Assembly: GCA_030429345.1 (NCBI GenBank)
Contig: JAUIFJ010000012.1
Location: forward strand, 62,001-126,000
Origin: a bacterium
GTDB lineage: Bacteria; CAIWAD01
DNA length: 64,000 bases
Reading direction: 5' to 3'
Of the stretch, positions 1 to 64,000 are shown in pieces. The translations under genes and the position numbers were made by a program. Numbering within the stretch: the stretch's first letter is position 1; the number at the start of each line of letters is the position of its first letter. The notes under the pieces are model-generated. The model was not told where the DNA came from. It searched no databases and saw only the letters and a program-made list of their open reading frames with translations.

Positions 1-1734
1 ACGCTGGACTGGCTCGCCTCCTGGGAGGATCCAACCTCGACCAGCGCGCACACGGCGCAGGAGGGACGTCTCTTCTGCATGAGTCGCGAGGATTCGCTCT
101 ATGTGCTCGACATTGCCGACCCGGCCCTGCCGGTTCCATTCTGGCGGGGCGAGCTGCAGGAAGGCAGCTACTGGATCGACCTGGAGGACAGCCTGCTCAG
201 CGTGCAGCGCACGGACGCGGCCCTGGACCTGATCGACCTCTCCGACCCTTTCAATCCCGCGTTTCAGAGCACGATCACGGGACTGCACGAATACCTGCCG
301 CAGCCGGCCCGTCGCGGCCAGTACCTGCTGGCGCTGATGGACAGCCTGCGGCTCTACTCGCTGGCCGACCCGGCCTCTCCCCTGCCCCTGAGCGCCCTGC
401 CGCTTCCCGACTCGCTGGCCATCGATGGCCTGGACATGGGGGGCGGCAAGGCGGCCTGCACCGATTTCGACGGCTTCCTGGTCTTTGACCTGTCGAATCC
501 GCTGGATCCGCAGCTCAGCCATTTCCAGGAAGTCTACGCCGGTTTCGAGCTGCCGCGCCTGCGGGCGGACCGCCTGGTCGTCGCCGGGCGCAACAAGTGC
601 CGGATGCTCGACCTGGATTCGGCCGGCCTGCCGCTGGACGAGCGGCTAGTATACACCGGCTCCAGCGCTCCGCAGGGTCTGCACACGGTCGGTTCGCATG
701 CCCTGCTGGGCCTCAACATCGCCGGCATGGTCACGGTCGACCTGAATGCCCCGGGCGGGCCCCAGGAAGTGGGCGACCGCGGCAGCTGGCCCGTCGTGCG
801 CGCCCTGGACGGGCAGGGAAACTGGCTCGCCATCGCCAGCGACGGGGACGGCCTGCAGATCCTCGACGCCAGCGATCCGCTGAATCTGCAGACCGTCTGG
901 ACCGCTCCCTCCTCCCCCTTCGACGACTTCCGGGTCGACAATGGACTGCTCTTCGGCTGGAACACGGATTCGCTCTTCGTGCTCGATCCCTCGCCGCCGA
1001 ACTCCCCCGTGCTGCGGGATGCCCTGCCCCACTCAGGCTACTACATCTCGGACATCGCTTTGGGCGACGGCGTACTCATTGCCAGCTACGTCTTCGACGA
1101 CGAGGTCGAGTTCTTCGACATCAGCGATCCGGAGGCGGTCACCTCGCTGGGCCCCTGGACGCCGGCAGGCCTGGATGGACCGCGCGGGGGCGACATAGAT
1201 GGCGGGCACGGGGTTCTGGCAAGCTATGACAGCCTCCTGCTGTTCAGCCTGGCGAGCGGCCAGCCCGAGCTGCGCAGCGCCCTTCCTGCAGAGGAGTTCG
1301 TCTTCCTGGAGGCCGTCTGGGACGGCGAGCGCCTCTTCGCAGCCTCCAGCGCCGGCCTGCACGTATACGCCGTGCCACGGTTGACGACTCCCATCGAGCT
1401 CGCCTTCTTCCCGACGCCGGAAGGCCTGCGGCAGCTGCACGTGGAAGAGGACCGCGTCCTGGCCCTGGGCACCACGGGGCTCTTCAGCTGGAGCCGCGCG
1501 GACACGGACCTGGACCTGCGCATCACGCCGGTCCTCGACGGGGCGGACACCATCGAGCTGAGCTGGAACCTGCAGTCCTTCGCCGCCGGCTATGCCGTCT
1601 ACAGCCGCCTGCCCTACACGGGCCCCTGGGTCGAAGTGGCCCAGGTGACACAGGACCGCTGGACGGAAGCGCCCTTCGGCCCGACGCCGACGCTGCGCGA
1701 ATACCGCGTCCTGCCGCTCGGCGAGCTGGACTGA
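1..1734 (+). CDS. LVIVD-repeat beta-propeller protein, 5' end outside window
   Basis: The frame is open from base 1, so the gene starts upstream of the window; the first internal ATG at 79 is probably not the start. The 577 visible residues contain at least eight repeats of the type LxLxDLSDPxxP (for example LDLIDLSDPFNP, LQILDASDPLN and VEFFDISDP), the hallmark of LVIVD/PF08309 beta-propeller blades in secreted proteins. The last ~80 residues look like a fibronectin III-type strand set (ELSWNLQSFAAGYAVYSR). No C-terminal PNPFNP sorting module is present. No catalytic residues are recognisable; a binding or surface role is inferred. The stop is TGA, and no terminator hairpin is visible in the 95 bases that follow. 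Confidence 0.8.
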   Translation, partial: TLDWLASWEDPTSTSAHTAQEGRLFCMSREDSLYVLDIADPALPVPFWRGELQEGSYWIDLEDSLLSVQRTDAALDLIDLSDPFNPAFQSTITGLHEYLPQPARRGQYLLALMDSLRLYSLADPASPLPLSALPLPDSLAIDGLDMGGGKAACTDFDGFLVFDLSNPLDPQLSHFQEVYAGFELPRLRADRLVVAGRNKCRMLDLDSAGLPLDERLVYTGSSAPQGLHTVGSHALLGLNIAGMVTVDLNAPGGPQEVGDRGSWPVVRALDGQGNWLAIASDGDGLQILDASDPLNLQTVWTAPSSPFDDFRVDNGLLFGWNTDSLFVLDPSPPNSPVLRDALPHSGYYISDIALGDGVLIASYVFDDEVEFFDISDPEAVTSLGPWTPAGLDGPRGGDIDGGHGVLASYDSLLLFSLASGQPELRSALPAEEFVFLEAVWDGERLFAASSAGLHVYAVPRLTTPIELAFFPTPEGLRQLHVEEDRVLALGTTGLFSWSRADTDLDLRITPVLDGADTIELSWNLQSFAAGYAVYSRLPYTGPWVEVAQVTQDRWTEAPFGPTPTLREYRVLPLGELD

Positions 1735-1829
1735 ACACGAGGACTCCTGTGAGACACCTTCTTCCCCCGCTGGCGCTCGCGCCCGGAATGGGCTAGTTCC
1801 AGGCCGGGGCGGAATAGCCTCCGGGAACC

Positions 1830-4187
1830 TCAGGGCGCCGTGCGGCAGGGACGGAAGCCGATCCCGGAAAATGCGCCGCTCGATCCCGGCAGGTTGTGAT
1901 TGCGCTTGGCGCAGTTCACGTACAAAGCGCTGCTGTTAAAGCCACCACCACGATGCACACGGTGTGAGCCGGCCATCGCCCCGTGTGGATTGATTTCCGG
2001 CCCTGCAGGATAATCGTCATAGCGATCCCCGGTCCACTCGGAAACATTCCCCGCCATGTCGAACATGCCCAGGGAGTTCGCCCCGGCGGCATAGCTTCCA
2101 CCCGGAGTCTTCCAGCCGACGAAATTGCCGGCATTGACCAGCGTCGCACTCGGGTAGGTGCTGCCCCAGGGGTAGGGCCTGCCGTCGGCCAGGCGCGCGG
2201 CGTACTCCCATTCGGCCTCCGTCGGCAGTCGATAGCCTTCGGCCGTGTAGGGATCGTGTCCGGCTTCCTGGTCCCAGTTGCCGTTGTAGTACGGAGCAAG
2301 CCCCTCCATGAGGCTTCGCAGGTCGCAGTAGACGGCGGCGCCGTACCAGGTGACCCTGGATGTCGGCAGGAACCAGGGATCGTAGCCCTCCGGATAGGCC
2401 GCCGAAGCTCCCGGGTGCGTCGAAGGGGTCACGCTGAAAAGGCCGTCCGCGAAAAGGATTTCCGAATCGTCGTAGTTCAGCCGGCAGAGACACTCTTCCC
2501 AGGCCCAGGCGCAACTGCCATACACCTCCACCATTCCATTGTCGACGCCCCACTGAAGTACCTCGAGGAACTCGGCATGTGTCACTTCCCGCGTGCCAAG
2601 CAGGAAGTCCTGCTGCAACGTCACTTCATGTTCGGGGGTTTCGATGCCGTCCAGTCCCATGGTGAAGGTGCCGGCCGGCACCAGGGTCATCTCGCCAGGC
2701 CAGGTCGGCGCTGTCGTGGTCGAGAAGCGCCAGACGGGGCCTGCCGTCTCGTAGCCTTCCGGATCGCGGGACACGATCTGCCAGTAGTAGATCGTGCTGT
2801 CGGCCAACGCGCCGGGATCGATGCTGAAGGCCGCCAGATCCACGGCGAGCGGGGCCCCGTCCATCGGCGAAGGATCCGTGCCGAAGTAGACATCGAAGAC
2901 CAGCGGATCCTCATCCGTATCCGTGCCGCTCCAGGAAAGCAGGGAAACCTCTGCCACGCCGTACTCGTGCATGGCGGGAGAAGGGGCAGCAGGTGCGTCC
3001 GGCGCGTGATTGGCCGATATCCCATTGGTACGGCAGACGCGGAAGCCGATATAGCGGTTCGTCGTCACATGGCCCTGGCCAGACTTGCGCACCAGGCGCA
3101 GGGACCAGGCGCTGGCGGAAAAGCTGCCGCCTCGTGTCACGCCAACGCCGATCGACTGCGGTCCCAGGGGATCCACCAGGTCCCCGCTTTGAAGACCATT
3201 GATATCTCCCGTCCACTCGGCCATGCTGCCGGCCATGTCCAGCAGACCGAGCGAACTCGCGCCTTCGGGGAGGCTGCCCACGGGAAGGGTCCAGCCAACG
3301 CAGCCCGCGCTGTTGTTGTAGTTGACACGATCGCAGCTGACGGCTTCATCCCCCCAGGGATACTGCCGCATGTCGTCGAAGCGGGCGGCTCGTTCCCATT
3401 CGGCGTCCGTGGGCAGACGGTAGCCGGGATGCTCATAGGGCGAATGCTCAGGAGTCTGGTTCCACTCCCCTTCATAGTAGGGGGGAATGCCGCTGCGAAT
3501 GCTAAGCCAGTCGCAATAGCAGGCAGCGCCGAAGAAGCTGACTTCGCGCACCGGGTGATTGCCCGGATCGTAGCCAAGCGGATAGGCCTGGAAGGAGCTG
3601 GAATAGGAAGTCGGTGCCAACCGGAACTGCCCATCCTCGAAGAAGATCTCGCCCGTGTCCTCCAGGTCCAGGAGCAACATGCCGTAGGCATGAACTCCTC
3701 CGTCTTCTACTGTCACACGCCCCGTGTCATAGGCCCACTGCAGCTGTTCCATGTACTGGCGATTGGTGACCTCGAAGGTGCCCAGGAAATAGTCCTTCGA
3801 CAAGGTGACCTGCTGCTCCGGGTAGCCCGCCAGATCATCGCCCTTGGTGAAAGTGCCCGCCGGCACCAGGGTCATGTCCGGCTCGTGAGGCAGGCCAACG
3901 CTGTCGGCGACCACGCGGAAGAAACGGCGCTGAATGATTTCCCCGTAGCCGTCGCGCTCCGGGATCCAATGGCTGGTCTTTGCCGTCGTGAACAGCAGGC
4001 TCTCCTGCTGGAACAGTGTATCTCGAAGGACGACGGAATAGCGGTTGGCGCCGGCAACGGCGTCCCATTCCAGGGTGAAGCCATCTACACCATGCAGGGG
4101 CAAGGTCTGAATCGTCAATTGGGGTGTTTCAATTGCCTGGGCAATCGACACACAAAAGGATACAGCGATCAGGATCGAGGGGCGCAT
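1830..4187 (-). CDS. Secreted protein with two FGE-sulfatase (SUMF1-fold) domains
   Basis: 785 residues. The ATG at 4187 is chosen because a signal peptide begins there (MRPSILIAVSFCVSIAQA) with GGAGA just upstream; the longer open frame to 4682 is antisense to the neighbouring gene. Order: signal peptide, FN3-like strand set (~20-95), FGE domain 1 (~104-387; MTLVPAGTFT, GYRLPTDAEWE, GFRVCR), FN3/cadherin-like linker (~394-490; DEDPLVFDVYFGTDP), FGE domain 2 (~499-785; YRLPTEAEWEYAA, GFRPCR). The paired copper-binding cysteines of true formylglycine-generating enzymes are absent after the RGG motif, so sulfatase activation is unlikely; the role is unknown. It lies 58 bp downstream of a close paralogue on the same strand, so the pair is probably a tandem duplication transcribed together. 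Confidence 0.85.
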   Translation of the reverse strand: MRPSILIAVSFCVSIAQAIETPQLTIQTLPLHGVDGFTLEWDAVAGANRYSVVLRDTLFQQESLLFTTAKTSHWIPERDGYGEIIQRRFFRVVADSVGLPHEPDMTLVPAGTFTKGDDLAGYPEQQVTLSKDYFLGTFEVTNRQYMEQLQWAYDTGRVTVEDGGVHAYGMLLLDLEDTGEIFFEDGQFRLAPTSYSSSFQAYPLGYDPGNHPVREVSFFGAACYCDWLSIRSGIPPYYEGEWNQTPEHSPYEHPGYRLPTDAEWERAARFDDMRQYPWGDEAVSCDRVNYNNSAGCVGWTLPVGSLPEGASSLGLLDMAGSMAEWTGDINGLQSGDLVDPLGPQSIGVGVTRGGSFSASAWSLRLVRKSGQGHVTTNRYIGFRVCRTNGISANHAPDAPAAPSPAMHEYGVAEVSLLSWSGTDTDEDPLVFDVYFGTDPSPMDGAPLAVDLAAFSIDPGALADSTIYYWQIVSRDPEGYETAGPVWRFSTTTAPTWPGEMTLVPAGTFTMGLDGIETPEHEVTLQQDFLLGTREVTHAEFLEVLQWGVDNGMVEVYGSCAWAWEECLCRLNYDDSEILFADGLFSVTPSTHPGASAAYPEGYDPWFLPTSRVTWYGAAVYCDLRSLMEGLAPYYNGNWDQEAGHDPYTAEGYRLPTEAEWEYAARLADGRPYPWGSTYPSATLVNAGNFVGWKTPGGSYAAGANSLGMFDMAGNVSEWTGDRYDDYPAGPEINPHGAMAGSHRVHRGGGFNSSALYVNCAKRNHNLPGSSGAFSGIGFRPCRTAP

Positions 4188-4245
4188 ATGGGTCTCCGGT
4201 GAATTCTTTCGTCCGAGATTTCTCTGTTTGCGTATGCATGCAGCC

Positions 4246-6597
4246 TCAAGGCGCGGTCCGGCAGAGACGGAAGCCTGTAATGGAAGTTGCATGATTCCAT
4301 GTAGGCAATGCGCGCAGCCGCTTCGCCGTATGCAAGAGGTCTGCGGATCCCGCGAAGCCGCCTCCGCGCAGGACCCGCCGCGTGCCGCTGCCAGGACCAT
4401 AGGGATTGGAAACCGCAGCGGCTGAGTAGTCTCCGTGGCGATCGCCGGTCCATTCGGACACGTTTCCCGCCAGGTCCTGGATCCCCAATCCGCTGCTGCC
4501 TGCAGGATAGGATCCGGGCAAGACCGTCCAGCCGACGAAGTTCCCGGCATTGACGAGGGTCGCGTTGGGATAGGTCGCTCCCCAGGGATAGTCGCGCCCG
4601 TCACTGTAGCGAGCGGCATACTCCCATTCGGCCTCCGTGGGCAGGCGATAGCCCGCGGCCGTGTAGGGGTCGTGGGCAGCATTCTGATCCCAGTTCCCGT
4701 TGTAGTACGGAGGCAGTCCCTCCATCATGCTGCGAAAGTCGCAATAGGCGGCGGCTCCATACCAGGTGATGTGTGCGGCAGGAAGAAACCAGGGATCATA
4801 GCCCAGCGGGTATGCGGCGTTGGCGGCTTCGTCGGGGGCGACACTGAAGTGTCCGTCCGCGAAGGTGATCTGGCTCCACTCCGTACCGAGCCGGCACAGG
4901 TCCTGTCCCCAGGCCATGGCCGCGTCGTCCACCAGCTCCACATGGCCGTTGTCAAGCCCCCACTGCAAAGCGGTGAGAAACTCGGCGTGTGTTACTTCCT
5001 GCCTGCCGAGCAGGTAGTCCTGCTGCAAGGTCACAGTGTGCTCCGGCGTGGCAACCCCATTCTTTCCCATCATAAAGGTTCCCGCCGGCACCAGGGTCAT
5101 TTCGCCCAGCCAGGATGGTGGCGTCGAGGTCGAAAAGCGCCACACCGGCCCAGGGGTCTCCAGCCCCTCCGGATCACGGGCGAGCACACGCCAGTAGTAG
5201 GCCGTACTGTCCGCCAGCATGCCCGGCGAATAGCTGGTTGCAGCCAGATCCGTGATGATCGGCGCCGCATCCAGTTGCGCCGGATCCGTATTCAGGTAGA
5301 CATCGAAGACCAGCGGATCCTCGTCCAGGTCCGCGCAACTCCATGCCAGAGCGGCACCGTTGGCAACGCCATACTCCTGCCGCATGGGAGAGGGATCTGC
5401 CGGTTTCTCCGGGGCGTGATTCGTCGACACTCCATCCGTACGACAAATGCGGAAGCCGTGGTGCCTGGCGGCGACGCTTGGCCCGATCGTTCCCTTGCGC
5501 ATCATGCGCAGATTCCAGACGGACTCCTCGAAACTGCCGCCCCGGCTGGTCATCGGACCAGAAACCTGTGACCCAAGGGGATCCACGGCGTTCGCGCTCT
5601 CGATGCTGTAGCGATCGCCCGTGAATTCTCGGATGTTCCCGGCCATATCGAGTACACCCAGTTCGCTTGCTCCAGCAGGCAAGCTGCCGACGGGCAAGGT
5701 CCAGCCCTCGCAGTTGCTGCCATCATGGTTGGCCAGGCTGCAGGTGGGGGCAGCCTCGCCCCATGGATAGTTCCGCAAGTCATTGGACCGGGCGCTGTAT
5801 TCCCATTCCGCGTCCGTAGGCAATCGGTAGCCGGCACTCTCGTAGGGATTGTGATCCGGGCGCTGGCTCCAGTCGCCATTGTAGTACGGCGGCAAGCCGT
5901 TGCGCATGCTGAGCCAATCGCAGTAACAGGCAGCGCCGAAGAAGGTCACATCCTTCACTGGATGCTCGCCCGGGTCATAGCCATCCGGATAAGCGCTTGC
6001 CCCCAGGGCACTGGTTGTCGGCTCCAGGTAGAAGAGCCCGTCGTTGAAGCGGATCTCGCCGTCTTCTTCCAGATCCAGCAGGTTCAGGTCGTAGGCCTTG
6101 ACCTGAGTGTTCTCGACGCTGACCAGCCCGTTGTCATAGGCCCACTGCAGCTGTTCCATGTACTGCCGGTTGCTGACTTCCAGGGTGCCCAGGTGGAAGG
6201 CCTTGCTCAGGGTGACCGTGTGTTCCGGATAGCCGGCCACATCGTCCCCCATGGTGAAGGTCCCCGCAGGCACCAGGGTCATGGCCGGTTCGTGTGGCAA
6301 GGCCACGCTGTCGGCGACCACGCGGAAGAAGCGGCGTGAGACAAGTACTCCTGTGCCGTCGCGCTCCGGAAGCCAGTGGGCAGTCTTTGCCGTCGTGAAC
6401 AGCAGGCTCTCCTGCTGGAACAGTGTATCACGTAGCAGTACGGAATAGCGGTTGGCGCCGGCGACGGCGTCCCATTCCAGGGAAAATCCGGACTGGCCCT
6501 GAAAGGTGGATCTGTGGATCGACACCTGGGGTTCATCCAGGGCCTGCACGGTGGACAGGCCGACGAAAAGGAAACTGATCAGTAGGTGCGATTTCAT
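4246..6597 (-). CDS. Secreted protein with two FGE-sulfatase domains (paralogue)
   Basis: 783 residues from ATG 6597, preceded by AGGAG 8 bases upstream; signal peptide MKSHLLISFLFVGLSTVQA. The architecture matches the downstream gene: FN3-like, FGE domain, linker with DEDPLVFDVY, second FGE domain. The stretch WDAVAGANRYSV.LRDTLFQQ and the FGE cores are nearly identical between the two, indicating recent duplication. FGE signatures seen: MTLVPAGTFTMGDD, YRLPTDAEWEYSA, DMAGNIREFTGD and GFRICR. The catalytic cysteine pair of FGE is not found. It is divergent from the FGE lipoprotein at 6845, so four FGE-fold genes form one cluster. Substrate and function are unknown. Confidence 0.85.
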   Translation of the reverse strand: MKSHLLISFLFVGLSTVQALDEPQVSIHRSTFQGQSGFSLEWDAVAGANRYSVLLRDTLFQQESLLFTTAKTAHWLPERDGTGVLVSRRFFRVVADSVALPHEPAMTLVPAGTFTMGDDVAGYPEHTVTLSKAFHLGTLEVSNRQYMEQLQWAYDNGLVSVENTQVKAYDLNLLDLEEDGEIRFNDGLFYLEPTTSALGASAYPDGYDPGEHPVKDVTFFGAACYCDWLSMRNGLPPYYNGDWSQRPDHNPYESAGYRLPTDAEWEYSARSNDLRNYPWGEAAPTCSLANHDGSNCEGWTLPVGSLPAGASELGVLDMAGNIREFTGDRYSIESANAVDPLGSQVSGPMTSRGGSFEESVWNLRMMRKGTIGPSVAARHHGFRICRTDGVSTNHAPEKPADPSPMRQEYGVANGAALAWSCADLDEDPLVFDVYLNTDPAQLDAAPIITDLAATSYSPGMLADSTAYYWRVLARDPEGLETPGPVWRFSTSTPPSWLGEMTLVPAGTFMMGKNGVATPEHTVTLQQDYLLGRQEVTHAEFLTALQWGLDNGHVELVDDAAMAWGQDLCRLGTEWSQITFADGHFSVAPDEAANAAYPLGYDPWFLPAAHITWYGAAAYCDFRSMMEGLPPYYNGNWDQNAAHDPYTAAGYRLPTEAEWEYAARYSDGRDYPWGATYPNATLVNAGNFVGWTVLPGSYPAGSSGLGIQDLAGNVSEWTGDRHGDYSAAAVSNPYGPGSGTRRVLRGGGFAGSADLLHTAKRLRALPTWNHATSITGFRLCRTAP

Positions 6598-6844
6598 GAG
6601 GTTCTCCTGCGCTGTGTCCCTTTTTGCAAAGGTTGCTGTGTTCTTGAGGATGAGGAAGAGCAGACAGAACCGCAAGGACTGATCCGGACAACCGAAAACA
6701 GCGTCGCGATCGATCGCCGGCTCACCCGGCTACGCCTTCACTGGATTTCCGGTATTGGTCGAAGGCGATGCGTGGTCGATTTTCCCTGTAGGCGAATTGA
6801 CATGCCTCATGGCGAATCCGGATCCCTTTCGTCTGCTTGACCGG

Positions 6845-7807
6845 ATGAAACTCTTTCCCTTGATGCTCTTGAGCCTCTGCTTCCTCCACCTGGCGGGCTG
6901 CGAGGACGATTCTCCTGCACCTCCAGACCTCGGCGAATGGGTCTTCGTTCCCGCCGGAAGCTTCCGCATGGGGGAAACGGGAACTGCCCGCGCCGAGCCG
7001 GAGCATGAGGTCACCCTGACCCGGCACTACTATCTGAGTCGCTACGAGACCACCAACCTGCAATTCGCCTCCATGCTTCAGTGGGCCTGGGAGAACGGAC
7101 GCGTGCTCGCCGACAGCTCGGAAGTGCGCTATCCCTACGGGCAGCATCTGATCCAGCTGATGGACCTCTCGAATCCGGCCTGCGAGATCGCTTTCGACAG
7201 TACGGGTTTCCGGGTACGGGCGTCACGGGATCCAAGGGCACTGGCTGCCTATCCCCAGGGCTACGAGGCGGAGCTGCATCCGGTCAAGCTGCTCTCCTGG
7301 CGGGCCGCGGCGCTCTACTGCGACTGGCGCAGCATCCGCAACGGCCTGGCCCCGTACTACAATGATGAATGGGAACAGGGCGCTGGCCATGATCCCTACC
7401 TGGCGGAGGGCTTCCGCCTGCCGACGGAAGCCGAATGGGAACACGCCGCGCGCTACCCGGACTCCCGGGTCTTTCCCTGGGGCAACCAGCCCCTGACGCC
7501 GCAGCGCGCGGCGTTCCGGCAGTCCTGGTCCAGTCCCGTCGGTTCGAGGCCTTCCGGGGAAAGCGCGCTGGGCCTGGCCGACATGGCGGGCAATGTCTGG
7601 GAATGGACCGACGACGGCTACGGCGAGTATCCCTCTGCCGCAGAGCGCCAGAACCCCCTGGGCCGCTCCGGCGGCTGGCCGCACACCATACGGGGCGGCT
7701 ACTGGGACAACGGCGAATCCCTGTTGCGCACGACGGCGCGCACGAGCTTCGGAGTCGACTACCCGCATGCGGGCATCGGCTTCCGCGTCTGCCGGCTGCT
7801 TCCCTGA
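6845..7807 (+). CDS. FGE-sulfatase domain lipoprotein
   Basis: 320 residues. The chosen start at 6845 gives a lipoprotein signal (MKLFPLMLLSLCFLHLAGC) with lipobox LAGC and lipidated Cys19. An in-frame ATG at 6809 would add 12 residues; neither has a good ribosome binding site. A single FGE domain fills the rest: EWVFVPAGSFRMGE, FRLPTEAEWEHAARYP, PWGNQPLTP, DMAGNVWEWTDD, IRGGYW and GFRVCR at the end. The FGE copper cysteines are missing. It is probably anchored to a membrane and co-transcribed with the next FGE lipoprotein, whose start lies 37 bp downstream. It is divergent from the double-FGE pair. The biochemical role cannot be read from the sequence. Confidence 0.85.
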   Translation: MKLFPLMLLSLCFLHLAGCEDDSPAPPDLGEWVFVPAGSFRMGETGTARAEPEHEVTLTRHYYLSRYETTNLQFASMLQWAWENGRVLADSSEVRYPYGQHLIQLMDLSNPACEIAFDSTGFRVRASRDPRALAAYPQGYEAELHPVKLLSWRAAALYCDWRSIRNGLAPYYNDEWEQGAGHDPYLAEGFRLPTEAEWEHAARYPDSRVFPWGNQPLTPQRAAFRQSWSSPVGSRPSGESALGLADMAGNVWEWTDDGYGEYPSAAERQNPLGRSGGWPHTIRGGYWDNGESLLRTTARTSFGVDYPHAGIGFRVCRLLP

Positions 7808-7844
7808 AGGCAAGAGCGCGTTTCGAAGAAGAGGAGTTCCCGGC

Positions 7845-8816
7845 ATGAAACACAAGGCACGCAGGGTTCTACAGTGGTTCCCTTTCCTGAGTGTCGCACT
7901 GCTTCTCGCGTGTGATGGAATCCACGACGCGCCCGCCCCCCTGGCCGGGGACCTGGAGATGATCCCGGTGCCGGAGGGCAGCTTCGTGATGGGCAGGGAG
8001 GCATGGCCCGAGGCGGAACCGGAGCATGGGGTCACCCTGAGCCGTTCCTTCGAGCTGAGCCGATTCGAGATCACCAATGCCCAGTACATCGACATGCTGA
8101 ACTGGGCCTGGGAGCAGGGCCGGCTGGCGGTCCATGCGGGCAGTGTCTACCTTCTGCCGGGCTACGCGCATCCGCTGTACCTGCTGAATGCCGACGGCAG
8201 CGAGATCTTCTTCATTGGATCACGCTTCCTGCCGCGTCGTCACGACCTGGTTGTCCTGCCGGAGGACTATGACCCGGACCCGCACCCCGTCAAGTGCGTG
8301 ACCTGGTACGGCGCGGCCTTCTACTGCGACTATTTGAGCCTGCTGGAAGGGCTGCAGCCCGTCTACAGTCCCAGGCGGTTCCTGCTGGATGACCTCTCCC
8401 CCTACGAGCAAGAAGGCTACCGCCTGCCGACGGAAGCCGAATGGGAACGGGCCGCCCGCTTCGACGACGGCCGGCTCTACCCCTGGGGAAACCAGGGGGC
8501 TTCCCAAGAACGGGTCGTATACGGCAACGCCTGGTCCGAAGCCGTCGGCTCCAGGCCGCTGGGCCGCAGCCGGCTGGGGCTCGAGGATCTATCCGGCAAT
8601 GTCTGGGAATGGGTGCACGATCGCTACGGCATGTATACGGCGGAGTCCCGCACGGACCCCTTCGACAACGGCGGGGAGGACCGTCGGGCCATGCGCGGCG
8701 GCTATTGGGCAACGCCGCCTCTTCTGCTGAGCACGGTCACGCGGAGCTTCGGGGACCCGGACAAGGGACACAAGGCGAACGGCTTCCGGGTCTGTCGTAC
8801 AGCGCCGGAGCAGTAG
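7845..8816 (+). CDS. FGE-sulfatase domain lipoprotein
   Basis: 323 residues from ATG 7845, with GAGGAG 9 bases upstream. N-terminus MKHKARRVLQW then FPFLSVALLLAC: a lipoprotein signal with lipobox LLAC. One FGE domain follows: LEMIPVPEGSFVMGRE, YRLPTEAEWERAARFDD, DLSGNVWEWVHDRY, MRGGYW, GFRVCRTAPEQ. It is the second gene of a two-gene unit with the preceding FGE lipoprotein, with which it shares domain order. As in its neighbours, the cysteine pair needed for formylglycine generation is not seen, so a structural or ligand-binding use of the fold is more likely than catalysis. Confidence 0.85.
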   Translation: MKHKARRVLQWFPFLSVALLLACDGIHDAPAPLAGDLEMIPVPEGSFVMGREAWPEAEPEHGVTLSRSFELSRFEITNAQYIDMLNWAWEQGRLAVHAGSVYLLPGYAHPLYLLNADGSEIFFIGSRFLPRRHDLVVLPEDYDPDPHPVKCVTWYGAAFYCDYLSLLEGLQPVYSPRRFLLDDLSPYEQEGYRLPTEAEWERAARFDDGRLYPWGNQGASQERVVYGNAWSEAVGSRPLGRSRLGLEDLSGNVWEWVHDRYGMYTAESRTDPFDNGGEDRRAMRGGYWATPPLLLSTVTRSFGDPDKGHKANGFRVCRTAPEQ

Positions 8817-8868
8817 TCGCACCTGCCTGGCGACGGGCCTGCAGGCGTTTCTCCCGCGCGCTCCCGCG

Positions 8869-9330
8869 CTACTCCCCCTGCACGAGCTTCCGCAGGGCTT
8901 CCACGCGCTTGCGGTTCGCGCCCAGGTCGCTCTTCCCCACGCGGGAGGCCGAGCGCAGGTGGATCACTTTCCGTGTAGTGTCCAGGCGCGCTTCCAGGTC
9001 GTCGACGAAGCCGAACCAGGAACTGCGGAAAGTCGCCGCCAGGTAGGACTCCTCTGCCGTCTGGATCACGCCGCCCTCCCGTGACACAGCCTCGCCCAGG
9101 CGACGCCACGTCTTCCGCGGATCCTGTCCCTTCAGGGCCAGCGGCATGACGTAGGACGCCGCCCCTTTTGCCCCCTCGCTGCAGACGCAGTTGCCGGCAG
9201 ATTCGCAGGGCGCCAGCGTACCCCCGTTGCGCGCCGGGGAATCCATCCTGCGTGATACGAAACCCAGCCACATGCCGCCCAGCTGCGCGATCAGCGCCAG
9301 CACCAGCAGCGCCGGCAGAATGCCTTTCAT
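8869..9330 (-). CDS. DUF1499 membrane-anchored protein
   Basis: 153 residues from ATG 9330, with AAGGAGG upstream. The ATG overlaps the TGA of the upstream oxidoreductase gene (ATGA, 9327-9330), so translation is likely coupled. The N-terminus is one hydrophobic segment (~1-25), a signal anchor. The body has the DUF1499 pattern: NCVCSEG near residues 47-53, DPRKTWRRL, then YLAATFRSSWFGFVDDLEARLD and SASRVGKSDLGANRKRVE. DUF1499 proteins are small and of unknown function. Co-transcription with a renalase-like flavoprotein is the only local clue. Confidence 0.8.
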   Translation of the reverse strand: MKGILPALLVLALIAQLGGMWLGFVSRRMDSPARNGGTLAPCESAGNCVCSEGAKGAASYVMPLALKGQDPRKTWRRLGEAVSREGGVIQTAEESYLAATFRSSWFGFVDDLEARLDTTRKVIHLRSASRVGKSDLGANRKRVEALRKLVQGE

Positions 9331-10310
9331 CCCTGCCTCCTTCGAAGGATCTCCGCCAGCCGTTGGCCGGCATCCCAGCCGGCGAGGACGGCGTCTTCCA
9401 CCCGCCCCCCGCGAAAGCCGTCGCCGGAAACCAGCAGCGGCGGATCCGACTGCAGCAACCGGCTCTCCACCTGCGGCACGCGGATCGGCCTGCTGTAGCG
9501 CCAACGGTGCACCTGGACCTCCACGGGATTCGACGGCAGCCAGGGGCGGGCCGCGGCCAGCATCGGCTCGGCCGCTTCGGCCGGATCGCGATCCAGCCAC
9601 TTGTCGGCGAACTCCGCCGTGGAATGCAGGGTCAGGGCCGGCAGCGGGGAGATTCCCTTCTGCTGGTTGTCGGCGATCCAGCCCAGCGGCCCCTCCGCGA
9701 GCTCCAGGAAGCCGGGAGCGGGCACCCTGCTCGGGGCATCCAGCACGGCCAGCAGGGCCAGGCAGGTCTCGTAGCCCGTGGCCGGCAGCCCTTTCGGGGA
9801 GTGCAGGCCGCTTTCGGCCAGCAGGCTTTCGACCTGCGGCAAGGGAAAGGTCAGCAGGACGGCATTGGCCTGCAGCATTTCGCCCCCTTCGAGCTCGGCC
9901 CGCCAGCCGCGCCCGCTCGCTTCCAGGCGCAGCAGGCGCTTTGGGCAGCGCAGATCCAGCCCTTCCGCCAGGGCCTTTGGCAGGGCGCTGAAAGACGGAT
10001 CTCCGCGCCAGCGGATTTCGCCCGCCTGGCTATCCTGGCGTGCGGGCCAGGGGCGCAGAGTACCCTGCTCCGCCAGGCGCGCCACCAATCCCTGGAAGCG
10101 TCCCTCGCGGGCGGTCAGGAACTGGGCGCCATGGTCGAAGACCGCCTTCCCGATGCGGCGGCTGCAGGCCCGTCCTCCCGGCCCGCGCCCCTTGTCGATC
10201 ACCACGACCCGCTGCCCTGCCCGCTGCAGCTCGCCGGCGGCAGCCAGACCGCAGAGGCCAGCACCCGCCACCAGGATTCCTCCGGGCGACTCCTTCGCGG
10301 TCCGCTCCAT
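9327..10310 (-). CDS. Renalase-like NAD(P)/FAD-dependent oxidoreductase
   Basis: 327 residues. Start at ATG 10310, with AGGAGGGG upstream; the open frame extends to 10442 but that part is unlikely to be coding. Residues ~10-45 carry an FAD-binding Rossmann motif (GAGLCGLAAAGELQRAG, VVVIDKGRGPGGR), then DHGAQFLTAR, typical of bacterial renalase/amine-oxidase-like proteins. Length matches that family. The family oxidises aberrant reduced nicotinamide isomers or amines; the substrate here is not determined. It is cytoplasmic (no signal peptide). It overlaps the DUF1499 gene by 4 bases. Confidence 0.75.
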   Translation of the reverse strand: MERTAKESPGGILVAGAGLCGLAAAGELQRAGQRVVVIDKGRGPGGRACSRRIGKAVFDHGAQFLTAREGRFQGLVARLAEQGTLRPWPARQDSQAGEIRWRGDPSFSALPKALAEGLDLRCPKRLLRLEASGRGWRAELEGGEMLQANAVLLTFPLPQVESLLAESGLHSPKGLPATGYETCLALLAVLDAPSRVPAPGFLELAEGPLGWIADNQQKGISPLPALTLHSTAEFADKWLDRDPAEAAEPMLAAARPWLPSNPVEVQVHRWRYSRPIRVPQVESRLLQSDPPLLVSGDGFRGGRVEDAVLAGWDAGQRLAEILRRRQG

Positions 10311-10452
10311 GCGCCCCTCCTTTCGAAACAGTGTTTTCTGGAAACCCTCCCGGGACCCGCCAGGTTCCTTCCGCGCGAAGGTGCTCGCGCGCACTCCGGA
10401 TCCTCTGCGAATCCGTATACTGGCGACAGAATCACACAGCAAGGATCACCGC

Positions 10453-12693
10453 ATGAACACAAGACGAATGGGCCTGCTGCAGGCAGGAGCCCTGGCGACC
10501 CTGGTCGCCCTGCTGGGCTGTACGGACGAAGAGAACGATCCCGCCGGCGAAAGCGGCTGGAGCGGCACATTCAGCGCCATGATCAACGGCGTCGCCGTCT
10601 CTTTCAACGAAGGCATCTGGATGGAAGAGATCAACGGAGGCGACGCCTGGGTGATCGCCAACTCAGGAGACCGGCAGCTGCAGTTCTACGTGCCGAACAA
10701 GGCTGTCGGCATTTTCCTGACCGACGGCGGCGCCATGGGCCGCTATGTCCCAGACACTTCCGACCCGGACTACGACTACGCCAATCCGACGGACGCCTAC
10801 GAGAGCCGCCCCGGCATCATCGGCGGCAGCATCACCCTGACCGAGGCGGGAGCGAACAGCCTGGGCGGCAGTTTCGCCTTCGACCTGCTCAACGCGGCCG
10901 GAACGGATACGGTCCGTGTGACAAACGGCAGCTTCGCCATGGAATACGGCGTCTCGGCGAATCCGACGACACCGGTCGGTGCGAGCTGGCAGGCCAACGA
11001 AACCGGCGTGCTGGAGCACAGCTTTCACCTGGCCGACGACGGCAGCATGGAAAGCGTGCTCGCGCTCTTCGAGCTGGAAAGCTGCATTTCCTTCGACGGC
11101 AGCTATTCCATCACCGGAGACAGCCTGCACCTGGTCGAGGACGGTGTCACAAGCTCCTTCGCCTGGAGCCTGAGCGGGGAGGTGCTGCTGCTGCGGGACG
11201 CCACCAATCCGGCCGGCTTCAGCTACCAGCGGATCACGGCCCTGCCGGAGTGCTCGGACTACGGCTTCGGCGCGGCCAGCGATTGGCAGGGAACCCTGAT
11301 GGCCCGCATCGACGGGCAGGAGGTCTCCTTCACGGACCGGATCCGCGTCGAGACGATCTTCGGCGACGACCTGTGGGTGATCGCCGACGCGGGAGATACG
11401 CAGCTGCAGTTCTACCTGGAAAGCGCCGAGGTCCGCACGCACAACACCGGTGACGACGCCATGGGACGCTATGTGCCCGACACCAGCCTGCCCGGCTACG
11501 ACTATGCCAACCCGGCCGGGGCCTTCGAGAGCATTCCCGGCGTGATCGGGGGCGGCATCGTGATCAGCGAGCTCAGCGAGTCCCGCATCGTCGGCAGTTT
11601 CGCCTTCGACCTGGCCAACGCCGGGCAGACCGAGTTCACCAGCGTGACACATGGCCAGATCGACATCCACCTGGGCGAACCTGCCCTGGATCCCGCGGGA
11701 GTCTGGCAGCGCACGGAAGGCGGCCTGATCGAGGAAAGCTGGGAGTTCCTTTCCGAAGGCAGCTATACGCGTGTTACAGCCTACCTGGACCAGGAATACT
11801 GCGAGAGCGAGAACGGCAGCTGGAGCCTGGACGGCGACCTGCTGAGCCTGATGCCCCTGAGCGGCGGCACGCGGGTCTACACCCTGGCCCGCTCCTCATC
11901 CCTGTTGAGCCTGTCGGCCGGCGGGGAAACGATGCTCTTCAATGAGATCCTCAGCCTGCCCGACTGCGAGCACTACGGCTTTGATCCCTTCGCCGCCTTC
12001 TACGGTTCCTGGCAACATGGCGTCGCCGGCGACTTCGAGGAGACCTACACCTTCCGCGAGGACGGCCGGGTCGACATCCTCGTGGCCCTCTTCCAGGACG
12101 ACTATTGCTTCGTCGTCGAGGGCCTGTGGACGGCGACCCTGGCCGAGATCACCATCGAGTACCTCTTCAACAACGGGCCGCCGCTCTTCGCCTGGAGCCG
12201 CAGCGGGAACACCCTGACCCTCGACAGCCCGCTCTATTCGCCCTTCGTGCTCGAGCGTGTCGAGACCGCCCCCACCTGCGACGACTACGACTTCGTCTCC
12301 GGCACCCCCCAGGGCACCTGGCAGCAGGGAGTGCCCGGGACCTGGGAGTTCTCCGTGGAGTACGCGGCCGACTTCGGCTACAGCCAGACCTATGCCATTT
12401 TCACCGACGCCAACTGCTTCGAGGAAGCCGGCAGCTGGAATGCCGACAGCGACTCCGTCTACACCAACGTGGACGGCAATCTCAACGCCCTGGCCTACGA
12501 ACGCCAGGGCACCCTGCTGACGCTGACCTATTCCGACGGCAACCGCACCAACCAGTTCACCATCGATCCCGCGGACATGCCCGCCTGTTCCGACTACGGC
12601 CTGGGCGGCGCGGCGGCGGGAGGCAGTTCGCCGCACGCGCTTCGCGGCGGATCGGGCCTCTTCCGGGTGGAAGGCCCGCGGCCCCTGGACTAG
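10453..12693 (+). CDS. Large lipoprotein with repeated DUF6252-like and lipocalin-like modules
   Basis: 746 residues from ATG 10453 (AAGGA 9 bases upstream). Signal MNTRRMGLLQAGALATLV followed by lipobox LLGC. Two ~130-residue modules are clearly homologous to each other (each with INGxxVSF/IDGxxVSF, DxWVIAxxGDxQLQFY, MGRYVPDTS, GSFAFDLxNA). They resemble the DUF6252/lipoprotein-NG family, a weak assignment. Interleaved are four ~90-residue modules starting GxWQ and ending CxDYGF/L, each with one Cys before a Glu-Gly/Asn-Gly-Ser turn, lipocalin-like in pattern. Probably outer-surface. A good terminator follows at 12714. GTATAC at 10415 forms part of a possible -10 (TATACT). Confidence 0.75.
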   Translation: MNTRRMGLLQAGALATLVALLGCTDEENDPAGESGWSGTFSAMINGVAVSFNEGIWMEEINGGDAWVIANSGDRQLQFYVPNKAVGIFLTDGGAMGRYVPDTSDPDYDYANPTDAYESRPGIIGGSITLTEAGANSLGGSFAFDLLNAAGTDTVRVTNGSFAMEYGVSANPTTPVGASWQANETGVLEHSFHLADDGSMESVLALFELESCISFDGSYSITGDSLHLVEDGVTSSFAWSLSGEVLLLRDATNPAGFSYQRITALPECSDYGFGAASDWQGTLMARIDGQEVSFTDRIRVETIFGDDLWVIADAGDTQLQFYLESAEVRTHNTGDDAMGRYVPDTSLPGYDYANPAGAFESIPGVIGGGIVISELSESRIVGSFAFDLANAGQTEFTSVTHGQIDIHLGEPALDPAGVWQRTEGGLIEESWEFLSEGSYTRVTAYLDQEYCESENGSWSLDGDLLSLMPLSGGTRVYTLARSSSLLSLSAGGETMLFNEILSLPDCEHYGFDPFAAFYGSWQHGVAGDFEETYTFREDGRVDILVALFQDDYCFVVEGLWTATLAEITIEYLFNNGPPLFAWSRSGNTLTLDSPLYSPFVLERVETAPTCDDYDFVSGTPQGTWQQGVPGTWEFSVEYAADFGYSQTYAIFTDANCFEEAGSWNADSDSVYTNVDGNLNALAYERQGTLLTLTYSDGNRTNQFTIDPADMPACSDYGLGGAAAGGSSPHALRGGSGLFRVEGPRPLD

Positions 12694-12713
12694 TCTTCTG
12701 GCCTTGGCACACG

Positions 12714-12753
12714 AAAAGCCCCGCCGGGACACGCCCGGCGGGCTTTTCTTTTT
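12714..12753 (+). terminator. Rho-independent terminator
   Basis: A strong GC stem (AAAAGCCCCGCCGGG with CCCGGCGGGCTTTT, one bulged base) is followed by TTTTCTTTTT. It ends transcription of the lipoprotein gene that stops at 12693. Confidence 0.85.
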
Positions 12754-12791
12754 CCGGCTCGCGGGAACTGGCCGGCCGCCAGGAACGGACT

Positions 12792-12823
12792 GAGCCCCCG
12801 CCGGCATCGCCGAACGGGGGCTC
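12792..12823 (-). terminator. Possible hairpin end of the 12857 gene
   Basis: A 9-bp perfect stem (GAGCCCCCG / CGGGGGCTC) lies 34 bases beyond the stop of the minus-strand gene. There is no U-tract, so it may only be a 3' stabilising hairpin. Confidence 0.3.
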
Positions 12824-12856
12824 CATGGTGTTGCAGGATTCGTGGCTGCTCGCGCC

Positions 12857-13675
12857 CTAGCGCACCAGCAGCATCTTTCGTGTCGCCTTCAGCTCGCCCG
12901 CCTCCAGGCGCAGCAGGTAGGCGCCGCTGGGCAGGGAACCGGCCTCGAAGTGCAGACTGTGCTTGCCCCGGCTCAAGACCTCCTCGACCAGCGTGCGCAC
13001 AAGCGCACCGGTCAGGTCATGCACCGCCAGGCGCGCGAAGGAGGTTTCGGGCAAGGTGAACTCCAGGCGCGTCGCCGGATTGAAGGGGTTGGGGTAATTC
13101 TGCTGAAGCGCGAAACCGCCCGGCTGCTCCGCCGCCGAAGCCGTGTCTCCCCCTTCCGGTCCGAGCACGAAACAGAGCTCGAAAGGCGCGTCCTCGCAGC
13201 GCTGGACGCAGCTCTGCGGATCGAAGGAGCTGTAGACCTTCACCTGGAGGATGTAGTCCCCGGCCTCCAGGCACTCGTCTCCCCAGGCCGTGCCGATGGC
13301 CGCGGGCGTATAGCTGATGCAGGCCAGCTCGTCGACGCAGTTGTAGTCGTCGTTGCGGGCGACCCGGTCATCGTCGTGATACAGCCAGAAGGCCGTGTCC
13401 GCCGACAGGTCGCCGCAGGAGGAGATCGACCAGTCGCAGAGGGTCTCGTCCAGGCTGAAGGTCAGGTAGGTGCAGGTGCTGCCGCTGCAGCCGCCCCACT
13501 GGGTCGCCTCCACGGTGAAGGTATCACAGAAGACCCCGGCGCCGATGTCCAGCTCGATCGCGTCCCAGGTGCGGGAGTCGGGGTTGAAGGGATCCGGCCG
13601 GTCCGACTTGTCCGCGCGCACACTGCCCGCCGCAAGCAGCAGCGCCAGGGGGGCAATCCAGAATTCTTTTTGCAT
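12857..13675 (-). CDS. Secreted protein with C-terminal FlgD/T9SS-type sorting module
   Basis: 272 residues; signal peptide MQKEFWIAPLALLLAAGSVRA, start supported by AGAGGAAAGG upstream. The middle (~25-165) is Cys-rich with a pre-peptidase C (PPC)-like pattern (TAFWLYHDDDRVARNDDYNC, AGDYILQVKV). The last ~90 residues form the sorting module: QQNYPNPFNPATRLEFTLPE, LAVHDLTGALVRTLV, then SGAYLLRLEAGELKATRKML. This module directs secretion by the type IX-like system in FCB bacteria. No enzymatic motif is seen. Confidence 0.8.
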   Translation of the reverse strand: MQKEFWIAPLALLLAAGSVRADKSDRPDPFNPDSRTWDAIELDIGAGVFCDTFTVEATQWGGCSGSTCTYLTFSLDETLCDWSISSCGDLSADTAFWLYHDDDRVARNDDYNCVDELACISYTPAAIGTAWGDECLEAGDYILQVKVYSSFDPQSCVQRCEDAPFELCFVLGPEGGDTASAAEQPGGFALQQNYPNPFNPATRLEFTLPETSFARLAVHDLTGALVRTLVEEVLSRGKHSLHFEAGSLPSGAYLLRLEAGELKATRKMLLVR

Positions 13676-13905
13676 GGGGGGCCTTTCCTCTGGTCCTGTT
13701 GTGCTCCGCCGTGGCGGAACCCTTTCGACGCCTTCCTTGGCAATCGCGGGGCCAGTCTGTGCCCATCGTCCGCGTTACCGGACCTTCGGGGCGAATTCAA
13801 AGCGAAGGTAAAGGCCAACTGCCCGGCTGGTCCCGGCGCGGCGGCCGAGGGGCAGCGGATGCAGGCTGGTGGAAATGGGCCACTCTGGGGCAGGCGAAGG
13901 GGGGA

Positions 13906-14976
13906 TCAGCCACCCTGCTCGACCTGCTGCAGTAGCAGCAAGGTCTGCTTCCAGACCGCCTCGACGGAAATCCCGGCCAGGCTCTCGGCTTCTTCGCAGG
14001 GACCGTCCGTGGGCAGGCTGCGCATATGGGAGGCGGTTGCGATCCATTGCTGGAAAGGGTCCCGCGGGTCGGTCCAGGCCTGGGGATGCACACGTCCGAA
14101 GAGGGCCAGGCAGGGAACCCCGACGGAAGCCGCCAGGTGTTTGGGCCCGCCGTCGTTGCCCACGAAGAGCGCGCAGGAGCCCAGGACTTCCTTGAGCTGG
14201 GCGAAATTCAGCATGGGCAGGTCGCGCCAGGCGGCGGGACCGATGGCTGACGCCAGCTCCCCGGCGGCCTGCTCTTCCCCGGGACCATGCACCAGGAAGA
14301 GGCGGTAGCCGCGTTCGGCCAGCCGGCGGCCGATCTCGGCCAGCTTCTCCGGCGGCCAGACCTTGTAGGCCTGGCGGCTGACCCCGAAAAGGGCGGCGAC
14401 TTTCCAGCGCCGGCGGCCCTTGCGGTCGGGAAGCGACTCGGCCTCGGCGAAGTGCCGCGCGCAGAAGGCACTTGCCGTCCTGCGGTCGGCCTCGCCGACT
14501 GGAAAGTCGATGTCCAGGTCCAGGGGATCCGCCTCGAAGCCGGGCAGGCAGGCCGCCAGGCGAAGCTTGTCCAGGGCGCTGTAGTCCGCGTTGCGGCGCG
14601 TGTAGCGCCTGCCGTAGCACAAGCGCCGCCAGCTCTTACCGCCGAAGCCGCAGGTCCTGGCCCCCGACAGACGCGCCAGCAGGCCGGTCTTGGGCAGGCC
14701 CTGGGCATCGATCACAAGATCGTAGCGTCGTGCGCGGACAGCGCGCAGGCAGGCCAGCAGCGCGCCGGCGCCTTCGCCGCGCTTCAGGTGCAGCAGCTGT
14801 GATACATGGCGATTGTGCTCCAGCAGCTGCCGGCCGATCGGCTCGCAGAGCACGTCGATCTCCGCCTGCGGCCAGGTCTTCCGCAGCTGGCGCAGCAGGG
14901 GGGTGATCATCAGGATATCGCCCAGCTGGCGCAGCTGGATCACGAGAACGCGGCTGGTTGGGGTTCCGGTGGACAT
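13906..14976 (-). CDS. Glycosyltransferase family 9 (heptosyltransferase-like)
   Basis: 356 residues from ATG 14976; upstream codons of the open frame look non-coding and the ribosome binding site is weak. N-terminus VLVIQLRQLGDILMITPLLRQL is the GT9 signature for ADP-heptose:LPS heptosyltransferases; the C-terminal half has FVGNDGGPKHLAASVGVPCLALFG, the nucleotide-sugar binding motif. It is cytoplasmic and membrane-associated and would add a heptose or related sugar to LPS core or another surface glycan. No other LPS genes are adjacent; the next genes upstream belong to arginine synthesis, so it may be an independent unit. Confidence 0.85.
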   Translation of the reverse strand: MSTGTPTSRVLVIQLRQLGDILMITPLLRQLRKTWPQAEIDVLCEPIGRQLLEHNRHVSQLLHLKRGEGAGALLACLRAVRARRYDLVIDAQGLPKTGLLARLSGARTCGFGGKSWRRLCYGRRYTRRNADYSALDKLRLAACLPGFEADPLDLDIDFPVGEADRRTASAFCARHFAEAESLPDRKGRRRWKVAALFGVSRQAYKVWPPEKLAEIGRRLAERGYRLFLVHGPGEEQAAGELASAIGPAAWRDLPMLNFAQLKEVLGSCALFVGNDGGPKHLAASVGVPCLALFGRVHPQAWTDPRDPFQQWIATASHMRSLPTDGPCEEAESLAGISVEAVWKQTLLLLQQVEQGG

Positions 14977-15247
14977 GGGCCCAAGATAGGAATCCGGCGC
15001 ACAGACGCTCCTCCTTCGGCTTCCACGCGATCGGCTTCGCCGGGCGCGGGGAAGTCGGGGGCTGTACCCTCTCGCGACGGATGGCAGAATTCTTCCGAGC
15101 ACGCCTGTCTCCTGCTGACAACCGCCCTCCTGCGGGATCTTCCGGAAACCCGGCCAGTGCAGCTTGCAGACGCGCACTGGCGCAGGAGCCTCTGCGCAAT
15201 GAACCCGGGGACCGGCAGGATTTCAGGAGATGCCGGCTGGCGCTTGT

Positions 15248-16498
15248 TCAGGTCGTATACTCGGAATTGATCTCCACGTAGCGGCGGCTCAGGTCGGTGG
15301 TCGCCATCCAGGCATTGCCCGGACCCTTCCCCAGGCGCAGGCGGATCTCCACCTGTTCTGCCGCGAAAGTCTGCGACAGGGACTTCGTGTCGACTGCCTG
15401 CGGGGCACCTCGGGTGTATACCGTGTGATCCCCCAGCTCCAGATGCAGCGAGTCCTCTTGCAGCGCGACGCCGGCATTGGCCGCCGCGGCCAGAATGCGC
15501 CCCCAGTTGGGATCGCCTCCGGCCAAAGCCGTCTTCACGAGGCTGGAGGTGGCAATCGCCAGCGCCACCTGCCGCGCTTCCGCATGGCTTTCCGCCCCTT
15601 CGACGGCGATCCGCGCCATGCGCGCGGCCCCTTCCCCGTCCCGGACGATCTGCAGGGCCAGCTCGCGGGCCACCCGCCGCAGCCCCCGGGCGAAGAGCGC
15701 CTCGCGCGCCCCTTCGGGCCGCAGGGCGGGCATGGCGGCTCCTCCGGCGAGGAGCAGCACGCTATCATTGGTGCTGGTGTCCCCGTCCACGGTGATACAA
15801 TGAAAGGAGCGGTCCACCGCCGCTCCCAGCAGCGCGTCCGCCCTCCCCTCCGCCAGCACGGCCTCGCTGCCGATGACGGCCAGCATGGTTCCCATGCGGG
15901 GGTGGATCATACCCGAGCCTTTGGCCGCGCCGCCGATGGTCACACGCCTGGCGGGATCGCCGTCTTCCTCCGGCAGCTCCAGTTCCAGGGCGCACTGCTT
16001 GGTGCAGGTATCCGTGGTCAGCATGGCCGCGGGCACCTCCCGCAGGGCCTCGGAACCCAGGCGGCCCTTCAACCGGTCGAGCCCCGCCTCGACCTTGCCG
16101 ATCGGCAGGGGCACGCCGATCACGCCCGTGCTCAAGACGAGCGCCGGCCCGCCGAAATGTGCTTCGCTGCGTGTCCGCATGCGCTCGGCGTGTTCCAGCC
16201 CCTTCCTGCCGGTCAGCGCGTTGGCGTTTCCGCTGTTGATCACGACACAGGAGGCCCTGGCCGAGTCGGCGAGCATGCGGCGGCAGAGCTGCACCGGCGC
16301 GGCCGGCAAGCGGTTGAGCGTGAAGCGGCCGGCTGCCTGCAGCGGTTCTTCCGCCGCGATCACGGCCAGGTCCGGATTTCCGCTGTCCTTGAGTCCGACC
16401 CCAAGCGCGCCTCCGCGCATCCCGGGCACCGAATGCAAGCCGCCCCCATCGAGAAAGCGGCCCTCGCCGGGCTCAGGCGCTGCAGGTGAGAGAGCCAC
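15248..16498 (-). CDS. argJ: Glutamate N-acetyltransferase / amino-acid acetyltransferase
   Basis: 416 residues from GTG 16498, with AAGGAG 7 bases upstream, overlapping the previous gene by 26 bases. ArgJ moves the acetyl group from N-acetylornithine to glutamate (and in bifunctional forms uses acetyl-CoA). Signatures: INSGNANALTG, TTDTCTKQ, KGSGMIHPRMGTML, DGDTSTND, and the family C-terminus SRRYVEINSEYTT. The self-cleavage site, usually Ala-Thr in ATML, is Gly203-Thr204 here; the Thr nucleophile is kept. It is the last gene of argC-argB-argD-argA-argJ, so a cyclic acetyl-recycling pathway is expected. Confidence 0.95.
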   Translation of the reverse strand: MALSPAAPEPGEGRFLDGGGLHSVPGMRGGALGVGLKDSGNPDLAVIAAEEPLQAAGRFTLNRLPAAPVQLCRRMLADSARASCVVINSGNANALTGRKGLEHAERMRTRSEAHFGGPALVLSTGVIGVPLPIGKVEAGLDRLKGRLGSEALREVPAAMLTTDTCTKQCALELELPEEDGDPARRVTIGGAAKGSGMIHPRMGTMLAVIGSEAVLAEGRADALLGAAVDRSFHCITVDGDTSTNDSVLLLAGGAAMPALRPEGAREALFARGLRRVARELALQIVRDGEGAARMARIAVEGAESHAEARQVALAIATSSLVKTALAGGDPNWGRILAAAANAGVALQEDSLHLELGDHTVYTRGAPQAVDTKSLSQTFAAEQVEIRLRLGKGPGNAWMATTDLSRRYVEINSEYTT

Positions 16499-16961
16499 GC
16501 CTCTGCTCCTTTCCGCTGAAATGGACCCGTCGCCGCATCACATGGCGCCGGGCGCTGAGCGGCAGCTCCTTCCTGGCATCCTTTTCCGGAAGCCGGGAAT
16601 CCTCCGCCCTTTCGAATCCCTGCAGCTGGAAGAAGGCCGGAGTCGTTGTCACACATAGCAATTCGCGTCCGCGCCTCTGCGCCTCGATACAGGCTGCGCG
16701 CACGACCCTTGCCCCCAGGCCATCCCCCTGCCACTCCGGATCAACGGCCACGCTGCGCAGCTCCAGATCCCCTTCCGGCAGGGATTCCAGGCTGGCGGCG
16801 GCTCGCGGACTGCCCGGCGGGCCAATGACGAACCAGTTTCCGATGCCGTCGGCAACCTCCTTCGCCGTGACCGGCAGGCAGCGTGGCACACAGCGTCCGA
16901 CCAGGCGCGCAATGGCACCCGCCTCGGCCGGAAGCGCCTGACGGGGAATTCGCGGATTCAT
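16473..16961 (-). CDS. argA: Short GNAT N-acetyltransferase, probable N-acetylglutamate synthase
   Basis: 162 residues from ATG 16961 (GGAGAAG upstream; 4-base overlap with argD). GNAT acetyl-CoA motif: LRSVAVDPEWQGDGLGARVV, then LCVTTTPAFFQLQGFERAE and LPEKDARKE. This pattern and length match the short stand-alone N-acetylglutamate synthases (Mycobacterium Rv2747 type), which make the first intermediate of arginine synthesis. Position between argD and argJ supports the role. The gene symbol is assigned by context; a different acyl acceptor cannot be excluded. Confidence 0.75.
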   Translation of the reverse strand: MNPRIPRQALPAEAGAIARLVGRCVPRCLPVTAKEVADGIGNWFVIGPPGSPRAAASLESLPEGDLELRSVAVDPEWQGDGLGARVVRAACIEAQRRGRELLCVTTTPAFFQLQGFERAEDSRLPEKDARKELPLSARRHVMRRRVHFSGKEQRRGSLTCSA

Positions 16962-18154
16962 GCGAGCTTCTCCAGGGTCTTGGCGAGGCGCCGTGCTCCT
17001 TCGTCCAGCTCCTCGTCGGTGATACATAGCGGCGGGTAGAGACGGACCACCGGATCCTCGCTGGGGATCACCAGCAGTCCTTCCTCCAGGGCGGCCTTCA
17101 TCACGGCGGCAGCGGATGCGCCCCGCACCTCCAGGCCCAGCATCAGGCCGCGGCCGCGCAGGCCGACGGCAGGCCCCTCCGCCGACAACAGGGGCTCCAG
17201 TGCCTTGCGCAGGCGCTTCCCGGCTCGCTCCACATGCGCCAGGGCCTCCGGCGAGGACAGTTCGTCGAAGACCGCTGCTGCCACATGGGTTACGAAGGGG
17301 CCGCCTCCGAAGGTGCTGCCGTGCATGCCGGGACGCAGCCGGGCGGCAAGGGCCCCGCTCATCAGCACGGCTCCGATCGGGAGGCCGCCGGCCAGGGGCT
17401 TGGCGAGCGTCATCATGTCCGGCCGCAGGCCCGCGTGCTCGTGCGCCCAGAGCGTGCCGCTGCGCGACAGGCCGCTCTGGATCTCGTCGACGCAGAACAG
17501 GGTTCCTGTCTCACGACAGCGCTCCTCGAGACGTCGGAGCCAGGCCGCATCCGCCTCGCGCACTCCGCGTTCCCCCTGGATCGGTTCGACGATCGCCAGG
17601 GCCGTGTCCCTGCCGATCTCCTCCAGGGCGGCGGCATCGTTGAAAGGCAGGCGCTTGTAGCCGGCGGGCAGGGGTTCGAAGGGACGACGATAGTCCGGCC
17701 GGTCCGTGGCCGCCAGCGCGCCCATGCTGCGCCCGTGAAAGGAACCGCTGAAGTAGACGATCTCGCGTGCGTCCCCGCCGGCGACCCGGGCGAACTTGAT
17801 CGCCGCCTCGACAGCCTCCGTGCCCGAGTTGCAGAAGAAGGCCCGGTCGGCGAACGAGCGCTCGCAAAGGCTTTCCGCCAGGCGAACCTGGGGCTCGCTG
17901 TGCAACAGGTTGGAGACATGCAGCGGCAGCTCCGCCGCTTCGCGAAGCGCGCGCAGCACCGCAGGGTGTCCGTGCCCCAGCGAACTCACGGCGATGCCGC
18001 AGGAGAAATCAAGGACATCCCTTCCCCCGCTGTCGAAGAGGCGCGCGCCCTCGCCCTTCGCGAAGAGTGCATCCGCCCGCGCGTAGGTCGGGGCCAGCAC
18101 GTGCTCCGCGCGTGCCACAAGCTCATTGTCGAGATGTGTCGCATCGCCATTCAT
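16958..18154 (-). CDS. argD: Acetylornithine aminotransferase
   Basis: 398 residues. ATG 18154 overlaps the argB stop (ATGA), preferred to the GTG two codons upstream. Class III PLP aminotransferase signatures: FCNSGTEAVEAAIKFAR, GSFHGRSMGALAATD, VEPIQGERGV, FCVDEIQSGLSRSG, and PLP lysine in TLAKPLAGGLPIGAVL. It converts N-acetylglutamate semialdehyde to N-acetylornithine in the cytoplasm. Third gene of the arg operon; overlaps the downstream acetyltransferase by 4 bases. Confidence 0.95.
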   Translation of the reverse strand: MNGDATHLDNELVARAEHVLAPTYARADALFAKGEGARLFDSGGRDVLDFSCGIAVSSLGHGHPAVLRALREAAELPLHVSNLLHSEPQVRLAESLCERSFADRAFFCNSGTEAVEAAIKFARVAGGDAREIVYFSGSFHGRSMGALAATDRPDYRRPFEPLPAGYKRLPFNDAAALEEIGRDTALAIVEPIQGERGVREADAAWLRRLEERCRETGTLFCVDEIQSGLSRSGTLWAHEHAGLRPDMMTLAKPLAGGLPIGAVLMSGALAARLRPGMHGSTFGGGPFVTHVAAAVFDELSSPEALAHVERAGKRLRKALEPLLSAEGPAVGLRGRGLMLGLEVRGASAAAVMKAALEEGLLVIPSEDPVVRLYPPLCITDEELDEGARRLAKTLEKLA

Positions 18155-18921
18155 ATGCACACCGCCGTTCCGCCGAAGGCGCGCATGGCCGCCAGGTCAC
18201 CGATGCGCACGCGGCTCACGCCGGCGCGGATCGCTTCCGCGGCCGCGCGGATCTTGGGCCGCATGCCCCCGTGAATCACGCGCTTCTCGATCAGTCGCCG
18301 CGCCTCCGAAAGGCGCAGGAGCGGCAGCACCTCGCCCTGCTCGTCCTTGACTCCGGGGATGTCGGACACGAAGGCCAGTTCCTCGGCGGCCAGCGAGACG
18401 GCCAGGGCGTGGGCGGCGTCGTCGGCATTGACATTGACCATGCCGCCGTCCTCCGCCAGCGCCACGGGCGCGATCACCGGCATGCGCCCGGCCTGCAGCT
18501 GCTCGCGGACCAGGTCCGGCCGCACGCATGGCGGCAGGCCCACGCGGCCCAGGCGATCCTCGTCCCGCAGCGCGGAGCGCAGCACTCCGCCATCCACTCC
18601 CGAGAAGCCGACGGCAGGCAGGCCCTGCGCCAGGCAGGCCGCCGTGAGACGCTTGTTGACCAGGCCGCAGAGGGCCATCAGCACCACTTCCAGGTCCTTC
18701 TCCTCCGTCACACGCAGGCCCTCGACGCGCCGGGGCTCCATTCCCAGGACGCCCTGCAGCCGGTCGATGTCCGGCCCGCCGCCGTGTACGACAACGGCCC
18801 GGCGTCCCTTGCGGCGCAGCGCCTTGAGGTAGCCGCAGAAGGCCTTCAGGTCCTTGTCGGCGACCAGGTTCGCTCCGCCGACCTTGACCAGGGTCACCGT
18901 GTCGGATGTGTGGTTCTTCAT
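18151..18921 (-). CDS. argB: Acetylglutamate kinase
   Basis: 256 residues from ATG 18921 with AAGGA upstream. Amino-acid kinase fold: VKVGGANL near the N-terminus, VVVHGGGPDIDRL, VNVNADDAAHALA, FVSDIPGVKDEQG, VIHGGMRPKI. It phosphorylates N-acetylglutamate. Length is typical of the E. coli-like form; it lacks the long N-terminal helix associated with arginine feedback inhibition, so control may lie elsewhere. Thirty bases separate it from argC. Confidence 0.92.
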   Translation of the reverse strand: MKNHTSDTVTLVKVGGANLVADKDLKAFCGYLKALRRKGRRAVVVHGGGPDIDRLQGVLGMEPRRVEGLRVTEEKDLEVVLMALCGLVNKRLTAACLAQGLPAVGFSGVDGGVLRSALRDEDRLGRVGLPPCVRPDLVREQLQAGRMPVIAPVALAEDGGMVNVNADDAAHALAVSLAAEELAFVSDIPGVKDEQGEVLPLLRLSEARRLIEKRVIHGGMRPKIRAAAEAIRAGVSRVRIGDLAAMRAFGGTAVCI

Positions 18922-18951
18922 CGAATCGTCCTTGCCTTGTGTTCGGGGTTC

Positions 18952-19998
18952 TCAAAGGCGCAGCCCGAGAGTCTCGGGCCAGCCCTGCATCACGTTCATG
19001 TTCTGCACTGCCGCTCCGGCAGCGCCCTTTCCCAGGTTGTCGATGGCGCAGCTCACCAGCAGCCAGCCGGTCGCCTCGTCGTGCGTCAGGCTGATCACCG
19101 CCTTGTCGCGTCGCGCCACACAGCGTATGCGGCTCTCCTTTCCGGGGGGCAGCACTTCGACCAGCTTCTCCTGCGCGAAGTGCCGTCGGTAGAGCCGCTG
19201 AGCGCCTTCCCCGTCGAGTCCGCTGTCCTGCACCAGGCAGTTGGCCAGGATCCCCCGTTCGAGCGGCACCAGCTGCGGCACGAAGAAGAGAGGCGGGCAT
19301 TCGCCGCCCTCCCCGTGATCCAGGGCCGCCTGCGCCAGGACCTGCTCCATCTCCGGCACATGGCGGTGTGCCCGCCCGGGCTTGTAGGGCCGCACATCGT
19401 CGTGCGCCGAGCAGAAATGGGTCAGCGGAGTGGCGGCCCGCCCCGCTCCGCTCAGGCCGGATTTCGCATCCACGTAGACGGGGTTGCGCAGCAGGCCGCT
19501 CCGGGCCAGGGGCAGGAGGGCCAGTTCCACGGAGGTGGCGTAGCATCCCGGATTGGCCACGAAGCGGGAAGCGCGCAGTTTCCGGCGATTGCTCTCCGGC
19601 AGTCCGTAAACGGCCTTTTCGGCGAGGGCCTGGTTGCGCTGGGATCCGTATACACGCTGGTGAAGGGATTCCGCGCGCAGGCGATGGTCCCCTGAAAGGT
19701 CGATCAGCGCGCAGCCGCGGGCATGCAGCTTTTCAGCCGTCTCCGCCGAGCGCCCGTGGGGCAGGCACAGAAAGGCCAGGTCGATCTCTTCTTCCAGGGC
19801 CTGCTCCGGAAGAAGCAGGGACAGGTCGGGAGCGGCGGGGTCCACATCCGGCAATCGGATGTCCTTCGCTTCTCGAGTGCTGCCGAAGAGCAGCTCGACG
19901 CCCGGATGCGCCTGCAGGCGCTCCGCCAGTTCGATGCCAGTGGTTCCGGTTACGCCGAAGATCCCGGCCCGCAGGGAGGGGGTGGTTGCAGCCTGCAC
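18952..19998 (-). CDS. argC: N-acetyl-gamma-glutamyl-phosphate reductase
   Basis: 348 residues from a GTG at 19998, chosen because AAGGAAG lies 7 bases upstream and the family NAD(P)-binding motif begins soon after (GIFGVTGTTGIELAERL). The open frame continues to 20115 but covers the promoter region. Catalytic cysteine in NPGCYATSVELAL; C-terminus has NLGKGAAGAAVQNMN. It reduces N-acetylglutamyl phosphate to the semialdehyde. First gene of the arg operon, divergent from the sigma-54 activator gene at 20170. Confidence 0.93.
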   Translation of the reverse strand: MQAATTPSLRAGIFGVTGTTGIELAERLQAHPGVELLFGSTREAKDIRLPDVDPAAPDLSLLLPEQALEEEIDLAFLCLPHGRSAETAEKLHARGCALIDLSGDHRLRAESLHQRVYGSQRNQALAEKAVYGLPESNRRKLRASRFVANPGCYATSVELALLPLARSGLLRNPVYVDAKSGLSGAGRAATPLTHFCSAHDDVRPYKPGRAHRHVPEMEQVLAQAALDHGEGGECPPLFFVPQLVPLERGILANCLVQDSGLDGEGAQRLYRRHFAQEKLVEVLPPGKESRIRCVARRDKAVISLTHDEATGWLLVSCAIDNLGKGAAGAAVQNMNVMQGWPETLGLRL

Positions 19999-20040
19999 GC
20001 GGCTTCCTTGTTTTTCCTGGACGATGCTTTCGCAGTCCAA

Positions 20041-20059
20041 CTGGCAGGAAGCGTGCCAG
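20041..20059. promoter_or_regulatory. Inverted repeat in argC upstream region
   Basis: CTGGCA and TGCCAG form a perfect 6-bp inverted repeat with a 7-base spacer, about 45 bases upstream of the argC start. It is a candidate operator or enhancer site. No classical ArgR box is visible nearby. It is short and could be chance. Confidence 0.25.
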
Positions 20060-20098
20060 ATTGTATCTCTTTTCAAATCATGAGCTTGTATTTTGACC

Positions 20099-20128
20099 TT
20101 GACATTATCGGACAACTATGGCCTATTT
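20099..20128 (+). promoter_or_regulatory. Candidate sigma-70 promoter of the sigma-54 activator gene
   Basis: TTGACA at 20099-20104 and CTATTT at 20123-20128 are separated by 18 bases in the AT-rich interval between argC and the activator gene. The -35 is perfect, the -10 poor. Confidence 0.4.
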
Positions 20129-20169
20129 GATGGGACAATGAAGACACATTGCATGGAAACAGGTCAAGG

Positions 20170-21594
20170 ATGTCCGAAACCCGCAAACAATTGTTGCTCC
20201 TGGGGGCTCGACCACTGCAGGAGCGCCTCGAATCCTGGGGCTATTCGACCCTGCACTATGCCGGCACGAAAGAGCTGCTGGCCGAAGCGCCCGAGGTCGG
20301 CGCCCGCGCCTGCATCGCTTCGCTGGAGCTGGTACCGGCAGAGGAACTGCCGCAGTTCATCCGCCGACTGCGCTCCGTGATTCCCTTCATGGACGTGGTC
20401 GGCTGGGCGCCCGGGGCGACACCGGAAAAGGTCCGCAGCGCCTTGCAGGCGGGCTTGAAGGACATTGTGCTACACGTGGATTCGCAGGATCTGCGCGAGC
20501 GGCTGCAGCGCGTGATCGCCCGGCAGCAGTTCCTGCCCCGCCTGCTGGAGCACCGCGGCCGCGCGGAAACCTGGCGCTTCGAGGGACTGCTCAGCCGGGA
20601 CAGCGCCATGCACAGCATCTTCGATACAGTCGTGCGCACGGCTCCCACGGACGCCACGGTGCTCGTGATGGGCGAGACGGGAACGGGCAAGGAGCTCCTG
20701 GCGCGCGCGTTTCACAATCGTTCGGAAAGGGAGGGGCCGATGGTGGCGCTCAACTGCGCCGCCGTGCCGGAGAACCTGATCGATTCGGAACTCTTCGGCA
20801 ACGAGAAGGGTGCCTTCACCGGCGCCACCAGTCCGCGGGACGGGCTCTTTCGCCACGCCGAAGGCGGCACGCTGCTGCTGGATGAGATCGGCAGCATTCC
20901 CGAACCTGTGCAGAACCGCCTGCTCCGCGTGCTGCAGGAGGGCGCGGTGCGTCCGGTAGGCGGACAACGGGAGGTGCCGGTGGATGTGCGCATCATTGCC
21001 GCCACCAGCCAGCACCTGGACACCCTCGTCGGCGAAGGCCGCTTCCGCGAGGACCTGCTCTACCGGCTGGATGTGATACGCATCCAGATTCCGCCATTGC
21101 GCGAACGGCCCATGGACGTGATCTACCTTTTCAGCGTCTTCATGAGCAACCTCTCGTCGAGCTACAAGCTGCAGAGGCACGAGGTCTCCGACAGCTTTCT
21201 CGACGCCCTGCAGACCTACGACTGGCCGGGAAACGTGCGCCAGCTGGAGAACTTCGCCGAGCGCGTGCTGTTGACCGTGCCCTCCTCCGAGCGCCTGAAG
21301 GCCGAGCACTTCCGCAAATACGTCATGCCGATGAGCGAACACGAAAACGCGACGGATTCCGCGCCGCGCACTCCCGCCAGCAATTTCCCGCAGCCGGATC
21401 CGAAGCTTCCGCTTCCCCGGGCCCTGCAGATGGCCCAGGCGTCGCTGGAGAAGTCCTTTCTGCACCAGGCGCTCAAGGCCAACCGCGGCGCTATCGGCGA
21501 AAGCGCGCTCCAGCTCGGCATCAGCCGTCGCACGCTGCAACGCAAGATGCAGCGCTACGGCCTGCAGCGGCAGGCCTATCGCCCGGACCGTTGA
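20170..21594 (+). CDS. Sigma-54-dependent transcriptional activator with pseudo-receiver domain
   Basis: 474 residues from ATG 20170; a TTG at 20149 is an alternative and neither has a strong ribosome binding site. Residues 1-120 have receiver-like secondary structure but lack the acidic pocket (LLLLGARP instead of VDDE) and the phospho-Asp position is a Leu (~52). AAA+ domain: Walker A GETGTGKE (168-175), sigma-54 loop GAFTGA (214-219), Walker B GTLLLDEIG (~233-241), arginine fingers in FREDLLYRLDV. C-terminus: Fis-type helix-turn-helix (GESALQLGISRRTLQRKM). So it should activate sigma-54 promoters without classical phosphorylation. Divergent from argC and upstream of the ATP-grasp operon; its targets are unknown. 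Confidence 0.9.
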   Translation: MSETRKQLLLLGARPLQERLESWGYSTLHYAGTKELLAEAPEVGARACIASLELVPAEELPQFIRRLRSVIPFMDVVGWAPGATPEKVRSALQAGLKDIVLHVDSQDLRERLQRVIARQQFLPRLLEHRGRAETWRFEGLLSRDSAMHSIFDTVVRTAPTDATVLVMGETGTGKELLARAFHNRSEREGPMVALNCAAVPENLIDSELFGNEKGAFTGATSPRDGLFRHAEGGTLLLDEIGSIPEPVQNRLLRVLQEGAVRPVGGQREVPVDVRIIAATSQHLDTLVGEGRFREDLLYRLDVIRIQIPPLRERPMDVIYLFSVFMSNLSSSYKLQRHEVSDSFLDALQTYDWPGNVRQLENFAERVLLTVPSSERLKAEHFRKYVMPMSEHENATDSAPRTPASNFPQPDPKLPLPRALQMAQASLEKSFLHQALKANRGAIGESALQLGISRRTLQRKMQRYGLQRQAYRPDR

Positions 21595-21679
21595 GCCAGG
21601 CCCTTATCGCCGAGCGGCCTTCCCGGGGTCCGGGACCGGCCCTTCGTGATACACGATCCCCTTCAGGATAACACCGCTC

Positions 21680-21709
21680 TTGCCTTTGTGACCCCATGAG
21701 TGCTAGTAT
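21680..21709 (+). promoter_or_regulatory. Candidate promoter of the ATP-grasp operon
   Basis: TTGCCT (21680-21685), 18-base spacer, TAGTAT (21704-21709). The predicted transcript would carry a leader of about 150 bases before the ATG at 21869. Confidence 0.5.
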
Positions 21710-21795
21710 GCCTCGCGCACGCAGGGTCTCCGGGAACACGCTTTCCTTGTGTATCACATCATGAATATCCGGATCCTGCGGAACACGGCACGCAC

Positions 21796-21816
21796 GCCCG
21801 CGGTACAAGCGCGGGC
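21796..21816 (+). other. Leader hairpin upstream of the ATP-grasp gene
   Basis: GCCCGCG and CGCGGGC form a perfect 7-bp stem with a 7-base loop in the untranslated leader of the operon. It has no U-tract and matches no riboswitch I recognise. The rest of the 21595-21868 interval holds only the promoter and the palindrome GGTCCGGGACC near 21628. Confidence 0.4.
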
Positions 21817-21868
21817 CGGCCCGATGCACGGCCGAACACTGCATCACGGAACCTGAAAGGAGCACGGA

Positions 21869-23089
21869 ATGCCTTCCCCACGACGCCGCAAGATCGCCCT
21901 GCTGGGCTACATGATCGAGGCCATGGAAGCCGCCCGCAGCCTGCAGTACGACTTTGTCTGTGTCGTGCCGCCCGAATTCGTCGCCTCCCTGGAGGCCGAC
22001 GGCGTTCCGGCCGTCGGCTGGGACTTCGGCAGGATCAACGAACAGTCCACCGACCTGGCCCGCCAACTGCGGGAAGCCGAGGTCAGCCTGGCGATCCCCT
22101 TCTACGAGGAGACCGTCGAATGGGCCGGCGCGCTCAACGCCCAGTTCCTCGAGGATCCGCGCATCTTCAACCGCTCCCTGCTCTTCCGCGACAAGGCGAT
22201 GATGAAACGCAAGGCGCAGATGAGCGGCATTCGCGTCGGGGTCTTCGAGGAAGTCGACAGCGCCTCCGACGCGCTCACCTTCTTCCGCCGCGTCAACAAG
22301 GCCCTCGTCAAGGGGCCGGAGGAGGATCCGGAACCGGTGCACCTGAAGCCGATCAGCGCGGCGGGCAGCGTGGGCCACTTCATGGTGAGACAGGAAGAGG
22401 ATCTGGACGAGCTGCCGGCCGAGGTCTTCCCCTGCCTGGCGGAAAGCCACCTGGCGGGGCAGGAGTTCTCCTGCGAGGTATTCATCCAGGACGGCGTGAT
22501 CCGCTTCCTGAACATCAACGAATACATCCACCTGGGCTACAGCCAGCTGCTGCCGCCGACTCCGGCCCTGGAGCGGCACCGGCCCAGGATCCGCCAGGAG
22601 ATCGAGAAGCTGATCCGCGCATTCGGCTTCCGCAACGGGGTCCTGCACCCCGAGTATTTTCTGGACGAGAACGAGGAGCTCAACTTCGGCGAGGTGGCCA
22701 ATCGCGTGCCGGGCGGACACATTTTCGAACTGATCCAGCGCGCCTACGGATTCGATCCCTTCGCCGGCCTGATCCTCTGCAGCGATCCGGACACGACGGA
22801 CGAGGAACTGGCCGCCTTCTTCCCCGACGAACGCGAAGGCAAACGTGGTCACGCGGGGAACGTGCTGATCTACCCCCGCCGCAAGGAGATCCACGAACTG
22901 CGGATACCGGACGAGCTGGAGGCCGAGGACTACTACCACAGCCACGATCTCTTCGAACCGGTCAACTCGAAAGTGGCCGAAAGAGCGGGCTTCGGCAACC
23001 ACTACGGCAAGGTCGACTTCTTCGGCGAGGATCCGGATCGCCTGCGCGAGGTGCTACAGCGCTTCGAATCCCTGGAGTACTACATCTAG
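21869..23089 (+). CDS. ATP-grasp ligase-family protein
   Basis: 406 residues from ATG 21869 (AAGGAG 8 bases upstream). An N-terminal pre-ATP-grasp region (KIALLGYMIEAMEAARSLQ) is followed by the ATP-grasp fold: LLFRDKAMMKRKAQMSGI, VHLKPISAAGSVGHFMV (nucleotide Lys), EEFSCEVF-like GQEFSCEVFI, and the metal region NGVLHPEYFLDENEELNFGEVANRVPGG with Glu and Asn ligands. The family couples a carboxylate to an amine or thiol with ATP. The substrate is unknown. First gene of a tight operon with a papain-like protein and an alanine racemase homologue, suggesting ligation involving a D-amino acid or small peptide (inference). Confidence 0.85.
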   Translation: MPSPRRRKIALLGYMIEAMEAARSLQYDFVCVVPPEFVASLEADGVPAVGWDFGRINEQSTDLARQLREAEVSLAIPFYEETVEWAGALNAQFLEDPRIFNRSLLFRDKAMMKRKAQMSGIRVGVFEEVDSASDALTFFRRVNKALVKGPEEDPEPVHLKPISAAGSVGHFMVRQEEDLDELPAEVFPCLAESHLAGQEFSCEVFIQDGVIRFLNINEYIHLGYSQLLPPTPALERHRPRIRQEIEKLIRAFGFRNGVLHPEYFLDENEELNFGEVANRVPGGHIFELIQRAYGFDPFAGLILCSDPDTTDEELAAFFPDEREGKRGHAGNVLIYPRRKEIHELRIPDELEAEDYYHSHDLFEPVNSKVAERAGFGNHYGKVDFFGEDPDRLREVLQRFESLEYYI

Positions 23090-23118
23090 CCGCTTCGGCC
23101 TTGTACGACAGGAATCGA

Positions 23119-25116
23119 ATGGCAAACACCGCGACACGGGAGGTCCCAGTGCAGGAGGAAATCCGCAAACGCAGCCGCCGCTTCGAAGAGGCGTTGGCCG
23201 AACTCGAAGCGGCGCCGCCCTTTGCCAAGGCGCGCTACCAGACCGCTGTCTTCCGTCGCTCGACGGACCTGCTCGACGCGAGGGAAGGCATTCCGCTCGT
23301 CTACGAATACGCCGGCCGCTTCGACGCGGCGGGCGTGTTCCACGGCGGCCCCTGGGAAGCCCCGGCGAAACTGCTGCCCCAGCTGGTCGGAGTGGGCCTG
23401 CTGGGCGACGGCGTATACCCCAGCGTGGAGGCGCTCAGCGAACTGCGGGTGCTGGCCATCGCCGAAGGAAAGGCCGAAGGCCGGGATTTCAGCGCCGACG
23501 AGGCGGCCGAGTTCCTGCGGGAGGTCGTGGCCAAGCACCTGCACCTGCTCTACCCCGGGGAAACCGAGGACCGCCGCTCGCGGCCCCGCATCTACTTCCG
23601 CGCCGAGAGCCTCCTGCGCTTCATTGCCGACCACATCGGCCTGGAAGGCCTGCGCGAGCAGGTCATCGAGGAGATCGAACTGCTCTGCGTGCAACGCCCG
23701 ATCGCCACGGACCGCATCCGCGGCCTGCTCGAGATGGCGAGGCGCATCGAGCCGGGGAAGGAAAGCGACGAGGCGCAACGCACGCTGGATCTGTATACGC
23801 AGGCGGTCGGAGCGCCGACAGCGGGCAGCCGGGCGACCGCGGAGCCCGGCTCCTACCGCGACTGGATCCGGGAAGCCGGGCCCGCCGCCCTCGGGGAGGA
23901 GGCGCGCTCCTTCGCCGAGTCCCTTTGTCGCACAGGACTTGGCAGCCCCTTCCATCCGGTCCTGCTGCGTTTCCTGCAGAAGAACGACCCTTCGGGCCTG
24001 CCGGGCGCGCTGGGGCTGAGTGAAACCGGCTCGGCGGAACTGTTCCGCAACGCGGAACTGGCGGGACAGCTGCTGCGGGCGTCGCTCTTTCCGGCGACGG
24101 CCGACGCGCTGACCGGCTTCCGGGGCATGCTCGAGCGCGGACTGCTCTCGCGGCGCGAGGTGGCGGGCGGACTGCGCCGGCTGCTGGACCTGGACATTCT
24201 TCCATCGGTCCGCGAGATGCTGCTGGACTCCCAGGCGGACACGGGCGGCCTCTCCCCGAACAACCTGCTGCTGGCGGCGGCGATCCGCGTGCTCGGCCAG
24301 CCCCTGGGCGTGGGACAGGGGAACAACCCCACCTGCCAGGCGGCGCGGGGCATCAGCCTGTGGAGCCTGCACGCTCCCGGCCTCCTGCTCGGCATGGCGG
24401 CCAACGCCGCCCGGGACGGCACCGTTGAATGCCGTTTCGAGGGGCAGGTGCTGAGCTCCGGGCAGATCGTATACGAAGGCAGCTACGACACGCGTTCGCT
24501 TTCGGTCGATCCCCTTTCGAGCCTGCTGGTGCCGCACCTGGATCGCCTCTACTTCCGCATGCAGCAGCTGGCCGCCTACCGGGGGGAGGACCCGCACCGC
24601 TGGATCAATCCGGCCCTGTATGGGCGCTGGGTGCCGACCCAGTTCGAGTCCGTCCTGGATCCGGCCAGCGGCGCTGTCCGCGACCATGGCGGATTCGTCC
24701 GCCGCTTCTTTGCGACACACCACCCCGACTACAATGAGGGCCATGAGCTGCTCTACCCCAATCCGGTGGGCCTGATGGTAACCAATGTACACGGCCGGCT
24801 GCTGGGCCCCCACGCGGTCTCGATCCAGCGCATCCGCAGGGACCCGGACGGCGCATTGAGGATCTACTTCTTCAATCCGAACACCGAGGGCCGACAGGAC
24901 TGGGGCATGCAGGTTCGTCCGAGTGTCCGCGGGCACGGCGAGGCGCACGGCGAGTCCTCCCTGCCCTTCGGGAGTTTCGTCTCACGGATGTATGCCTTCC
25001 ACTACGATCCCTACGAGATGGGCGAGGTCTACGCCGTCCCTTCCCCCACCGTGGAGGAAGTCGGCCGCATGGCGCGCGAGAGCTGGGCGCGCGAAATGCC
25101 CTGGCTGGACTCCTGA
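23119..25116 (+). CDS. Uncharacterised protein with papain-like catalytic domain
   Basis: 665 residues from ATG 23119; its TGA overlaps the next ATG by one base (TGATG). Residues 1-~375 are helical and match nothing I recognise. The C-terminal part has spacing like a papain-fold thiol enzyme: Gln400, Cys406 (GQGNNPTCQAARG), His565 (GPHAVSIQRIRRD) and Asn586 (RIYFFNPNTEG), followed by DWG. The Gln-to-Cys distance of six equals papain Gln19-Cys25. No signal peptide, so it should act in the cytoplasm, perhaps as an amide-forming or amide-cleaving partner of the ATP-grasp enzyme. Assignment of the fold is inference from motifs. Confidence 0.7.
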   Translation: MANTATREVPVQEEIRKRSRRFEEALAELEAAPPFAKARYQTAVFRRSTDLLDAREGIPLVYEYAGRFDAAGVFHGGPWEAPAKLLPQLVGVGLLGDGVYPSVEALSELRVLAIAEGKAEGRDFSADEAAEFLREVVAKHLHLLYPGETEDRRSRPRIYFRAESLLRFIADHIGLEGLREQVIEEIELLCVQRPIATDRIRGLLEMARRIEPGKESDEAQRTLDLYTQAVGAPTAGSRATAEPGSYRDWIREAGPAALGEEARSFAESLCRTGLGSPFHPVLLRFLQKNDPSGLPGALGLSETGSAELFRNAELAGQLLRASLFPATADALTGFRGMLERGLLSRREVAGGLRRLLDLDILPSVREMLLDSQADTGGLSPNNLLLAAAIRVLGQPLGVGQGNNPTCQAARGISLWSLHAPGLLLGMAANAARDGTVECRFEGQVLSSGQIVYEGSYDTRSLSVDPLSSLLVPHLDRLYFRMQQLAAYRGEDPHRWINPALYGRWVPTQFESVLDPASGAVRDHGGFVRRFFATHHPDYNEGHELLYPNPVGLMVTNVHGRLLGPHAVSIQRIRRDPDGALRIYFFNPNTEGRQDWGMQVRPSVRGHGEAHGESSLPFGSFVSRMYAFHYDPYEMGEVYAVPSPTVEEVGRMARESWAREMPWLDS

Positions 25117-26291
25117 TGGAACACGGACAGCGCGCCGTGCGCCACTCCTCGCGCATCGAGCTCAGTCTCGGGGCGCTGAGGCAGAACCTGGGTTTCACGC
25201 GCGAGCTCATCGGCCGGCAGGCGCGCATCTCGCTGGTCGTCAAGGCCAATGCCTACGGACACGGCTATGCGGCCATCGTCAAGATGGCGGAACGCTGCGG
25301 CATCCGGCACTTCTCGGTGGCCTCCTCGCAGGAGGCCGAGGAGGTGCTGGCGGCCGTGCGCGAGGACTCGCGCGTGATGATCATGGGCATTCTCTACGAC
25401 GAGGACCTGCCCTGGATCATCGAGCACGACATCGAGTTCTTCGTCTACGATCTCGAACGGCTGAAACACGCCGCCGGGATCGCCGGCAGCATCGGCCGGC
25501 CGGCGCTCGTGCACCTGGAACTGGAGACCGGCGGCAACCGGACAGGCCTGGCCGCCGCCGAGCTGCCGGAGGCCCTGCGCCTGCTCACGCGCAACCGGCG
25601 GCAACTGCAACTGGCGGGAGTCTGCACCCACCTGGCCGGCGCGGAAAGCCTGGCCAACCGCTTCCGCATCACGCAGCAGCTGCAGCTCTTCCAGCAGCTG
25701 CGCAGGAGGATCGCGCGGGCGCGCAGCCTTGAACCCGCGTATCACATTGCCAGTTCGGCGGCGACGGTCGCCCTGCCGGAAAGCCGGCTGGACATGGTGC
25801 GGGTCGGCAGCCTGGCCTACGGCCTCTGGCCCAGTCCGGACGTGCGCGACCTCTACCTGATGCATCACAAACCCGCCAGGAGCAATCCGTTGAAGCGGGT
25901 CTTCAGCTGGAAGACCGACATCATGCAGGTCAAGTCGGTATCCCGGGGGGAATTCGTCGGCTACGGGACCTCCTTCCAGGCCCATCGCGACAGCCGGATC
26001 GCCGTCCTGCCCATCGGCTACGGCAACGGCCTGCCCCGCGAACTTTCCAACCGCGGCACCGTGCTGATCCGCGGCCGCCGTGCGCCCATCGTGGGCAGCA
26101 TCAACATGAACCTCTTCTTCGCGGATGTGACCACCATCCCCGAGGCGCAGGTCGGCGACGAGACCGTTCTCGTCGGCAGGCAGCGGAACAACGAGATCGG
26201 CCTGCGCTCCTTCACCGAGTTCAGCTCCGCGCTGAACACGGAGTTCGTCTGCCGGCTCCCCGCGGGCATCCCCCGCACCATCATCCGCTGA
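25116..26291 (+). CDS. alr: Alanine racemase-family PLP enzyme
   Basis: 391 residues, ATG overlapping the previous stop. Fold-type III PLP racemase: PLP lysine in SLVVKANAYGHGYAA; THLAGAES; SSAATVALPESRLDMVRVGSLAYGLWPS; the catalytic Tyr region EFVGYGTSF; IGYGNGLPR; C-terminus RLPAGIPRTII. Where classical Alr has a VSMD-type motif this one has SINMN, so it belongs to a divergent subgroup and may prefer another amino acid. It makes a D-amino acid, normally D-alanine for peptidoglycan. Its place after ATP-grasp and papain-like genes suggests a dedicated product. Confidence 0.85.
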   Translation: MEHGQRAVRHSSRIELSLGALRQNLGFTRELIGRQARISLVVKANAYGHGYAAIVKMAERCGIRHFSVASSQEAEEVLAAVREDSRVMIMGILYDEDLPWIIEHDIEFFVYDLERLKHAAGIAGSIGRPALVHLELETGGNRTGLAAAELPEALRLLTRNRRQLQLAGVCTHLAGAESLANRFRITQQLQLFQQLRRRIARARSLEPAYHIASSAATVALPESRLDMVRVGSLAYGLWPSPDVRDLYLMHHKPARSNPLKRVFSWKTDIMQVKSVSRGEFVGYGTSFQAHRDSRIAVLPIGYGNGLPRELSNRGTVLIRGRRAPIVGSINMNLFFADVTTIPEAQVGDETVLVGRQRNNEIGLRSFTEFSSALNTEFVCRLPAGIPRTIIR

Positions 26292-26463
26292 CGTCCCGCT
26301 CCTTGACGCCCGGGTGGAGCCAGGCTAGAGCCTGCGCACAAGCAGCAACAGGCACAAGGCTCCGGCGCAGGCGGCCACCGTTCGCGCCCGGTTCCAGGCG
26401 ATCCAGCGCGCAGAGGAGCGCAGAAACGATCAGACTGAACTCATACCAGGTGGTGAGTGACAT
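26281..26463 (-). CDS. Possible small membrane protein
   Basis: A 60-codon frame from ATG 26463 with a strong ribosome binding site (CGGAGGG, 6 bases upstream). It reads MSLTTWYEFSLIVSALLCAL, then a basic Gly/Arg stretch and a second mildly hydrophobic segment, and ends inside the racemase gene by antisense overlap. There is no family match that I know. The interval 26292-26684 holds nothing else I can support. Confidence 0.3.
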   Translation of the reverse strand: MSLTTWYEFSLIVSALLCALDRLEPGANGGRLRRSLVPVAACAQALAWLHPGVKERDVSG

Positions 26464-26684
26464 GAACCCTCCGATTACTACGCGCCGGCGCGCGGCCGAC
26501 AATGCGGGATTCCGAATTCCCCGTGGTGCCGAGCACAAGGATCTTCTCGCGATTCGCGTGTTCGCGTTTGATCGTTCCACTCATGGCAAGCCCACTTCAG
26601 GTGTGTCATGCAACACAAGGCAGGGAGGCGGAAGGCGTGATTCTTGTTCGGCAGCGCCAACTTTTGGACTGCCGACGCCACAGG

Positions 26685-27695
26685 CTAGGCGGGGGGCAAT
26701 GCGTCGAGGCGGTATGAGCGCGGAGTCCGGCCTTCCCATCGCCTGAAGGCCCGCGTGAAGGCGCTCTGGTCCGAGAAGCCGGCCATGAAGGCAATCTCAT
26801 TCAGTCCGTAGCCGCTTTCCCGCAACAGGCCGCAGGCCAGCTGCCGGCGGGTGTCGTCGACCAGGGCCTGATAACTGAATCCCTGACGGGCGAGGCTGCG
26901 CTGCAGGCTGCGGGTACTCAGGCCCAGGCCTTCGGCCATGGTTGCGATGCGCGGAACCCCTTCGCTCAGAGAGTCAACAAGCGCCTGGCGCAGACGGGCC
27001 TCCACGGAAGGCCGTGCGCCAAGCTTCTCCATTTCGCCTTCCAGATGGTTTTCGAAAAAGCGCGTGAGGCCTTCGTCGCCCAGCCGATTGGGGCGCGCCA
27101 GGTCCTCGGCGGAGAGGCGCAGCGCGTCCCGGTCGGCCTCGAAGGACACAGGGCAACCGAACCAGGCTTCGTGATCCACGATGCTTCGCGGGGCCGGATG
27201 ACGGAAACGGACCTCGAGCGGCCGGATCTCCCTGTCCGACACCTGGCGGCTGATCGAAAGCACGGCCGCCAGGCTGGCCTCGTTGGACAACCGCAGCCCC
27301 AGGATCCGCTCCCCGCCCCGGTGAAGGTGCATCCAGGCCCCCTTCTCCGTCTGCTCGACCTGGTAGCGTGTGACGCTGGTCAGCACGCGACCATAGCGTT
27401 CCGCGCGCTCGAAGGATCCGCGCAGGGTCCGCGCCGATTTCCAGGCAAGGCCGAAGGCTCCGTAGTCGTCACAGCGCATGGCCGCGCCGGCGCGCAGGGG
27501 AAGGGTCACCGGATCCGGATCGACCTGCGCCAGCCGCTCCAGCAGAGTGTAGTAGGCGCTTGCAGCAACCATGAGTCCCGCATCCTGCATGCATGCGGAG
27601 TCGATGCCCGCTTCCGCGAGCAGGGCTTCGGGATCCAGCGATCCCTGGACGATCTGCAGCACCTTCTGCACGAACAAGGCAGTGATTTGTCCCAC
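26685..27695 (-). CDS. AraC-family transcriptional regulator
   Basis: 336 residues from GTG 27695 (GGGAAGA upstream); the open frame to 27824 is not needed. The N-terminal ~200 residues match the arabinose-binding-like domain of OruR/ArgR-type AraC proteins (MVAASAYYTLLERL, YGAFGLAWKSARTLRGSFERAERYG). The C-terminal double helix-turn-helix is clear: ATMAEGLGLSTRSLQRSLAR, then GLNEIAFMAGFSDQSAFTRA and FRRWEGRTPRSYR. It is cytoplasmic and binds DNA. It converges on the racemase gene; its targets are unknown. Confidence 0.88.
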   Translation of the reverse strand: MGQITALFVQKVLQIVQGSLDPEALLAEAGIDSACMQDAGLMVAASAYYTLLERLAQVDPDPVTLPLRAGAAMRCDDYGAFGLAWKSARTLRGSFERAERYGRVLTSVTRYQVEQTEKGAWMHLHRGGERILGLRLSNEASLAAVLSISRQVSDREIRPLEVRFRHPAPRSIVDHEAWFGCPVSFEADRDALRLSAEDLARPNRLGDEGLTRFFENHLEGEMEKLGARPSVEARLRQALVDSLSEGVPRIATMAEGLGLSTRSLQRSLARQGFSYQALVDDTRRQLACGLLRESGYGLNEIAFMAGFSDQSAFTRAFRRWEGRTPRSYRLDALPPA

Positions 27696-27853
27696 GGCGT
27701 CTTCCCGGCTTCCAGAGTTGCTGCAAGCTAGGATTGCGGCACCGGGAGAGGCAAGGCCGATCGAGCCGGCAGGGAATTGCGGGCTCGTCTCCCGGCGATC
27801 GCTTGTTCCGGGCCCGTGACACACCGCCAGGCGGACGAAAGCCCCGCAGACCG

Positions 27854-27893
27854 AAACGAGAAACCCCGGCTCCGCAGCATGCGGAACCGGGGG
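27854..27893 (-). terminator. Rho-independent terminator of the lamin-tail protein gene
   Basis: Stem CCCCGGCTCCGCA / TGCGGAACCGGGG with a 3-base loop, followed on the minus strand by TTTCTCGTTT. The hairpin is identical to the one at 29904-29933. Confidence 0.7.
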
Positions 27894-28237
27894 AGGCGTT
27901 TGTCGGACGGCTAGCTGGGATCGCGCGTTCCAGGCGCATCGATCACTTGACCAGCATCATCTTCCGCGCGCTGTGGCCGCTTTCCGTCTGCAGCCGGGCG
28001 ATGTACAGCCCGGAGGGCCGGCCGGCCGCGTGGAAGACCGCTTCGTGCTCGCCGCCGGCCAGCATGCCGTCGATCAGCTGTGAGACAAGGCGACCCTGCA
28101 GGTCGTAGACGGCCAGGGAGACAGCGCCCGTCTCCGGCAGCGTGAAGGCCAGGGTCGTGGCGGGGTTGAAGGGATTGGGCACCGGAGCCTGCAGGGCGAA
28201 GGCCCGCGGCAGGTCGCGGGCGTCGGCCGTGGGGCTG
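27861..28237 (-). repeat. Long direct repeat copy 1 (terminator plus sorting-module 3' end)
   Basis: These 377 bases recur at 29901-30277 at a constant offset of 2040 with 9 mismatches by eye. The unit covers the terminator hairpin, the untranslated tail and the coding sequence for the ~98-residue C-terminal sorting module. Confidence 0.95.
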
Positions 28238-29526
28238 CTGTTGGGCGCAGCGGGCGTGCCGCCATCCACATAGCTGATCTGCCAGCTCGAGGCCAGGGCG
28301 TTGTCGAGGGCGGGATCGATCAGTTCGAGACTCGGTCCGTCGCCATCGGCCTCGCCGGGCCAGTCGCCGCCGTCGTCGTACTCGACCGCATCCACCTGGG
28401 CGCCGCCCGCCGTGTTCAGGACCAGCTCCTCGCCGCCGTTGGACAGGGCGCCGCTGTCCCACTCGTAGTCGGGCAGGAAGCCGAAGGCATTCTCGAACTC
28501 GGATTCGTCGACTGCCAGCACCAGGAACGCGCCCGGTGCGATGGCGGCACCCGCCGGGAAGGTGAAGGTGAATCCGTCGAAGTACCATCCTTCCAGGTCG
28601 ACTGTCGTGCTGCCGTTGTTGTAGAGCTCGAGGAATTCGAGCACATCCTCGCCGGCGGGATTGTACATGATCTCGTTGATCACGATGTCCAGGGTCCCGC
28701 TGAAGACCGTGTAGCTGTACCAGTCGCTGCTTGCGCTTTCCGCGTCGTCGTCTGTCGCCGTGACACGGTACTCCACGACGGATCCGGCGACCTGCCCGGG
28801 GATCACGGACTCGAAATCATCTCCGCTCATCAGGATCATCGGCTGGGACTGTAGCGGCCCGGCATCGACCGTGTACTCCAGGGTCACGCCGAAGACCATG
28901 CTTTCGTCGACGACCGTGGCGGTCACGGTGACGGCCTCGGCGGGGTTGACCAGCTCGGGATCCTGGATCACGCTGACGATCACGGGAGGACCGCCGAGAG
29001 CCTCGAAGGCGCTGTTCTGGGCGCCGGGAGTGCCGTTGCCGCTGCTGGCGGCCCAGTTGCTGCCGTCGTTGTTGTCCAGGGCCGGGTTCTTCAGTTCCAG
29101 GCTCGGTCCGTTGCCGTCCGGGTCGCCTGTCCAATCGCCGCCGTCATCGTAGTCCACGACATCGATCACGGCGAGGCTGCCGTCGACGAGCTCGATGTCC
29201 TCGCCGCCGTTGCTCAGGGCGCCGCTGGTCCACTGCAGCACGCCCGTGAGGCCATAGGTCGACATGATGGCTGCGGCATCCACACCGATCACCAGGTAGC
29301 CGCCGGCAGGCACGATGGTGGGATCTGGAAAGACATGGTCGACTCCCTGGGTGAAGGACCAACCACCCATGTTGACGTCGGATCCCCCGGTGTTGTAGAG
29401 CTCGATGTACTCGTTGATATCCGTTCCCGACTCGATCGGGTTGTACATGATCTCGTTGATCACGATGTCCGCCGAAGCGGCACCGGCCAGGGCGAGGCCG
29501 GCAAGACAGATCAAGGCATTCTTCAT
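27943..29526 (-). CDS. Secreted protein with two lamin-tail domains and sorting module
   Basis: 527 residues from ATG 29526 (AAGGAAGAG upstream); signal peptide MKNALICLAGLALAGAASA. Two lamin-tail domains, each starting DIVINEIMYNP (~20-150 and ~300-430), contain SNGGEDIELVDG or SNGGEELVLNTAG and YDDGGDW. They are separated by an Ig-like segment (VEYRVTATDDDAES). The C-terminal ~95 residues are the sorting module (PVPNPFNPATTLAFTLPETG, ARKMMLVK). The domain combination is typical of extracellular proteins and nuclease accessories in FCB bacteria; no catalytic motif is seen. Confidence 0.88.
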   Translation of the reverse strand: MKNALICLAGLALAGAASADIVINEIMYNPIESGTDINEYIELYNTGGSDVNMGGWSFTQGVDHVFPDPTIVPAGGYLVIGVDAAAIMSTYGLTGVLQWTSGALSNGGEDIELVDGSLAVIDVVDYDDGGDWTGDPDGNGPSLELKNPALDNNDGSNWAASSGNGTPGAQNSAFEALGGPPVIVSVIQDPELVNPAEAVTVTATVVDESMVFGVTLEYTVDAGPLQSQPMILMSGDDFESVIPGQVAGSVVEYRVTATDDDAESASSDWYSYTVFSGTLDIVINEIMYNPAGEDVLEFLELYNNGSTTVDLEGWYFDGFTFTFPAGAAIAPGAFLVLAVDESEFENAFGFLPDYEWDSGALSNGGEELVLNTAGGAQVDAVEYDDGGDWPGEADGDGPSLELIDPALDNALASSWQISYVDGGTPAAPNSSPTADARDLPRAFALQAPVPNPFNPATTLAFTLPETGAVSLAVYDLQGRLVSQLIDGMLAGGEHEAVFHAAGRPSGLYIARLQTESGHSARKMMLVK

Positions 29527-29982
29527 GGCTCTTCCTTCGGTTTTCAGGCGTTGTTGCAAACGGGTTGAATCAGGCACAGGCAGGGCCATGGCGGACCCTG
29601 CGCATCTTGTCTTGGTCGTGATTCTTTCCGCGACTAGGCGCGGCAGGGCTCGGGGCTGGATCTCGGCGGGCAAGCCGGAATCCCCCGATGGCCATCGAAA
29701 CCCCCTCTCCCGGGGCAGCGACGGGCGGTCAGGCAGGGCCTTCGGCAGAGAACGGCCGCCTGACGGCCAACAGGAAGACACTCGAAGGTTAGATCGCGAT
29801 AAGCATCCGGTTAGTTCCGGCCGGAACACGCTCCCCGGGCGAAGCGGGTACCCGAACGGAGAGATGGCGGAGCGCCAGTTGCCCTCCTTCGCACGACAAA
29901 AAACCCCGGCTCCGCAGCATGCGGAACCGGGGGAGGCGTTTATCGGACGGCTAGCGGGGATCGCGCGCTCCAGGCGCATCGA
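29527..29982. other. Intergenic interval, 456 bp
   Basis: Holds the terminator of the upstream gene at its right end, a 12-bp perfect palindrome TTCCGGCCGGAA at 29815-29826 and a direct repeat GGTTAG nearby. The promoter of the lamin-tail gene should lie here but no convincing pair of hexamers is visible. No coding frame is credible. Confidence 0.5.
29898..29933 (-). terminator. Rho-independent terminator of the 29983 gene
   Basis: Same hairpin as at 27864-27893, here followed on the minus strand by an uninterrupted run of six or more T. Confidence 0.85.
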
Positions 29983-30277
29983 TCACTTGACCAGCATCAT
30001 CTTCCGCGCGCTGTGGCCGCTTTCGGTCTGCAGGCGGGCGATGTACAGCCCGGAGGGCCGGCCAGCCGCGTGGAAGACCGCTTCGTGCTCGCCGCCGGCC
30101 AGCATGCCGTCGATCAGCTGTGAGACAAGGCGACCCTGCAGGTCGTAGATGGCCAGGGAGACGGTGCCCGTCTCCGGCAGCGTGAAGGCCAGGGTCGTGG
30201 CGGGGTTGAAGGGATTGGGCACCGGAGCCTGCAGGGCGAAGGCCCGCGGCAGGTCGCGGGCGTCGGCCGTGGGGCTG
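29901..30277 (-). repeat. Long direct repeat copy 2 (terminator plus sorting-module 3' end)
   Basis: Second copy of the 377-bp unit described at 27861. Identity ends abruptly at the codons preceding the sorting module in both genes, so the module behaves as a cassette. Confidence 0.95.
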
Positions 30278-31533
30278 TCCAGCCGGCTCAGGCTGAAAGT
30301 GAAGGGCTGGCCGTCCCACTGGAAACCGTCGACGACCGCGTAATACATTCCGGCGGGATAGTCGCCGCTGATCGTCTCGCTGCTGCCGATCAGCCAGGGC
30401 ATGGCCAGGCAGTCTGCTGGATCACAGCTGCCGAGCAGGACCAGGTCCAGCTGCTCGCTGTCGCTGGAACTCAGCTCCAGGTGCAGGGGACCACCGGGAT
30501 GATCGATGGCAAAGATCACTTCCGGCGCGGTCTCGCCCGTGAAGCAGTAGCCGCTCCACAGGTTGCCGTTCTGCGAATCGGCACTGGAGCCGTTGACGGT
30601 CTCGCCCAGCGCCAGCGGCAGGGCGGAGGCGCAGGGGTCCAGGTCGCCGGGACAGGTCACATCCAGCTCGAAGGTGAAGGGGGCGCCGTTCCAGTTGTAG
30701 GCGTCGACGACCACGTAATACGTGCCGGCCGCGTAGTTGCCCGAGATCGACTCGCTGCTGCCGACCAGCCAGGGCATGGCCAGGCAGTCCGCCGGATCAC
30801 AACTGCCGAGCAGGACCAGGTCCAGCTGCTCGCTGTCTGTCGAACTCAGCTCTAGCGAAAGAAAGCCGCCCGGGTGCTCGAGGGAATAGATCACCTCGGC
30901 ACCGCTCTCGCCGCTGAAGCAGTAGCTGGTCCAGGTGTTGCCGTTCTGCGAATCGGCACTGGACCCCGTCATGGTCTCGCCGCAGGTCAGCGGAATGGCG
31001 TTCTCGCAGAAGTCCTGGCTGCCCAGGCACTGCACATCCAGGGTATAGCTGAAGGGAACTCCGTCCCAGAAATAGGCGTCGACGACCACGTAGTAGGTGC
31101 CGGCAGCGTAGTCGCCGGAAATCGTCTCGAAACTGCCGACCAGCCAGGGCATGGCCAGGCAATCCGCCGGATCACAGCTGCCGAGCAGCACCAGGTCCAG
31201 CTGTGCGCTGTCCGGGCTGTCGAGGGTAATGCTGAGCAGCCCGCCGGGGTGGTCGATCACATGCAGCACCTCCGGCGCCGTTTCGCCGGAGAAGCAGTAG
31301 GCCTCCCAGAGGTTGCCGTTCTGGGAATCGGCCGAACTGCCGGTGTAGACCTCGTTGCAGGCCAGTGGAATCGCCAGGTCGCAGGCCGTCTGCTGGTCGC
31401 GGGAGCCGGAGTCCGCAATGGCGTCTCCGCTGTGGGTCTGCATCTGGCCGTTTTGCACCGGCGCCGACTGGCTGGCGGCATGCAGGGAGCTGGCCAGTAG
31501 CCCGAGACAGAGCGGAGTCAGGAAATGGGTCAT
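29983..31533 (-). CDS. Secreted protein with three pre-peptidase-like repeats and sorting module
   Basis: 516 residues from ATG 31533 (AGAGGA upstream); signal peptide MTHFLTPLCLGLLASSLHA. Three ~120-residue repeats each carry GSSADSQNGN, YCFSGE or YCFTGE, DHPGG or EHPGG, LDLVLLGSCDPADCLAMPW, and AGTYYVVVDAYxWxG. This resembles PPC/pre-peptidase C-terminal beta-sandwich domains, with conserved Cys pairs in CDPADC. The C-terminal ~95 residues are the sorting module, nearly identical to that of the next gene. The same repeat occurs in the gene at 35192. Confidence 0.85.
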   Translation of the reverse strand: MTHFLTPLCLGLLASSLHAASQSAPVQNGQMQTHSGDAIADSGSRDQQTACDLAIPLACNEVYTGSSADSQNGNLWEAYCFSGETAPEVLHVIDHPGGLLSITLDSPDSAQLDLVLLGSCDPADCLAMPWLVGSFETISGDYAAGTYYVVVDAYFWDGVPFSYTLDVQCLGSQDFCENAIPLTCGETMTGSSADSQNGNTWTSYCFSGESGAEVIYSLEHPGGFLSLELSSTDSEQLDLVLLGSCDPADCLAMPWLVGSSESISGNYAAGTYYVVVDAYNWNGAPFTFELDVTCPGDLDPCASALPLALGETVNGSSADSQNGNLWSGYCFTGETAPEVIFAIDHPGGPLHLELSSSDSEQLDLVLLGSCDPADCLAMPWLIGSSETISGDYPAGMYYAVVDGFQWDGQPFTFSLSRLDSPTADARDLPRAFALQAPVPNPFNPATTLAFTLPETGTVSLAIYDLQGRLVSQLIDGMLAGGEHEAVFHAAGRPSGLYIARLQTESGHSARKMMLVK

Positions 31534-31824
31534 GAGGTCCTCTTCAGGATGAGTGAGTGGGAATCTGCTGTTGATGCATTGTTCAAGCCGGGTACTATTG
31601 AAAGAAATGGCAGGAATCGAAGCAAGCGAAGAATGAAGCTGCAGCTGAAGATCCAGACCGCGACCAACGACCAGCCGAATACAAGCGATCCCTGGCGGGG
31701 AGGCATTACGCTTCTTCTAGACACATTTTACAGAATCAGCTTCCGAGCTGGCATTGCCGAAGGCACTTCTCTATTCTTCGGTGCTAACACAGCAGTTCAC
31801 AGTACAAGCAACGATCAGGACACC
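31534..31824. other. Intergenic interval, 291 bp
   Basis: Divergent region between two secreted-protein genes, more AT-rich than its surroundings. It must hold both promoters but no clear -35/-10 pair stands out. Confidence 0.4.
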
Positions 31825-33744
31825 ATGCAAAACCACGGTACCCGTTTTCCCGGCCTGCAGGCTCTCTCTGCTTTCTTCCTGCTGGCACTCTTTGCGGGCT
31901 CTCCCGCTCATGCCCAGACCCGCGACATCACGGACCTGCAGATCACGGCCCAGGGCGATTCCCTGCGCCTGGAATGGGAGGAGCAGGCAGGCGTGCCGAA
32001 GATCAGCTATTCAGCGGAACCCCACGGCGTATACGGAATCGTCCCAGACGCCACCACCTGGACCAACGGCCAGCGCCGCTTTGCCAGCTTCCCGGCGGAC
32101 ACGGCGGGCATCGGCTTCTTTCGGGTCAGCGTCAACCAGCCGCCGGTCGCCAGCCTGCCCCAGGGGCCGCTGCTGGTCGAGCTGGGCCAGCTGCTGCAGA
32201 TTCCGGCGGGAGGATCAGACCCGGACGGGGACCCTCTGAGCTACCGCTGGGAGAGCGTGGATCACGCGCCTCAGTTCGGTGACACGCTGAGCCTGCCCAC
32301 GCCGAGCGATGACGGCGTGATCTGGTCCTTTGCCCTCTACGCCAGCGACGGACTGCAGGAGAGCGCCCCGGCGCAGGTCGAGGTGCGCGTGGTCCAGCCC
32401 GTGCTCGACGGCTGGTGCGTGGCTCCCTGGGGAGACGACGGCAACCCGGGCACTCCCCTGCTGCCCAAGGCCACCGTCGGGTTGGCCGTCGAACAGGCGC
32501 CGGGCAGCCGCGTCTACGTGGCCGAGGGCGAGTACGAGGGCTTTCTGGTCAGCCAGCTTCCGGGTCTGGTGCTCAAGGGCGGCTATTCACAGGACTTCCT
32601 GCACCGCCATCCCGAGAACAGCCAGACGATTTTCAACAGCCAACAGACCCTCACGGGTGCCCGCATTCGAATCGACTCCAGCGACGGGGCCCACCTGTCG
32701 GGGATACAGATATTGGGCGGGAACCCGGCCCTTGGCCTGGCTTTCAGCGACGATCTGTTCCTCGAAGACCTGGTCCTCGAATCGGACCCAGGCAGCAACG
32801 GCCAGCATGGCTTTCCGGGGATCAACGGGAACAACGGCGGCAACGCCCAGAATGGACGACCCGGCTGCGAGGATGGCAGCGGTCCCTTCTGCGAGAGCTG
32901 CTCGCGCCCGTCAGGTGGACTTGGCGGCTCGGGCTATTACTATGGCGGGCGCGGGGGCCATGGCGGCCACGGATCAGGTTCCGGGTACAATGGCATTGAT
33001 GGCGGTGGCCCCTTTGGCGGCCCAGGATCCGGCGGAGCCTCGGGCCAGAACGCCAGCCGGGGCTATGCCGGCGGTGACGGCGCAAACGGGGACAACGGGG
33101 CCCAGGGGCTCCAGGGCAGCTGGAACCCGCTCTCGACGACCCTGCAGGTCTACGTCGGCGGCAATGGCACGCGCGGAGACGGAGGCGCCGGCGGGGGCGG
33201 CGGTGGGGGCGGCGGCGGCGGCACCAGTGGCTGCGACAGCTACGGCAGCTCCGGCGGCGGCGGTGGCGGGGGAGGCTATCCCGGCTATGGCGGAACCGGT
33301 GGCGAGGGGGGACAGGCCAGCATCGGCCTGCGGCTGCGCGAATGTTCCAACGTGACCCTCTTCGCCCAGATCACCGTCGGCAGCGGCGGCCAGGGCGGCA
33401 ATGGTGGCCAGGGAGGCAGCGGCGGTACTGGGGGCAACTACGGGAATGGCGGCGCCTACGGCGGCAGTGGCGAACAAGACGACGCCGGAAACGGAGCGCG
33501 CGGCGGCGAAGGCGGTGATGGCGGCAACGGGGGCTGGGGCGGCAACGGCGCCGGCGGGCCGGCGGTCGGCATCCTGACCAACAACGCCGAGCCATCGAGC
33601 GGCGCGGTCCAGGTCAACCTGCCGGCCCCGGCCCCCGGAGGCAGCAACGGTGGCGGCACGGGCCTGCCCGGCGCGACCCTTGCCCTGCTGAACGTGAGCA
33701 ACCCGACGGCCGTGCCTTCCGGGCTGGACCTGCAGGTGCGCTAG
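31825..33744 (+). CDS. Secreted glycine-rich (collagen-like) protein
   Basis: 639 residues from ATG 31825 (CAGGA upstream); the open frame to 31525 is not coding. Signal peptide ends at SPAHAQT. Order: FN3-like strands (~30-105), a cadherin/Ig-like domain (~108-195; GGSDPDGDPLSYRWESVD), a DUF1565-like start of a beta-helix (VAPWGDDGNPGTPLLPKATV), then from ~340 a long Gly/Asn/Ser-rich tract with runs of up to eleven Gly and repeated GGxGGxG triplets. A short non-repetitive stretch (RLRECSNVTLFAQITVGS) interrupts the tract, which ends ~40 residues before the C-terminus. No PNPFNP module. Probably a structural surface protein. Confidence 0.85.
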   Translation: MQNHGTRFPGLQALSAFFLLALFAGSPAHAQTRDITDLQITAQGDSLRLEWEEQAGVPKISYSAEPHGVYGIVPDATTWTNGQRRFASFPADTAGIGFFRVSVNQPPVASLPQGPLLVELGQLLQIPAGGSDPDGDPLSYRWESVDHAPQFGDTLSLPTPSDDGVIWSFALYASDGLQESAPAQVEVRVVQPVLDGWCVAPWGDDGNPGTPLLPKATVGLAVEQAPGSRVYVAEGEYEGFLVSQLPGLVLKGGYSQDFLHRHPENSQTIFNSQQTLTGARIRIDSSDGAHLSGIQILGGNPALGLAFSDDLFLEDLVLESDPGSNGQHGFPGINGNNGGNAQNGRPGCEDGSGPFCESCSRPSGGLGGSGYYYGGRGGHGGHGSGSGYNGIDGGGPFGGPGSGGASGQNASRGYAGGDGANGDNGAQGLQGSWNPLSTTLQVYVGGNGTRGDGGAGGGGGGGGGGGTSGCDSYGSSGGGGGGGGYPGYGGTGGEGGQASIGLRLRECSNVTLFAQITVGSGGQGGNGGQGGSGGTGGNYGNGGAYGGSGEQDDAGNGARGGEGGDGGNGGWGGNGAGGPAVGILTNNAEPSSGAVQVNLPAPAPGGSNGGGTGLPGATLALLNVSNPTAVPSGLDLQVR

Positions 33745-33770
33745 CAGCTGCCAGCAACCGTAGAGCAACT

Positions 33771-33812
33771 GGCCCCGCCGCGTGATTCGCGGCGGGGCCT
33801 TTCTGTCTGTGT
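33771..33812 (+). terminator. Rho-independent terminator
   Basis: Perfect 12-bp stem GGCCCCGCCGCG / CGCGGCGGGGCC with loop TGATT, then a T-rich tail (TTTCTGTCTGT). It follows the glycine-rich protein gene. Confidence 0.8.
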
Positions 33813-33845
33813 CTCACAGGAACGGACTCCAGGAGTGCCCGAGGC

Positions 33846-35030
33846 TCAGGGCTGCAGGACCGTCTCGAGCATCGCCGCCGTATACGGGCCGTCGGCCTGG
33901 CGGGAACGGCTCGCCAACTGCCGCCAGGCCTGAAAGACCGGCACGGGGCTATGCGCATACAGCAGGTAGCCGCAGGGGTAGACGGCGGCGAAGTCGCCCT
34001 CGCCGACGGCCGCTTTCAGGGAGCGTCCTTCCAGCGCCCTCTCGCAGGCCGAGGCCATCGAAACGCTGAATGCCGCCGAGTCGGCCTCGCTCCAGATGCC
34101 GGCTCGCGTCAAGGCCGAGACGGCCTTGGCCTCGGCGCCGCCCTCGTGGATCCAGGGGAGATGCGAGGCAAAGGGCGTGTCGAGGCTCTGTTCTTGCCAG
34201 AGGTGAGCCAGCTCGTGGGCGATTAGCTTCTGCAGCCCCTGTTTCAGGGAGGGCTGCTCCTCCAGCAGGTCGCGGCCCTGGAAATGCATCATAAACTGCC
34301 CGGCCAGAGCACCGCCCTTGATCGAGTAGCCTTCGGCAGCGTGCAGCATGCCAGCGGCGAAGAGAGCCAGGGGACGATCGGTCAGCTCCAGTTGAAGTTC
34401 GTTCCTGTAGACGGCAGAAGCGGCAGGGGCGACCTGCTCCACCGTGTCGAGGATCCACGCCGGTAGGGCCGGGTCGATCAGAAGCCGCAAGCCGTTGTGC
34501 TCCCTGGGCTCCTGAGGCCCGAAGAAGGCGTAGGCGGGATCGCCGAAGGCCGGCAACGCGGGAAGTAGTGTCAGGTCGCCTTCCAGGCCATCCAGTACGA
34601 AGGAGCACTCGAGCAGTTGCCAACCCTGCTCCGTCTTCGCTTCTCCCCAGAGGTGGCCCAGGAAGAGGGCCCGGCCACCGTCGGAAAAGCGCGCCACCGG
34701 CATATAGGTGTCCGCCTCGAAGGAGCTGTCGCTGGCGAAGAGCACACTGAAACTGTTGCGCGCCTTGCCTGAAAGGAGCAGTTTCCCGGCTCCTTCCCCT
34801 TCCTCGAAAACGCATCCGGGCGTTTCCAGGAGCCATCCATCGCTGCGGAATGCGCCCGCGCGTGTCACGAACTGCAGGGCTTCGACGGAATTCTCGAATC
34901 TGTAGAGGACGCGCCAGCGATCCTCATCCAGCCTTGCGACCTGGATTTCGGCCCTCACTTTCGCGGCCCCGACTTCACCCGTACAGGCAAGCACCGCCAG
35001 AAACAGGATCCTCACCATCCACTTGGCCAT
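33846..35030 (-). CDS. Secreted HExxH zinc metallopeptidase-like protein
   Basis: 394 residues from ATG 35030 (AGAGGAG upstream). N-terminal export signal (MAKWMVRILFLAVLAC); the VLAC could be a lipobox. Residues 272-276 are HELAH within KLIAHELAHLWQEQ, and HEGGAE follows at 295-300, giving H272, H276 and Glu296: a gluzincin-like (M1/M61 type) zinc site with Glu273 as catalytic base. The N-terminal ~200 residues are beta-rich, as in the M61/M1 fold. It is expected at the cell surface or in the periplasm and likely cleaves peptides, though the match to a named family is uncertain. Confidence 0.7.
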   Translation of the reverse strand: MAKWMVRILFLAVLACTGEVGAAKVRAEIQVARLDEDRWRVLYRFENSVEALQFVTRAGAFRSDGWLLETPGCVFEEGEGAGKLLLSGKARNSFSVLFASDSSFEADTYMPVARFSDGGRALFLGHLWGEAKTEQGWQLLECSFVLDGLEGDLTLLPALPAFGDPAYAFFGPQEPREHNGLRLLIDPALPAWILDTVEQVAPAASAVYRNELQLELTDRPLALFAAGMLHAAEGYSIKGGALAGQFMMHFQGRDLLEEQPSLKQGLQKLIAHELAHLWQEQSLDTPFASHLPWIHEGGAEAKAVSALTRAGIWSEADSAAFSVSMASACERALEGRSLKAAVGEGDFAAVYPCGYLLYAHSPVPVFQAWRQLASRSRQADGPYTAAMLETVLQP

Positions 35031-35143
35031 GTACCTCGCACTCCTCTTTCTTGAATGCCATCAATGATTCTTTGACCGACAAGCCAGGGCATCGTTTCTG
35101 CGGAAACACGGTTTTCCAGGGCGTATCCGGACACATGCCTAGC

Positions 35144-35166
35144 AAAAACGGGCCCCGCAGGGCCCG
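35144..35166 (-). terminator. Rho-independent terminator
   Basis: Perfect stem CGGGCCC / GGGCCCG with a 4-base loop, followed on the minus strand by TTTTT. It ends the 35192-36898 gene. Confidence 0.85.
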
Positions 35167-35191
35167 CTCGTGATTCATGAAGTGCATGATC

Positions 35192-36898
35192 CTAGTCGCA
35201 GAGATGCAACGCCTGGTAGAAACGGCGTCCCAGTGTGACACCGCCCGTGTGGGTGTAGCTGCCGTCCATGGCATCGACCTCCACCAGCAGGGCGCCCTCC
35301 TCGTAGGCTTCCATGCCGTTGGTGATGCGAAGGGTTCCGGCTACCGGGGTCCAGCTGAGCACGGCACTGGTGCCGACGGTCTCGATGGTGAGCTCGACGG
35401 CCTCGCAGGGCTGGCTGGTCGTGACACAGAGGTTCAGCTCGTCGAAGAACTCTTCCCCGTTGCCCCACCAGTTGTCGTAGCTCTCGCCGTTGTAGAAGCT
35501 GCTGTACTCCTCGTAGCCGCCGGGGCTGCCGGCGAAGAAGCCCAGGCGATCGTCCATGCCTGCCGGAGCGAAATCCACGCGGATCACATAGTCCTGGAAG
35601 GCCTGGATCTGGTAGCCCAGCGGGGTCATGTCCAGTTCCATGTAGCCGTCCCCAAGAGCGCCGGCATCAAAGTCCAGCGAACCGGCCAGGCTGCCGGGGT
35701 AGTCGCCGGGCGCGGGCTCGTATACGGCAAGGCTCAGGGTGCCATCGTGCTGGGGTTCGCTGTCCGTGTCCACGTGCAGCAGCACCGACTGCAGGGTGGC
35801 GTCGGCCTCGGGAATGAAGAGCTGCAGGTAGCTCAGCGCCGAGCCCATGGGATCGGGCAGGGTGAGCAGCAGGCCCGTGCTTTCGTGGTGGCAGAGGGCA
35901 TCCTCGCCCAGGCAGTCGGCACGCAGGGTGAAGGTGAAGGGTTGGCCATCCCACTGGAAGGCGTCGACGACTACGAAATAGCGGCCGGCGGGCCAGACGC
36001 CGCTGATCGTTTCCGAGCTGCCGATCTGCCAGGGCATGGCCAGGCAGTCTGCTGGATCACAACTGCCGAGCAGGATCAGGTCCAGCTGCCCGGAGTCCTG
36101 GGAATCCAGTTCCAGGCTGAGCAGGCCGCCCGGATGATCGAGTGCGTAGAGCACTTCCGGACCGGACTCGCTGGAATAGCAGTAGTCGCTCCAAAGGTTG
36201 CCGTTCTGGGAATCGGCGCTGGAACCATTGACCGTCTCGCCACAGTTCAGCGGCAGGGCGAATTCGCAGGGATCCAGCTCGCCGGGGCAGGTCACATCCA
36301 GCTCGAAGGTGAAGGGCTGGCCATTCCAGTTGTAGGCGTCGACGATGACGTAATACGTGCCGGCGTCGTACTCGCCGGAGATCGATTCGCTGCTGCCGAT
36401 CAGCCAGGGCATGTCCAGGCAGATCGGCAGCAGAAAATCGTACTCGCCGGAGATCGATTCGCTGCTGCCGATCAGCCAGGGCATGGCCAGGCAGTCGGCT
36501 GGATCACAACTGCCGAGCAGGATCAGGTCCAGCTGTTCACTGTCCGTGCTGTTCAAGGTCAGGTTGAGCAGACCGCCCGGATGGTCGAGCACATGGATGA
36601 TCTCCGGAGCGGACTCGCCGCTGAAACAGTAGGCGGTCCACATGTCCCCGTTCTGCGAATCGGCGCTGCTGCCGTTGTAGACCGCATTGCATGCCAGCGG
36701 AAAGGCCAGATCGCAGCCCTCGCGCTGGTCGCGGGAGGCGGGGGGCAACACGGCCTCGCCGTGATCCGCCTGCAGGGTCGCGTTCGTCAGCAGATGGTTC
36801 CGTGTGGCCTCGGCGGGCATTTCGGCAACCGCAGGCTGCGCCGCCTGCAGCGCGCCGGCGAGCAGGCCGCCGCAGAGGGTGATCATCAATGGGTTCAT
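35192..36898 (-). CDS. Secreted protein with GSSADSQNGN pre-peptidase-like repeats
   Basis: 568 residues from ATG 36898 (GAGGACT upstream); signal peptide MNPLMITLCGGLLAGALQA. Two full ~120-residue repeats share the GSSADSQNG, YCFSGE/YCYSSE and GSCDPADCLAMPW motifs with the gene at 29983. The first repeat carries a 24-residue duplication. From ~285 a separate beta-rich domain follows (LLHVDTDSEPQHDGTLSLAV, NNWWG-like YDNWWGNGEEFFDELNLC). The end is an FN3-like segment (VLSWTPVAGTLRITNG). Unlike its paralogue it has no PNPFNP sorting module. Role unknown; exported. Confidence 0.82.
   Translation of the reverse strand: MNPLMITLCGGLLAGALQAAQPAVAEMPAEATRNHLLTNATLQADHGEAVLPPASRDQREGCDLAFPLACNAVYNGSSADSQNGDMWTAYCFSGESAPEIIHVLDHPGGLLNLTLNSTDSEQLDLILLGSCDPADCLAMPWLIGSSESISGEYDFLLPICLDMPWLIGSSESISGEYDAGTYYVIVDAYNWNGQPFTFELDVTCPGELDPCEFALPLNCGETVNGSSADSQNGNLWSDYCYSSESGPEVLYALDHPGGLLSLELDSQDSGQLDLILLGSCDPADCLAMPWQIGSSETISGVWPAGRYFVVVDAFQWDGQPFTFTLRADCLGEDALCHHESTGLLLTLPDPMGSALSYLQLFIPEADATLQSVLLHVDTDSEPQHDGTLSLAVYEPAPGDYPGSLAGSLDFDAGALGDGYMELDMTPLGYQIQAFQDYVIRVDFAPAGMDDRLGFFAGSPGGYEEYSSFYNGESYDNWWGNGEEFFDELNLCVTTSQPCEAVELTIETVGTSAVLSWTPVAGTLRITNGMEAYEEGALLVEVDAMDGSYTHTGGVTLGRRFYQALHLCD
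36366..36509 (-). repeat. 72-bp in-frame tandem duplication
   Basis: Bases 36366-36437 and 36438-36509 are tandem copies inside the gene at 35192. The first ~55 bases are almost identical and the last ~15 diverged. The protein gains one extra MPWLIGSSESISGEYD segment. Confidence 0.9.
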
Positions 36899-37030
36899 GG
36901 AGTCCTCGTGGATGGGTTCGATTCTTCGCTGTCTTTCGTTCAAGCCGACCCTTTAGAACGGAAAGTGCGCCGATTGAAGCAAGGGCTAGCTCTGTCCAGG
37001 GAAGAGGCATGGGATGAGGTGCTGTGTCGG

Positions 37031-37250
37031 CCGCAATCGTCGATCCTGGTGCCTTGACGAAGGGGGATGTGTACTCCGCCTTCGGGATTGACGATTGCGG
37101 AGAGGTCTCTGGGCGGGGGCACAGGGTGTCAGCCGCAATCGTCGATCCTGGTGCCTTGACGAAGGGGGATGTGTAATCCGCCATCGGGATTGACGATTGC
37201 GGAGAGGCCTCTGGGCGGGGGCAAAGGGTGTCGGCCGCAATCGTCGATCC
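37031..37250. repeat. Tandem 102-bp hairpin repeat (two copies plus partial third)
   Basis: Copies at 37031-37132 and 37133-37234 differ at five positions by eye; a third copy stops after 16 bases (37235-37250). Each unit starts CCGCAATCGTCGATCC and carries the near-exact inverted sequence GGGATTGACGATTGCGG about 50 bases later, so each can fold into a long stem. Intergenic, between the tRNA-Ser pair and the 35192 gene. Resembles REP/BIME-type elements. Confidence 0.9.
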
Positions 37251-37288
37251 TATAGGAAAGCGCGCTAGGCGCGCGCACTATCTCTGGG

Positions 37289-37355
37289 CCTCTCCGTACG
37301 AAAACGAGAAATGGCACACCGACGGTGTGCCATTTCTCGTTTTCGTACGGAGAGG
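37289..37355. repeat. 67-bp perfect palindrome overlapping the tRNA-Ser 3' end
   Basis: Arms 37289-37321 and 37323-37355 are perfect reverse complements over 33 bases with a single unpaired base. The right arm includes the last eight bases of tRNA-Ser(GCU); the left arm is an inverted copy of them. It could act as a terminator or processing hairpin, or be a fold-back recombination or assembly product. Confidence 0.9.
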
Positions 37356-37434
37356 GAGGGATTCGAACCCTCGGATGGTTTCACCCATCATACCCTTAGC
37401 AGGGGTACGCAATCAGCCGCTCTGCCACCTCTCC
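37348..37434 (-). tRNA. tRNA-Ser(GCU)
   Basis: 87 bases; acceptor stem GGAGAGG / CCTCTCC with discriminator G, anticodon loop CTGCTAA (anticodon GCU, reads AGC/AGU), long class II variable arm, T-loop GTTCGAATC. CCA is not encoded. Lies 30 bp downstream of tRNA-Ser(UGA) and is probably co-transcribed with it. Confidence 0.95.
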
Positions 37435-37464
37435 TGGATTTTTGGTCCCGCCTGTCGGAAATAG

Positions 37465-37547
37465 CGGAGGAAGGGGGACTCGAACCCCCAAGGGCGCTAA
37501 CCCGGCGGTTTTCAAGACCGCTGCCTTACCAATTAGACTATTCCTCC
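37465..37547 (-). tRNA. tRNA-Ser(UGA)
   Basis: 83 bases; acceptor GGAGGAA / TTCCTCC with discriminator G, anticodon loop CTTGAAA (anticodon UGA), class II variable arm, T-loop GTTCGAGTC. CCA is not encoded. First gene of the tRNA-Ser pair. Confidence 0.95.
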
Positions 37548-37559
37548 AGGCAGACCCCG

Positions 37560-37588
37560 AATGTAGAATGCTGTTCTTCAAAAGTCAA
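37560..37588 (-). promoter_or_regulatory. Promoter of the tRNA-Ser pair
   Basis: On the minus strand TTGACT, exactly 17 bases, TACATT, placed so that transcription starts about 6 bases before the tRNA-Ser(UGA) 5' end. Confidence 0.7.
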
Positions 37589-37685
37589 AGGGCTGCCCGA
37601 TTCCCTTGCATTGAAACCCGCTTGCCTGTTCCTTCGTATCTTCGACGCGGAGGGCGACGGGGCCCTCCGGCAACAGCGGCTATTC

Positions 37686-38819
37686 GTGACCCTCTTCCTT
37701 CTTTGGTGTGTAGGCCTGCCCGGGCTTTGGGCTCTGGTGCGGGAATGCCGCGACATGCGGCGCGCGGCCCAGGTGCCCCCGGCGGAGCTGCGACCGCTGC
37801 AGGATGAAAGTGCCGCCGGCCTGCGGGTCGTCTGCGCCTTCCGGAACGAAGAGGCCTGTCTGCCCGAACTGCTGGCGGCCTTGCTGCCCCAGCTGGAATC
37901 CCTGCCCGGCGCCGAGGCCTGGTTTGTCGATGACCACAGCAGCGACGGCGGAGCCGCGCTGGTCCGCGAGGCGGCCCAGCGGAACCCGTCGATCCACCTG
38001 CTGGAGGCAGAGGGACAGGGCAAGACCGCGGCTCTAGCCCAGGCGATTCGCGCCTGTGGCGGAAAGGTGCTGGTCTTTCTTGACGGGGATTGCGTGCCTG
38101 GGGCCGGATGGCTCAGGGCGCACGCACGGGCCCACGAAGACGGGGCGCGAATCGTGCTGGCCCACCAGCGCGTGATCGGCAAGGGATTCTCCCCCATGGA
38201 AAGCCTGCTGGCCAGCGCCCAGGTCGCCGGCGGAGCCGTGCGAGGCGCGCCTCCCTTCGCCCGCGGAGGAAACTGGTCGATCCGGCGCGAGGACTGGGAG
38301 GCTGTCGGCGGCTACGCCTCCATGGCCGCCCAGGGAAGCGGAGACGATGTCTTCCTGCTGCACCGCCTGCTGGACTCCGCGCCGACCTGTCGCTTCCTGC
38401 TCGGCGATGGCTGCCAGGTCAGCACGCCGGCCCTCGAGCGCCGCAAGCGGCCGGCCCAGCGTCGCCGGCGCTATTCGAAATGGCGCGGGCTCTCCGGCAG
38501 AGAGGCCCTGCGTCATGGCCTGCTCGCCTGGGGCCTGCTGCTGGGCATCGGGCTGCCCGTGGCGGCAGCGGCCACGAAGAACGGCATGGCGACCCTGCTG
38601 CTGCTGATGCAGCTGGCCTGGCTCTGGGTGATCGCCGCGCGCGCCCTGCGCCGTTTCGCCCGAAGTCTTCCGGCCGACGCCGCGGAGAGGAAAGGCCTGC
38701 GCCGCCTCCCTCTCTGGCCGGGACTGGTATTCGTATACAGCCTCTGGGGAGGACTCGGCGGCTATACCTGGAAGGGGCGCGAGGCGCGCACCCTTTCCGC
38801 AAGGAGAGAGAGCACATGA
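37686..38819 (+). CDS. Family 2 glycosyltransferase, membrane-anchored
   Basis: 377 residues from GTG 37686; the start is uncertain (a TTG at 37610 would extend it) since no strong ribosome binding site is seen and the open frame runs back over the tRNA genes. One N-terminal membrane segment (VTLFLLWCVGLPGLWALV), then a GT-A fold: VVCAFRNEEACLPELL, WFVDDHSSDGG, VLVFLDGDCVPG (metal-binding DxD type), GGNWSIRREDWEAVGGY, GSGDDVFLLHR. Two C-terminal membrane segments. First gene of a five-gene overlapping operon; adds a sugar to a lipid or surface glycan (inference). Overlaps the next gene by 4 bases. Confidence 0.82.
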   Translation: MTLFLLWCVGLPGLWALVRECRDMRRAAQVPPAELRPLQDESAAGLRVVCAFRNEEACLPELLAALLPQLESLPGAEAWFVDDHSSDGGAALVREAAQRNPSIHLLEAEGQGKTAALAQAIRACGGKVLVFLDGDCVPGAGWLRAHARAHEDGARIVLAHQRVIGKGFSPMESLLASAQVAGGAVRGAPPFARGGNWSIRREDWEAVGGYASMAAQGSGDDVFLLHRLLDSAPTCRFLLGDGCQVSTPALERRKRPAQRRRRYSKWRGLSGREALRHGLLAWGLLLGIGLPVAAAATKNGMATLLLLMQLAWLWVIAARALRRFARSLPADAAERKGLRRLPLWPGLVFVYSLWGGLGGYTWKGREARTLSARREST

Positions 38820-40159
38820 AAGAGCACTGGCTCTTCATTCGTCACACATTCAGCCTGCGCCGCGTCTGGAACGCGGCGATCAACGGCCTGTCCTACCACC
38901 TGAGCAACTGGATCGGCAAGCCCGTCGTCTGGGGCCTGCCGCCGGTGGTCGCCGTCGAGCCGACCAATCTCTGCAACCTGAAGTGCCCGCTCTGCCCCAC
39001 CGGCGCGGGCACCCTGCGTCGCCACGGCTCCTTCATGGATTTCGAGCTCTACAAGAAGGTCATCGACGAGGTATACAGGGACTCCTTCATGATCCTGCTC
39101 TGGAACCAGGGCGAAAGCTTCATGAACAAGGACTTCCTCAGGATGGCGCGCTATGCCGCCGACCGGGGCCTCTGGACCTACAGCAGCACCAACGGCCATT
39201 TCCTCGACGACCCGGAGGCTGTCGTACATAGCGGCCTGGGAACCCTGCTGGTCAGCGTGGACGGCGCGACGAAGACGACCTACGAGGCCTATCGCCGCAG
39301 CGGCAAGTTCGACCAGGTGATCGAGGGCATGCGCGAGCTGGTCGCCGCCAAGCGCCGCCTGAAGAGCGCCACACCCGTGATCCATCTGCAGTTCATCATC
39401 ATGCGTCACAACGAGCACGAGATTCCGCACATCACCGAGCTGGCGCGGGAGATCGGCGTCGACCGCCTGACCCTGAAGACCGTGCAGATCTACGACGATG
39501 CCGACATCGATGTCTGGCTGCCGGAGAACATGGGCCAGAGCCGCTACGAGATCACGGAGGACGCGGAAGGCAAGCACTTTGCCCTCAAGGGCGGCTACAA
39601 GAACCGCTGCCGCAAATTGTGGAACATGCCCGTGGTCAACGCGGGCGGCGAGTTCGCCGTCTGCTGCTTCGACAAGGACGTGGACTTCCCCATGGGCAAC
39701 ATGAAGAGCGAGGGCTTCCGCGCCATCTGGAAAAGCGAGCGCTACCAGGCTTTCCGCCAGGGGCTGATGCAGGATCGCAGCGCCCTGGAAATGTGTCGCA
39801 ACTGCGGCGAAGGCGTGAAGCTGAATCACGACCAGCGCGACATCCAGGTCGATCTGTCCAGGTCGGCCGCCACTCCGCAAAGGGTCGAGCTAAGCCCCGA
39901 AGAAGAGGCGGAACTGGCGCGCACGATTGCCGAGCGCGTCGATTCCACGGTCGAACGCATCGACACGCCGGAAGAAGCCCGCATGCGTGCCGAGAAGCTG
40001 GCCCGCGCCAAGGCGTCCCGCCCCCGAACCGCCGGCAGTCGCGAGAGTCGCCGCGAAGGCCGCACCGGCGTGGCCGGTCTTTCGCTGGGACAGGGGCCGC
40101 GCCCCATCGAGGAACTGCGCAACCGGCAGACGGACTCGAACAAGGAACAGCCCCGGTGA
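38816..40159 (+). CDS. Radical SAM/SPASM protein
   Basis: 447 residues, ATG overlapping the previous stop. Radical SAM cluster CNLKCPLC (Cys53, 57, 60) after VVAVEPTN; GESFMNKDFLRMARYA; LLVSVDGATKTTYEAYR. A SPASM-like region follows, with Cys in CRKLWNMPVVNAGGEFAVCCFD and MCRNCGEG. The last ~90 residues are charged and rich in Arg/Glu, probably disordered. The family modifies peptides, lipids or cofactors by radical chemistry; related proteins are common in glycolipid and surface-polysaccharide operons. Substrate unknown. Lies between a GT2 gene and a UPF0104 membrane protein. Confidence 0.88.
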   Translation: MKEHWLFIRHTFSLRRVWNAAINGLSYHLSNWIGKPVVWGLPPVVAVEPTNLCNLKCPLCPTGAGTLRRHGSFMDFELYKKVIDEVYRDSFMILLWNQGESFMNKDFLRMARYAADRGLWTYSSTNGHFLDDPEAVVHSGLGTLLVSVDGATKTTYEAYRRSGKFDQVIEGMRELVAAKRRLKSATPVIHLQFIIMRHNEHEIPHITELAREIGVDRLTLKTVQIYDDADIDVWLPENMGQSRYEITEDAEGKHFALKGGYKNRCRKLWNMPVVNAGGEFAVCCFDKDVDFPMGNMKSEGFRAIWKSERYQAFRQGLMQDRSALEMCRNCGEGVKLNHDQRDIQVDLSRSAATPQRVELSPEEEAELARTIAERVDSTVERIDTPEEARMRAEKLARAKASRPRTAGSRESRREGRTGVAGLSLGQGPRPIEELRNRQTDSNKEQPR

Positions 40160-41085
40160 ATCTCCGGCCCTGGCGGGGTGCGCTGCAGCTGGCTGTCAGC
40201 CTGGGCGCGCTCTGGCTGATCAGCCGCAGTGTTTCCCTGCAGGATCTCACTCGCCTCTGGAGCCTGGCCGACGGCGGGCTGCTCTTCGCGGCGGTCGCCC
40301 TGCTCCCGCTCAACCTTGGGCTGCAACTGATGAAGTGGCGTACCCTGCTCCTGGGCCTGGAGGTGCTGCCTCCCGGCAAGCAGATCCTGCGCAGCTGGTT
40401 CCTGGGCCTGCTGCTCGGCCTGTTGACGCCCGGCCGTCTGGGAGAACACGGCCGTATACTTTTCCTCAGGGACATTCCCCGCTCGCGTCTGCTCACCCTG
40501 AGCCTGCTTGAACGGGCCGCCAGTTCCGTGGTCACGGTCTTCCTGGGACTGGCCTGCCTGCTGGCCCTTCCCCACTCATGGTTTCCCGGACTGCCGCGCC
40601 AGGCGATTCTCGTCTACGCGGGAGTCTCCTTCCTGCTGCACCTGCTGGCGCTGGCGGTCCTGCTGCGCCCGGTGCTGCTTGGCGGTCTGCTGGACCGCCT
40701 GCCAAGGCTTCGTGAACACCGCCGCCTGCAGGAGGCGCGCGCGGCCCTGGCCGGCATTGCCCCCTCGCATCGCCTGGCCCTATTGGGCTGGTCCCTGGCT
40801 TTCTGGCTGTGTTTCACCGGCCAGTTCGTGCTGCTGATCCGCTCCCTGGGATTCGAGCATTCGCTGAGCTGGGCCGCGGCCGGCGGCACCTTCCTGCTCA
40901 ACGCCCTCTTCCCGATCAGCTTCGGCAATCTGGGCCTGAGGGAACTGTTCTCCGCGGCCCTGTTCCAGTCGATCGGCGCAGAGGCGGCGCTGGCTGTCGG
41001 GGCCAGCCTGCTGCTCTTCAGCATCAACATGCTGCTGCCGGCGCTGATCAGCCTGCCCCTGCTCCGGTCGGGGAGAGCCTCGTGA
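40156..41085 (+). CDS. UPF0104/LPG synthase TM-like integral membrane protein
   Basis: 309 residues from GTG 40156 (GTGA overlap with the radical SAM stop). About eight membrane segments. Motifs of the lysylphosphatidylglycerol synthase TM (UPF0104/AglD) family: NLGLQLMKWRTLL, LLTPGRLGEHGRI, LERAASSVVTVFLG, and ALFPISFGNLGLRE near the C-terminus. Members are thought to flip or transfer lipids. Operon context with two glycosyltransferases suggests lipid-linked glycan handling. Confidence 0.85.
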   Translation: MNLRPWRGALQLAVSLGALWLISRSVSLQDLTRLWSLADGGLLFAAVALLPLNLGLQLMKWRTLLLGLEVLPPGKQILRSWFLGLLLGLLTPGRLGEHGRILFLRDIPRSRLLTLSLLERAASSVVTVFLGLACLLALPHSWFPGLPRQAILVYAGVSFLLHLLALAVLLRPVLLGGLLDRLPRLREHRRLQEARAALAGIAPSHRLALLGWSLAFWLCFTGQFVLLIRSLGFEHSLSWAAAGGTFLLNALFPISFGNLGLRELFSAALFQSIGAEAALAVGASLLLFSINMLLPALISLPLLRSGRAS

Positions 41086-42173
41086 GCCTGCTGCTTCTGC
41101 TGGGGGCCGTATACGCCCTTGCCGTCTGGCGCCTGGGCAGCCTGCTGCGGCCGGAAACCGCCGACGGGACGGAGCCCCTTCCCGGCCTGAGCGTCCTGGT
41201 GTGCTACAGAAACGAGCAGGAGCGGATTGCCGCCTGCCTTGAGAGCCTGCTCGAGCAGGATCACCCGGAGCTGGAAGTGCTGGCGATCAACGATCGCAGC
41301 GAGGATCAGGGGCCGGAGATCGTCGCCGGGATGGCGAGGAAGCATCCCCGCCGGCTGCAGGCCCTCGCGGCTCCTGCGCCGGGCGGAAAGAAGCGCGGCC
41401 TGAGCGCAGGCATGCAGGCGGCGACATACGACCTGCTGGCTGTGGTGGACGCCGATTCCCGCGCGCCGCAAGGCTGGGCCCGCCGCCTGGCAGGCGCGTT
41501 TGACCAGGAGACGGGCCTGGTTGCCGCGCCGGTCGTCTTCGAAAGCGGGAACAGCAGCCTCTTCTCCCGCGCCGTCGCCAGCGAGTACGCCGCCCTGCTC
41601 GGAGCGGGGCTCGCCGCTCTGGCGGACGGCCGACCGCTCTTCGCCAGCGGCAGCAACCTGGCCTGGCGTCGCCAGGCCTTCCTCGACGCCGGCGGCTACC
41701 AGGGCCTGGAAGACATTCCCAGCGGGGACGATACCCTGTTGCTCCAGCGTATACACACAAGAACGCGCTGGAAACTGCGCAGCCTGCTCGACCCGCGGGC
41801 CGTGATCCACACGCGCGGTCCATCAAGCCTGGCCGAGCTTGTGCGCCAGCGTGTCCGCTGGAACAGCACCGAGCGGCACTACCCGGACCCGCTGGCCCTG
41901 CTGGCCGCCCTGGCCGTGTATACGGTCTGGCTCGGACTGCCGCTGTCCCTCGTCCTGGCCCTGGCCGGGCGGGCGGATGCCGGCGCGGTCCTGCTGCTCT
42001 GGCTGCTCAAGCTGCTGCCCGACCTGCGGCTGGCGGGGCGCGCCCGGGAGACCTTCGGCCTGCCGAAGGATTCGCTCTCCCTCTTGCCGGCCTGGCTGCT
42101 GCAGCTGGGCTATGGCCTGCTGGTTCCTTGGCTGGGCCTGGCCGGCCGCTTCCGTTGGCGGGAAGGCCGATGA
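41082..42173 (+). CDS. Family 2 glycosyltransferase, membrane-anchored
   Basis: 363 residues from GTG 41082 (GGGAGAG upstream; GTGA overlap). N-terminal membrane segment, then SVLVCYRNEQERIAACLESLL, LAINDRSEDQGPEIV, LLAVVDADSRAPQGW (DxD), SGSNLAWRRQAFLDAGGYQG, SGDDTLLLQR, and QRVRWNST, a QxxRW-like motif of processive or HpnI-like GT2 enzymes. Several C-terminal membrane helices. Fourth gene of the operon. It probably transfers a sugar to a lipid acceptor at the inner membrane. Confidence 0.87.
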   Translation: MSLLLLLGAVYALAVWRLGSLLRPETADGTEPLPGLSVLVCYRNEQERIAACLESLLEQDHPELEVLAINDRSEDQGPEIVAGMARKHPRRLQALAAPAPGGKKRGLSAGMQAATYDLLAVVDADSRAPQGWARRLAGAFDQETGLVAAPVVFESGNSSLFSRAVASEYAALLGAGLAALADGRPLFASGSNLAWRRQAFLDAGGYQGLEDIPSGDDTLLLQRIHTRTRWKLRSLLDPRAVIHTRGPSSLAELVRQRVRWNSTERHYPDPLALLAALAVYTVWLGLPLSLVLALAGRADAGAVLLLWLLKLLPDLRLAGRARETFGLPKDSLSLLPAWLLQLGYGLLVPWLGLAGRFRWREGR

Positions 42174-42814
42174 CGGGCTGGTACTACCGAAGCGGCGGGC
42201 CGCGGCATCTTCTCCAGGGCGGTCTCTGGTCCCCTCCCCGGGGGCAGGGCCTGCTGGCCAGTTTCGACGACGGGCCCAGCGGGAACAGCCTCAGAATCGG
42301 CGAGCTGCTGGCCGGATCCGGTGTGCGCGCGCTGTTCTTCGTGTTGGGCGACAAGGCGCGAAGGCACCCCGAATGGCTGCGGGAGCTGGCGGCCCAGGGG
42401 CATCTGCTGGGAAGCCACGGCGAGCGGCACGAGCGGCACACCTGGCTGCGCGCGGAGAGCGTGCGCGAGTCCCTGCGACGCAGCCAGGACGCGATCCGCG
42501 CGGCGGGCCTGGAGCCCTCGGGCTGGTTCCGTCCGCCATACGGCGCCTGGTGGCCCTGGCAGAACCGCCTGCTGAAGGAAGCGGGCCTTAGGGCGCTCTA
42601 CTGGAACCTCAACCCCCACGACTATGCGGGCATTCCGGCGAAGACCATTCGCGATCGGCTCTTGCGCTATCGGCGCGAGCGCAGCCTGGCTCTTCTCCAT
42701 TGCAGCGGAAACAACGAAGAGCAGACATGGCTCTGCCTGCAACGCTATCTTCCGGAATTGCTGGAAGCCGGACTGGGCCGGCTGGCGCCGATGGAACTGC
42801 TCCCCGGCACCTAG
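42170..42814 (+). CDS. Polysaccharide deacetylase (NodB homology domain)
   Basis: 214 residues from ATG 42170 (GGAAGG upstream; ATGA overlap). NodB motifs in order: LASFDDGPSGNS (catalytic Asp and metal Asp), GSHGERHERHTW (metal His pair), WFRPPYGAWW, and a late LALLHCSG in place of LxLH. Short for the family, without signal peptide, so it likely acts on a lipid-linked sugar at the cytoplasmic face. It completes the GT2, radical SAM, UPF0104, GT2, NodB operon, reminiscent of glycolipid N-deacetylation. Confidence 0.87.
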   Translation: MTGWYYRSGGPRHLLQGGLWSPPRGQGLLASFDDGPSGNSLRIGELLAGSGVRALFFVLGDKARRHPEWLRELAAQGHLLGSHGERHERHTWLRAESVRESLRRSQDAIRAAGLEPSGWFRPPYGAWWPWQNRLLKEAGLRALYWNLNPHDYAGIPAKTIRDRLLRYRRERSLALLHCSGNNEEQTWLCLQRYLPELLEAGLGRLAPMELLPGT

Positions 42815-42874
42815 GGGAAGCGTCCTCCGCAAGGGTCGAGAACGACCGATACAGGAGATGAAAGGAACCCGGCG

Positions 42875-44125
42875 ATGATCAATATCCGCTCCGAGGTCGG
42901 CCGGCTGAAGACCGTGCTGATCCACCAGCCCGGATTCGAGCACCGCAAGACCGTGCCCTGGAACAAGGACGCGATGCTCTTCGACGACATCCTGGATGTA
43001 GACGCGGCGCGCCGCGAGCACCGGGGCATGGCCGACGAACTGGCCGCTTCCGGCGTGGAGGTGGTCTACCTGCTCGACCTGTTGAAGGAGGTCTGCGCCG
43101 ACAAGCAGCGGCGCCGCGCCTTCTACGAGGATTTCCTCGGGCCGGAGATCCTGCGGACGCTCGATGTCGATCGCCTGCAGCCCTGGCACCTGATCCACGG
43201 CTGGCCGGACCGTTTCCTGATTACGGCGGACACGCTGGTGCCGCCCCTGCCCAACCTCTATTTCACCCGGGATCCGGCTTTCGTGATCCACGACTGCCTG
43301 ATCGTGAGCCATCTCTACTGGCCGGCCAGGCTGCGCGAAAGCCGCCTGCTCTCGAGCATCTTCCGCCTGCATCCCTCCATGCAGGAGGTCAAGGTCTGGG
43401 ACGGCCTGCTGGAGAGCGAGGAGACGCGGGTCGAAGGCGGGGATGTGCTCGTCGCCAACGAGCATACGGTCCTGGTCGGCGTTGGCGAAAGGACGACCTC
43501 TGCGGGTGCCGATCTGCTGGCGGAACACCTCTTCAAGCATACGCCGGTGGACACGGTGATCAAGATCCTCCTGCCCGCCAAGCGCGAGTTCATGCACCTG
43601 GACACGGTGCTGACCTTCGTGGATCACCAGCGCATCCTGACCATGCCCTATCTCTGGGACCGTCCGGATCTCTACGCCGCCGTGGCGGACAAGGCCCGCG
43701 ATATCTGCATCCGCAACCACCACCAGTATACGGGACCGGATCCCGACGAGCTGCGCACCGGTTCGCAGATGGAGATCCTGCGCAAGGGCAAGAAGGTGGA
43801 ATGCAGGGACAAGGTGCTCGAGGGCCTGGCCGAGCTGGGCATCATCAACCCGGACTGGACGGTCTGGGTCGGCGGCCGGCTGAATCTCTACCCGACCCCG
43901 GACGAGCACATCATCTGCGCCCTGCGCGAACAGTGGAACGACGCCGCCAACACCTTCGCCATCAGCCCGGGGCGCGTGCTCTGCTACCAGCGCAACATGC
44001 GCACGCTGCAGGCGCTCGAAGAGGCGCACGTGGACCTGGTGACCTTCCACGGCAGCGAGCTGGTCCGCGGCCGCGGCGGTGCGCGTTGTATGACAATGCC
44101 CCTGGGCCGGGTGGAGTCGGTGTAG
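42875..44125 (+). CDS. arcA: Arginine deiminase
   Basis: 416 residues from ATG 42875 (AAGGA 10 bases upstream). Converts arginine to citrulline and ammonia. Guanidino-group modifying fold motifs: LPNLYFTRDPAF, ETRVEGGDVLVAN, MHLDTVLTFVD, GRGGARCMTMPLGR with nucleophile Cys405. Full length for the family. No arcB, arcC or arcD gene is adjacent. The convergent gene at 44451 encodes a cyclic-2,3-diphosphoglycerate synthetase-like GTPase. Cytoplasmic. Confidence 0.92.
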   Translation: MINIRSEVGRLKTVLIHQPGFEHRKTVPWNKDAMLFDDILDVDAARREHRGMADELAASGVEVVYLLDLLKEVCADKQRRRAFYEDFLGPEILRTLDVDRLQPWHLIHGWPDRFLITADTLVPPLPNLYFTRDPAFVIHDCLIVSHLYWPARLRESRLLSSIFRLHPSMQEVKVWDGLLESEETRVEGGDVLVANEHTVLVGVGERTTSAGADLLAEHLFKHTPVDTVIKILLPAKREFMHLDTVLTFVDHQRILTMPYLWDRPDLYAAVADKARDICIRNHHQYTGPDPDELRTGSQMEILRKGKKVECRDKVLEGLAELGIINPDWTVWVGGRLNLYPTPDEHIICALREQWNDAANTFAISPGRVLCYQRNMRTLQALEEAHVDLVTFHGSELVRGRGGARCMTMPLGRVESV

Positions 44126-44450
44126 CACGCGAAGGATGGCAGGGGCGAACCCCGGCACATCCGTGGTGACACACCTTCGCACTTCCCCCAATCCGTCATC
44201 CCCGCGCAGGCGGGGCCCATTCCGTTCCGGACGCTGCTTCTTGTGCGTTCCGCCGACTGTCTGCAATCAAAAGCTCTTCGCGGAACAATGGATTGGCTAT
44301 ACGCCAGGATAGGCCCCCGCCTTCGCGGGGGCGACTGAATGGAGAGGATCTCCCGTAACACTAAAGCGGGCGGCTGCAACGCAGCCGCCCGCTCTTTTGT
44401 ATACAGTTCCTCCGCGCTCTCCGTCTCCTCCGCGCCCTCCGTGCGAGTTC
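44126..44450. other. Intergenic interval with GC hairpins
   Basis: Contains two short stems, CCCCGC/GCGGGG (44200-44215) and GCCCCCGC/GCGGGGGC (44313-44332), of the kind found in dispersed repeats with a TCATCCCCGCG core. Then comes a terminator (44366-44400) and a low-complexity CTCCGCGCTCTCCG stretch that recurs in similar form near 59873-59912. No coding frame. Confidence 0.6.
44366..44400 (+). terminator. Rho-independent terminator between arcA and the 44451 gene
   Basis: Perfect 12-bp stem GCGGGCGGCTGC / GCAGCCGCCCGC with a 3-base loop, followed by TCTTTTGT on the plus strand. It may also serve the convergent minus-strand gene (TTTAG on that side). Confidence 0.8.
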
Positions 44451-45764
44451 TTATTCGGAAAGCTTCGCCAACACGAAAGCCAGGTCCGGCTGCCCGATCT
44501 CCTGCAGCTCATAGCCCACCCGCAGGCAGGGGCAGTCGAAGTTGATCAGCTTGCGCAGGTCGATCGGCGTGCCGATGATCACCAGGTCGGCATTGACGGC
44601 CTCGATGGTCTTCTTCAGGTCCTCGACCTGGGCCGGGCTGTAGCCCATGGCGGGCAGGATCTCGCCCGTGTCCGGGTACTTCTCGAAGGTCGTCTGGATC
44701 GAGCCGACGGCGAAGGGCCTGGGATCAATGATCTCCGCCGCGCCGTGACGCTTGGCGGCGACCCAGCCGGCGCCGTACTTCATGCCGCCGTGTGTCAGCG
44801 TCGGGCCGTCCTCGACCACCAGCACGCGCTTGTCGCGGATCTTCTCCGCCTGCTCCACGGTCAGGGGACTGGCGGCCTCGATGACCGTCGCCTCCGGATT
44901 CAGCTTGTAGTCGATGCGGTGACACAACTCGATGTCCTCGCGCGAGGCGCTGTCGATCTTGTTGACGATCAGCGCGTCGGACATGCGGACATTGGTCTCG
45001 CCCGGGTAGTACTTCTCCGCGTGATCCGGCCTGTGCGGGTCGACGACGGTGAAGAAGACATCCGGCTTGATGAAGGGCGTGTCGTTGTTGCCGCCGTCCC
45101 AGATCACGATGTCCGCTTCCTCCTCGGCGCGGCGCAGGATGGCCTCGTAGTCGACGCCGGCGTAGATCACCAGGCCCGCGTCCACGTAGGGTTCGTACTC
45201 CTCGCGCTCCTCGATGGTGATCTTGTGCTTGGCCATGTCCTCGTAGGTGGCGAAGCGCTGCACGGCCTGTTCGGCCAGGTTGCCGTAGGGCATGGGGTGG
45301 CGGATCGCCACGACCTTCTTGCCCGTCTCCTTGAGCAGCTTGACCACCTTGCGGCTGGTCTGGCTCTTGCCGCAGCCGGTGCGGCTGGCGCAAACGGCGA
45401 CCACCGGCCGCGAGCTGGGCAGCATGGTCTTCTTCGGGCTGAGCAGGATGAAATCCGCTCCGTTGGCGTTGCAGATCGCCGCCAGGTTCATCACGTGCTG
45501 ATAGGGCACATCGCTGTAGCTGAAGACGCACTGCTCGGCTTTCAGCTCCTTGATCAGGCGCGGCAGCTCGCTCTCATCCTCGATGGGAATGCCGTAGGGG
45601 TAGCGCGGTCCCGCCAGTTCGGGCGGATACCGGCGACCGTCGATGTCGGGAATCTGCGTCGCCGTGAAGGCAACCACCTCGACCTCCGCATTCTCGCGGT
45701 AGCAGACATTGAAGTTGTGGAAATCCCGGCCTGCGGCTCCCAGGATGATGGTGCGAGTGGACAT
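44451..45764 (-). CDS. Cyclic 2,3-diphosphoglycerate synthetase-like P-loop protein
   Basis: 437 residues from ATG 45764 (GGAGGAG upstream). N-terminal Rossmann-like part (TIILGAAGRDFHNFNVCYRE), then a P-loop VVAVCASRTGCGKSQTS, and DIVIWDGGNNDTPF as Walker B-like. NKIDSAS resembles the GTPase NKxD motif; further motifs are EAASPLTV and VVEDGPTLTHGGM. This matches bacterial homologues of archaeal cPGS, whose bacterial role is not established. Its placement opposite arginine deiminase may be functional or accidental. Cytoplasmic. Confidence 0.85.
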   Translation of the reverse strand: MSTRTIILGAAGRDFHNFNVCYRENAEVEVVAFTATQIPDIDGRRYPPELAGPRYPYGIPIEDESELPRLIKELKAEQCVFSYSDVPYQHVMNLAAICNANGADFILLSPKKTMLPSSRPVVAVCASRTGCGKSQTSRKVVKLLKETGKKVVAIRHPMPYGNLAEQAVQRFATYEDMAKHKITIEEREEYEPYVDAGLVIYAGVDYEAILRRAEEEADIVIWDGGNNDTPFIKPDVFFTVVDPHRPDHAEKYYPGETNVRMSDALIVNKIDSASREDIELCHRIDYKLNPEATVIEAASPLTVEQAEKIRDKRVLVVEDGPTLTHGGMKYGAGWVAAKRHGAAEIIDPRPFAVGSIQTTFEKYPDTGEILPAMGYSPAQVEDLKKTIEAVNADLVIIGTPIDLRKLINFDCPCLRVGYELQEIGQPDLAFVLAKLSE

Positions 45765-45979
45765 GGAACTCCTCCGCATGATTCGCGTTCTGCGCGGGCG
45801 CGCCTTTCGAAGGCAGGGTGGTCATCACCGGGCTGCTTCAAAACAGAGTTTGTCATGCCAAAGGCGGAGGTGCCTTGACGATTGTCATGCACAGATCTGC
45901 TCCAGGACAAGGCGGCCGGAAGTCCAGCAGCGAAGCCCGAAGCTGGTGGGCAACCTGGAGGAACGCGGCCAGGGCAGAC

Positions 45980-46768
45980 TCAGTCGCGTTGCGAGCTTTC
46001 AGCCGGCAGCCGCAGCCGGTGTCGCTCGTCGAAGAAGCCGCGCTGGGCCATCTGCAGGGCGATGCGCTGGCCGAGGATCGTCGCCAGGAAGATCAGCAAC
46101 AGGACCAGGTACTGGTAGAGAATGGCCTGCATCACGGAGGCGCCGGCCAGCAGCTGGCCGGTCATCATCCCAGGCAGGAAGACGATGCCCACCGTGGCCA
46201 GGCTGTTGATCGCCGGCGTCAGCGCGCGCCGCATCTCGCCCTTCCGCAAGGGGGCCAGGGCTTCTCCCGGAGTCATGCCGAGGGCCAGCCTCTCCGTGAT
46301 CCATTCGCGCTCCTCGCGCAGGCGGGCGCAGAAGCCCTGCAGCGAAAGGCTGATGCCGTTCATCGAGTTGCCGAGCATCATGCCCAGCAGGGGAACCACG
46401 AGGCGCGGCTCCTCGAAGAGTCCCTGGCGCAGCACGATCAGGGCGATCCCCAGGCTGCAGGCGGCGCTGCCGGCAAGGGCCAGCAGGGTGCCGGGCCACA
46501 GGCGGCGTGCCTCGTCTTCCTGCCGCGCCAGCACCTCGCGCAGGGCGGCTCCCAGCATGAGGACCATGCACAGCGCCAGCCAGGGCCAGCCGGCGCTTTC
46601 GAAGAGCCAGGCCAGCACCAGGCCCAGCAGGGCCAGCTGCACGGCGGCGCGCAGAACCGCGATCCAGGCCGGACGCGCGACGCCGCTGCGCAGGAAGCCC
46701 TCCAGGGCCAGCACCAGGCCCAGCAGGCCCAGCGGCAGGAGCATGCGTTCCAGCTGCAGTTCAATCAT
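45980..46768 (-). CDS. fetB: ABC transporter permease, FetB family
   Basis: 262 residues from ATG 46768; overlaps the end of fetA by 8 bases. About seven hydrophobic segments. UPF0014/FetB motifs: LLGMMLGNSMNGISLSL, ERLALGMTPGEALAPL, TPAINSLATVGIVFLPGMMTGQLLAGASVMQAI-type region and YQYLVLLLIFLATILG. FetAB exports iron in E. coli and protects against oxidative stress; the metal here is inferred. Last gene of a long minus-strand unit. Confidence 0.85.
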   Translation of the reverse strand: MIELQLERMLLPLGLLGLVLALEGFLRSGVARPAWIAVLRAAVQLALLGLVLAWLFESAGWPWLALCMVLMLGAALREVLARQEDEARRLWPGTLLALAGSAACSLGIALIVLRQGLFEEPRLVVPLLGMMLGNSMNGISLSLQGFCARLREEREWITERLALGMTPGEALAPLRKGEMRRALTPAINSLATVGIVFLPGMMTGQLLAGASVMQAILYQYLVLLLIFLATILGQRIALQMAQRGFFDERHRLRLPAESSQRD

Positions 46769-47345
46769 CGACGGGCGCTTCCATTTCGATCACCGTATCA
46801 CAGGCCTCGAGCACCTCGCGGTTGTGGCTGACCCAGATCACGCCGCGCCCGTCCTGCTGCAGCCATTCGCGGACAACCCGGCACAGCAGGCCGCGTCCTT
46901 CCGGATCCATGTGCGCGCCCATCTCGTCCAGCAGCAGCACGGAGGGCTCCAGCAAAAGGGAGCGCAGCAGCAGCAGGCGCTGATCCTCTCCGCTGCTTCG
47001 TTCCTGCTTCAGTTCGCCGTCGATGCCGAGTCGTTTCGCCAGGGTTCCGGCCCTGTCGCTGTGCAGCAGTTCGGGAAAGGGCTCCCTGCGCAGCCGGCTG
47101 GCGGGCGGCGTATACAGCACCCGGCGGCGCCAGGCTTCCGGCCGGAAGTCCATCGCCGGACGCCCTTCCAGCAGGCAACGCCCCCGGTGGGGAGCCAGGT
47201 CGGCCATGGCCAGCAGCAGGGTGGTCTTGCCGCAGCCGCTGGGACCGCGCAGACCGAACATTCCCTTCGGCGGCAAGTCCAGGTCGATCCGCGGACTGAA
47301 AGCGGTCTGCAGTTCCTCGCAGCGGAAAAGAGGGGGGTGGCTCAC
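46761..47345 (-). CDS. fetA: ABC transporter ATP-binding protein, FetA family
   Basis: 194 residues from GTG 47345, only 6 bases after the upstream stop. Walker A GPSGCGKTTLLLAM, signature region SSGEDQRLLLLRSLLLEP (in place of LSGGQ), Walker B SVLLLDEMGAHMD, and switch His in VIWVSHNREV. Short ATPase of the FetA type, paired with FetB. The degenerate signature is unusual but seen in this family. Confidence 0.82.
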   Translation of the reverse strand: MSHPPLFRCEELQTAFSPRIDLDLPPKGMFGLRGPSGCGKTTLLLAMADLAPHRGRCLLEGRPAMDFRPEAWRRRVLYTPPASRLRREPFPELLHSDRAGTLAKRLGIDGELKQERSSGEDQRLLLLRSLLLEPSVLLLDEMGAHMDPEGRGLLCRVVREWLQQDGRGVIWVSHNREVLEACDTVIEMEAPVDD

Positions 47346-47351
47346 AGGACC

Positions 47352-49115
47352 CTACTTGAGCAGCAGCAATCGCTGGACCTGCCGCATGCCGTTGCTGCTC
47401 AGGGCCAGCAGGTAGAGGCCCGCGGGCAATGAACCGGCATGCAGTTCCAGGCTGTGCTCGCCGGCGGCGCAGGGTCCTTCCCTCAGGATCTGCTCCAGCC
47501 CTCCCCGCAGGTTGTAGAGTTCGAGCCTCGCCAGGCCTTCCTGCCGCTGCACCCAGCGGATGCGCGTGCTCGGGTTGAAAGGATTGGGGTGGACGCTGAG
47601 TTCCGTATCCGTTGGCAGGGCAGGATCCGCGAGGCCTGTCTGTGTGACAGGCCGGAAATCGGCGAAACGGGGAATGTGATCCGAGGCCAGGGCCGCGTCC
47701 CCGGCCAGCAGGCTGTACTCGTCGAGCGCTTCTTCCGGCATCGAGGCGGTCCAGACCGTGCCGTGGCGCGCCGTCTCGATGACGCTGTCCGAGTAGAGCA
47801 CATAGTCCAGCCAGCCCGGAGAGAAGCTGCTGCCCGTGTCATGCCAGGTGAAGACATCCGCCGTGCCGCAGTGCGGGCTGTTGAGGCTTGTGATTTCGCT
47901 GCCGTCCCAGTCGGGCGGGCTGTCGGGGCCGAAGAGCCCCTCGTTCTGCACATCGCCTTCCAGCAGCGTGAGCAGCTGCTGGCGCTGGCCGACCAGGTTG
48001 AAATCGCCCAGCAGGACGAAGGGCGTGTTCTGCGGAATGCCCTGGATCTCCCCGTTGCGCGCCTCGTGCAGGAAATGGATGATGCTGTCCGCCTCGTACT
48101 GCCGCTGGTTGTCGGCGCCGCAGCAGCGCAGATGGATGTTGAAGACCAGCAGCGGTCCGCCAAGGGCCGTGGACTGGGCATCCACCAGGTGCGCCGTGTT
48201 GCGGTAGCCGGCGTCGATCAGCCAGCTCTCCGTGATCGGCAGGGCGCTGGCGAGCACATTCCCGCTGCTCAGCTTGACGGCCTGCCACTCCTGCTCCGGA
48301 AACCACTGCTCGAGCTGCTGCACCACCTGCGAGGCGGGGGGGTCCCAGATCTCCTGGAAGGCGATCAGGTCCGGCCGCAGCGCCGCCAGCATGCGTTCAT
48401 AGGCCGGCTGAGCCGAGGGCTCAAGCAGCAGGCGGCCATGCAGCGTGTTCCAGGCCATCAGCCGCAGGTCGGTGGCCTCCTCGCGCTCGAAATCGGGACA
48501 GGGCAGGGGCGGCAGCTCGCCGTCGTCGCCGAAGGAGGCCAGGAAGAAGCCGACATCCGGCAGGCGGTCGCCGGCGGTCACGCGCAGCACCGCCGTCAGG
48601 GTATTGGACGGAAAGAGGGGCTGTCCCGCCACCTCCGCCGTTCGCGAAAGAGCCAGTTCGAAGTCCGCGCTGCCGTGTGTCGGCAGGATGCGCAGGCCCA
48701 CGTCAATGTGCGACACGGCGTTTCCCTGGCCCTGGGGCGTATACACGACCCCGCTGCGCGAGCCGAAGTACCAGGCGAAATCCACGCCCAGTCCTTCCTC
48801 CGCGAGCCCCGTCTGCGGATCGCCATCCGTGTCGACCAGCAGCTGCAGACCGTTGGGATCCTGCTGGACGAGCTCCTGGGCCAGCTCGATGCGGAAGACG
48901 GCATTCTGCTCGTCGTTGGCGAAAGACAGGCCGAGCAGGTCGATCGAGGCCCCGTCCCCCGTCGGATCCTCCTCCACCTGGGCCGCGCCCGCCCAGTCCT
49001 CCGTGAAACCGTCGATCGCCAGGCGACGGAGCTCGGCGGAAACCGGCAGGGCCAGCGAAAGCGCCAGCAGGGAAGCCAGGATCCTATTTGAGAAGCAGCA
49101 GGCGTTGTGTGACAT
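47352..49115 (-). CDS. Secreted endonuclease/exonuclease/phosphatase-family protein with sorting module
   Basis: 587 residues from ATG 49115 (GGAGGAT upstream), overlapping the previous gene by 32 bases. Signal peptide ends near LPVSA. Residues ~30-205: a CBM9/DOMON-like domain (DGFTEDWAGAAQVEEDPTGD, LLVDTDGDPQTGL). Residues ~215-480: EEP fold with LMAWNTL, FQEIWD, VFNIHLRCCG, LLGDFNLVGQ, WLDYVLYS, SDHIPRFADF, giving metal Glu and Asp-His catalytic residues. C-terminal ~85 residues: sorting module (SVHPNPFNPSTRIRW, VQRLLLLK). Probable extracellular DNase or phosphodiesterase. Confidence 0.88.
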   Translation of the reverse strand: MSHNACCFSNRILASLLALSLALPVSAELRRLAIDGFTEDWAGAAQVEEDPTGDGASIDLLGLSFANDEQNAVFRIELAQELVQQDPNGLQLLVDTDGDPQTGLAEEGLGVDFAWYFGSRSGVVYTPQGQGNAVSHIDVGLRILPTHGSADFELALSRTAEVAGQPLFPSNTLTAVLRVTAGDRLPDVGFFLASFGDDGELPPLPCPDFEREEATDLRLMAWNTLHGRLLLEPSAQPAYERMLAALRPDLIAFQEIWDPPASQVVQQLEQWFPEQEWQAVKLSSGNVLASALPITESWLIDAGYRNTAHLVDAQSTALGGPLLVFNIHLRCCGADNQRQYEADSIIHFLHEARNGEIQGIPQNTPFVLLGDFNLVGQRQQLLTLLEGDVQNEGLFGPDSPPDWDGSEITSLNSPHCGTADVFTWHDTGSSFSPGWLDYVLYSDSVIETARHGTVWTASMPEEALDEYSLLAGDAALASDHIPRFADFRPVTQTGLADPALPTDTELSVHPNPFNPSTRIRWVQRQEGLARLELYNLRGGLEQILREGPCAAGEHSLELHAGSLPAGLYLLALSSNGMRQVQRLLLLK

Positions 49116-50685
49116 GTCGATCCTCCGTGCGAAGGTGCATCAGGTAGACGCCGCTGGGCGCTCCGCCCGCGTGCCATTCGAGGCTGTGCCTTCCGGCGGC
49201 ATAGCGTGTGACAGGCCAGTCTTCCACCATGCGGCCCGCCAGGTCGTATACCGCGGCCTGCAGCAGCCCGGCCCGCTCCAGCTGGAAGAGCACGCGGGTC
49301 CGCGGGTTGAAGGGGTTGGGGTGCGCTCCGAGCAGTTGCAGGCCTTCCGGTCGTGCGCTTGCCTCGTCGACAGAGACCCAGACGAGGGTGGCGCGAAAGG
49401 GAAGATGATAGGTTCCCGCCGTGCTGCGGAAGGAGATGTCGATCTCGTTCTCCTCGAAGGGAGCCGTTTCGGAAAGCGCGAAAGAGACGGCGGCCGCTTC
49501 CCCGGGCTCGAGGGTCGAGGGCAGCTCTCCCAGCTCCAGCAGGGGCGGATCCGCCTCGAGGCTCCACAGGCTGACCACGGACGTGCCGCTGTTGTGGATC
49601 ACGAAGGAGCCGGCGCATTCCTCGTGCCAGACCTCCTCTCCCAGGTCCAGGGTGTCCGGGTAGAGCGCCAGCGAGGCCGTGTTGGGCGGCTCGGGATTGC
49701 CGGCCAGCGAGCCGATGCGCTCGAGCAGGCCCGGGTGATCGACGAAGGGATTGCGGTTGCCCTGCACGTTCTCGATGGCCGAGTTGCGTGCGGCTTCCTG
49801 CTCGTCGACGGGATCCTGCAGGGACCATTCGCGCAGGGTCGCCTCCTGGTAGTCCAGGAAGTCGTAGGGATTGTCGTAGACCAGCGCCACGTAGAACAGC
49901 GAGCGCGCCGCGTCGCCCTTGTGCTCGTCCCGGGGCTCGAAGACGGTCACTCCCTGGGAATCCTCCCCTCGGGAGCTGCCGCCCTGCGGCCAGCCGTTGT
50001 CGGCGTCGACAACGACTCCGAAGGGCAGGTTGCCCCGGGCGCTGTTGACCGTCGATGCCGTCGGGTAGAGGTGATGCAGATCGCTGCGCGGCGTCGAGCC
50101 GTCGAAGAGGCTCTGCGGCCAGGTGTGCTCCGTGTTCATCACTGTGTGATCCGGAATGCCGGAGGTCTGCAGCATGAAGCCCGTATACACGCCCTCGACC
50201 CAGCCGTCCACGTTGTCGATGGTCGAGAACATGTGCGTGCGGGCATTGGTGTAGCTCAGTTCCGTGTGCGGACCGGCCGCCGCCTGCAGGGCCTCGACGA
50301 GCTCCTCACCGTCCAGCCCCTGGCTGTCGTCCCAGAGGCTGCCGGGATAATCGCCCGTGGCCTGCAGGCTGAGCAGCGCCGCGCCTTCCGCGCCTTCGGC
50401 CAGCAGGGCGCTTTGCCGCAGGGTGTTCTGCGTCGGCTGGAATCCCACCTGGACCAGCAGGCTCTCCCCGGCGGCCAGGCTGAAGAACCCGTCCTCGACC
50501 AGCACGTCCTCGCTGGCGGGCAGCAGACGGAGCAGGAACTCCTCCTCTGCCGTGTTGAAGAGCCAGACCTCGCTCTGCAGGGGCGAGTCGGTGGAAAGCG
50601 TGCCCAGGTCCAAGGCGGCGGGCTCGAAATGCAGGCCGGCCCGGGCGACAACGCTGAGTGCTAGCAGCAGAAGAAAAGGTCTCAC
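49084..50685 (-). CDS. Secreted endonuclease I-family nuclease with sorting module
   Basis: 533 residues from GTG 50685 (GGGAG upstream; GTGA overlap with pepT). Signal peptide MRPFLLLLALSVVARAG. An Ig-like domain (~18-105; FEPAALDLGTLSTDSPLQS) precedes an endonuclease I domain (~115-330): NTEHTWPQSLFDGS, SDLHHLYPT, NSARGNLPFG, the beta-beta-alpha metal motif. A second Ig-like domain (LDLGEEVWHEECAGSFVIHN) and the sorting module (LLGAHPNPFNPRTRVLF, TQRLLLLK) follow. Cleaves DNA or RNA outside the cell. Adjacent to a second secreted nuclease. Confidence 0.9.
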   Translation of the reverse strand: MRPFLLLLALSVVARAGLHFEPAALDLGTLSTDSPLQSEVWLFNTAEEEFLLRLLPASEDVLVEDGFFSLAAGESLLVQVGFQPTQNTLRQSALLAEGAEGAALLSLQATGDYPGSLWDDSQGLDGEELVEALQAAAGPHTELSYTNARTHMFSTIDNVDGWVEGVYTGFMLQTSGIPDHTVMNTEHTWPQSLFDGSTPRSDLHHLYPTASTVNSARGNLPFGVVVDADNGWPQGGSSRGEDSQGVTVFEPRDEHKGDAARSLFYVALVYDNPYDFLDYQEATLREWSLQDPVDEQEAARNSAIENVQGNRNPFVDHPGLLERIGSLAGNPEPPNTASLALYPDTLDLGEEVWHEECAGSFVIHNSGTSVVSLWSLEADPPLLELGELPSTLEPGEAAAVSFALSETAPFEENEIDISFRSTAGTYHLPFRATLVWVSVDEASARPEGLQLLGAHPNPFNPRTRVLFQLERAGLLQAAVYDLAGRMVEDWPVTRYAAGRHSLEWHAGGAPSGVYLMHLRTEDRHVTQRLLLLK

Positions 50686-51947
50686 GAAGCGGCTCCCGTC
50701 CAGCGGCGCGCCAGGTGCAGGATGGTCTCGCTGGCCGCGCAGAGCGCTTTCAGCGGCACCCATTCCCGGGTGCTGTGATACATGAGTCCGCCGGTGAAGA
50801 TGTTGGGCGTCGGGTGCCCCAGGGCCGTCAGGGTGCTGCCGTCGGTGCCGCCGCGGATCTCCCTGCGCAGCACGGTCACGCCGGCATCCTCGATGGCCCG
50901 CGCCGCCCGTTCGGTGATCTGCGGATCCTGGCGCAGCCCTTCCTTCATGTTGGCGTACTGGTGTTCCCATTCGAGTTCGACCTGCAGCCGCGGCATGCGT
51001 TCCCGCAGGCGGGCGACTCCGTCCTCGATGACCGCGCGGCGGCGGCGGTTCTCCTCCGCGTCGAAATCGCGCAGCAGCAGCCGGATCTCGGCCTGCTCGG
51101 CATCTCCCCGGAAGAGGTGCAGGAAGTAGAAGCCTTCCCGTCCTTCGGTGCGCTCGGGACTCTCGCCTTCCGGCAGGCTGGCCAGCAGGCGGGCCGCGGC
51201 CATCGAGGCGTTGACCAGCACGCCCTTTGCGCTGCCGGGGTGAACCGGCACTCCCGTGAAGCGCGCCTTGAGCTGCCAGGCGTCGAAGCACTCGTCCTCC
51301 AGCTCGCCCATCAGCCCGCCGTCCATGGTGTAGCAGGCGCGGGGCAGGCGCTCGAGCGGCACCCCCTCGATGCCGCGGCTGACCTCCTCGTCCGTGGTGA
51401 AACAGATGCGGATCTCGCCGTGAGGCAACTCGGGCCAGCGGGTGAAGGCGGCCATCGCGGTCATGATCTCCGCAACACCGGCCTTGTCGTCGGCGCCGAG
51501 CAGGGTGTCGCCGCTGGCCGTGATGACGGTGTCGCCAATGAACTGCGCCAGCTCCGGGCTGTCCTCCAGGCCCAGCCGCAGGGCCGGATCCTTCGGAAAG
51601 TGGATCACGCCGCCATCCCAGTTCTCGTGGCAGCGGGGCTCGACGCCTTCGCCGCTCTGGTCGGGAGAAGTGTCCACGTGTGCCAGCAGGCCGAAGGGCT
51701 CCGCCTCGCCGTCGCCGGCGGGAAGGGTCGCCAGCAGGCAGCCCTCCGGCAGCAGCTCGACTTCTTTCAGGCCCAGCTCGCGGCACTCGGCCTCCAGCAT
51801 GCGCAGCAGGTCGAACTGGCGCTCGGTGGAGGGGCAGGAAGGACTGTCGGGATCAGAGGTGGTGTGGACACGGACATAGCGCAGGAAACGCTCCCGCACC
51901 TGTTCGCGGAGGAAGGCCTGTTGTTCGGCGCTCAAGGAAAGACTCAC
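50682..51947 (-). CDS. pepT: Peptidase T (tripeptide aminopeptidase)
   Basis: 421 residues from GTG 51947 (GTGA overlap with ispH). M20 metallopeptidase: LAHVDTSPD, TLLGADDKAGVAEIM, FTTDEEVSRGIE, YTMDGG, HPGSAKGVLVNA, RGGTDGST, TGGLMYHS. Two zinc sites are complete by motif. Removes N-terminal residues from tripeptides in the cytoplasm. Second gene after ispH in a minus-strand unit. Confidence 0.95.
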   Translation of the reverse strand: MSLSLSAEQQAFLREQVRERFLRYVRVHTTSDPDSPSCPSTERQFDLLRMLEAECRELGLKEVELLPEGCLLATLPAGDGEAEPFGLLAHVDTSPDQSGEGVEPRCHENWDGGVIHFPKDPALRLGLEDSPELAQFIGDTVITASGDTLLGADDKAGVAEIMTAMAAFTRWPELPHGEIRICFTTDEEVSRGIEGVPLERLPRACYTMDGGLMGELEDECFDAWQLKARFTGVPVHPGSAKGVLVNASMAAARLLASLPEGESPERTEGREGFYFLHLFRGDAEQAEIRLLLRDFDAEENRRRRAVIEDGVARLRERMPRLQVELEWEHQYANMKEGLRQDPQITERAARAIEDAGVTVLRREIRGGTDGSTLTALGHPTPNIFTGGLMYHSTREWVPLKALCAASETILHLARRWTGAAS

Positions 51948-52819
51948 TGCTCCCCCTTCCGCTCGCGATCCAGTTCGCGGGCGATCTGCACCATGCGCTC
52001 GAAGACCTCGTCGATGGTGTCGTCCAGGGTCGAGGTGCCGGCGCTCAAGCCGACCACCTGGAAAGGACGGAACCAGTCGGGATCCAGCTCCGCCGCGGTC
52101 TGGATGTGGACGGCGGGCAGGCCGCGGGACTCGGCCAGGCGGGCCTGCTCGCGGGTATTGTTGGAATTGCTGCCGCCGACGACGACCAGGGCTTCCACCT
52201 TCTCGATCAGTTCGGCGACCGCTTCCTGGCGCTTGCGCGTCGGCCGGCAGATGGTGTCCACGGGACGGATGTCCGCCGTCGGATTCGCTTCGCGGATTTT
52301 CGCCAGCATCCTCTCCGACTTGACGGGACTGGTGGTGCTCTGGCTGATCACGCCGAGGCTGGGCTGACCGAAGTCCCGCACATCCTCCAGCTGTTCGACG
52401 ACGGTGTAGTTGTCGGGGAGGCTCCCCGTAATGCCGCGCACTTCCACGTGGTGCGGCTGGCCGATCACCAGCACATGCCGGCCTTCGGCGTGCAGGTCGA
52501 TGGCGGCCTTGTGGACCCGCTTGACCAGCGGACAGGTGGTGTCGATCAACTCCTTGCCGGCCTGCTGCAGGCGCTCGCGCTCGGGATCGCTGATGCCGTG
52601 CGCCGTGATCAGCAGCCGCGGCCGTTCGCTGAGCGTTTCGCGCTCGTCTTCAGCGCTCATCGTCACGCCCCGCGAACGTATGCGTTCGAGGGCAACTTCA
52701 TTATGGACCAGCTCTCCGTGAATGCTGACTTCCTGGGGATCGCTCAAGGTGTCGATGGTTTCCAGGGCGTCCTTGACCCCGAAACACATGCCCATCGCCT
52801 TGGCGCGGATGATCTGCAT
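51944..52819 (-). CDS. ispH: 4-hydroxy-3-methylbut-2-enyl diphosphate reductase
   Basis: 291 residues from ATG 52819 (GAAGGGAC upstream). Last step of the MEP isoprenoid pathway. The three iron-sulfur ligands are present in GMCFGVKDAL, DTTCPLVKRVH and DTICRPTRKRQ. Other motifs: HGELVHN, AHGIS, ISQSTTSP, VGGSNSNNT, SAGTSTLDD. First gene of a unit running through pepT and the nuclease genes to fetAB. Cytoplasmic. Confidence 0.95.
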   Translation of the reverse strand: MQIIRAKAMGMCFGVKDALETIDTLSDPQEVSIHGELVHNEVALERIRSRGVTMSAEDERETLSERPRLLITAHGISDPERERLQQAGKELIDTTCPLVKRVHKAAIDLHAEGRHVLVIGQPHHVEVRGITGSLPDNYTVVEQLEDVRDFGQPSLGVISQSTTSPVKSERMLAKIREANPTADIRPVDTICRPTRKRQEAVAELIEKVEALVVVGGSNSNNTREQARLAESRGLPAVHIQTAAELDPDWFRPFQVVGLSAGTSTLDDTIDEVFERMVQIARELDRERKGEQ

Positions 52820-52849
52820 GATGTCCCTTCTGCAATCGGGTTGGTTTGT

Positions 52850-52874
52850 GGTACCGGGCTTCGGAATCGGTACC
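52850..52874. promoter_or_regulatory. Inverted repeat in the ispH/pepF divergent region
   Basis: GGTACCG and CGGTACC are a perfect 7-bp inverted repeat with an 11-base spacer, 31 bases upstream of the ispH start. A candidate operator or leader hairpin. Confidence 0.3.
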
Positions 52875-53000
52875 GCTCACTTCCGCTTCCTGTTCTGAAA
52901 CGAAGGAGGAATCTACCATTTCCCCCCTTGCCTGCACGGCGCAAGCACTTCCGGCTGTCGACTCCTATTTTCCCGCTTTTGCCTAGCTACCGGGAGATCC

Positions 53001-54863
53001 ATGAGCCACGACAACCCTGCCGCCAGCGGTCCCGCCTGGGACCTGGACTGCGAGTATCCTTCCGCCGAACATGCCTCCTTCAAGGAGGACTTTGCCCAGT
53101 ACCAGCTGCACGCGGCGGAAGTTTCCAGCCACAGCGAAGCCCTCGAGAAGCTGGTGCTGCGGCAGGCGGAGCTGGACGTCGAACAGCGCACGCTGGCCAT
53201 CGGCCTGGCCCGGAAGATCCACCAGCACCTGCGCCAGGCCGGCATTCTGCTGGGCAACCTGGGCACCTGGGTGCTCTGCCGGCTGAGCACGGATTCCGAA
53301 GACGAGCTGCTGCGCGGGCTGCAGTCCCGCATCAGCAACGAATACAGCCTGCTCTCGCAGATGAGCGAGTCCTTCCAGCTCTTCCTGCGCAGCTGCAGCG
53401 AAGAGGACTTCGAGGCCTTCCTCCAGGACCCGGTGGCGCGCGAAGGCGAGTTCCAGCATCGCCAGGCCCGCAAGCTGGCGGATTTCAACCTGGGGCTGAA
53501 GGAAGAGCAGCTGCAGAGTGCCCTGGCCGTCGACGGCCACCATGCCTGGGGCCAGCTCTACAGCAACCTGGCGAGCACGATTCGAGTGCCGCTGAAGGGC
53601 GAAGAGCTGGGCCTGGCCCAGTTGGGCGGAAAGCTGCAGGATCCTGATCGAGGCACCCGCGAGGCGGCCTGGAAGGCGATCAACAGCGGCTGGCGCCAGC
53701 ACCATGAAAGCGTGGCCCAGGGGCTGAACTCGCTGGCCGGATGGCGCCTGGCGCTCAACCGCAAACTGAGCCAGCAGGCGGGACGCGAGATCCATTTCCT
53801 GGAGTCGCCGCTGTTGGGCAACAACCTGCAGGCCCACAGCCTGCACAACCTGATCCAGGCCGCCGAGGACCACCAGGACCTGGCCCGCGAGGCCCTGCGC
53901 CTGGTGGCCCTGGCCCACGGGATCGAGCGCGCGGCCCCCTGGGACCTGCAGGCGCCGCTGCCGGCCTCCCTGCGCCCGGAGGACAAGGGCATCGGCTACG
54001 AGGAGGGCATGGATCACGTCTGCGCCGCCTTCGAGCGCCTGGATCCCGCCATGGGCGCCTTTGCCCGCGCGATGCAGGAGAAGGGCTTCATCGAGGGCCG
54101 CAACATGCCCGGCAAGCGCACCGGCGCCTACTGCACGCGCTTCCGCAAGAGCGGCACCCAGCGCGTATACATGACCTGGAGCGGCAGCAGCTCCAACCTG
54201 CGCACCCTGGCCCACGAACTGGGACACGCCTACCACGGCCACGTAATGCGGGACCTGCCGCCCGAGCAGCAGGGCTACCCCATGTGCCTGGCCGAGACGG
54301 CGAGCATCCTGGCCGAGAGCCTGCTGACGGACTACATGATGGAACAGGCCGCCTCGCCGGCCGAGCAGCTGCCCGCCCTCTGGAGCGAGGTCAACCAGGT
54401 GCACAGCATGCTGCTCAACATTCCCTGCCGCTTCACCTTCGAGCACGAATTCTACGAGCGCCGCGGCGAATCGATCGTCGGCGTCAAGGCCCTGAGCCGC
54501 ATGATGAGCGAACACTGGCAGCGCTGGTACGGGGACGCGCTCAGCGAGGTCGACCCGGGCTTCTGGGCCAGCAAGCTGCACTTTTCCATGAGTCACACAA
54601 GCTTCTACAACTTCCCCTATCTCTTCGGCTATCTCTTCAGCCTCTCCGTGCTCCAGGAACGCGAGCGCCTGGGCGCCTCCTTCCACGAGGCCTACGTGGC
54701 CCTGCTCTGTGACACGGGCCGCGCCACGGTCGAGGAGGTCGCCCGCCGGCACCTGGACCGCGATGTCACACAGAAGGAGTTCTGGAAGCCGGCCCTGGAC
54801 CGCCTGGCCGAGCGTGTCGCACACTTCCGCGAGGCGCTTGCCGAACGCGGCCTGCGTCCGTGA
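53001..54863 (+). CDS. M3-family oligoendopeptidase (PepF-like)
   Basis: 620 residues from ATG 53001 (GGGAGA upstream). Zinc motif TLAHELGHAYHG (HExxH) with downstream CLAETASILAES (third ligand Glu); substrate region NMPGKRTGAYCTRF, SHTSFYNFPYLFGYLFS. Typical length and order of oligoendopeptidase F, which degrades peptides of roughly 7-17 residues in the cytoplasm. Divergent from ispH; overlaps the following MFS gene by 4 bases (GTGA). Confidence 0.92.
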   Translation: MSHDNPAASGPAWDLDCEYPSAEHASFKEDFAQYQLHAAEVSSHSEALEKLVLRQAELDVEQRTLAIGLARKIHQHLRQAGILLGNLGTWVLCRLSTDSEDELLRGLQSRISNEYSLLSQMSESFQLFLRSCSEEDFEAFLQDPVAREGEFQHRQARKLADFNLGLKEEQLQSALAVDGHHAWGQLYSNLASTIRVPLKGEELGLAQLGGKLQDPDRGTREAAWKAINSGWRQHHESVAQGLNSLAGWRLALNRKLSQQAGREIHFLESPLLGNNLQAHSLHNLIQAAEDHQDLAREALRLVALAHGIERAAPWDLQAPLPASLRPEDKGIGYEEGMDHVCAAFERLDPAMGAFARAMQEKGFIEGRNMPGKRTGAYCTRFRKSGTQRVYMTWSGSSSNLRTLAHELGHAYHGHVMRDLPPEQQGYPMCLAETASILAESLLTDYMMEQAASPAEQLPALWSEVNQVHSMLLNIPCRFTFEHEFYERRGESIVGVKALSRMMSEHWQRWYGDALSEVDPGFWASKLHFSMSHTSFYNFPYLFGYLFSLSVLQERERLGASFHEAYVALLCDTGRATVEEVARRHLDRDVTQKEFWKPALDRLAERVAHFREALAERGLRP

Positions 54864-56188
54864 TGGAGGAGAATCGTCCCGCGGCGGGCGGGGTTCTGAA
54901 GATCCTCTTCCTGACGCTTTTCCTGGACCTGGTCGGCTTCTCGATCATCTTCCCGCTCTTTCCGGCGATGCTCGAGCACTACCTGGCCCACTCCGCGGAA
55001 GGGGCGCTGATCCACTGGACGGTCGAGGGACTGACTCGCTTCGCCTCCTGGCTGGGCATGGACGGCCCGACACGGATCACGGTGCTCTTCGGCGGCCTGC
55101 TGACCTTCCTCTATTCATTGCTGCAGTTCCTGGCGGCTCCGCTGGCGGGCTGGCTGTCCGACCGCTACGGCCGCCGGCCGGTACTGCTCTTCAGCGTCGG
55201 CGGCATGGCCTTGTCCTACGCCCTGTGGATTTTTGCCGGCTCCTTCGCCCTGCTGGTCTTAAGCCGCCTGATCGGCGGGCTGATGGGCAGCAACATCACG
55301 ACGGCCAGCGCGGCGGTGGCCGATGTCACCGGACGCAAGGAGCGCAGCCGCGGCATGGCGATCATCGGCATGGCCTTCGGGCTGGGCTTCATCCTGGGTC
55401 CGGCCATGGGCGGCCTGAGCGCCCGGCTGGACCTGGCGGCGCTCTTTCCGTCGGTGCCGGGACTGAATCCCTTCTCCACGCCGGCCCTGCTCGCCTTCTG
55501 CCTGACCCTGTTGAACCTGCTGCAGATCCACTTCCGCCTGCCGGAGACTCGCCGCCCCGACAGCAGCAGCCCGCGGCGCAGCATCAATCCCCTGGCCCTT
55601 TTGCGGCCGGTCAAGTATCCCGGCGTCAGCACGAACAACCTGGCCTACTTCTTCTTTCTGCTGGCCTTCTCCGGAGCCGAGTTCACCCTGACCTTCCTGG
55701 CGGCCGAGCGCCTCGGCTACAGCCCGGCGCAGAACGGGCTGCTCTTCGTCTACATCGGCCTGCTGCTGGCGGGAGTGCAGGGCGGCTATGTGAGACGGCG
55801 GGCCCCGATCGTCGGGGAACGGCGCATGGCCTTCCGCGGGCTGCTGCTGCTCGCGGCGGGCATGGGCGCCACGGCCTTTGCCGCCTCGACCCCCTCTCTC
55901 CTGCTGGCCATGGCGCTGGTCTCCGTCGGATCCGGCATGGTCATGCCCTGCCTGACCGCCCTGGTCTCGCTGTATACGCCTGCCGACGACCAGGGCCGCA
56001 TGCTGGGCATCTTCCGCAGCCTGGGCGCCCTGGCCCGCACCCTGGGGCCGATCCCGGCGAGTCTGCTCTACTGGAAACTGGGACCGGGCAGCCCCTGGGG
56101 ACTGGGCGCACTCAGCCTGTTGCTGCCCCTGCTGCTCATTCAGCGTCTGCCGGAACCGGCCAGGGAAGGCGAGACACAGGCCGGCTGA
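54860..56188 (+). CDS. MFS transporter, TetA-like
   Basis: 442 residues from GTG 54860, or from the ATG immediately after (54863). Twelve hydrophobic segments. MFS motif A in APLAGWLSDRYGRRPVLL, motif in LSRLIGGLMGSN and GFILGPAMGGL (antiporter motif C type). Closest in pattern to the TCR/Tet drug:proton antiporters. Translationally coupled to the M3 peptidase; a peptide or drug efflux role is only a guess. Confidence 0.87.
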   Translation: MMEENRPAAGGVLKILFLTLFLDLVGFSIIFPLFPAMLEHYLAHSAEGALIHWTVEGLTRFASWLGMDGPTRITVLFGGLLTFLYSLLQFLAAPLAGWLSDRYGRRPVLLFSVGGMALSYALWIFAGSFALLVLSRLIGGLMGSNITTASAAVADVTGRKERSRGMAIIGMAFGLGFILGPAMGGLSARLDLAALFPSVPGLNPFSTPALLAFCLTLLNLLQIHFRLPETRRPDSSSPRRSINPLALLRPVKYPGVSTNNLAYFFFLLAFSGAEFTLTFLAAERLGYSPAQNGLLFVYIGLLLAGVQGGYVRRRAPIVGERRMAFRGLLLLAAGMGATAFAASTPSLLLAMALVSVGSGMVMPCLTALVSLYTPADDQGRMLGIFRSLGALARTLGPIPASLLYWKLGPGSPWGLGALSLLLPLLLIQRLPEPAREGETQAG

Positions 56189-56250
56189 TCGCAGCCAGGC
56201 ACAGGCAGCCTGTCTTCCCCCAACCACGAACAGAACTCGAGGATCGACGC

Positions 56251-56284
56251 AAAAAGAGGCCCGCGGGGGGATTCCCCGCGGGCC
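56251..56284 (-). terminator. Rho-independent terminator
   Basis: Perfect 11-bp stem GGCCCGCGGGG / CCCCGCGGGCC, then on the minus strand CTCTTTTTG. It ends the 56322-59462 gene. Confidence 0.85.
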
Positions 56285-56321
56285 GGCGACGATGCGAGAA
56301 TGTGTTCCAGGTGAGCGGGAA

Positions 56322-59300
56322 CTAGGGCGCCAGGGCGCGTACCCGGAAGAACTGTCTTCCCGCCAGCGCGGAGAGCGCGATGTCCAGCTGCGTGTCCCCT
56401 GTACTCTGCCAGAGGCTCCAGCCGCTCGCGCCGTGGGTGAACTCCGGACTGGTGTATACCTCGTAGCTCGCAGCACCCGGGACCGGCTCCCAGCCGAGAC
56501 GCAGGCTCTCCTCCGACGCCAGGTACTCGATGCGCAGGTCCGCCACCCCGGCTGCGGGCCGGTGCAGGATATGGAAGCGGTCAAGTACGTGACCGGACTG
56601 GCTGAGCAGGCTCAGCTTGAGGAACCAGTGGCCCAGGGGGACGGGGATCGGATCGATGAAGGGCGGCAGGATCTGTCCCGAACCGCCGCCGGAACCGCTG
56701 CCGTCCCCGGGGGCATTCTCTGTCGGGCAGACATAGTAGCTCGTCCCCAGGCTGCCCGAATCGTTGTCGTCGCCATAGCTGTCGAACTGGCCCGTCCGGG
56801 GATCGAACCAGCCATACTGTGTATCTCCTGTCCAGGGATCCATGAAGTCGAGCAGGAGCGTGCCGTCCGGCGCGGGCAGGTTGTGGATCGAGCTGAGTGT
56901 GACACTGTGCGCGCCTCCACCCTCCCATTCCAGCGTGGCGATCACATCCTGGCCCTGGGACTCCCCCTGGTCCTGCATGCCGGCGACCCCCTCGTCGCCG
57001 TGATGCACCGTGTAGCCGCCGCCGTTGTCGTCGATCCAGTCCTGCAGCCCGCTGCGCAGATCGGAGTGACTGGTGCCCGCCCCGCCCACGTTCGTGTTGC
57101 AATAGATCCCCAGCAGGGTGATCAGGTCCTCCCCCGACCAGCCGCCCGTCACATTGGTGCCATAGGTGGCGTCGAGCCATTCCAGGCAGGCGGCGGCGGC
57201 CGTGGGGGAACAATGGGTGTCGCTGATGCCGCGCTGGTACTCGTGGGGTACGGAACGCTGCCATTCCAGCTCCTTGAGGCCCAGCTTCCAGTCGATGGAG
57301 ACGATCTCCCCCGGCCAGGGCGTCGTCAGTGAAAGGAGGATCTCCTCCTCTTCCAGTTCCAGCTCGCGGGGCAGTCCGTCGTCCACGAGTTCGGGATCCA
57401 GCGCCGGCGTATACCAGGTCGTCGCCGGCACGACCAGCACCTCGCCGTCGTCACAGAGGGCGCGCGCCTCGAAATGGATCTCGGCACCGGAGGGCGGCAC
57501 CGGAAGCAGCATCGGATCGAAATCCAGCCACCAGCCGAACTCGCCCTGTGTGCCGCTGGCCTCGGTCGCCATGCGCGAGGCCTGTCCGTCGCTGTCCGAG
57601 CCCAGCGGGATCCAGCCGATGCCGTCGGGACTGGCGAAAAAGCCGACTTCCTGAATGCGATTGCAGGGATCATTCGCCAGCAGCCAGGCCGTGGAGGTGC
57701 TGGCCGAGAAGGAATTGTGCCAGAACTCCGCCCGCTCGCCCCAGGGGCCGATGACCAGGCTGGCATTGCTTCCCCCGCTGACGAAGGCCAGGTCCAGGTC
57801 GAAGGTGCCGGAGGCGTTTCCGGCGCCTTCGACGACGACGAAACAGGTCCCGGCGTCCAGGCAGCATGTGAGCCAACTGCGTGTGCTTCCCACTCCGCAG
57901 ACCGTGCTGTTGTCGTTGGAGGCGAGCACCGTGCTGCCGTCCGCGGCCGTCAGCCGCAGGACCGTGTCGAAGTTCGTGTTCGGTCCGCAGGTCTTCGCGC
58001 GCAGGACGCCGCGGCCCGACACCTGCACCTTGTACCACACATCCTTCGCGGCGCCGAAGCCCTGGTCGCGATAGCTCGTGCTGGATCTTGTGTCACTGTA
58101 GGGCAACGAAGAGACGAGTATCGGATCCTCGCAGCAGTCGCCCACCGGCACGCTGGAGGGAATCTGCACCGCCGCCATGTTGTAGGATCCCTGCTGCAGG
58201 GAGGCCGGACCGGCCTGTTCCACCTGCACGTAGTAGTCGTCGATGGCCTCGATCTGCAGACAGGGATCAATCACGTAGCCCGTGTTCTCCCCCTCGCAGA
58301 CACCTGCCTGGTTCGATTCGCCGAGCAGCAGCAGTCCCGAAGGTCCCATGCCCCACAGGCGCAACACGGGATCAAAGGTGTCCGGCTGCAGCAGAAGAGC
58401 CAGCTCTCCGGGCTGCCAGCCCAGCAGGTGGAACCAGTCGCTGTCCTCGCCGTGATCGCTGCTGCCGTGCATCGGATCCGTGATCCACCAGTCGACAGCC
58501 GTCTCCGGCATGCCGTTCGGTTCCACCTCGAAGGCGCTTCCCGGCTGGGGCGAAACGGGAGGACAGGCGGCCGTGAAGAGCAGATCCAGGCGCGCCGCGC
58601 CATCCGCGCTGCCCGCACCCTCGAGGACCACGTAGTACAAACCGGCCTCCAGCGAGGTCGTCGTCATGCGGGAGCCGTTCGAGGCGACGCAGCTGTTGTC
58701 GTCACTGTCCAGCACCGTCTCACAATCCGCGTCGAGCAGCCAGAGAAAGGTGTCGAAGTTGGTCGGCGAAAGGCAGGTCTGGCTGACCAGGGTGCCCGCC
58801 TCGTCCAGCTGGACCGGAATCCAGATGTCCCGCGCCGCGTTCAGGCCCTGGTCGCGGAAGGGACTCGTCGTGGACAAGGTGTCCGACCAGGGAAAGGAGC
58901 TGACCGTCGGCAGCGGAAAACTGCAGCAGTCCCCCTGGGGGACGCCCCCGGAGGGCTGGAAACTCGTGCTCAGCTGGTAGCTGCCGTTCGTGGGAGGAGA
59001 CTGGGCGCTGTGCGCCACCTCGACCACGACCGGACCGTCGACGACAAGGTCCCGGCAGGGATCCCATTGCACGGTCGTGTTCTCCGGCTGACAGAACTCT
59101 CCTTCGTCCGTCTCGCCGAGGAAGACCAGGTCGGGACCCGAATAGCCCCACAGCCGCAGGACCGGATTGAAGAAGTCCGGTCGCAGCTGGATCTCGAGCA
59201 GCGCGTCCGGAGGCGGGGGATCGATCAGGAAACAGTCCGTGTCCCATTCGAAGAGCTGGCCCCAGGCCGTTTCCATCGGGGGCAGGGGCTGGGCCATCAT

Positions 59301-59462
59301 CGGATCGTCGTTGGGCTCCATCTCCGGCAGGCCCACCGGTTCCACCGGTTCACAGGCGACGGCCTGTCGTGGCCCCATGAAGAGCAGGGCCAACAGGATG
59401 AACAGCAGGATCCACAGAAAAGACAGGCCGCCGCGGCGACCGGAGTTCAGGGTCAGGAACAT
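56322..59462 (-). CDS. Large secreted protein with PPC-like repeats and C39-like peptidase domain
   Basis: 1046 residues from ATG 59462 (GGAGGGT 5 bases upstream). The N-terminus has a long signal or anchor (~14-32, FLWILLFILLALLFMG). Four PPC-like modules (~45-570) repeat EMEPNDDP/EVEPNGMPE, LWGYSGPDLVFLGE and DCCxxP patterns. A beta-rich region follows, then a C39-like peptidase domain (~740-930): Cys in ISDTHCSPTAAAACLEWL, His in GGAHSVTLSSIHN, Asp in LDFMDPWTGDTQYGW. A C-terminal FN3-like segment (LRLGWEPVPGAASYEVYTS) replaces the PNPFNP module. Likely an extracellular thiol peptidase. Confidence 0.82.
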   Translation of the reverse strand: MFLTLNSGRRGGLSFLWILLFILLALLFMGPRQAVACEPVEPVGLPEMEPNDDPMMAQPLPPMETAWGQLFEWDTDCFLIDPPPPDALLEIQLRPDFFNPVLRLWGYSGPDLVFLGETDEGEFCQPENTTVQWDPCRDLVVDGPVVVEVAHSAQSPPTNGSYQLSTSFQPSGGVPQGDCCSFPLPTVSSFPWSDTLSTTSPFRDQGLNAARDIWIPVQLDEAGTLVSQTCLSPTNFDTFLWLLDADCETVLDSDDNSCVASNGSRMTTTSLEAGLYYVVLEGAGSADGAARLDLLFTAACPPVSPQPGSAFEVEPNGMPETAVDWWITDPMHGSSDHGEDSDWFHLLGWQPGELALLLQPDTFDPVLRLWGMGPSGLLLLGESNQAGVCEGENTGYVIDPCLQIEAIDDYYVQVEQAGPASLQQGSYNMAAVQIPSSVPVGDCCEDPILVSSLPYSDTRSSTSYRDQGFGAAKDVWYKVQVSGRGVLRAKTCGPNTNFDTVLRLTAADGSTVLASNDNSTVCGVGSTRSWLTCCLDAGTCFVVVEGAGNASGTFDLDLAFVSGGSNASLVIGPWGERAEFWHNSFSASTSTAWLLANDPCNRIQEVGFFASPDGIGWIPLGSDSDGQASRMATEASGTQGEFGWWLDFDPMLLPVPPSGAEIHFEARALCDDGEVLVVPATTWYTPALDPELVDDGLPRELELEEEEILLSLTTPWPGEIVSIDWKLGLKELEWQRSVPHEYQRGISDTHCSPTAAAACLEWLDATYGTNVTGGWSGEDLITLLGIYCNTNVGGAGTSHSDLRSGLQDWIDDNGGGYTVHHGDEGVAGMQDQGESQGQDVIATLEWEGGGAHSVTLSSIHNLPAPDGTLLLDFMDPWTGDTQYGWFDPRTGQFDSYGDDNDSGSLGTSYYVCPTENAPGDGSGSGGGSGQILPPFIDPIPVPLGHWFLKLSLLSQSGHVLDRFHILHRPAAGVADLRIEYLASEESLRLGWEPVPGAASYEVYTSPEFTHGASGWSLWQSTGDTQLDIALSALAGRQFFRVRALAP

Positions 59463-59937
59463 GATACCCTCCGCGCGTGTGTGTTCGGCCGCCGACGCCC
59501 TGCCGACGGCAGTGCAGGCCAAGGCGCTCGCGGGGGACCGTGATTGATTCGGGCGCGCTTGTACCACGAAAGGAGCACACCGTGATCCGGATTGTCAACT
59601 CAAAAGGGCTTGCCAGGAATTTTTATTGTTGTTAATTCCACGGTTTGTATTACACCATGAACTGAATGCCGGAAACCCAAGGAAATCAGCCTGCGAAAAG
59701 ATGTCAACCAGGATCGATACTTCTTCGGGCAGCCTTTGAGGATACTCATGCAGCCGATAACCCCGCCCAGGGAAGCCCGCCGGAAGGAGCGGTTCGCAAG
59801 GCCCGCCCGGCAGTACCCCCACAGGAAGCGACCACGAGACCGCCCTGCCGTGTAATGCTTCCACTCTTCTCCGCGGCCCTCTGCACCTCTGCGCTCTCTG
59901 CGCGAGGAAGAGTACTGCAGACGGTCATCTCCAAAAA

Positions 59938-60109
59938 CGAAAAACGGCCGCCGGCAAGGCCGACGGCCGCTGGTCATCTCCAGATGACCTCTCCTTCCCC
60001 TCCCGAATGGGATTTTGCTGGGAATTTGACCCGCACGCGGGTCCAGGCAGATTCTTTCGAAGGAACCGGAAGACGGGAAACCAGGTTCCCGCTCGCCAGC
60101 GCCTGTGCA
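59938..60109 (-). ncRNA. Candidate structured small RNA, unassigned family
   Basis: On the minus strand a -10-like TATGAT (60116-60121) precedes ~172 bases with successive hairpins: CGGGAA/TTCCCG (60091-60074), GACCCGC/GCGGGTC (60043-60028), a TTCCC/GGGAA stem enclosing CCC/GGG (60024-59995), GGTCATCT/AGATGACC (59989-59972). An 11-bp stem (59969-59945) then leads into TTTTTCGTTTTT, a good terminator. The -35 is poor. It does not carry the conserved cores of tmRNA, RNase P, SRP RNA or riboswitches I know; a divergent 6S RNA is possible but the fold is not one long helix. Confidence 0.45.
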
Positions 60110-60310
60110 CAATCAATCATAGCGGTCGGGATGCACACGTGCTCCACTCGACCCGCACTCCGTGACGATGATCACACGCGCTCCGCTTTACGGCCATTCT
60201 CTCGCTTGACCAGAAAGAATGATCGCCTGGCGGAACAGGTCGTGGAATATAGGGATTCGGGGTGGAGCACGCCAAGCCCCTCTGGGCATCGACGCGCTTG
60301 GCAAAGCTGG

Positions 60311-60345
60311 AGAAAAAGAACATGCCCGCCCCGCAAGGGGCAGGC
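60311..60345 (-). terminator. Rho-independent terminator of pgk
   Basis: Stem GCCTGCCCC / GGGGCGGGC (one mismatch) with loop TTGC, then TTCTTTTTCTCC on the minus strand, 27 bases past the pgk stop. Confidence 0.8.
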
Positions 60346-60371
60346 ACGAGGCTTTGTCCGGGATGCGTGAA

Positions 60372-61556
60372 CTAGATTTCGCTCAGGGCGGCGACGCCGG
60401 GGAGGACTTTGCCTTCCAGCAGTTCCAGGCTGGCCCCGCCGCCGGTGCTGACATGGCTGAAGCTCGCGTCCAGGCCGGCCTGCTTGACCGCCGCGGCGCT
60501 GTCGCCGCCGCCGACGATGCTCAGGGCCTTCGACTCCGCAATCGCCCTCGCCAGGCCGAAGGTGCCTTCGGCGAAGGGTTCCATTTCGAAGACGCCCATC
60601 GGGCCGTTCCAGAGCACGGTGCCGGCCGCGGCCACGCGCTCGCCGAAAAGGGCGAGCGACTTCGGTCCGATGTCGACACCGATCCACCCGGCAGGGATCT
60701 CCTCGCGTGATACAACACGCGTTTCGGCGTCGGCGGCGAAGCGGTCGGCGACCACCGTGTCGACGGGCAGCAACAACTCGACGCCGCGCTTCTCGCAGTC
60801 GGCGATCAGCTGGCGGGCCATCTCGACGCGGTCCTCCTCCAGCAGGCTGCCGCCGATCTCCAGCCCCATGGCCTTGTAGAAGGTGAACATCATGCCGCCG
60901 CCGACAATCAGGCAGTCCACCTTGCCGGCCAGGTTCTCGATGACATCGATCTTGCCGCTGACCTTGGCTCCGCCGAGCACGGCGACGAAGGGGCGGGCGG
61001 GCTCCTGGAGCTTGCCCTCCAGGTAGTCCAGCTCCTTTTCCAGCAGGAAGCCGGCGGCGGCGCTGCCCAGCGCGCGGGCCACGCCCTCGGTGGAAGCGTG
61101 GGCCCGGTGGGCGGTGCCGAAGGCGTCGTTGACGTAGACATCGCCCAGGCGGGCCAGCTGTGACACGAAAGCGGGATCGTTCTTCGTCTCCCCCTCGTGG
61201 AAACGCAGGTTCTCCAGCAGCAGCACATCGCCGTCCTGGAGGGCGGCAACGGCGTCCTCGGCGGCAGCGCCCACGCAGTCGGCAGCGAAGCCGACCGGGC
61301 GATCGAGCAGGACGGAGAGGGCATCGCGGACCGGCTGCAGGCTGTATGCCGGATCCGGGGCGCCCTTGGGACGGCCAAGGTGACTCATAAGCACCAGGCG
61401 CGCGCCCCCGTCCAGCAGGGCGCGGATTGTCGGCAGGGCGGCCCGGATGCGCAGGTCGTCGCCCACCTTGCCCTCTTTCAGGGGCACATTGAAATCGACA
61501 CGGCAGAGCACGCGCTTGCCGCGTACTTCGAGATCACGCAGGGTCTTGCGGGGCAT
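60372..61556 (-). CDS. pgk: Phosphoglycerate kinase
   Basis: 394 residues from ATG 61556 (GGAGGGAG 5 bases upstream). Glycolytic ATP-forming step between 1,3-bisphosphoglycerate and 3-phosphoglycerate. Motifs: [64 protein letters not shown], and [12 protein letters not shown] (nucleotide loop). Full length. Downstream of gap with a terminator and an RBS-proximal hairpin in the 57-bp gap, so its expression may be set by read-through. Confidence 0.97.
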
Positions 61557-61571
61557 GGCTCCCTCCGGGAG

Positions 61572-61596
61572 AAAAAAGGGGGAGCCAGGCTCCCCC
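61572..61596 (-). terminator. Terminator/attenuator between gap and pgk
   Basis: Perfect stem GGGGGAGCC / GGCTCCCCC (one central base), followed on the minus strand by TTTTTT. The pgk start lies only ~15 bases beyond the T-run. Confidence 0.85.
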
Positions 61597-61613
61597 GTGT
61601 GACATGGGCTGTT

Positions 61614-62729
<1,116 letters not shown>

Positions 62730-63107
62730 TCAGGAAAGGGCGTGCAGGATCTTGCGGACCCGCTGAAGGGTGACCGGCTCGCGGTCGAGCACGCTGAGGC
62801 AGTTCTCGGTGCCCAGCTGCTCGCAGAGTTGACGCATGCGCTCCAGGTCCTCGAAGGTCAAGGCCTCCAGGTGTCGTTGGCGAATCCAGCCCTGCAGCCG
62901 GTCTTCCCCCTGACCATCCAGGAAGACAATCGTGCAGCCCAGCTGATCGAAGACCTTGCGCAGCGAATCAATCTGCGGCGCGAAGCCCTCCTTGTTGAGC
63001 ATGTCGTGCACGGTACTCGTGCTCAGGCCGGCCATCTGCGAGAGACGTCGCGCGCTGATCCGCTGTTCCGCCAGCTTGCGATGCAGCATCTCTTTCCAGT
63101 TCGTCAT
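62730..63107 (-). CDS. XRE-family helix-turn-helix regulator
   Basis: 125 residues from ATG 63107 (GGGGGT upstream). N-terminal helix-turn-helix (~17-55): ISARRLSQMAGLSTSTVHDM, then EGFAPQIDSLRKVFDQLG. The C-terminal ~60 residues are helical and charged, without a known domain. No toxin partner is adjacent, so it is more likely a stand-alone regulator than an antitoxin. It lies upstream of gap on the same strand, 117 bp away. Confidence 0.8.
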   Translation of the reverse strand: MTNWKEMLHRKLAEQRISARRLSQMAGLSTSTVHDMLNKEGFAPQIDSLRKVFDQLGCTIVFLDGQGEDRLQGWIRQRHLEALTFEDLERMRQLCEQLGTENCLSVLDREPVTLQRVRKILHALS

Positions 63108-63340
63108 TTTCGACCCCCTTGAATCACACGAAGCAGTCTATGCAATCCGTACTGAAGCAACTCAGGCAATCGGCCACGCCTGGGGCATGTCCGGCAGCGG
63201 TCCTCGCCCGGACGATGACCGACTAGTTTGGATCTACACGCATGGAAAAGGATTTCGCCAGTGGATCGGGGTATCGCGCCGGCAAAAATGCGGTTGCCAT
63301 CCGCTGCATGCCCAACGCAAAGAATGGCACTAGTCGCCTA

Positions 63341-63368
63341 AATAAAAAAGCCCCCCGGAGCGGGGGGC
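63341..63368 (-). terminator. Rho-independent terminator of tRNA-Val
   Basis: Stem GCCCCCC / GGGGGGC with a 5-base loop, then TTTTTTATT on the minus strand, just past the tRNA 3' end. Confidence 0.9.
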
Positions 63369-63372
63369 CCAG

Positions 63373-63446
63373 TGGGCGATACGGGACTCGAACCTGTGAC
63401 CTCTGGTATGTGAGACCAGCGCTCTAACCAGCTGAGCTAATCGCCC
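63373..63446 (-). tRNA. tRNA-Val(CAC)
   Basis: 74 bases; acceptor GGGCGAT / ATCGCCC with discriminator A, D-arm AGCTCAGCTGGTTAGAGC, anticodon loop CTCACAT (anticodon CAC), T-loop GTTCGAGTC. CCA is not encoded. Confidence 0.96.
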
Positions 63447-63469
63447 GGAATGCGAAAACGCAGACGCAG

Positions 63470-63498
63470 ATTGTAGCATCCGCGGGTGGATCAGGCAA
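63470..63498 (-). promoter_or_regulatory. Promoter of tRNA-Val
   Basis: On the minus strand TTGCCT, exactly 17 bases, TACAAT, ending 24 bases before the tRNA 5' end. Confidence 0.75.
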
Positions 63499-63722
63499 GC
63501 TCGACGCTGTCTCAATGAAAATGAGGCTGTCGAAGTCTGTCCTCGCCCCTGACCAATCGGTGCCGCATGCTGCAACCTGGCGGAGCGGGGACAGGACGCG
63601 CTGGGTGCGATCTGAACTTCGCTTTCGTAATCGACCTGCCGAATGCCGCTGTGGTTCAGCTCATGGACGGCTGCCTGGCGGAAGCTGCCCGCCTGCGGGA
63701 GTGCCCCGGATCGAATTCTCCT

Positions 63723-63751
63723 TTGCATTCCACGGCGGGTTCTGACATAAT
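63723..63751 (+). promoter_or_regulatory. Promoter of the 63758 gene
   Basis: TTGCAT (63723-63728), 17 bases, CATAAT (63746-63751). The predicted start of transcription coincides with the ATG at 63758. Confidence 0.6.
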
Positions 63752-63757
63752 CAGCGC

Positions 63758-64000
63758 ATGGCTGAAGACAAACATCTTCCCCAGCAGATCGGCAAGCGAT
63801 ACGCCCACGTCAAGTGGATCGCCAACCTGGTCCTCTCCCTGATCCTGGTACAGGTGGCCGCCTATGACGCGAGCCGTGTCCCATGGTTCCTGTATCACTG
63901 GCTCACCATGCTGGTCGGCGTGTTCGTGCGCATGCCCGCGAATGACCGCTTCAACCTGTGGCTGTGCTACAGGATCCTGCCGGAATCGCTCCTCCCCGAG
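63758..64000 (+). CDS. Membrane protein of unknown function, 3' end outside window
   Basis: 81 visible residues from ATG 63758; the frame is still open at the window end. Begins MAEDKHLPQQIGKRYAHVKW, followed by a hydrophobic segment (IANLVLSLILVQVAAY) and a second one (WFLYHWLTMLVGVFV), then MPANDRFNLWLCYRILPES. No Shine-Dalgarno sequence precedes the ATG and a good promoter ends 6 bases upstream, so the mRNA may be leaderless. Codon use fits the neighbours. I do not recognise the family. Confidence 0.65.
   Translation, partial: MAEDKHLPQQIGKRYAHVKWIANLVLSLILVQVAAYDASRVPWFLYHWLTMLVGVFVRMPANDRFNLWLCYRILPESLLPE

Follow-up and report, generated by a model that had tools for sequence, protein, structure and literature searches.

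Positions 15248 to 26291 of the window, the 64,000-nucleotide stretch of contig JAUIFJ010000012.1 analyzed here, are best explained, with moderate confidence, as a horizontally mobile biosynthetic cluster that would provide a non-ribosomal route to an ornithine-containing, peptide-like metabolite, where both product and reactions are predicted. The initial annotation had described three of its genes as a coupled triad with a 29-bp gap and a 1-base overlap. This layout and its coordinates were confirmed: a 406-residue ATP-grasp amidoligase-like protein (21869 to 23089, forward strand) is followed after 29 bp by a 665-residue protein, here termed P665 (23119 to 25116, forward strand), and a 391-residue racemase (25116 to 26291, forward strand) starts on the final base of the stop codon of P665 (ctcctgATGgaa). 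The linked ornithine-synthesis genes, which are often duplicated, lie outside the region covered by that annotation and are the strongest clue.

The ATP-grasp and P665 genes are a near-obligate pair and form the conserved core of the cluster. Among 80 P665 loci, 72 carry the ATP-grasp gene in the same locus, mostly directly upstream. All 8 genomes with the remaining loci, which have no complete copy close by, encode the ATP-grasp protein elsewhere or on another contig, and where the surroundings of the displaced gene were examined, it usually adjoins a second P665. A search of genomic neighborhoods revealed co-occurrence of the genes beyond the window genome, while the racemase was present at only part of the loci. 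It is the third gene in 34 of the 80, which are of Bacteroidota type apart from a few unassigned bins and the window genome, and the order ATP-grasp, P665, racemase recurs in Bacteroidota loci. The triad is thus a conserved set whose core is the pair, the racemase being a lineage-restricted third gene. At least 530 relatives of P665 were recovered in a scan of species genomes, and the pair occurs in at least several hundred species of several phyla, although its larger member has no Pfam or NCBIfam entry. The family appears to be rare, since a wide sample of 386 genomes yielded no additional carrier. A plasmid search returned one Halomonas record, which lacks annotation.

Each counted genome with the racemase has one P665 copy, and the others have one to five. 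Two Marinobacter genomes (L111 to L117) encode four and five paralogues at separate places, which may act on different substrates; a glutamate-cysteine-ligase-like, an M14-like and an aminopeptidase-like open reading frame were seen by eye beside them. In Pseudalkalibacillus (L029 to L031), one P665 copy lies away from the ATP-grasp gene, which is found with a second P665, and the lone copy stands beside levansucrase- or sucrase-like open reading frames in two of the three genomes, as judged by eye. At Nitrospira-type loci (L008, L010 and L122), P665 is followed by a conserved 90-residue protein that belongs to no family and by a DAACS-type transporter. A contig labeled Chryseobacterium sp. 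ISL-80 (L012) holds a Bacilli-type locus with two P665 copies and the Bacilli GNAT acetyltransferase, and this record is probably mislabeled.

P665 matched no Pfam or NCBIfam model at an E value of 0.1, so that no named papain-like family was reached, and no PDB sequence was matched. The AlphaFold model of the full-length protein (pLDDT, 89.7) consists of an all-helical region (residues 1 to 371; 23119 to 24231, forward strand) followed by a part of mixed secondary structure (residues 372 to 665; 24232 to 25113, forward strand). The initial annotation had noted a papain-like spacing of four residues, which lie in this second part. Their positions were correct, and all four, Gln400 (codon 24316 to 24318, forward strand) at the oxyanion-hole position, Cys406 (24334 to 24336, forward strand) at the nucleophile position, His565 (24811 to 24813, forward strand) and Asn586 (24874 to 24876, forward strand), are identical in 89 of 89 aligned homologues and likewise in an alignment of 58 diverse sequences. 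The spacing is therefore not due to chance. Rather than being scattered in the predicted structure, the residues adopt the papain arrangement in a DSSP assignment of the model, with Cys406 opening the helix of residues 406 to 418, His565 within the strand of residues 561 to 574, and Asn586 directly after the strand of residues 580 to 585.

The full-length model had no Foldseek match at an E value of 0.001, and calpain cores ranked at the top in VIA-align (Z score, 7.4). When the C-terminal domain was modeled alone (pLDDT, 88.4), the best Foldseek match was the calpain-9 core (probability, 0.97), with a best E value of 1.2e-3. VIA-align matched this domain to calpain-3 (Z score, 7.6; 196 residues aligned; root mean square deviation [RMSD], 4.6 Å), the peptidase of PCAT1 (Z score, 7.1; 121 residues; 2.9 Å) and the phytochelatin-synthase-like protein Alr0975 (Z score, 6.5; 145 residues; 4.2 Å), and nearly all VIA-align matches listed were papain-fold enzymes. 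Every Z score lies below 8, and it is the consistency of the matches that argues, with moderate confidence, for a papain-like fold in the modeled domain. The conserved Gln/Cys/His/Asn order and the modeled papain fold both fit clan CA. P665 shares this order and its modeled fold with the calpain core, the C39 peptidase of PCAT1 and Alr0975, the last of which illustrates that a papain-like fold can process a small peptide via an acyl enzyme. It differs from all three in lacking a sequence family match, in its large helical N-terminal part, and in its operon with a ligase.

The ATP-grasp protein falls within its superfamily by one Pfam model (PF13535, ATP-grasp_4; 30.3 bits, cut-off 27), and residues E262, E275 and R279 are invariant. 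The best PDB matches to its profile were 4wd3 (8.9e-11) and 3vot (5.6e-5), so by sequence affinity alone the nearest solved relatives appear to be L-amino acid ligases (4wd3; BL00235, 3vot). These ligases share the ATP-grasp fold with the cluster enzyme; however, they act singly, whereas the cluster enzyme is tied to P665.

The third gene encodes a fold-type III PLP racemase resembling alanine racemase (TIGR00492 alr, 260.7 bits; cut-off 168). Every member checked retains KANAYGHG, and GYGT is retained as well. The SINMN motif described in the initial annotation is present where alanine racemases have (V/C)xMD, but it is not unique: MN alone says little, because it also occurs in the lysine racemase Lyr (4dza) and in another racemase encoded by the window's own genome. 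That second copy (L123; contig C21, about 5878 to 7029) has INMN, is 45% identical to the window copy and keeps the Tyr; by eye, the adjoining open reading frame resembles a class-III aminotransferase. The same genome encodes a further alanine racemase, 28% identical to the window copy and with a higher alr-model score.

The substrate site departs from that of alanine racemases. At the position of BsAlr Tyr354, the window racemase has Thr and most Bacteroidota members have Asn; the Tyr at this site sets alanine specificity, and Asn is reported there for the serine racemase VanT (PMC3485190). Lyr also has Thr at this position. On the other hand, every racemase member matched by pattern (one was unmatched) has NRTG, as against RNG in Lyr. 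Lysine-type racemases are marked by an Asn beside the PLP-contacting Arg, which is Thr here, so the window enzyme does not classify with Lyr and Bar. The fold type and catalytic motifs are shared with BsAlr, Lyr and Bar, but the window racemase has Thr, rather than Leu or Asn, after this Arg, and by alignment it has Glu at the Lys129 position of BsAlr. Judged from these residues, ornithine or another polar or basic substrate would fit.

Upstream of the ATP-grasp gene, a sigma-54-dependent activator (20149 to 21594, forward strand; Pfam PF00158) is divergent from a run of ornithine-synthesis genes on the reverse strand. These are argC (18952 to 20115; TIGR01850, 297 bits, cut-off 233.6), argB (18151 to 18921; TIGR00761, 210.6 bits, cut-off 151.3), argD (16958 to 18160; NF002325, 401 bits, cut-off 372), a short N-acetylglutamate-synthase-like GNAT protein (16473 to 17027; GNAT Pfam domains and weak matches to amino-acid N-acetyltransferases) and argJ (15248 to 16498; NF003802, 408 bits, cut-off 351). 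The argD product lies above the PRK01278 cut-off and just below that of TIGR00707. With argC, argB, argD and argJ each over a cut-off, the acetyl-type pathway to ornithine is represented. The activator is co-conserved with the cluster, having homologues at 7 loci of the set and at L096, and it probably controls the cluster. No convincing -24/-12 site was found before the ATP-grasp gene or argC, and a scan for sigma-70 promoters found none.

Linkage to these genes recurs. At least one of argC, argB, argD and argJ is present at 23 of the 80 loci, and at least two at 20; by our own estimate, chance linkage would be roughly 0.5% for one 14-kb interval in a 4-Mb genome. In a deltaproteobacterial MAG (L007/L096), the sigma-54 gene, argC, argB, argD, argJ, a GNAT gene, the ATP-grasp gene and P665 form one block, and a separate argG-argC-argD-argB set is found elsewhere in the genome. 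Ectobacillus and Neobacillus each have two argC and two argJ genes over the cut-off, one set of which is linked. In a tree of ArgC, the linked copy of the window genome forms one clade with 100/100 support together with those of four distant genomes, namely one of the Planctomycetota, one of the Polyangia, the deltaproteobacterial MAG and an unassigned bin; the window sequence sits on a long branch and is unusual in composition. Linked copies from Bacilli cluster with the ordinary argC genes of Bacilli, and those from Bacteroidota make up a third group, distinct from the ordinary argC of Bacteroidota. The arg genes were thus joined to the pair on more than one occasion.

The window genome has one copy each of argC and argJ. 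Three genomes of the same family lack argC, argJ and P665 altogether, an indication that the genes were acquired as a block. No argG over the cut-off was found in this genome, although the MAG is 98% complete and argG could be hidden; the arg block is therefore hardly there for arginine synthesis. A strong ornithine carbamoyltransferase homologue is encoded elsewhere in the genome, and some ornithine may find minor use for citrulline or in arginine breakdown.

Collectively, these findings suggest a pathway in which the argC-argB-argD-GNAT-argJ side, whose gene identities are clear, would supply L-ornithine to the divergent operon, where it could serve, more speculatively, as the amine or acid partner. 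From what is known of the enzyme families, the ATP-grasp protein would convert a carboxylate via an acyl phosphate to an amide, as in L-amino acid ligases, and P665 would form a thioester at Cys406 and perform a second acyl transfer (transpeptidation, cyclization or trimming), His565, Asn586 and Gln400 acting as their counterparts do in papain. Where the racemase is present as a third gene, it might turn ornithine, or an already ligated residue, into the D-form. The expected product would be a small, peptide-like metabolite that contains ornithine and, in some lineages, an acetyl group. Counting against this pathway, 57 of the 80 loci have no argC, argB, argD or argJ within about 6 kb, so ornithine may not be the substrate at every locus; the AblB-like neighbor in Halobacillus is a lysine-type enzyme, and in Cyclobacterium the pair adjoins the ordinary arg operon. 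A more far-reaching proposal, which we put forward tentatively and with less confidence than the pathway itself, is that P665 founds a new class of papain-fold acyl-transferases which, with a dedicated ATP-grasp enzyme, build an ornithine metabolite (D-ornithine here) in hundreds of species, the ornithine supply having been gained in separate events in at least three lineages.

Acetyl and peptide chemistry is also encoded near the pair, and would suit a product that is acetylated, a dipeptide, or both. A GNAT gene precedes the ATP-grasp gene or P665 at eight loci, and at fifteen Bacilli-type loci another kind of GNAT is encoded upstream. Four Halobacillus and Salimicrobium loci hold an AblB-like beta-lysine acetyltransferase (241 bits in the member scanned; cut-off 205), histone-deacetylase-like proteins are present at six loci, and S58 and M19 peptidases occur at one Wenzhouxiangella locus. 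The window GNAT was considered as a homologue of the GNAT preceding ATP-grasp elsewhere, but this was rejected, as the two did not match and the window protein is N-acetylglutamate-synthase-like.

The most plausible use of the product would be as a compatible solute, since many hosts come from saline sites or soda lakes. By record titles, the hosts include Halobacillus, Salimicrobium, Halomonas, Marinobacter, Wenzhouxiangella, Natronospira, Indibacter and soda-lake MAGs. In this narrower form of the pathway, the product would specifically be an acetylated or amide-capped ornithine dipeptide, made by a logic like that of N-acetylglutaminylglutamine amide, an acetylated amide-type dipeptide. The AblB-like enzyme adjoining the pair in Halobacillus and Salimicrobium is in line with this. 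It is suggestive, too, that Halobacillus halophilus is reported to accumulate N-delta-acetylornithine (PMC2412884), but acetylornithine alone would need neither an ATP-grasp enzyme nor P665. Freshwater and soil hosts (Neobacillus, Lysinibacillus and Nitrospira) also count against it, several hosts being ordinary soil Bacilli, and we regard a role specifically as a solute as possible but doubtful.

A little less probable still is that the ATP-grasp enzyme alone is biosynthetic, with P665 acting in regulation or as a peptidase that breaks the product down. The papain fold is mainly hydrolytic and peptidase genes lie beside some members; however, the near-obligate pairing with a ligase, the up to five paralogues per Marinobacter genome and the strict retention of the four residues suggest that P665 performs a committed synthetic or processing step. 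We consider it very unlikely that the cluster modifies a carrier protein or another protein in the manner of LysW/LysX, with the ATP-grasp enzyme attaching an amino acid that P665 then releases or moves. LysX is indeed an ATP-grasp enzyme working with ArgB/C/D-like enzymes, and papain-fold enzymes often cut isopeptides. Here, in contrast, ArgB scores 210.6 as argB against 125.3 as LysW kinase and ArgJ is present, so that the protecting group is acetyl, and no conserved small-protein neighbor was noticed among open reading frames of at least 90 residues.

The initial annotation had favored a D-amino-acid-containing peptide or a cell-wall role; the gene set suits a peptide-like product and a D-amino-acid product is possible, but no positive evidence for the cell wall was found. 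ATP-grasp enzymes, racemases and papain-fold amidases do occur in peptidoglycan metabolism, ATP-grasp enzymes being described in cross-links (PMC2922099), yet the addition of a D-amino acid to peptidoglycan by the racemase and ligase, with P665 trimming or transferring cross-links, is highly improbable, as P665 has no signal peptide or transmembrane segment evident by eye, no mur, ddl or FemX-type neighbors were noticed, the genes that recur beside the pair are those of the arg set, GNAT genes and regulators, and the best PDB sequence matches of the ATP-grasp protein are dipeptide ligases.

The proposed ornithine pathway belongs to a kind of operon that is already known: Iyer and colleagues reviewed ATP-grasp operons for non-ribosomal peptides that combine ligases with papain-like enzymes and genes for amino-acid supply (PMC2922099), as this cluster does. 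In line with the statement that no named system with this triad is known, our literature searches, whose coverage excluded the most relevant 2009 amidoligase survey, found no description of it, of the P665 family, or of the ATP-grasp/P665 pair with an argCBDJ ornithine supply. Compared with the route to N-acetylglutaminylglutamine amide, a known solute (PMC1224877), the cluster shows ornithine genes and no glutamine amidotransferase was seen. Because ornithine genes are linked to the pair, the substrate can be tested immediately. Should the product prove to be a compatible solute or a D-ornithine peptide, a widespread metabolite would have been missed so far, and a papain-fold enzyme would serve synthesis rather than breakdown.

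Two further features were observed in the window. At 27943 to 31533, two neighboring surface proteins have near-identical C-terminal sorting tails of the Por_Secre_tail type, with repeated DNA at their 3' ends. At 1830 to 6675, two adjacent large proteins each contain a formylglycine-enzyme-like (FGE-sulfatase) domain.
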